Virus record (IMG/VR): IMGVR_UViG_3300008263_000033
Coordinates: 1 to 25,411 of that record
Strand: one strand, 5' to 3'
Source: a virus
Length of the DNA stretch: 25,411 bases
Under the pieces are notes generated by a model. It made no database searches, had not been told where the DNA came from, and saw only the letters and a list, made by a program, of their open reading frames with translations. Position numbers and translations under genes: made by a program. Positions within the stretch are counted from its first letter, which is position 1. Every line of letters begins with the position of its first letter. Positions 1-25,411 of the stretch are shown one piece after another.

Positions 1-194
1 GACAACAGTTACTACTTAGTTAGTTGTAGTTGTTTGATTAATTAATACCTAATGCCTAGTCCTAGTAGGTAAATAAACAGACCCCAGAGTGTTAAATACA
101 ATAAATACCACTGCCCTGTTCCTCTGTTCTGTAACTTTTGGTGGTTGTTTGGACCCTGTCTGACCTGGGACAATAGACTTTTTTGGGTTTTATG

Positions 195-217
195 TGTTAC
201 CTTTTTGCTTGGTAACA
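195..217. repeat. Inverted repeat, 7-bp stem
   Basis: Arms TGTTACC (195-201) and GGTAACA (211-217) pair perfectly around a 9-nt T-rich loop. It could be an RNA hairpin or a protein-binding dyad. No run of T follows, so it does not look like an intrinsic terminator. Confidence 0.4.
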
Positions 218-251
218 GGTTAGATATAGTGTAAGGGTTTTTATTATATTG

Positions 252-278
252 CTTTCGCCCTGACGCTTGTGGCGAAAG
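252..278. repeat. Inverted repeat, 8-bp stem
   Basis: Arms CTTTCGCC (252-259) and GGCGAAAG (271-278) are perfectly complementary with an 11-nt loop. The stem is GC-richer than its surroundings, so a stable RNA hairpin is plausible. It is the second of three hairpins within 125 bases. No T tract follows directly. Confidence 0.5.
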
Positions 279-292
279 GGGTAGTGTTTAAT

Positions 293-315
293 GGAAATCG
301 CTTGTTGCGATTTCC
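293..315. terminator. Strong hairpin just upstream of the terminase, possible terminator
   Basis: Arms GGAAATCGC (293-301) and GCGATTTCC (307-315) form a perfect 9-bp stem closed by a 5-nt loop, followed by an AT-rich stretch (TTATATTATATAATATT). It could terminate transcription arriving from the left, or act as a 5' leader hairpin for the structural operon. The downstream tract is mixed A/T rather than pure T, so terminator function is uncertain. It overlaps the -35-like hexamer of the putative promoter. Confidence 0.45.
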
Positions 316-329
316 TTATATTATATAAT
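302..329 (+). promoter_or_regulatory. Possible sigma70-type promoter for the structural operon
   Basis: TTGTTG (302-307) and a perfect TATAAT (324-329) are separated by 16 nt. Transcription would begin near 336, leaving only about 10 nt before the ATG at 346, a nearly leaderless message. The surroundings are so AT-rich that a TATAAT can arise by chance, and the -35 half lies inside a hairpin arm, so support is modest. Confidence 0.3.
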
Positions 330-345
330 ATTGGTGGTTTATAAT

Positions 346-2328
346 ATGTCGGCTAGGGCTGGGGATGCGCACCATACTAGGGAACTGAGTGCCCAAAGGA
401 AGGATGATTTCCTTAAGGCTTTGGGGTCTGGTATGACGGTGGCTGATGCTTCTAGGGTGGCTGGGGTTAAGCCTGACACGGTGAAGTATTGGACTAAGAC
501 TGATAAAAAATTTCGCGAACTTTTGGATGATGCTCGTATCTCTAGGGATGAGGTTAGGGCTGGGCAGAAGTCTTCTGAGAAGTTTGGTATAACGTTTAAA
601 GAGTTTTCTGAGCAGTATTTGGATATGAAGGTTTTTCCCCACCAAGAAAATTTTATTAGTCTTCTGGAAAAGGGTGAGCCTGCTTGGTTGCATCCTTCTA
701 TGGTGTATGAACCTGCGTCTCGTAATAGGGTTTTGATTAATATTCCCCCTGAGCACGCCAAGTCCACCACTGTGACTATCAACTACTCAACTTATAGGAT
801 TGCGCTTAATCCTAACGTTCGTATTATTATTGTGTCTAAGACTTTGTATAAAGCACGCGAATTTGTGTACGCTATCAAACAGCGTTTGTCTCATCCTCGT
901 TGGCAGAAACTGCAGGCAATGTATGGTCCTGAGGGTGGCTGGCAGGAAGATGCTGATACTTGGCGCACTGACACAGTGTACCTTGGTGCTGAGGCTAGGG
1001 ATTCTTCTGAGAAGGACCCAACGATTCAAGCCCTTGGTATGGGTGGACAAATTTACGGTGCACGCGCCGATTTAATTATTCTTGATGATTGTATTACTGG
1101 TGCCAACGCGCACGAGCACGAAAAACAAATCAAATGGTTGCAACAAGAAGTTATTACTCGTCTTGGTAAAAACGGTAAACTACTTATTGTAGGAACACGT
1201 ATTGCATCAAACGATTTGTATCGAGAACTTCGCAATCCAGAACATTGGTCTGGGGGCAAAACCCCTTTCACCTATTTGGCTATGCCAGCAGTTTTGGAAA
1301 TTGCGGACAAATGTGACGACTGGGTGACGCTCTGGTCCAGAAGTGACCGTCCTTGGGACGGTGACGAAGACACCACACCTGATTCTGATGGACTCTATCC
1401 AAAGTGGGATGGTCTTGCACTTCACCAACGCCGCTCAGAAGTCACGCCTACTACTTGGGCTATGGTATACCAACAACAAGATGTTGAAGAAGATTCCATA
1501 TTCCCACCTCTTTGTGTTCAAAGTTCTATAAATGGTATGCGTAAAGTTGGGCCTATACGTTTAGGTTCCCCTGGGCATCCTGATGATGGAACGTTTCGTA
1601 TTGTTATGGGCATTGACCCTGCAATGTCTGGTGCAACAGCAGCAACCGTTGTTGCTGTGGATGTTGAAACAAAACAACGATACGTTCTTGATGCAATGAA
1701 TATGACCGAACCAACACCAGAAAAAATTAGGCGACTAATTGAAGACTGGGTTTTAAAATATCAACCAAACGTTGTAGTTGTGGAGAAGAATGCGTTTCAG
1801 TTATTCCTTACGAAAGACGAAGCGATACGTGATTTTCTTGCTTCTCGTGGAATCGTATTTCGTGAGCACTTCACTGGTAACAACAAATGGGACGTCAATT
1901 TTGGCATTGCATCGATGGCTCCGTTGTTTGGAACAACTAACGAAGAACACTTCACTGGTAACAACAAATGGGACGTCAATTTTGGCATTGCATCGATGGC
2001 TCCGTTGTTTGGAACAACTAACGAAGAAAAGTTCGTTAGGAACTCCAACCTCATAAATTTACCTTCCACTACCAATAGTGAAGGTGTTAAGGCTTTAATT
2101 AACCAACTCATTGTCTGGAAACCAGATATGAGAAAAGGGCAACCATTTGATATGGTTATGGCTTTATGGTTCTGCGAGATTGTTATCAGAGAATGGGTTG
2201 AACGTTCAGGTTCCACCACAAACTATATGACCTCACGTTGGGCTAGTAGAAAACAATTAGCAAACAGATTCATTGTTGACCTTGATGAAGCGTTTGCTGA
2301 ACAACAATCAGAAATGTTTTACCACTAA
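346..2328 (+). CDS. terL: Terminase large subunit (packaging ATPase and nuclease)
   Basis: This is the motor that pumps DNA through the portal and cuts it. The N-terminal part has a helix-turn-helix-like stretch (about residues 15-45). Walker A is PPEHAKST (134-141) and Walker B is LIILDD (243-248), followed by a T of the coupling motif. The RNase H-like nuclease has D424 (GIDP), E480 (VVVVEK) and D602 (FDMVMALW) as likely metal-binding acids. I chose ATG 346 because GGTGG lies just upstream; TTG 331 and GTG 334 are alternatives in the same frame. The protein is 660 residues. Two oddities: residues 508-534 are repeated exactly as 535-561, between the second and third catalytic acids, and codon use changes near position 1020. 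The portal lies two small genes downstream, as expected. Family assignment is firm; enzymatic competence with the duplication is not. Confidence 0.95.
   Translation: MSARAGDAHHTRELSAQRKDDFLKALGSGMTVADASRVAGVKPDTVKYWTKTDKKFRELLDDARISRDEVRAGQKSSEKFGITFKEFSEQYLDMKVFPHQENFISLLEKGEPAWLHPSMVYEPASRNRVLINIPPEHAKSTTVTINYSTYRIALNPNVRIIIVSKTLYKAREFVYAIKQRLSHPRWQKLQAMYGPEGGWQEDADTWRTDTVYLGAEARDSSEKDPTIQALGMGGQIYGARADLIILDDCITGANAHEHEKQIKWLQQEVITRLGKNGKLLIVGTRIASNDLYRELRNPEHWSGGKTPFTYLAMPAVLEIADKCDDWVTLWSRSDRPWDGDEDTTPDSDGLYPKWDGLALHQRRSEVTPTTWAMVYQQQDVEEDSIFPPLCVQSSINGMRKVGPIRLGSPGHPDDGTFRIVMGIDPAMSGATAATVVAVDVETKQRYVLDAMNMTEPTPEKIRRLIEDWVLKYQPNVVVVEKNAFQLFLTKDEAIRDFLASRGIVFREHFTGNNKWDVNFGIASMAPLFGTTNEEHFTGNNKWDVNFGIASMAPLFGTTNEEKFVRNSNLINLPSTTNSEGVKALINQLIVWKPDMRKGQPFDMVMALWFCEIVIREWVERSGSTTNYMTSRWASRKQLANRFIVDLDEAFAEQQSEMFYH
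1867..2028 (+). repeat. Exact 81-bp tandem duplication inside the terminase gene
   Basis: Positions 1867-1947 and 1948-2028 are identical by eye over all 81 bases and directly adjacent. The unit encodes 27 residues beginning HFTGNNKWD and ending GTTNEE, and the reading frame is kept. The similarity stops at both edges (GAG versus GAA before, CAC versus AAG after). Zero divergence implies a very recent event or an assembly artefact. This segment is normally present once in terminases of this type. Confidence 0.95.
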
Positions 2329-2337
2329 GGAGCAATA

Positions 2338-2775
2338 ATGCCAAAAGACAACAAAAAGAAATCAATGGGTACCTCAAGAGCATATGCTCGTAAAGGTGGT
2401 GCTGCCGATGTACAAAAAGCATCTGCTGCTCAAACTAAAAAATTTAAAGCAATGAGCCCTGCACAAAAGAAATCATACATTGCCAAGCAAGCAAAAACTC
2501 TTGGTAAAACAACAGCACAAGTTGCTTCAATGGTTGGTGGCGCAGGATTAGCACGCAAAGGCGGAGTTGCTGCTGCTCGTAAACTTGTGCCTGCAAGAAA
2601 AATGAAACTTGACCAAACCCTCAATAAAATGGGTAAGGCTTTAAGTACTTCTAAACCACCTGCCAGAACAACTCGTGCAAGTCAACCAACATCACAATTA
2701 GAAAGAAACATTGGCAGAACTTCAGCCTTAAGAAGAAAGTTTCCAGAGAAGTATAATCCATCAAAAAAAAAGTAA
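2338..2775 (+). CDS. Small highly basic protein of unknown function
   Basis: The product is 145 residues, rich in Lys, Ala and Arg, starting MPKDNKKKS and ending PSKKK. A Shine-Dalgarno sequence (AAGGAG, 2329-2334) sits just before the ATG. The middle (about residues 60-80, VASMVGGAGLARKGG) is small and mildly hydrophobic, flanked by basic segments. I recognise no catalytic motif. Its position between terminase and portal and its charge suggest nucleic-acid binding or an internal head component, but that is inference. A run of nine A residues (2763-2771) immediately precedes the stop codon. A small terminase subunit is an alternative by position, but the composition is atypical for that role. 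Confidence 0.75.
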   Translation: MPKDNKKKSMGTSRAYARKGGAADVQKASAAQTKKFKAMSPAQKKSYIAKQAKTLGKTTAQVASMVGGAGLARKGGVAAARKLVPARKMKLDQTLNKMGKALSTSKPPARTTRASQPTSQLERNIGRTSALRRKFPEKYNPSKKK

Positions 2776-2903
2776 TGAGAAATACTTCAACAATTAAAGA
2801 AAGTCTTGCTAGGGCTGAACAAGGTAAAAGTAAATACGGTCCTAATAAAGATGTCCTTAATCTTGAATACAAAAGAAATCAAAAAAGATTTAGAGGTAAG
2901 TAG
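2775..2903 (+). CDS. 42-residue basic miniprotein
   Basis: The ATG at 2775 shares its A with the TAA of the previous gene and the TAG ends at 2903, whose G is the first base of the portal GTG. The product begins MRNTSTIKESLARAEQG and ends KRFRGK, and is rich in Lys, Arg and Asn. The double one-base overlap with both neighbours is the same architecture used by the other genes here and argues that it is real and translationally coupled. No family is recognised. It lies in the -1 frame relative to the preceding gene, which ends in a nine-A run. Confidence 0.65.
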   Translation: MRNTSTIKESLARAEQGKSKYGPNKDVLNLEYKRNQKRFRGK

Positions 2904-4648
2904 TGTCAATTAACATAACAAAAATTGCTGCCAAGGTTGAGGCATTAAAACGCCGTAACCAAAGCCGTGATGCACGAATGGCTGACGTTCTCGAAGTACG
3001 CAGGGGCAACCTTGTTAGCGTGTTTCCAGAAATGTTCCCTGAAGGTGCAACCAAGGCTATGATTGCAAACTTCGTAGACGTAGCAGCAAGAGACGTTTCC
3101 GAAGTACTAGCACCACTACCTTCATTTAACTGCTCAGCAACCATTAACTCAGACCGTGCTAAAAAGTTTGCTGACACAAAAACACTAATTGCAAACAACT
3201 ATGTACAAGTATCACGTTTACAAACACAAATGTACCAAGGTGCAGACTGGTACGGAACCTACGGTTTCCTACCAATAGTTGTTGAAGCAGACACAGAACT
3301 AAACCTACCACGCATACGTGTAGAAAACCCTCTTGGTTCATACCCAGAGTTTGACAGATACAACCGTGTCGTATCATTCACTAAAAGATACATTAAAACA
3401 ATTGCTGAACTTATTGTAGAATTCCCAGAATTTGAAAGAGAAATCCTCAACGGATACAAAATAGAAGAAGTTGACCTCTATTCTGAAATAGAAATGGTCC
3501 GTTACGAAGATAAAGATATTATTCTTCTATATCTTCCTACCAGAGGTAACCTAGTTTTAACCAGCACACCTAACCCAATGGGTCAAGTGATGGTACGTGT
3601 AGCAATGCGCCCAGGAATTGACAACGAACCACGCGGACAATTCGATGATGTACTATGGGTACAAATTGCACGCGCACGTTTCGCACAACTTGCAATGGAC
3701 GCTGCAGAAAAATCCATCAACGCACCACTTGCTGTACCAAATGATGTCCAAGAGTTCGCTTTTGGACCTGATGCAATACTTAGAACTGCTCAGCCGCAGA
3801 ACATTCGCCGTGTAGGCTTAGAGGTTCCACCTGCTGCGTTCACTGAAGCAGCATTATTGCAACAAGAAATGCGAATGGGTGCACGTTACCCTGAAGGACG
3901 TTCAGGAAACATTGACGCATCCATCATTACAGGTCAAGGTGTACAAGCATTACTTGGTGCATTTGATACCCAAGTAAAAACAGGTCAACAAATCCTGTCA
4001 GACACCTTTGAAGACATAATTGAACTATGTTTCAAAATGGATGAGAAACTTTTCTCAGGTTCTAAAAAAATTAATGCCGTATCAAACGGTGCAAAATACG
4101 AATTAGAATACGACCCACGTAAAGACATACGTGGAGATTATGCAATACAAGTACGTTACGGTTTAATGTCAGGACTTGACCCAAGCCGTGCATTAATATT
4201 CTCACTACAAGCACTAGGTGCAGATTTAGTATCACGCGACTTTGTTATGCGTGAACTACCTTGGTCAATGAACGTAACAGGTGAACAACAATCAATTGAT
4301 GTTCAACGTATGCGCGATAACTTAAACAGTTCAATGGCTTCACTAGCGCAAGCAATACCACAAATGGTAGCACAAGGACAAGACCCTTCAGATATTGCAA
4401 TGAAAATGGCAGAAGTAATTAAGGAACGCCAAAAAGGTACACAAATAGAGGAAGCAGTACAAAAAGTATTCGCTCCTACACCTGAACCAGTTCCAACTCC
4501 TGCCCCACAAGTTGCCTCTGGGGTTCCTCCAATGGTGCCAGTTGAGCAAGCCGTCCCTCCTGCTCCTGCTGCAACCGCCCCAGAGGCCCCTCAACAAGGA
4601 CAACCACCAGTAGGATTACAAGAACTACTTTCACAATTAGGACAATAA
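2903..4648 (+). CDS. Portal protein
   Basis: The 581-residue product is the likely dodecameric ring at the capsid vertex through which DNA enters and leaves. It starts with GTG overlapping the previous stop by one base. Support comes from its place directly after the terminase, its length, and a portal-like pattern: a helical N-terminus (residues 1-70), a beta-rich middle with WYGTYGF near 110-120, and a conserved-looking segment around 330-355 (GNIDASIITGQGVQALLG) followed by a long helix. The C-terminal tail (about 525-567) is a low-complexity Pro/Ala/Val-rich linker ending in LLSQLGQ. No protease or MuF-like domain is fused. I am confident of the role but not of the exact portal family. 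Confidence 0.85.
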   Translation: MSINITKIAAKVEALKRRNQSRDARMADVLEVRRGNLVSVFPEMFPEGATKAMIANFVDVAARDVSEVLAPLPSFNCSATINSDRAKKFADTKTLIANNYVQVSRLQTQMYQGADWYGTYGFLPIVVEADTELNLPRIRVENPLGSYPEFDRYNRVVSFTKRYIKTIAELIVEFPEFEREILNGYKIEEVDLYSEIEMVRYEDKDIILLYLPTRGNLVLTSTPNPMGQVMVRVAMRPGIDNEPRGQFDDVLWVQIARARFAQLAMDAAEKSINAPLAVPNDVQEFAFGPDAILRTAQPQNIRRVGLEVPPAAFTEAALLQQEMRMGARYPEGRSGNIDASIITGQGVQALLGAFDTQVKTGQQILSDTFEDIIELCFKMDEKLFSGSKKINAVSNGAKYELEYDPRKDIRGDYAIQVRYGLMSGLDPSRALIFSLQALGADLVSRDFVMRELPWSMNVTGEQQSIDVQRMRDNLNSSMASLAQAIPQMVAQGQDPSDIAMKMAEVIKERQKGTQIEEAVQKVFAPTPEPVPTPAPQVASGVPPMVPVEQAVPPAPAATAPEAPQQGQPPVGLQELLSQLGQ

Positions 4649-5098
4649 ATGGCTAAAGAAGTTGTATCAGGTGTTGGTAGTCAATCTAAACGAACAGACC
4701 AGAATCCTTCAAAGCAAGCAATGCGCTATTATGCTGGTGGAAAATATGGTGAAGGTCAAGCAACATTAGACCAACAAAGAGGCGCACCTATGGCAGGTAA
4801 AGCAGCAAAAACTGTTAAACCTAAAGTGTCAGCAAAACTTACACCTATGCCAGAAATGACATCAATACTATCACCAACTGAAAGACCAAACGAAGCACCA
4901 GAAGTTGGAATGCCATTTGGTGCAGGACCTGGCCCTGCTGAAGTTGGATTAAACGTTGCATCAGGTCAACCTGAAAGCCCACGTAAACAAGACTTACAAA
5001 GATTAACAAACTATTTACCAATCATTGAAACTGCCGCAAACCAAGAAGGCGCACCAGCAACACTTAGCACATTTGTAAAATACTTACGGAGTTTGTAA
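4649..5098 (+). CDS. Conserved-position virion-module protein, function unknown
   Basis: 149 residues starting directly after the portal stop. The N-terminus is basic and polar (MAKEVVSGVGSQSKRTDQ), the centre is Pro/Gly/Ala rich (about residues 60-110), and the C-terminus looks helical (LQRLTNYLPIIETAAN). No catalytic signature is visible. Its tight coupling to the portal and the next gene suggests a minor head component or assembly factor. Function is not recognised. Confidence 0.7.
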   Translation: MAKEVVSGVGSQSKRTDQNPSKQAMRYYAGGKYGEGQATLDQQRGAPMAGKAAKTVKPKVSAKLTPMPEMTSILSPTERPNEAPEVGMPFGAGPGPAEVGLNVASGQPESPRKQDLQRLTNYLPIIETAANQEGAPATLSTFVKYLRSL

Positions 5099-5262
5099 TG
5101 TCCGACCAAGTATCACAATGGGCAGTAAACTTTTCAAACTACCTTGACGCTTTCGGTTTTGATAACGCAGGTCTTGCTTGGGGACTAGCACACATAGATG
5201 AACTAAGTGTAGATGACCATCAAAACATTATAGATATTTTAACAAAGGAATCAACTGAATGA
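5098..5262 (+). CDS. 54-residue acidic miniprotein
   Basis: ATG 5098 uses the last A of the previous TAA, and its TGA overlaps the ATG of the next gene as ATGA (5259-5262). The product begins MSDQVSQWAVNFSNYLDAF and ends ILTKESTE. It is acidic with aromatic residues in the first half and a helical second half. The gapless overlap on both sides is the main evidence that it is a gene. No family is recognised. Confidence 0.65.
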   Translation: MSDQVSQWAVNFSNYLDAFGFDNAGLAWGLAHIDELSVDDHQNIIDILTKESTE

Positions 5263-8200
5263 GTTTAGTTTCAGACTGGGCTAATTGGGTTGACCAAAAT
5301 GTTGTTGAAAAAGGAAAAGCCCTAGTTGGTGAAACCCTTGAATACATTGCACCAGAAAACACACGTAGACGTGCAGCCCTTGAAAAAATGGGTGAGATAC
5401 AACAAAAAGTTGGCGCAGGAATATCAACAGGTTTACTGTTAACTGACAAAGACAACCCAGAATTTAAAGACGGATTCCAACTATCAGACATTGCAGCCAC
5501 ATATCGTGGACCTGCACAAAAAATTTCACCAGCACAAGCAGCATTTGGTGCATCAGACATTGCTCCTTTAAATATACCAAGAAAACTATTTGGTATAGCA
5601 GAAACATTAGGTGCTAATGTACCTACAGGTGGACGTAAAGACTTTGATATCTATGATGAAAACCAAAGACGTAAAGCATTTGATGAAGAAATCATAGGTA
5701 AATGGGCAACAGGTTTAGGGGACTTCGGTGTTTCTTGGTTCGCTGACCCTTTTGTTGTAGGAGCAGAAGCAGGAATACTTGCTAAGGCTAAACTTGTTAG
5801 CCCTAAAGCACCATTAGGTGACATTGAAGGTATTAAAAAAGTAACATCAACTAAAGGTGCATCAGCATTTATTGATTACGCTTTAGAATCAGATGCTATA
5901 GGATTATACAAACACCCTGTTGTTAAAATGTCCAATAACCCTGAACTTCTTGCAGGAGTATTTGGTGACATTAACGAAGCAAACTATGGTGTAAAAGCCA
6001 GACCACTTGCTGAGAACGCTTTTCGTGCAATGCTTGGGGATGAAAAAGCATTAGCATTTGTTGAAAAAGAAGCAGCCTCAATCAGTGATATGATTGATAA
6101 AGCCAAATCACCTAAACTTTTAAAACACGATTTACAATATGTAGCAGACTTACGTTACAATGGTGACGTTAATGAGATGCTATTAAAAGATAAAGAACTA
6201 GGTAACAAGTACGAAAACATTATCGAAGACCTAAAAGTACGCAGTGCTGGTCTAAGAAATATAATGAATCGTGTAGTTGATGCCTCACTTGAATCACCAT
6301 TTATAGGTGATAGAGCAATTATGCCATCACGTTTCTCTGTTGTTGAGAAAGCACGAGCAGGAATATCTGATGCTAAAGCAAAAGCATTCCTTAACGAAAC
6401 ATCAAGACTTAAAACAGGTAACCTTAACAGGGTTGATGGACTAGAATGGTCCACTAAAACATTTAAAAAATCTTTACAAGACCACGCAGTTAGAGTGGTT
6501 TCTTGGTCTGGATTACAGAAACCTTCAGGTTGGTTAGAACATAAAGGTATTGCTTCTTCAGGTTCAGCCGAAGAACTAATAGCATTTATGGACCAAGTTG
6601 GACCACTTAAGAACAATAAAGGTGCTTTTCAAAAGAGAGCACTGATTAACAAATATATGTCTGCTCAAACAGAAGCAGATAGAATTGCTGTTGCCATACA
6701 AATAGAAAACTCTATGGTTAAAGCAATCAATAAAAAGTATGGTCTTAATAGAAAACTAACACCCTCAGAAGTTAACTGGGCTAAAAAAGAAGGCGTGCCT
6801 TCCCCTAAAACTATGGGCGATGTTATCAAATGGAAGATAGACCAAAGAAGAGCAAACGTTCTAAATCACTACCGTGAACGTGGTTTTGCTTACAATGATG
6901 GTGAATGGATTATTACAGACCCTGTACTAAGTTCACAAATCGGTGACGCAATGCCAATGTTAAACATTAAACTTTACGAAACATTTGCTAAAGAAGATTT
7001 AAGTTTCCTGCATAACGCCACATATAGTGTTAAAGATGCTATGCAAAGAGCATACTTTGCTTTTGATGCAGTGTGGAGACCAGCAGTATTGTTACGTCTT
7101 GGCTACCCACAACGTAACGTTATTGAAGGTACACTACGCGCAGCGTTATACAACAAAAACATTATGGAAGTTGGAATGGCTTTAGCCAAAGGTTCAAAGA
7201 ACCTAACCAATAACCTATATCACAGCATAGTAAGTAACCGTATTGAGAAGTATAACATTGCCCAAGAGATGGGTATTAATGCCCCTAAAGCAACGTTAAG
7301 TTCTTGGAATTCTATTGTTAAATGGCAAAAGAATGAACTTGAAATCATTAGAAACAGATACAAAAGTTTATCAAATAACCTATTAAAAGAACAAAACAAA
7401 CTTCGTAGCAAAACTATTAAAGCATCTGATAAGAAAACTACTCAGGCTAAAATAGAAAGAATCAAAGAAGACCTAGATGATGTGTCTGCAAGTTTAAATC
7501 AACAAGAAAACTTGTACGCAGAGATGCTAATAAAAGTTGATACTGCAACCAAAGGACGTGGTGGCAAGTATAATAAGATACGTCAAGGTCAAGAGAACAT
7601 TGTTGTAGATAATCTACAGTTCAGAGGTTCTAAATCTGGTGCTATCGGTTCAATAGGAATGAAACTATCTTCCTCATTGCAACGCCAAACCAAAGAAATA
7701 CGTAACCCTTTAATGCAAGGGTCACAATACAAATCTTATGGTTGGAGTATGGTAGAACCAACTGACCCTAACTATTGGGCTTCAATGTATGTTGCTGCTA
7801 GACAATTACGTGAAGCAGAAGTTACACGAAGAATGTTACTTATCGATATTAATCGTGGACCTAAATATGTTAGAAGCGAACTTAACAAAATTAAACAATG
7901 GTTTACATCTAACGATAGACTTGCACAAAAAGAATTCCGTAACACTAAAGTTGAATACCCAACATTAGAAAACAAAAAATCACCATACAATGTTGATAAC
8001 TATATTGCTGACAGATGGAATGAAATACAAAGTTACTTTCCAGATGTTAGTGTAAGGTTTGATATTGCAAGTAAACCATACGAAAAGATACCTTCAGCCT
8101 ACGAACTTGAAGCACGTATGGGTCAACTTGGTGACCAACTTTCCCCTGTTTATGGTGAAATTGTAGGTAAACCTTTAGACAGAAATGTCAAAGATGTTTA

Positions 8201-10013
8201 CAATGATTTCATTAATACAGCATTTAAATACTTAGGTTCAATGCCTGAAGATGCACTTGTACGTCATCCATTCTATGAAAACGTATATCAAAGTGCTATT
8301 CAACGTGGTGGCGAAGCACTAGTTGCTAAACAAAAACGTACAGGTATTGCACCAAGTAACATAGAAATAGCAGCAGTTGAAAAAGCAGCACACCGTGAAG
8401 CATTAAAAGAAACTAACCGTGTACTTTACACAGTTAAAAGATATTCTAACTTTGCTGCAACAGTTGCATTTGTTTCACCATTTATTCAAGCAGCAACAAA
8501 TACTTTCCGTGTATGGGGTAAATTAGCATTAGAAAACCCAACACCTTTTATTAGACCAACACAGTTATGGCAAGACCCATACAATAAAGAACTTATTGAA
8601 AATGACCCAGAAACTGGGGAACCATTAGTAACTTTTCAAATACCAGAATCTTGGAGAAAGTACGCTGGATTCTCTGAAGTAACTTCATTCAAGTTTCCTG
8701 TAACAAGATTAAACATTCCTTTCTCAGGTGAACCTTGGTACTCTGCAGGGTTCGGTCCAATCATTCAAATGCCTATATCTAATCTTGTAAGAGCAGTGCC
8801 TTACCTAGATGCTAAAGTTCAAAGAACAACAGGTATTGATTTACCAATTAAAAGAGTTCTTGTTGATAAATACATTTTACCTAATGGTCCTTCAAAAGAA
8901 TTTGGTTCTTGGGATTTGGCTTTACCATCAGGTGCTAAACGTGCAGTATCACTTGCAAGAGGTGTTGATGATAAATCATTCCTTTCATCATTGCAAAAGA
9001 TTACAGCAATTGAAAATCAAAAGTACAGATTAGGTTTAAGAACAACAGAACCTACACCTGAAGAATTAGTTGGCAGAAATGCTTGGCTATTTGCTTTACG
9101 TTTTGGTGTTAATATGACCTTTGGTGTTGTACCAGGATACGGTCAAGAGTTTGAATTCTACTTTAATGAATACAGAAAACTTCAAGACAAATTTGGTTTT
9201 GAACAAGCAGATGCTACATTCTATGAGAAGTATCCTGAATACTTTGAAATGGTTGTAACAAGTTTTCGTGAGAACACAACAGGTGCTGAAGCAAGTGTGG
9301 CAGCAACAGACCAGTCTGTTAGAAACCGTAATCTAATTTCTAAGATTGTTGGTGACCCTAACAAGAATCCTTTTGTTACTCAACTTATCACAAACAGTTG
9401 GGGTGTTGAATCACAGTTTGACCAATCAGCATACGCTTTCCAATTAAAAGAAGTTCCAGGTATGACAGGTGAAGTTGCATACCGTAATGAAATTCCTATT
9501 GAAACTGCTTTAGTTAACGCTAAAGTTAAAACTGGTTGGGCAACATATAATAGTTTTATGTCTTGGCTTGATTCTGAAGTTGAGAAGAACGGATTTGTTT
9601 CTGTTAACTCTCGTGGTGCAGGATGGCTTAAAGATGCAAAGAAACAATTCGTTGAAGACCAAAAAGATGTTAACCCTGATTGGTACAATACTTATAAAGA
9701 GGGCTTTAAGATTGATAAATATAAAGCCACTTTACGTAGCATAGACACAATATTAGAAGACGAAGAGTTTACTAATAGTGACTGGTTTAAGAATGAACCA
9801 GCATTTCAGTGGCTTGTTGAGTATATGGATTTCAGGGATTATATAAGTAATGAACTACAAAACAGTAAGTCATCTGATATTGAATCAGCAAGTAACGCAG
9901 CATTAAGAGAAACTGTAGACAATTTTGTTGCAGATGCTAAACGTAATTCTCCTAAGTTTGCACTTTGGTATGACAGATTTCTTGAACAAGATGGATTCGG
10001 AGTTTACAAATAA
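5259..10013 (+). CDS. Giant (1584-residue) putative internal virion / DNA-ejection protein
   Basis: The largest gene in the window. It starts at an ATGA overlap and ends sharing an A with the next ATG. Visible parts: a soluble N-terminal region, a segment at about 607-625 (LLRLGYPQRNVIEG), a charged coiled-coil-like stretch at about 690-757 rich in Lys, Glu, Leu and Asn, and a notable segment at about 1058-1090 (KRYSNFAATVAFVSPF) that is amphipathic and could insert into or lie on a membrane. I see no clear transmembrane helices, no peptidase or lysozyme active site, and no tape-measure-like periodicity. Its position between portal and scaffold, together with two further large genes, fits the internal or ejected proteins of short-tailed phages. 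The ejection role is inference from context; a minor capsid role is an alternative. Confidence 0.6.
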   Translation: MSLVSDWANWVDQNVVEKGKALVGETLEYIAPENTRRRAALEKMGEIQQKVGAGISTGLLLTDKDNPEFKDGFQLSDIAATYRGPAQKISPAQAAFGASDIAPLNIPRKLFGIAETLGANVPTGGRKDFDIYDENQRRKAFDEEIIGKWATGLGDFGVSWFADPFVVGAEAGILAKAKLVSPKAPLGDIEGIKKVTSTKGASAFIDYALESDAIGLYKHPVVKMSNNPELLAGVFGDINEANYGVKARPLAENAFRAMLGDEKALAFVEKEAASISDMIDKAKSPKLLKHDLQYVADLRYNGDVNEMLLKDKELGNKYENIIEDLKVRSAGLRNIMNRVVDASLESPFIGDRAIMPSRFSVVEKARAGISDAKAKAFLNETSRLKTGNLNRVDGLEWSTKTFKKSLQDHAVRVVSWSGLQKPSGWLEHKGIASSGSAEELIAFMDQVGPLKNNKGAFQKRALINKYMSAQTEADRIAVAIQIENSMVKAINKKYGLNRKLTPSEVNWAKKEGVPSPKTMGDVIKWKIDQRRANVLNHYRERGFAYNDGEWIITDPVLSSQIGDAMPMLNIKLYETFAKEDLSFLHNATYSVKDAMQRAYFAFDAVWRPAVLLRLGYPQRNVIEGTLRAALYNKNIMEVGMALAKGSKNLTNNLYHSIVSNRIEKYNIAQEMGINAPKATLSSWNSIVKWQKNELEIIRNRYKSLSNNLLKEQNKLRSKTIKASDKKTTQAKIERIKEDLDDVSASLNQQENLYAEMLIKVDTATKGRGGKYNKIRQGQENIVVDNLQFRGSKSGAIGSIGMKLSSSLQRQTKEIRNPLMQGSQYKSYGWSMVEPTDPNYWASMYVAARQLREAEVTRRMLLIDINRGPKYVRSELNKIKQWFTSNDRLAQKEFRNTKVEYPTLENKKSPYNVDNYIADRWNEIQSYFPDVSVRFDIASKPYEKIPSAYELEARMGQLGDQLSPVYGEIVGKPLDRNVKDVYNDFINTAFKYLGSMPEDALVRHPFYENVYQSAIQRGGEALVAKQKRTGIAPSNIEIAAVEKAAHREALKETNRVLYTVKRYSNFAATVAFVSPFIQAATNTFRVWGKLALENPTPFIRPTQLWQDPYNKELIENDPETGEPLVTFQIPESWRKYAGFSEVTSFKFPVTRLNIPFSGEPWYSAGFGPIIQMPISNLVRAVPYLDAKVQRTTGIDLPIKRVLVDKYILPNGPSKEFGSWDLALPSGAKRAVSLARGVDDKSFLSSLQKITAIENQKYRLGLRTTEPTPEELVGRNAWLFALRFGVNMTFGVVPGYGQEFEFYFNEYRKLQDKFGFEQADATFYEKYPEYFEMVVTSFRENTTGAEASVAATDQSVRNRNLISKIVGDPNKNPFVTQLITNSWGVESQFDQSAYAFQLKEVPGMTGEVAYRNEIPIETALVNAKVKTGWATYNSFMSWLDSEVEKNGFVSVNSRGAGWLKDAKKQFVEDQKDVNPDWYNTYKEGFKIDKYKATLRSIDTILEDEEFTNSDWFKNEPAFQWLVEYMDFRDYISNELQNSKSSDIESASNAALRETVDNFVADAKRNSPKFALWYDRFLEQDGFGVYK

Positions 10014-11122
10014 TGGTTCAACCCCCTGTTCAACCCCCATTGAGTGGTAATAATTGGGAAGAGTTATATGGTCAAGGTGGTTCACGCACTAACACTTCTG
10101 GTGGCTTAACTACTGCTGGCTCAGGTAATATTGTTATTGGTGGTAAATCTTATCCTGTTGGTCAAGCATATGATTTGTATTCTAAAAGCCAAGACCAAAA
10201 TACAAGAAGACAAATCTTACAATACATTCAAGCATTTAACCCAGGATATAATCCAAAAAATACTACTGCTGCTAACTCTGCTTGGAATAAAATACTTGAT
10301 GGTTATTCATTAGGTGAAAATAGAAAGAAACCTTTTGATACTTGGTTTACTGAAGAGGTAAATCTTAATCAAGATATGCTTGGTTTAGGTGACGGAACAA
10401 CCACATTACTCCAACCATCTGTTACAAGCAGAGAAGATGCTTACGATTATTTTAATAGTCTTATGCGTGACTATGTTGGTATGGATGCTGATGCTAAAGA
10501 CTTTAACCAATACTATAAAGCATTAAACAAACTTGAAAAGACTAAAGTTGCTAAACAAAAAACTGTTCGCACAGGTTCTACTACTACACAAATAGTTACA
10601 CCTGGTGTAACAAATGAAGACCGTGAAGAACTTGCTTTAGATTTTGTTTCTAAATATATTGACACTAAAGGTATTGAAAATGCTGGTGGTGCAATAGGTG
10701 CTAACCTTCGTGATATTCGTAGACTTGCTGCTGATTATAACGTTTCGTTATCTGATGCTGAGGTACGTCAATATGCTCTTAATGGTTTAAGAGATAAGAC
10801 TTCTATCGAAACTGTTAGAACTAAAATTCAAAACACTGCTAAAGCAATGTATCAAAACCTTTCACAGTTTATTGACCAAGGTTTAACTGTTAAAGATATT
10901 GCTTCACAATACATTAACAGAATGGCTAATGTTTTAGAAGTTAATCCTGAAACAATTAAACTTGATAACAGGTATGTTCAAAACGCTTTAACAACTCTTC
11001 CTAACTTTACTGACTTTAATAAAATGTTACGTAATAGTCCACAATGGGAATACACAAACAATGCTCGTGAAGAGGCTGCAGGTTATGCAAATAAAATTCT
11101 TCAAGATTTTGGGTTAAGATAA
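10013..11122 (+). CDS. Putative internal virion protein (369 residues)
   Basis: The ATG overlaps the previous stop by one base. The first 45 residues are Gly/Ser/Pro/Thr rich (MVQPPVQPPLSGNN), a flexible tail, followed by a mostly helical body. The C-terminal end has an aromatic and charged pattern (SPQWEYTNNAREEA near 341-355) and finishes in LQDFGLR. I recall similar endings in structural-module proteins of actinophages but cannot name a family. It sits between the giant protein and the LysM-like protein, so the three probably form one functional group in the virion. There are no catalytic residues I can point to. Confidence 0.55.
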   Translation: MVQPPVQPPLSGNNWEELYGQGGSRTNTSGGLTTAGSGNIVIGGKSYPVGQAYDLYSKSQDQNTRRQILQYIQAFNPGYNPKNTTAANSAWNKILDGYSLGENRKKPFDTWFTEEVNLNQDMLGLGDGTTTLLQPSVTSREDAYDYFNSLMRDYVGMDADAKDFNQYYKALNKLEKTKVAKQKTVRTGSTTTQIVTPGVTNEDREELALDFVSKYIDTKGIENAGGAIGANLRDIRRLAADYNVSLSDAEVRQYALNGLRDKTSIETVRTKIQNTAKAMYQNLSQFIDQGLTVKDIASQYINRMANVLEVNPETIKLDNRYVQNALTTLPNFTDFNKMLRNSPQWEYTNNAREEAAGYANKILQDFGLR

Positions 11123-12364
11123 ATGGCAAAGGTAGATAAAAATACTGGTAGGGTAACAGTTCAAAAGGGCGACACTGCTGCATCTATTGCTAAAGCAGTG
11201 GCTGCTGCAACTGGGCAAAAGGTTACTACTGCACAAATTAACCAAGCAATTTCTGCTAACAAAACTTTGGCTGCTAGACAAAAAGCAGGTTCAACTGTTT
11301 TGTTTAGTGGTACAACTTTTAAAGTTCCAGGTATTACTGCTGCTGGTCCAACTCCTTCAGGTAATGCACCTATTAGTAAAACAGTTATTAATACAGTTAC
11401 TAATGATGATGGTAGCGTAACTATTTCTTATAGTGACGGTACAAGTGAAACTAAAGGTGGCGGTAGAGCAACTTTACCTGACCCTGCTGATGCTATGCGT
11501 GAAGAAGGTCGCCGTAGTGCTTTTGCTATTCTTGAAAAAGAATTTAAAGACAACGGTTTAGATACTTTAATCCCTGAGATTAAAAGATTTATGACAGAAG
11601 GGTATGGTGCTGAAGAAGCATCACTTATGTTACCAGAAACCCAAGCATACAAAACACGTTTCGCTGGTAACGAAGGTCGTAAAGCATTAGGGTTACCTGT
11701 GTACACACCAGGTCAATACATTACTGCTGAACAAACTTACCGTGATTTGTTTAACCAATACAATCTTGGTGAACTTGCTAATCAGGAAACATACAACTCT
11801 TTAATTGGTGGGGCTGTTTCAATTGATGAGGCTAAGGCTCGTGTTGATAATGTGTTTGCTAGAATTGACAAAGCACCAGATGAATTAAAAACCCAGTTAA
11901 GTACTTACTTAAATGCTTATGGTGTTGGTGACCCAACTAAACAGCGTTCACAAATTGCCCTTGCTTTAATGAAGGGACCTCAAGGTATTAACGAATTAGA
12001 AACAAGTCTTCGTAAAGCAAATATTCGTACAGGTGCAGCATTAAGTAATATCAATGTTGCTGAGGAAAACATTAGTCAACTTGAGAAACAATTAAGCACA
12101 AGTGGTTTATCAACTGAACAGATTGGTAATCTTTCAAGAGAAGCCTACGCAAATATTGCAGAGGTTCAACCAACTGTAACAAAACTTTCAGAAATTTACG
12201 GTGACCAAACACCTGGTCTTGCTAAAGAACTTGAACAAGAAGCGTTCTTTGGTTTAGCATCACAACGCCGTAAGAAACTTCAAGAAAGAGAAAGAGCCAC
12301 ATTCGGTGGACAAGCAGGTGTTTCAACTGCTTCATTAGCGCAGCGAACAGCAGGCGCAATTTAG
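11123..12364 (+). CDS. Virion protein with LysM-like N-terminal domain
   Basis: 413 residues, starting directly after the previous stop. Residues about 9-70 resemble a LysM peptidoglycan-binding module: VTVQKGDTAASIAKAV, then TTAQINQAISANK, then a final strand with FKVPG. A short Thr/Gly linker with a beta-rich segment (NDDGSVTISYSDGTSE) follows, then a long helical body. The C-terminus is basic (SQRRKKLQERERATFGG) and ends in a Gly/Ala/Ser/Thr tail. Known LysM domains bind the glycan backbone of peptidoglycan, so cell-wall engagement during DNA entry is a reasonable inference. No hydrolase domain is fused. The LysM call rests on pattern only; the insert in the first helix is longer than usual. 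Confidence 0.6.
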   Translation: MAKVDKNTGRVTVQKGDTAASIAKAVAAATGQKVTTAQINQAISANKTLAARQKAGSTVLFSGTTFKVPGITAAGPTPSGNAPISKTVINTVTNDDGSVTISYSDGTSETKGGGRATLPDPADAMREEGRRSAFAILEKEFKDNGLDTLIPEIKRFMTEGYGAEEASLMLPETQAYKTRFAGNEGRKALGLPVYTPGQYITAEQTYRDLFNQYNLGELANQETYNSLIGGAVSIDEAKARVDNVFARIDKAPDELKTQLSTYLNAYGVGDPTKQRSQIALALMKGPQGINELETSLRKANIRTGAALSNINVAEENISQLEKQLSTSGLSTEQIGNLSREAYANIAEVQPTVTKLSEIYGDQTPGLAKELEQEAFFGLASQRRKKLQERERATFGGQAGVSTASLAQRTAGAI

Positions 12365-12483
12365 ACCCTCAGTAGGATAGACCAGCCCCTACGAGAGTAA
12401 CAAGACTGGTAGCAAGAGCCATAGTATTTTCCCCGATTTATTATGAGGCTTGCGACTAACACAAATAGAATGGGAGCGTTGCG
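12365..12483. other. Non-coding gap before the scaffold gene
   Basis: About 119 bases without a convincing gene, unusual in an operon where most genes overlap. It is more GC-rich than its surroundings and contains a Shine-Dalgarno-like GGGAG (12472-12476). A 14-codon open frame (12443-12487, MRLATNTNRMGALR) overlaps the scaffold ATG as ATGA and could be a leader peptide. The scaffold ATG lies in the loop of a 5-bp hairpin (GTTGC 12478-12482, GCAAC 12488-12492). No tRNA fold with the usual T-arm consensus is present. A role in setting scaffold or capsid expression is possible but unproven. Confidence 0.4.
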
Positions 12484-12960
12484 ATGAGCAACACATATCA
12501 AGAATGGGAAGATGACGATGATGATATTAATCAAAGTCAACAATCAGATAGCGATTTATTAAAGCAACTTCGTAAGGAGTTGAGAACTAAATCTAAAATG
12601 CTTTCCGAAATGGAAGGACAACTATCTTCGATTAAGACTGAACAACGTCAAAACGTTATCAAATCAGTTCTTGAAAGCAAGGGCGTAAGTCCAAAGATAG
12701 CAAAATTTATTCCTCAAGATATTGAGGCTAGTCCAGAAATCATCGATAACTGGATTGCAGAAAATGCTGATGTCTTTGGTTTAACAGTACAGACGCCCGA
12801 TGATGTGAAGCCAGATTTGGCTACACTCAGACAAATCGATTCTGTTACTGCTAATGCCCAGTCTCCTGCTGGCTTGGATGATTTATATTTGAGATTACAA
12901 AACGCAGAATCTGCTGAAGAAATCACAAGTATGATTTTCCAACAAGGCGGAGAGATTTAG
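12484..12960 (+). CDS. Probable capsid scaffolding protein
   Basis: 158 residues, placed directly upstream of the major capsid gene. The N-terminus is very acidic (EWEDDDDD at residues 7-14), then a charged heptad-like helix (about 20-60, LLKQLRKELRTKSKML), then a globular-looking part with VSPKIAKFIPQDI near 68-80, and a short helical C-terminus. An acidic N-terminus, central coiled coil and location before the capsid gene fit phage scaffolding proteins, which guide procapsid assembly and are then removed. The start at 12484 follows GGGAG with 7-nt spacing. No protease is visible nearby, so removal rather than cleavage may occur; that is inference. Confidence 0.75.
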   Translation: MSNTYQEWEDDDDDINQSQQSDSDLLKQLRKELRTKSKMLSEMEGQLSSIKTEQRQNVIKSVLESKGVSPKIAKFIPQDIEASPEIIDNWIAENADVFGLTVQTPDDVKPDLATLRQIDSVTANAQSPAGLDDLYLRLQNAESAEEITSMIFQQGGEI

Positions 12961-12993
12961 GCTAACTAACTACTATCTAAGGAAATAACCGAA

Positions 12994-14019
12994 ATGCCTA
13001 ATGCATATACCGCGCTCTCTGGTGGTTCTGCTGCAACTAACGGTGGTCTTGGTGGCGGTCAATATTCAAGTGCTGATAACGTAGGTACCTTTACACCATC
13101 CAATGGTGCAGGTCTCGTACAAAAAGCATACGACCGCTTAGTTGAGTTTGCTTTACGCTCTCAACCATTACTACGTTCAGTCGCAGACAAACGTCCAGCA
13201 CGCCAATCAATGCCAGGCTCATCTGTAGTATTCCAAATCTACAGTGACCTAAGCAAAGCAACAACTGCTTTGTCAGAACAAGTTGACCCAGATTCAGTAG
13301 CGATTGGTGCTCCAACTGCTGTAACCGTAGTTCTTAACGAATACGGTAACGCAGTGTTGACCACACGCAAACTGCAATTAATGTCACTTGCTGAAGTTGA
13401 CCCAGCGATTGCAAACATCGTTGCGTTCAATATGGCAGATTCCATTGACGAAATTGTTCAAACAGAACTTCGCGCTGGAACAAACGTAATCTACGCAAGC
13501 AATGCTTCAGGTACTCGCGCAACAGCAACAACAAACGTTACTGGCGCACACACCTTGAAAGCAGCCGATATCCGTCTCGCAGTTGCAAAACTACGTGCAG
13601 GTAAAGCAGTTGCTCGTAAAGGAAGCCTATACTGGTGTGCAATCCACCCAGAAGTTTCACACGACCTTCGTGCAGAAACAGGCTCAGCCTCTTGGAGATT
13701 GCCTCACGAATACCAATCAAATGCCGAAATTTGGGCAGGAGAAATTGGAACATTTGAAGGTGCATACTTCATCGAATCACCACGTATGTACAACGCCACC
13801 GATGGTGGTTCAAGTGCACGCGTGTTCCGTACAATTCTTGCTGGTCAACAAGCACTTGCTGAAGCAGTTGCTGAAGAACCACACGTAGTTATCGGAAACG
13901 TAACTGACAAATTGATGCGCTTGCGCCCAATTGGTTGGTACGGTGTACTTGGCTTCAAACGTTATCGTGAAGAAGCATTGTACAGAATTGAATCATCTTC
14001 AAGCATTAACGCTTCATAA
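12994..14019 (+). CDS. Major capsid protein, N4-gp56-like family
   Basis: 341 residues, starting after AAGGA (12979-12983). The first 30 residues are Gly/Ala/Ser rich. The body matches the pattern I know for the N4-gp56 family of HK97-fold capsid proteins: an SVVFQIYSDL strand near 70-80, a long helix around DPAIANIVAFNMADSI, and near 295-325 the C-terminal pattern EPHVVIG...KLMRLRPIGWYGVLGFKRYREEAL. It forms the icosahedral shell. Scaffold lies immediately upstream and a terminator-like hairpin immediately downstream, as expected for the most highly expressed gene. The codons here use more C-ending forms than the neighbouring genes, consistent with high expression. Confidence 0.9.
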   Translation: MPNAYTALSGGSAATNGGLGGGQYSSADNVGTFTPSNGAGLVQKAYDRLVEFALRSQPLLRSVADKRPARQSMPGSSVVFQIYSDLSKATTALSEQVDPDSVAIGAPTAVTVVLNEYGNAVLTTRKLQLMSLAEVDPAIANIVAFNMADSIDEIVQTELRAGTNVIYASNASGTRATATTNVTGAHTLKAADIRLAVAKLRAGKAVARKGSLYWCAIHPEVSHDLRAETGSASWRLPHEYQSNAEIWAGEIGTFEGAYFIESPRMYNATDGGSSARVFRTILAGQQALAEAVAEEPHVVIGNVTDKLMRLRPIGWYGVLGFKRYREEALYRIESSSSINAS

Positions 14020-14038
14020 GTTAGATTCAAATCAAATT

Positions 14039-14066
14039 TAAAGCCCCTGGGCAACTGGGGGCTTTA
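14039..14066. terminator. Terminator-like hairpin after the capsid gene
   Basis: Arms TAAAGCCCC (14039-14047) and GGGGCTTTA (14058-14066) form a perfect 9-bp stem with a 10-nt loop, 19 bases after the capsid stop. The stem reads into CTTTA CTTATTA, a short imperfect T-rich tail. The stem is flanked by A on one side and T on the other, so it could work in both directions. Partial termination here would raise capsid transcript over downstream genes. Confidence 0.75.
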
Positions 14067-14083
14067 CTTATTAGGAGAGCAAA

Positions 14084-14341
14084 TTGCCAACATTTTTTCC
14101 ACCAACAGTTGATGAAGGACCAGCAGGGTATGGTCTATTCTATCGTTACAAACATAAACGTGGAATTAGTGTATTAAAAATTAGTGGCACATATTATAAA
14201 ATAAGAGTTCCTTCTACCGACCAAGTTGATTCTGCTACAGAATATTATGCTGGAGGACACGAGCACAATGTTACCAATGCACAAAAGACAGCACTTATTA
14301 ACGCTGGCATCGGCATTACTGAAAGTAACTTTGAAGGATGA
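14084..14341 (+). CDS. Small protein downstream of capsid, unknown function
   Basis: 85 residues. The start is TTG (14084), supported by a good AGGAGA (14073-14078) at normal spacing and by no better ATG. The product starts MPTFFPPTVDEGPAGYGLF, has a beta-rich centre (SVLKISGTYYKI), and ends with a pattern (YYAGGHEHNVTNAQKTALINAG) like small beta-and-helix modules I recall from other phage structural clusters. Its TGA overlaps the next ATG as ATGA. It could be a capsid accessory or head-completion protein. No family name can be given. Confidence 0.7.
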   Translation: MPTFFPPTVDEGPAGYGLFYRYKHKRGISVLKISGTYYKIRVPSTDQVDSATEYYAGGHEHNVTNAQKTALINAGIGITESNFEG

Positions 14342-14613
14342 TAGAGAACGTTTTAATAGCAGGAGCAACAGCAAGCGCGATTGCCTCTGTATATTTTGTG
14401 ATTGCACCATCGGCAAAAAGGATTCGTTCTATGATGGAATGGTTGGAAAGATTTCGCCGAGATTGGGAAGGCGAGCCTGGTGGTCCAGGTAGAGACCGTG
14501 TTCCAGGTGTAATGGAAAGACTTAACAGACTAGATGGTGAGTTAAGTAATAATGGTGGTACATCTATTAAAGATGCCATTGATAGAATTGAAAAAGTTTT
14601 AGGGACAAAATGA
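14338..14613 (+). CDS. Membrane-anchored small protein, DUF2746-like
   Basis: 91 residues with one hydrophobic segment at about residues 3-24 (NVLIAGATASAIASVYFVI), then a basic/aromatic stretch (KRIRSMMEWLERFRRDW), a Gly/Pro loop (GEPGGPGRD) and a C-terminal helix (GVMERLNRLDGELSNNGG). I know this arrangement from DUF2746, a family found in actinobacteriophages, usually near lysis or structural genes; the assignment is by memory of pattern. It probably sits in the cytoplasmic membrane with its C-terminus in the cytoplasm. A holin role is conceivable, but no endolysin is next to it. Confidence 0.65.
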   Translation: MIENVLIAGATASAIASVYFVIAPSAKRIRSMMEWLERFRRDWEGEPGGPGRDRVPGVMERLNRLDGELSNNGGTSIKDAIDRIEKVLGTK

Positions 14614-14861
14614 GTTTACATAGAGAACGTACACATCCTGAATATGTTGAAGGATGTTTTGGTTGTAAGGCTTCAACAGTTGACTTGAATCCTGGTGAAG
14701 CATCCACTAGACTAACAATGTCTGCAAAGAAGTGGGACAATGAACTTGCGTTATATCGTCAGGCTAGGTCACAGGGTATTCAACCTGATAGCACCAAAAC
14801 TAAAGATATACGTAGGGCAATAGATATATCAAACAAAACAGGAGTAGCATACGGTGCGTAA
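14610..14861 (+). CDS. Small CxxC protein typical of actinophage structural clusters
   Basis: 83 residues, starting at an ATGA overlap with the previous gene. The N-terminus has a Cys pair (EGCFGCKAS, residues 15-23), and the rest is helical with a recognisable pattern: KKWDNELALYRQARSQGIQP, then residues I read as an RRAIDIS helix. I recall comparable small proteins in many actinobacteriophage genomes. The two Cys residues and His/Glu nearby could bind zinc, but only one CxxC is present, so a dimer or a disulfide is also possible. Function unknown. Confidence 0.7.
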   Translation: MSLHRERTHPEYVEGCFGCKASTVDLNPGEASTRLTMSAKKWDNELALYRQARSQGIQPDSTKTKDIRRAIDISNKTGVAYGA

Positions 14862-15018
14862 AAATCCAGGTAAGATTAAAAAAGTTATGAAGGAATACAA
14901 AAAGGGCGAACTCAATATGGGTAAGTCTAGTAAAAAAGTTAAGTCAAAGAAACAAGCAATTGCTATCGCTATGAGCGAAGCAGGTATGGCTAAGAAAAAG
15001 AAAAAGGGTAAAAAATAA
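14854..15018 (+). CDS. Lysine-rich miniprotein, DUF6496-like
   Basis: 54 residues. The GTG at 14854 overlaps the previous gene by 8 bases and has GGAG at 14841-14844. The product starts MRNPGKIKKVMKEYKKGEL, contains KSKKQAIAIAMSEAG (about residues 30-44), and ends in a lysine tail (AKKKKKGKK). The combination of a short basic helix, a Gly-rich turn, and the KQAIAIALSEA-type helix is what I recall for DUF6496, a family of unknown function seen in phages and bacteria. It starts a run of basic miniproteins. Confidence 0.7.
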   Translation: MRKNPGKIKKVMKEYKKGELNMGKSSKKVKSKKQAIAIAMSEAGMAKKKKKGKK

Positions 15019-15158
15019 TGTGCGCAACTTGTGGATGTAACTATCCTAACTTAGAACACGCTATGGCTAATGCTAAAGGCAATAACCCAATGGGTATGCC
15101 AATTGCACCAAAGCCATCAAGCATTGAAAAAGCAACACCTAAGCAACCTAAGAAGTAA
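15018..15158 (+). CDS. 46-residue Cys-rich miniprotein
   Basis: The ATG at 15018 shares the last A of the previous TAA. The product begins MCATCGCNYPNLEHAMANAKG and ends in a Pro/Lys-rich tail (TPKQPKK). Cysteines at positions 2, 5 and 7 with H14 could coordinate a metal (CxxCxC...H), which I infer only from spacing. The one-base overlap and 2-nt gap to the next gene support a real coding sequence. No family is recognised beyond a resemblance to short CxxCGC proteins in other phages. Confidence 0.6.
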   Translation: MCATCGCNYPNLEHAMANAKGNNPMGMPIAPKPSSIEKATPKQPKK

Positions 15159-15160
15159 CT

Positions 15161-15643
15161 ATGGCTATCAAAGTTAAACAATCAACTATCGATGAAATTA
15201 AAAAGATGGGTATGACTAAGGCTCTTGCTGCTGCAAAGACTCGCCGTACTCCAGAATACCAAGAAGCAATCAAACGTATGTATGGTGCTAAGAGATTAGC
15301 AAAGGCTACTGCTGGTGCTAAAACAACAAGAGGAAGTTCAATTCCTGTTGGTGGTGTTATGGGTTCTAAGAGGTCTAAAGTTATGTCTGGTCCTGTAACT
15401 TCAACAATGAAGAAAAAAGTTGTTAAACGTAACGCTGCTGGTAAAGTTGTTAATAGGCAAAGTTTTGCTGATTTAACTCCTGCACAAAAAAAGACTGTTA
15501 CAGCAAAAATGAAGGCTGACCGTAGTAAAACTTCACGTACTGCAGGTAAAGTTGTTGGTGTTCTTTCAGCACCGTTTGGTCCTGTTGGTGCTGCTGCTGC
15601 AATTTATGGTACAAGAGATTTCAGAAAAAGAAAGAAGAAATAA
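15161..15643 (+). CDS. Basic 160-residue protein of unknown function
   Basis: Very rich in Lys, Ala, Thr and Arg. The N-terminus is helical (MAIKVKQSTIDEIKKMG), the middle is low complexity and basic, and one short hydrophobic segment (VVGVLSAPFGPVGAAAAIYG, about residues 129-148) precedes a basic end (RDFRKRKKK). It resembles the 2338-2775 product in composition and layout (basic, with a small Gly/Ala-rich segment before a basic tail, and a shared LTPAQKK / MSPAQKK motif), so the two may be distant paralogues. It may bind DNA or associate with membrane; neither is shown. Confidence 0.7.
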   Translation: MAIKVKQSTIDEIKKMGMTKALAAAKTRRTPEYQEAIKRMYGAKRLAKATAGAKTTRGSSIPVGGVMGSKRSKVMSGPVTSTMKKKVVKRNAAGKVVNRQSFADLTPAQKKTVTAKMKADRSKTSRTAGKVVGVLSAPFGPVGAAAAIYGTRDFRKRKKK

Positions 15644-15903
15644 TGATTAAAGATTCTCGCCTTAAAAGGGCTGGAGTCTCTGGGTATAACAAACCAAAAC
15701 GAACCCCTAGCCACCCAACTAAATCACACGTTGTTGTGGCTAAGGTTGGTTCACAAGTTAAGACTATTCGTTTTGGTCAGCAAGGTGTTACTGGGGACAG
15801 ACAACCTACTAAACGTCAAGCATCTTTTAAAGCACGTCACGCAAAGAATATTGCTAAGGGTAAGATGAGCGCAGCCTATTGGGCGGATAAGGTTAAGTGG
15901 TGA
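15643..15903 (+). CDS. Widespread small basic phage protein, function unknown
   Basis: 86 residues starting MIKDSRLKRAGVSGYNKPKR. I recognise a strongly conserved pattern known from many marine and freshwater phages: RLKRAGVSGYNKPKRTP, KSHVVVAKVG, then IRFGQQGV, and a C-terminal FKARHAKNIAKGK...AAYWADKVKW. The highly basic, compact protein with conserved aromatic end has no assigned function that I know. Its ATG overlaps the previous TAA by one base and the next GTG overlaps its end by 4 bases, so it is part of the same translationally coupled run. Confidence 0.8.
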   Translation: MIKDSRLKRAGVSGYNKPKRTPSHPTKSHVVVAKVGSQVKTIRFGQQGVTGDRQPTKRQASFKARHAKNIAKGKMSAAYWADKVKW

Positions 15904-16055
15904 AGAAACAATTTTGGGATAAAAAGAACCCTAAGAAAACTTCTAAGAAATTAACTCCAGCACAAATTAAAAGTGCCAAGGCTCGTGCTAAGGCTGCTGG
16001 TAGAAAATACCCAAACCTAGTAGATAATGCTGCTGTAGCAAGAAAATCTAAATAA
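15900..16055 (+). CDS. 51-residue lysine-rich miniprotein
   Basis: The GTG start at 15900 gives a GTGA overlap with the previous TGA. The product begins MKKQFWDKKNPKKTSKK and contains a LTPAQIKSAKARAKAAGR helix (about residues 18-35) then KYPNLVDNAAVARKSK. I recall the AAGRxYPNLVDN pattern from other phage miniproteins. It is very basic. The LTPAQ motif also occurs in the 15161-15643 product. Function is unknown; nucleic-acid binding would fit the charge. Confidence 0.65.
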   Translation: MKKQFWDKKNPKKTSKKLTPAQIKSAKARAKAAGRKYPNLVDNAAVARKSK

Positions 16056-16072
16056 AACATATTGGGGACGAT

Positions 16073-17134
16073 ATGAAAATAGCAGTATATGCAATTGCTT
16101 TAAATGAAGAGAAGCACGTTATGCGTTGGTTGGAAGCAACCAAAGATGCTGATGTTAGACTAGTTGCTGATACTGGTTCAACAGATAGAACTGTTAAAAT
16201 ATTACAAGGGGCACCAAATGTTATTGTTCATCAAATCAGTGTTCAACCGTTCAGGTTTGATGATGCGCGTAATGCTGCTCTTGCTTTGTTACCTACTGAT
16301 GTTGATATGTGTCTTTCCCTTGATTTGGATGAGATACCGCAAGATGGATTCTTTGATGTTGTAAGACAGAACTGGACTCCTGATGTTAACCGTATTTGGT
16401 TAACTTGGGAAACAGGATACAAGTGGCAGAACAATAATCGTTTTCATTCAAGACACGGTTATCGTTGGGTTAAGCCTTGCCACGAGGTCACAGAATATTA
16501 TGGTGACTTTTTTGGTGGTGAAGAGAAAAGTATTACTCTTGATTTAACTGTTACACATAGACCTGATGATGATAAGTCTAGGGCACAGTATCTTCCTATG
16601 TTGAAGATGGCTGTTGCTGAAGCACCTAATGATGCTCGTATGTGGGCTTATCTTTGCAGAGAGTATTTCTTTCACAATAAGTGGAGAGAAACTATTGAGT
16701 CTGCTGAAGAGATGCTTAAAGCAGGTGGCTGGTATATAGAACGTGCAGCGTCTTGTAGGGCTGCTGGTGAAGCGTTTGTAAATCTTAAGAATAAAGAGAT
16801 GGCAAGGGACTGGTTTGTTAAAGGTGTGAAAGAGGCACCTGACCAACTTGAGGCTTGGTATTCTTTAGCACAATTTAATTATGATGTTAAGAACTGGCAG
16901 GGATGTTGGGACTCAGCAATTAAGGTTGAGACACTTACTAAAGAGAAACATTATCTTATTAATGATGATGTTTGGAATTGGAAATGTTTTGATTTGTTAG
17001 CCATCTCAGGATGGCATCTTGGTAAAAAGAAAGAAGCAATTGATTACGCAGTGATGGCAATACAAAACAATCCTAAAGAACAAAGATTAATAGATAACTT
17101 GGAATGGATGCAAAAACAGGATGACAACGTTTAA
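16073..17134 (+). CDS. GT-A fold glycosyltransferase (family 2-like) with TPR-like C-terminus
   Basis: 353 residues. The N-terminus is a nucleotide-sugar binding Rossmann-like start (IAVYAIALNEEKHVMRWL), with the ADTGSTD motif at 32-38 typical of family-2 glycosyltransferases, and a D-L-D metal/donor motif at 84-86 (LSLDLDEIP). A conserved-looking KPCHE follows near residue 140. From about 200 onwards there are helical pairs (ARMWAYLCREYFFHN, QLEAWYSLAQFNYD) resembling tetratricopeptide repeats. The enzyme should transfer a sugar from an activated donor; the acceptor is unknown. It starts after GGGGACGAT and overlaps the adaptor gene by 14 bases, so it is made with virion proteins. Capsid or fibre glycosylation is the simplest inference; modification of host surface sugars is an alternative. 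Confidence 0.85.
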   Translation: MKIAVYAIALNEEKHVMRWLEATKDADVRLVADTGSTDRTVKILQGAPNVIVHQISVQPFRFDDARNAALALLPTDVDMCLSLDLDEIPQDGFFDVVRQNWTPDVNRIWLTWETGYKWQNNNRFHSRHGYRWVKPCHEVTEYYGDFFGGEEKSITLDLTVTHRPDDDKSRAQYLPMLKMAVAEAPNDARMWAYLCREYFFHNKWRETIESAEEMLKAGGWYIERAASCRAAGEAFVNLKNKEMARDWFVKGVKEAPDQLEAWYSLAQFNYDVKNWQGCWDSAIKVETLTKEKHYLINDDVWNWKCFDLLAISGWHLGKKKEAIDYAVMAIQNNPKEQRLIDNLEWMQKQDDNV

Positions 17135-18014
17135 CGATATGGTTGAAGAGGTTTTAATTAACCTTGAAGGTTTTACCCTTCGTCAAGACCGTACCACATA
17201 TTTAACTTCTGGTATTGATTCAGATGATTTAAGTATCTCTCTTGCCAGTGGTGACAACATTGGTAAAGGTATTATAGAAATTGATGATGAACTTATTCAC
17301 ATTGACTCTGTTGACCGTTCTGACCGTTCTGCTGTTATCTCACCATTTGGTAGAGGTTATCGTGGCACAACTGCTGCATCACATTCTGCTAACGCTAAAG
17401 TAACATTCTCCCCAAGTTTCCCACGTTTATCTGTTAAACGTGCAATCAATGACACTATCCGTGCAGTTTACCCAAATGTTTACGGTAAAGCATCCACAAC
17501 TTTTACATTCAATCCTTCTGTAACAACATACTCATTACCTGTTGAAGCAGAAACAGTGTTAGCAGTTTCTTGGGATACCATTGGACCAAGTAATGAATGG
17601 TTGCCAATTAGACGTTGGAGACACGACCCAACTGCTAATACAGGTGAGTACGCAACAAGTAACGCTATCAGTATTTATGAACCAATTGTTCCTGGTCGTA
17701 CTATAAATGTTGTTTACTCTAAAACACCTACACCATTATCAAATGCTAATGATGTGTTTACAACTGTTACAGGTCTTGAAGAAACAAGTCGTGATTTAAT
17801 TATTTACGGTGCAGCCTATCGTATGGCTTCTTTCATTGACCCAGGTCGTTTAACATTTACTTCACCTGAAGCAGACCAAAACGACCAGACTCGTCCTTTT
17901 GGTTCTGGTACAAATACTGCAAGATATTTGTTGGCTTTGTATCAGCAACGTTTGCAAGAAGAAACAAATAGGTTAATCGGTAAGTATCCTGTCCGCGTCC
18001 ACTACACAATATAA
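17121..18014 (+). CDS. Probable head-tail adaptor / connector protein
   Basis: 297 residues, starting inside the end of the glycosyltransferase gene. The N-terminal helix (FNDMVEEVLINLEGF) is followed by a small beta domain containing IIEIDDELIHI and GRGYRGTTAASHSA (about 76-90), then an SVKRAINDTIRAVYPNVYG helix, a beta-rich region, and a C-terminal helical pair around DLIIYGAAYRMASF. This order resembles adaptor proteins that connect the portal to the tail in short-tailed phages, but no sequence signature proves it. A 9-base unit (TGACCGTTC) is repeated in tandem at 17312-17329, giving VDRSDRSA. Confidence 0.6.
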   Translation: MTTFNDMVEEVLINLEGFTLRQDRTTYLTSGIDSDDLSISLASGDNIGKGIIEIDDELIHIDSVDRSDRSAVISPFGRGYRGTTAASHSANAKVTFSPSFPRLSVKRAINDTIRAVYPNVYGKASTTFTFNPSVTTYSLPVEAETVLAVSWDTIGPSNEWLPIRRWRHDPTANTGEYATSNAISIYEPIVPGRTINVVYSKTPTPLSNANDVFTTVTGLEETSRDLIIYGAAYRMASFIDPGRLTFTSPEADQNDQTRPFGSGTNTARYLLALYQQRLQEETNRLIGKYPVRVHYTI

Positions 18015-18023
18015 GGTAAATTA

Positions 18024-20042
18024 ATGTCCAGAAAATATTCTAGCGTTTCACTCGAAACAGAAGTTGTTGGTTCTTTAACCACATCTGCAACAAGTATTAC
18101 AGTTGTTAACGCAACTAATCTTCTCGGTGGTATCAACGCAGCATCCATCAACACTACTGATGACTTCATTGTTGTTCTTGACCCTGAAACATCAAGTGAA
18201 GAAATTGTTAGGGTAACTGCTGTTGCTTCTAACACTCTCACTGTTGTTCGTGGTTATGATGGTTCAACTGCTAAGACTCATACTTCTGGTGCCAAGGTTC
18301 GCCATATGGCTATCGGTGAGGATATGCGTAATGCTGCAGCCCACATTGAGGCTACTGCTGCTCACGGTGCTACTGGTGCTGTGGTTGGTACAACTAATAC
18401 CCAAACTTTAACTAACAAAACTATTAGTGCTGCAAGTAATACTATTAGTGATATTGCTAACGCTAACATTGCTTCTGCTGCTGCGATTGCTGATACTAAA
18501 CTTGGTACTATTTCTACAGCGAATAAGGTTCAGAACTCTGCTACTACTGCTACTTCAAGTAACTCTGGTTCAGCAATTGTTTCTCGTGATTCTTCAGGTA
18601 ACTTCAGTGCAGGAACTATCACTGCTGCTTTAACAGGTAACGTAACTGGTAATGCTTCTACTGCTACCACTCTTGCTACTGCTAGAGATTTTCAAATCCT
18701 TGGTGATGTTGAGGCTTCTGCTGTTTCTTTTAATGGTTCAGGTAACGTTAACTTAACAACACAGATTGCTAACAATGTTATTGTTAACGCAGACATTAAT
18801 GCTTCTGCTGCAATTGATAAGACTAAGATTATTGCTAACAATGTTATTGTTAACGCAGACATTAATGCTTCTGCTGCAATTGATAAGACTAAGATTGCTG
18901 GTACAGCAATTACTGCTGCAGATACTGGTACTGTAACTAACACAATGTTGGCTGGTTCAATTGCCAACAGTAAGTTAGCAACTGACCCTTTGGCTCGTGC
19001 TAACCACACTGGTACACAACTAGCAGCAACTGTTTCAGATTTTGATACACAGGTTCGTACTTCTAAAGTAACTGACCTTGCTGCACCTACTGGTTCATTC
19101 TCAATGAACTCACAAAAGATTACTAACCTTGCAACAGCAACAACAAGCACTGATGCTATTAACAAAGATTATGTTGATAGTAAAGTTGGTGCCAATAATG
19201 GTATTGCTTCACTTGATTCTGCAGGTAAGGTTCCAACTTCACAACTTCCTGCTGTTGCTATCGCTGAAACCTATGTTGTAAATTCACAAGCAGCGATGCT
19301 TGCTTTACCATCTGATGTTGGTGAGATTGCAATTCGTACAGATGTTAGCAAGTCTTTCATTCTTACAGCATCTCCTGCTTCTACTCTTGGTAACTGGCAA
19401 GAACTGTTAACCAGTGATGCTGTTACTTCTGTTGATGGTCAAACAGGTAACGTAAGTTTGGCTTCAACATATGTTAACGTTACTGGTGATACTATGTCTG
19501 GTGCCCTTGCTATGGGTACTAACAAGATTACTGGTATGGGTGACCCAACATCTGCACAGGATGCTGCAACTAAAAACTATGTTGATACTGCAGTTATTGC
19601 ACCAAGTAATCTTACTGGTCCTATTACTTCTGTTGGTTCAGCAACTTCTGTTGCTGCACAAACTGGTACTGGTTCTACTTTTGTTATGCAAACCAGTCCA
19701 ACTTTAACCACACCTAACATTGGTGTTGCTACTGCAACATCTATTAACGGTACAACTATTCCAAATACAGCAACACTTGTTACAACTGCTGATACTGCTT
19801 TACTTGTTCCAAGTCAAACAGGTCAAAATGGTAAAGTTTTAACAACTAACGGTACTGCTTCTTCTTGGGGTAGTGCTGGTTCAGCAACTTATTATCAAAC
19901 TTCAGCCCCTACAGCGACTGCTGTTGGTGAGTTGTGGGTTGATTCTGATGCAACAGCATCAATTTTAAATACTAACGATTTTGTTCAAAAGACAAATATT
20001 TATTCAGAAGCGATTCATCCGTTCGTGATGATGGGAGCATAA
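18024..20042 (+). CDS. Tail fibre protein with repeat-built shaft
   Basis: 672 residues. The N-terminus carries a small beta domain with the same pattern as the adaptor (IVVLDPETSSEEIVRV, then VRGYDGSTAKTHTSGAKV at about 74-92). Next come shaft repeats: TLTNKTISAASNTI, three related units of the type ANIASAAAIADTKL / ADINASAAIDKTKI, and two NKIT...KDYVD / KNYVD units (about 362-390 and 497-520) common in phage fibres. The C-terminal end has a YYQTSAPT...GELWVDSD motif near 620-642 also found in the 21941-22864 gene. Two shaft units are exact copies (66 bp). It probably forms a trimeric, host-contacting or fibre-base protein. Heavy Ala/Thr/Asn/Ser content is typical. Confidence 0.85.
   Translation: MSRKYSSVSLETEVVGSLTTSATSITVVNATNLLGGINAASINTTDDFIVVLDPETSSEEIVRVTAVASNTLTVVRGYDGSTAKTHTSGAKVRHMAIGEDMRNAAAHIEATAAHGATGAVVGTTNTQTLTNKTISAASNTISDIANANIASAAAIADTKLGTISTANKVQNSATTATSSNSGSAIVSRDSSGNFSAGTITAALTGNVTGNASTATTLATARDFQILGDVEASAVSFNGSGNVNLTTQIANNVIVNADINASAAIDKTKIIANNVIVNADINASAAIDKTKIAGTAITAADTGTVTNTMLAGSIANSKLATDPLARANHTGTQLAATVSDFDTQVRTSKVTDLAAPTGSFSMNSQKITNLATATTSTDAINKDYVDSKVGANNGIASLDSAGKVPTSQLPAVAIAETYVVNSQAAMLALPSDVGEIAIRTDVSKSFILTASPASTLGNWQELLTSDAVTSVDGQTGNVSLASTYVNVTGDTMSGALAMGTNKITGMGDPTSAQDAATKNYVDTAVIAPSNLTGPITSVGSATSVAAQTGTGSTFVMQTSPTLTTPNIGVATATSINGTTIPNTATLVTTADTALLVPSQTGQNGKVLTTNGTASSWGSAGSATYYQTSAPTATAVGELWVDSDATASILNTNDFVQKTNIYSEAIHPFVMMGA
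18765..18896 (+). repeat. Exact 66-bp tandem duplication in the tail fibre gene
   Basis: Positions 18765-18830 and 18831-18896 are identical by eye and adjacent. The unit encodes 22 residues (248-269 and 270-291) from IANNVIVNADIN to DKTKI and keeps the frame. A diverged relative (IANANIASAAAIADTKL) lies about 100 residues upstream, so the exact copy is clearly much younger than the older repeat family. Confidence 0.95.
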
Positions 20043-20051
20043 GGAAAACTA

Positions 20052-20384
20052 ATGGCAATTACATATAAGGTGCTAGGTCAATCAGCACCATCAGCAACAA
20101 CCAACACTGATGTTTACACTGTTGGTGCAGGAAAGCAAGCAACTATTTCTACTATCACGGTGTGTAACCGTAACACTACAACATCAGCAACGTACCGTAT
20201 CGCTGTTCGCCCTGATGGTGCATCAATAGCAAATCAACATTATGTTGCTTATGATGCAACTGTTGGTCCTAAAGATACTGTTACTTGGACTATTGGTATC
20301 ACAGCAGATGCCTCAGATGTTGTTACTGTGTATGCAAGTTCTGCTGATTTATCTTTTAACATCTTCGGAGTGGAGATTGCGTAA
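20052..20384 (+). CDS. Small beta-rich virion protein
   Basis: 110 residues after a clear AAGGA (20041-20045). Nearly all beta-strand forming: YTVGAGKQATISTITVCNR, ATYRIAVRPDGAS, NQHYVAYDA, TWTIGITAD, VVTVYASSADLSFNIFGVEI. I know this pattern from small proteins next to tail-fibre genes in many phages, where it is usually annotated as hypothetical or tail-associated. A beta-sandwich fold that attaches to the fibre or tail is likely. Its TAA overlaps the next ATG by one base. Confidence 0.7.
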   Translation: MAITYKVLGQSAPSATTNTDVYTVGAGKQATISTITVCNRNTTTSATYRIAVRPDGASIANQHYVAYDATVGPKDTVTWTIGITADASDVVTVYASSADLSFNIFGVEIA

Positions 20385-20914
20385 TGGCTATTAAAACGGC
20401 TAGTGGTTCTGATTTACGTAATAGTTTAAGTTCTGGTTTGGTGTTGTTGAATACGACTACTTTTAGTGGAGTAGCCAGTCAATCAATCAATGATGTATTT
20501 AGTGCAACATATAAAAGTTATTTAATTATTTGTGGTTTTACTTCAATTACTGCTTCTCCAATGACTATGAGATTAAGAGTATCTGGTACAGATAATTCGG
20601 CAGCAAATTATGGTTTCGCTTATACAGTTGGTCGTTTAGGTTATCACGACAGTTCTGGCGCAAACACAAACACAAGTTGGGAAATTTCTCAAGCAGAGAA
20701 TTTTAGACAATGTTCTTTTACAATGCATTTACACAATCCTTTTGAAACAGAGTTCACGACTTTCCAAAGTAGTACTGCTGCTTTTAACAACAGTAATTCA
20801 TTATTTTATAGTCACAGTGGCGCAACCAGCGTAACAACTTCCTACACAGGTTTTACTTTGTTGCCACCTGGAAATATGACTGGAACAGTCAGCGTTTATG
20901 GATTGGCGAAATAA
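20384..20914 (+). CDS. Adhesin paralogue 1 (receptor-binding-type head domain)
   Basis: 176 residues. After a short N-terminus (MAIKTASGSDLRNSLSSG) it has the motif shared by the local family: LVLLNTTTFSGVASQS, NDVFSATYKSYLI, MTMRLRVSGTDNSA, and the closing GNMTGTVSVYGLAK. It lacks the long N-terminal linker of paralogues 2 and 3. The closing pattern resembles C-terminal beta heads of phage fibres and tail adhesins that contact receptors; this is inferred from the family pattern and position. It is followed, with a one-base overlap, by a small helical protein. Confidence 0.65.
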   Translation: MAIKTASGSDLRNSLSSGLVLLNTTTFSGVASQSINDVFSATYKSYLIICGFTSITASPMTMRLRVSGTDNSAANYGFAYTVGRLGYHDSSGANTNTSWEISQAENFRQCSFTMHLHNPFETEFTTFQSSTAAFNNSNSLFYSHSGATSVTTSYTGFTLLPPGNMTGTVSVYGLAK

Positions 20915-21126
20915 TGGCAACAGAAAAAATAAGGATTGGTATTGATGACCAAGTTATTGAATTAACTGGTCAAGCAAAAGCAGATTTTATTGCAGATAGA
21001 GAAGCCTCATTAGAAGCACAACGCCTACTTGAAACGAAGTATAAAGAAAAACAAGAAGCCAAACAAAACATACTAAAAAAACTTGGTCTAACACAAGACG
21101 AACTAGAAACATTACTAGGAGCATAA
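20914..21126 (+). CDS. Small helical partner protein 1 (tail-assembly-chaperone-like)
   Basis: 70 residues: MATEKIRIGIDDQVIELTG, then a long charged helix, ending in GLTQDELETLLGA. It is clearly paralogous to the 21720-21941 product, sharing MATEKI, the ELTG turn, a LLET segment and a GLT-E-E-E-L-L type end. Small proteins of this layout often follow fibre genes in phages, and some are annotated as tail-assembly chaperones. A chaperone or assembly role for the adjacent adhesin is inference from this pairing. Confidence 0.65.
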   Translation: MATEKIRIGIDDQVIELTGQAKADFIADREASLEAQRLLETKYKEKQEAKQNILKKLGLTQDELETLLGA

Positions 21127-21720
21127 ATGGCTAAACAAGCGTACGTGTACTCTGGAACCGATTGGGTTCCGTTAGCATCAGAGGTGACTAACCTTTCTAA
21201 CTATTACACTAAAGGTGAGGTTGATACTAACTTTACAACTAAGGCTTCTACTGGTTTGGTGTTGTTAAATACGACTAGTTTTAGTGGAGTAAGTTCTCAA
21301 AATTTAGATAACATTTTTAATGCAACTTATGAAAATTATATTGTTGAATTAAGATTTGTTCACAGCACAAGCAGTTCAATTGGTATTCGTATGCGAGCAG
21401 GTGGAACTAACAACACAGGTGCTTCTGCTTATGTCAGAACATTTATTAGAGGTGTTTCTACTGCAACAGCACAACAAGCAACAACAGACCAATGGGGTGA
21501 TGTGATAGAAACTGACACAAACATTTGTAATTTAACAATGTGGTTTTATAGACCATTTTTAGCAGAGCCAACAGGATTTAAGGCTTTTGGTGGTCGCGCC
21601 ACTTCAATCACAGGTTATCTTGGTAGACATACTGAAAGTGTTTCCTATGATGGCATAGGGATTCTTTTGGGTACAGGAAATATAACAGGAAAAATATCTA
21701 CTTATGGATTGGCTTTGTAA
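21127..21720 (+). CDS. Adhesin paralogue 2 with fibre-type N-terminal linker
   Basis: 197 residues starting right after the previous stop. The N-terminus has AYVYSGTDWVPLA and NYYTKGEVDTNFTTK, both seen in phage fibre proteins where they attach to, or continue, a trimeric shaft. Then comes the shared head: GLVLLNTTSFSGVSSQ, NIFNATYENYIVEL, and the closing GNITGKISTYGLAL. The DNA encoding the first part of the head is nearly identical to that of paralogue 1. The middle of the head differs strongly, as expected for the receptor-contacting part. Its TAA overlaps the next ATG. Confidence 0.65.
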   Translation: MAKQAYVYSGTDWVPLASEVTNLSNYYTKGEVDTNFTTKASTGLVLLNTTSFSGVSSQNLDNIFNATYENYIVELRFVHSTSSSIGIRMRAGGTNNTGASAYVRTFIRGVSTATAQQATTDQWGDVIETDTNICNLTMWFYRPFLAEPTGFKAFGGRATSITGYLGRHTESVSYDGIGILLGTGNITGKISTYGLAL

Positions 21721-21941
21721 TGGCTACAGAAAAAATTTTTGTTGGATACAACAATGAAAAAGTTGAATTAACAGGTGTAGAAAAAGAACAATTTTTACAA
21801 CAAAGAGAATTAGATAATCAAGCAAAACTTTTACTTGAAACGGAGCAGTTGGCTAAGCAAACTGCACGCGCATCAGCAATTAACAAACTTGCAGAAGTTG
21901 CAGGACTAACCGAAGAAGAAATTGAAGGGTTGATTAGATAA
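21720..21941 (+). CDS. Small helical partner protein 2 (paralogue of partner 1)
   Basis: 73 residues: MATEKIFVGYNNEKVELTG, a Gln/Glu/Lys/Leu-rich helix, and the end GLTEEEIEGLIR. Similarity to the product of 20914-21126 is obvious along the whole length despite clear divergence. It follows adhesin paralogue 2 with a one-base overlap exactly as partner 1 follows paralogue 1, so the two-gene unit seems to have been duplicated together. The 21941 gene starts on its stop codon. Confidence 0.65.
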   Translation: MATEKIFVGYNNEKVELTGVEKEQFLQQRELDNQAKLLLETEQLAKQTARASAINKLAEVAGLTEEEIEGLIR

Positions 21942-22864
21942 TGGCAGCAGTACCAATATACGTATGGAACGGAACAGCCTGGCAAGAAACAGGACCAACC
22001 ATCCCAGCAAACCCAATCAAATACCAAGCAAGTGCCCCTTCCAGCCCCTCCACAGGCGATATTTGGGTGGATTCTGACGGTGATGTGACCACAGGTTCAC
22101 AACAGTTCCAACGGTTCCGTTTTGTGGCTTCTGGTGGTGAAACCACTATTTCTGGTGCTGATGCTAATGGTGCTGTTTTGGCTTACACAGCAGGTTTGGA
22201 GCAGGTTGTTTTGAATGGTGCTGTGCTTGTTCGTGGTCACGATTACACGGCAACTAATGGTACTTCTATTACTGGTTTGTCTCCTGCTTTGGTGGCTAAT
22301 GATGTGTTGGAAGTGTTTTCTTTTATTGCTTTTACTGTTGCTAATACTTATACCCAGTCACAAGTTGATGGGTTGTTTAATAGTGCAAACGGTATTTTAA
22401 CTTCTTTAGAAACTGGTACTTTAACTGGTGCTTCTGTAACTACAAGTACTTTGTCTGGTAGTTATAGAGATTTGTATGTTGTTATCAAAAATTTACAGCC
22501 AGCAACAGACGCAACAAGTTTAAGAATGCGTTTTAATGGTGACGCAAATACTAGATATAATGCGAGTAATAACGTAGGTTCAACTTCTGCTTTTGATGAA
22601 AGTTCAATGGGTTTAACTGGAAACATTGACAATGGTACTTCTAATGGTTTAATTCGTATGACTATACCTGAATATGCAAATACTACAACTTGGAAATTTG
22701 TTGACGTTGTAGCAATATATAATGATTCCACAACAGCAACAAGTGTGGGATATAGAAGACAGTATGGGTTTTATAATCAAACAAGCGCAATTACAACTTT
22801 AACATTCTTTATGTCATCAGGTAATCTTACCTCTGGTACCTACACAGTTTACGGAGTGAAATAA
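21941..22864 (+). CDS. Adhesin paralogue 3 with extended N-terminal fibre domains
   Basis: 307 residues. The N-terminus has IYVWNGTAWQETG (compare AYVYSGTDW in paralogue 2), then YQASAPSSPSTGDIWVDSD, matching the end of the large fibre. Next is a beta domain common in phage fibres (ASGGETTISGADANG, VLVRGHDYTATNG, TYTQSQVDGLF; about residues 65-145). The last part (about 165-307) is a diverged version of the local head, with YRDLYVVIKNL, LRMRFNGDANT and the end SGNLTSGTYTVYGVK. Position 22080-22420 is much richer in G and T than the flanks. No small partner gene follows. Confidence 0.7.
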   Translation: MAAVPIYVWNGTAWQETGPTIPANPIKYQASAPSSPSTGDIWVDSDGDVTTGSQQFQRFRFVASGGETTISGADANGAVLAYTAGLEQVVLNGAVLVRGHDYTATNGTSITGLSPALVANDVLEVFSFIAFTVANTYTQSQVDGLFNSANGILTSLETGTLTGASVTTSTLSGSYRDLYVVIKNLQPATDATSLRMRFNGDANTRYNASNNVGSTSAFDESSMGLTGNIDNGTSNGLIRMTIPEYANTTTWKFVDVVAIYNDSTTATSVGYRRQYGFYNQTSAITTLTFFMSSGNLTSGTYTVYGVK

Positions 22865-22865
22865 T

Positions 22866-23447
22866 ATGACTAAGGCAAGAGATTTAGCGAACGGTGGTTT
22901 CGGTTTAGTTCTTATTAAACCTTCTTCTGTTGTGAATGGTACGGATAATGGTAAGGGTACTGTAAGTTTCAGTGGTGTTACAAGTGTGTCGTTGAATGAT
23001 GTGTTCAATGCAACTTACACAAATTATAAAATGATTTTAAATGATGTAACACCACCAAGTCCAGGTGCAGAAATTACTTTTAGAATGCGTGTTTCTGGTT
23101 CAGATAATTCAACTTCAGGAAACTATATGTGGGGTAAAATTGGTTTAGAATTTGATGGTAGTGCTTCAAATGGTAATGGTGGAGCAAGTGCTACTTCTTT
23201 TAATATTGATTTTAATGATTCTGCTAATGGTATTTCTGGTGCATTTGATATTTACACCCCATTTGTTACGACAGATGTAACAAGATTTTCAGGCGTTTCA
23301 CAATCACACAGAACAGATTACACAAATTCTTGGTTTAGAACGTCAGCAGGAAATATGACTGTTACAACTTCTTATACAGGTCTGACATTAATTTGTGGTT
23401 CAGGAAATATGTCTGGTTCAATTTCAGTTTACGGTTACAACCAATAA
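22866..23447 (+). CDS. Adhesin paralogue 4
   Basis: 193 residues. A short N-terminus (TKARDLANGGFGLVLI) precedes the shared head pattern: GTVSFSGVTSVSLNDVF, NATYTNYKMIL, ITFRMRVSGSDNSTSG, with the end SGNMSGSISVYGYNQ. It is closer to paralogue 1 (MRLRVSGTDNSA versus FRMRVSGSDNST) than to paralogue 3. The ATG follows the previous stop by one base, and no small partner follows. The ARDLANGG start is one I recall from other phage fibre-tip proteins. Receptor binding is inferred, not shown. Confidence 0.65.
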   Translation: MTKARDLANGGFGLVLIKPSSVVNGTDNGKGTVSFSGVTSVSLNDVFNATYTNYKMILNDVTPPSPGAEITFRMRVSGSDNSTSGNYMWGKIGLEFDGSASNGNGGASATSFNIDFNDSANGISGAFDIYTPFVTTDVTRFSGVSQSHRTDYTNSWFRTSAGNMTVTTSYTGLTLICGSGNMSGSISVYGYNQ

Positions 23448-23465
23448 TAAGATAAGGAACACCTA

Positions 23466-25411
23466 GTGGCTTTATCAAGCACAATCAGAACACTCCGTTC
23501 CAGAGACATAACAGACTCAATCCCATTCAACGTGGGACAACCCTCATACGTTTCTGACATTTGGACAAACACAACAGTTGCATACGATGTTGCAATCGGT
23601 GGTCTACCATTCTTCTACGGCATCAACAACGACAGACCATACGAACGTCAAACTGCACCATACAAGAAACAACAGTTTGATAACAGTAAAGAACCTGGTG
23701 AGCAAACCCTTGAAGGTTGGTGGATTAGAAGCCAATCATCTTTTCATCGTGGTGCAGGAATAACTTTCTTTGACCCTTCTGCTGGTGAGGAAGTTGATTA
23801 CCGTTTCAGTTCATCACAAGGTGTTAACGTGTGGGACAAAGGTCAAGTAACCCTGTTGAAGAAAGTTGTTGCTGGTCACGAAACCTCAACCAGTTCACAG
23901 AAACTTCGCTCAATCAGATACTCAAACACTGATGCAGTGTTATCACTTGATGGTCACGATGTTGACAAACTACTTGGTGATGGAACAGTTGTTCACTTTG
24001 TTGACTACAACAGTGGCACAGATGCACCTGTTTATGGTATCTGTGATGACGGAACCACAGCCTACTGGGCAACCAATGATATTGATGCTGGCACTAACAA
24101 AGCACATTTGTACAAAAAAGCATTAACATTAACTTCTACTGATGCTGATACTTTAATGTTCAACGTTAACTCATACACTTTCACTGAAGGTAAAGTTGTG
24201 ATGGATTATGTTAAAGGTCGTATCATTCTTTGTGCAGATAATAAAGTTTATGAAATAACCCCAACATCTAATAACCTTCCATCCCCAATATTCACACACA
24301 CCAACACCTCATACACATTCACAAGTGTCACCGAATCAGGTGCAGCAATCTATGTGGCAGGCTTTGCTGGCACACAATCATCAATCTACAAGTTTACTTT
24401 GTCTGATGCTGGTGCTATCACTTCTTTAACTTCTGCTGTTATCGCAGCCGAAATGCCAATCGGTGAACTAATCCACTCAATCAAATACTATCTAGGCTAT
24501 ATGCTTATCGGAACCAATAAAGGTATCCGTGTAGCACAAGTATCTGTTGATGATGGTTCAATTGCTTATGGTCCACTGATTGTGGAAACCTCTCAACCTG
24601 TTTACGATTTTGCTTTCCGTGACAGATTTGCTTGGGCAACCACAAGTGTTAACGGTAACTCTGGTTTGACACGTATTGATTTATCTGAACAGATTAGTCC
24701 TCTTCGTTTTGCTTACGCAACAGATTTGTATTCTGATGCAGCAACCACAACCACAACTGCTTGTGCCCTACTTGGTACAACTAATCGTATGGTTTTCACA
24801 GCAGCAAACTCATACCATTTCATTGAATCAGCCACAGAGTTCATAGACTTTGGTTTCCTTCAAACAGGTTTCATTCGCTACGGCACACTTGAACCTAAGA
24901 ACTTTAAACGTTTACGTTGTCGTGGTGACTACGACAATGGTGGTTTGTTACTTGCACCTGTTGGTGAAGATGGCACAGTTTACGAAACAGCAATCTACAA
25001 TTCAACTCTTGGCACACCAGAAGTTAACACCATTAACCCACCTGGTTCACAAGAATATATTGGTTTAAGGTTCACCCTTTCAAGGTATGAGGACCCAACA
25101 GATTTGTCCTCAACTAAAGACACTCTTGGTCCAACATTTAAGGGATACCAGTTACGTGCACTACCAGCAACACCAAGACAGCACCTAATCCAATTACCTT
25201 TGTACTGTTATGACGTTGAAACAGACAGATACAACGTACAAGTTGGTTACGATGGTCGTTCTTGGGAACGCATACAAGCGTTAGAAGATTTGGAAACAAC
25301 AGGTGATGAAGTTATCTTCCAGGATTTTACTACTGGTGAACAGATAACTGTTGTTATTGATTCTGTTGGTTTCCAAAGAGCAACACCACCATCTGGGGGC
25401 TTCTCAGGTTT
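23466..25411 (+). CDS. Large tail protein with propeller-like repeats, truncated by window end
   Basis: The frame is open from GTG 23466 to the window end, at least 648 residues, with AAGGA at 23454-23458 before it. The N-terminus is VALSSTIRTLRSRDITDSI. From about residue 150 to 430 the sequence has repeating beta units of the kind VYGICDDGTTAYWAT, KVVMDYVKGRIILC, AIYVAGFAG and YYLGYMLIGTNKGIRV, which suggest a beta-propeller. After that there is a segment around DFGFLQTGFIRYGTLEPK and a C-terminal region with YDGRSW and VQVGY strands ending in a Gly-rich stretch at the border. The size and the propeller-like part resemble tail nozzle or minor tail proteins of short-tailed and actinobacterial phages. 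The true product and end are not visible here. Confidence 0.7.
   Translation, partial: MALSSTIRTLRSRDITDSIPFNVGQPSYVSDIWTNTTVAYDVAIGGLPFFYGINNDRPYERQTAPYKKQQFDNSKEPGEQTLEGWWIRSQSSFHRGAGITFFDPSAGEEVDYRFSSSQGVNVWDKGQVTLLKKVVAGHETSTSSQKLRSIRYSNTDAVLSLDGHDVDKLLGDGTVVHFVDYNSGTDAPVYGICDDGTTAYWATNDIDAGTNKAHLYKKALTLTSTDADTLMFNVNSYTFTEGKVVMDYVKGRIILCADNKVYEITPTSNNLPSPIFTHTNTSYTFTSVTESGAAIYVAGFAGTQSSIYKFTLSDAGAITSLTSAVIAAEMPIGELIHSIKYYLGYMLIGTNKGIRVAQVSVDDGSIAYGPLIVETSQPVYDFAFRDRFAWATTSVNGNSGLTRIDLSEQISPLRFAYATDLYSDAATTTTTACALLGTTNRMVFTAANSYHFIESATEFIDFGFLQTGFIRYGTLEPKNFKRLRCRGDYDNGGLLLAPVGEDGTVYETAIYNSTLGTPEVNTINPPGSQEYIGLRFTLSRYEDPTDLSSTKDTLGPTFKGYQLRALPATPRQHLIQLPLYCYDVETDRYNVQVGYDGRSWERIQALEDLETTGDEVIFQDFTTGEQITVVIDSVGFQRATPPSGGFSG

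Follow-up and report, generated by a model that had tools for sequence, protein, structure and literature searches.

Is an exact tandem repeat within the nuclease domain of a phage large terminase (TerL) a property of the phage, or only of the contig in which it was assembled? The question is raised by a 25.4-kb IMG/VR record of a tailed freshwater phage (25,411 bp; "the window" refers to this whole stretch), in which an 81-nt unit (HFTGNNKWDVNFGIASMAPLFGTTNEE) is followed directly by a second copy identical base for base (1867-1947 and 1948-2028; exactly 2.0 copies, 100% match). An exact repeat of 81 nt is far outside the range of chance. As detailed below, the duplication is very probably an assembly artefact, with two copies absent from the phage itself, and the phage gene most likely contains the unit once, giving an ordinary TerL of 633 residues.

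The terminase gene and its tandem repeat

The genes of the window encode TerL, a portal, a 1584-aa protein, a major head protein, a glycosyltransferase and a tail-fibre-like protein (Table 1). The glycosyltransferase gene (16073-17134; PHROG 13126) has TPR repeats and is located among the structural genes.

Table 1. Coordinates of the features discussed, in window positions
Feature	Position	Strand	Basis
Large terminase (TerL) gene, 660 aa as assembled	346..2328	+	PHROG 38, E 6e-65; 30-terminase alignment
D424 codon, first putative catalytic acid of the nuclease domain	1615..1617	+	Invariant in 30 terminases
E480 codon, second putative catalytic acid	1783..1785	+	Invariant in 30 terminases
terL stretch of least DNA variation among 20 close strains	1789..1896	+	Copy 1 of the 81-bp unit starts inside
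Copy 1 of the 81-bp unit	1867..1947	+	Direct repeat comparison
Copy 2 of the 81-bp unit, identical to copy 1	1948..2028	+	Direct repeat comparison
D602 codon, third putative catalytic acid	2149..2151	+	Invariant in 30 terminases
Copy 1 of the 66-bp unit, tail-fibre-like gene (18024-20042)	18765..18830	+	Single in L088, L089, L171 and L173
Copy 2 of the 66-bp unit, tail-fibre-like gene	18831..18896	+	Single in L088, L089, L171 and L173

The terL reading frame runs from an ATG to a stop codon, and its product matches the PHROG 38 profile over residues 9-610; as assembled it is 660 aa long, versus approximately 633 aa in close relatives. The ATPase motifs, a P-loop-like PPEHAKST (residues 134-141) and LIILDD (243-248), are invariant or nearly so in the 30 aligned sequences, and the three acids of the RNase H-like nuclease, D424, E480 and D602, are invariant in all of them. 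The window TerL shares these conserved ATPase motifs and D/E/D nuclease acids with PHROG 38 terminases, the PhiV-1 terminase (8dgc) and T4 gp17 (3cpe). A structural model of a single-copy relative matches the folds of 8dgc and 3cpe over its whole length, and also matches the terminase 5oe8 and the terminase nuclease domains 5m1f, 4dkw and 5c12. The enzyme is therefore an ordinary TerL, and beyond the assembled 27-residue repeat nothing unusual was found relative to known terminases. By protein, the nearest named relatives are the TerL of Caudovirales sp. ct2KA10 (OX376640; 52% identity) and those of Streptomyces phages such as Stella and Manuel (~42% identity), each over 95-97% of the query. 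All of these belong to other lineages, and the identities refer to the protein overall. A second profile, that of a small-terminase family (PHROG 4044, E 8e-9), matches the start of the terminase (residues 10-64; window 346-540), which suggests that the N-terminus may be a fused, small-subunit-like DNA-binding domain.

The repeat keeps the terminase reading frame and occupies residues 508-561, flanked by E480 and D602. An exact, in-frame 81-bp duplication between these two acids of the nuclease domain had been proposed in the original prediction, and it was recovered here by sequence comparison and the 30-terminase alignment. Ten alignment columns within the unit are invariant (T G N K D G A L F G), and in the single-copy model the unit spans the last part of a core strand and a pair of short helices together with the turn that follows. 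As modelled, the unit is thus more than a loop.

Copy number in related contigs

Eighty IMG/VR loci with encoded relatives were compared, using the bases to the left and right of the unit as anchors. In all 61 contigs in which both flanks were alignable and intact, exactly 81 bases, or one copy, separated the flanks, and most of these contigs carry their own strain-specific bases within the unit. In one further contig, L049, almost nothing lies between the flanks. One copy was likewise found in 29 of the 29 relatives in the protein alignment (the thirtieth sequence being that of the window), so that among the relatives examined there was no related terminase with two copies. The 81-bp unit itself is present in seven IMG/VR contigs, in one copy apiece. 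A degenerate search for the junction between copy 1 and copy 2 across the searchable IMG/VR contigs gave no match, a result that is supporting and not conclusive. Neither this junction search nor the 61 alignable relatives yielded a second independent sequence with two copies, and the remaining contig, L049, is deleted at the site.

The closest comparison is provided by L056 (3300008120_005010), which shares 166 + 81 + 172 bases (left flank, unit and right flank) with the window at 100% identity but has a single copy. It is the only same-strain contig at the terL site, and as it is itself misassembled (see below) it is a poor witness; in principle, it could represent the collapse of a real duplication.

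A second exact tandem duplication in the window

The 81-bp repeat is not the only one of its kind in the window, since the tail-fibre-like gene contains an exact, tandem, in-frame duplication of 66 bp. Contigs L171/L172 match window positions 6523-25411 (18.9 kb) and L173 matches positions 13628-25411 (11.8 kb), in each case at 99.9-100%, and their only structural difference from the window is that the 66-bp unit is single. The unit is also single in L088 (paired with L171) and L089 (paired with L173). Therefore, both full exact tandem duplications of the window are missing from otherwise near-identical contigs: same-strain contigs without the second copy are L056 for the 81-bp unit and L088, L089, L171 and L173 for the 66-bp unit. 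At neither duplication do the breakpoints show microhomology (shared suffix 0, shared prefix 0). Natural copy-number variation of the tail-fibre motif VNADINASAAIDKTKI was considered and rejected, as two copies occur in the window alone and one in each of the ten other contigs found to contain this motif or a close variant.

Gains and losses in neighbouring contigs

Only one other full exact tandem duplication, of 104 bp, was found in approximately 1.1 Mb of related contigs; it lies in L104 (3300008120_001648), a contig from the same data set (3300008120) as L056. At 4375-4582, it splits a tail gene between two reading frames. Close relatives do not have it, and it is likely to be a misassembly. 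Losses were also observed. Relative to the window and to relatives of 94-96% identity, L056 lacks 82, 124 and ~129 bp, of which the 82- and 124-bp losses break reading frames (near 3788 and 7263), and just before terL it has 6 bp in place of 264 bp in the window (81-344). L049 (3300008266_011168) has zero mismatches to L013 in the terminase gene, yet 79 bp are missing near 2690; the gap corresponds to gene nucleotides 1525-1603 (window 1870-1948), which is almost exactly the 81-bp unit, and it destroys the frame. These frameshifting deletions in L056 and L049 are also likely misassemblies, although at face value they would be mistaken for broken genes.

Near-identical contigs of the series to which L056 belongs often differ by such gains and losses, with deletions of 46-246 bp. 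This series (33000081xx-33000084xx) is presumably a Lake Erie set. Where a relative of 93% identity or more was available for comparison, discrepancies were found in 8 of 18 contigs from this series versus 2 of 90 others (Fisher p ~5e-6, which is only indicative because the series was grouped post hoc and because assigning the error within a pair needs judgement). The window may belong to the same error-prone series, a guess based on its near-identical contigs.

How an assembly join could double 81 bases

Four observations underlie the assembly-artefact interpretation: the unit is single in the other contigs examined, a second duplication that same-strain contigs lack occurs on the same contig, the breakpoints are blunt, and a misassembled contig is broken at the terL site. 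We infer a mechanism in which two short-read contigs or graph paths of one phage, whose ends had 81 bases in common, were joined without being merged, such that the shared bases would be written twice through the end-to-end join. Under such blind joining, an overlap of n bases would produce an exact doubling of n bases with blunt breakpoints, and a gap of n bases would produce a loss of n bases. This is the simplest cause that would account for both kinds of event. The model predicts exact two-copy repeats without microhomology, in agreement with both duplications of the window, accompanied by losses of varied length.

The break itself may have been provoked by an island of DNA that is nearly identical among co-occurring strains. 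Among 20 close strains, 1834-1896 and 1789-1832 are the longest runs conserved in 90% or more of them, and the two longest invariant runs, 1856-1896 and 1801-1832, overlap the start of the unit or lie just upstream of it. Co-occurring strains share the island DNA, and such sharing is a usual cause of breaks in short-read graphs. The island as a whole is nearly without variation among these strains, synonymous sites included; as it is variable in the more distant L020, recent recombination is a likelier explanation of it than a DNA element with a function. Another cause considered for the break was branching at a strain-variable base. The last base of the unit (1947/2028) is indeed variable among relatives, but the closest strain diverges already at 1924, and this explanation was therefore not relied on.

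A fixed k-mer length (k ~81) was rejected as the cause, since the loss in L049 is 79 bp and the remaining events are anywhere between 46 and 246 bp long. These event lengths fit no single k, and therefore the general blind-join model was used. A Great Lakes study assembled Microcystis isolate genomes with IDBA-UD at k 52-92 (PMC5647855), although these were isolates and not the metagenome contigs considered here. In published reports of false duplications caused by misassembly (for example, PMC2864568 and PMC9516828), the assembly likewise contains adjacent identical sequence that the organism lacks; the cases described there are larger, haplotype-related and from animal genomes, whereas the present one is a short, overlap-length repeat in a metagenome phage contig.

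Competing explanations

The reading frame counts against an artefact. Both 81 and 66 are multiples of three, an outcome expected once in nine from random joins, and the errors in neighbouring contigs are mostly out of frame (104, 79, 82 and 124 are not multiples of three). The exactness of the repeat and the retention of frame in both duplications are what would be expected if this phage strain had undergone a real and very recent in-frame tandem duplication, with one copy in its normal place in the nuclease, the other extruded, and the allele a tolerated or segregating passenger. A two-copy structural model is compatible with this, as copy 1 appears as a low-confidence loop (residues 509-546, pLDDT <50) and copy 2 partly forms helix. 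However, a real duplication would have to be reconciled with the single copy in the same-strain L056 and 60 other relatives, and it would place an extra 27-residue segment, ten of whose positions are invariant, in the RNase H-like core. Furthermore, two such events would have to have formed on one genome without breakpoint microhomology; in phages and bacteria, tandem duplications that arise spontaneously usually do so between short direct repeats. A real duplication is thus improbable. The more specific version, in which the conserved TGNNKWD helix-turn segment has very recently been duplicated in frame and the allele segregates in a freshwater actinophage-like population, with one copy looped out and packaging intact, is improbable as well, and no more probable than the general one.

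Structure prediction with one and two copies, which the original prediction had put forward as a check, does give a worse model for two copies, and this too has been counted against a real duplication. The mean AlphaFold2 pLDDT was 69.8 for the single-copy L003 protein versus 65.1 for the two-copy window protein, a comparison that is biased by the alignment and cannot decide the matter, since the extra copy has no counterpart in any aligned relative. As the alignment makes a poorer two-copy model nearly unavoidable, structure prediction was set aside as an arbiter.

It is very unlikely that the duplication is selected and functional, with an extra helix-turn beside the active site altering cleavage or packaging. 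The in-frame exactness of the repeat is its one point of support; the copies are undiverged, no second two-copy lineage was found among the contigs searched, and the two-copy model leads one to expect structural disruption. A literature search for terminases with tandem duplications and nuclease domains gave one paper, which by its title and abstract concerns a Pseudomonas phage and is unrelated. Least credible of all, to the point of being close to negligible, is the proposal that two copies are the normal state and that one of them was lost from the single-copy contigs by repeat collapse. Tandem repeats can be collapsed in short-read assembly and L056 is poorly assembled, but 61 contigs drawn from dozens of data sets would all have to have been affected, most of them with strain-specific bases in the unit. 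In addition, two other contigs that agree with the window elsewhere have only one copy of the 66-bp unit.

Overall, an assembly join error remains the preferred explanation. The original prediction had located the site correctly and had listed an assembly artefact among its options, but the reading it placed foremost, that of a duplicated active-site loop in a terminase, is not supported: the unit is single in all relatives examined and in the same-strain contig, and the second duplication on the contig is also missing from same-strain contigs.

Implications

The main value of these observations is as a warning, since contigs in public viral collections hold exact in-frame duplications and frameshifting deletions that resemble biology. 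Comparison with near-identical contigs from other assemblies is a cheap test for such artefacts. If the duplication were nevertheless real, it would show, as an experiment of nature, what the RNase H-like core of the packaging motor can tolerate.
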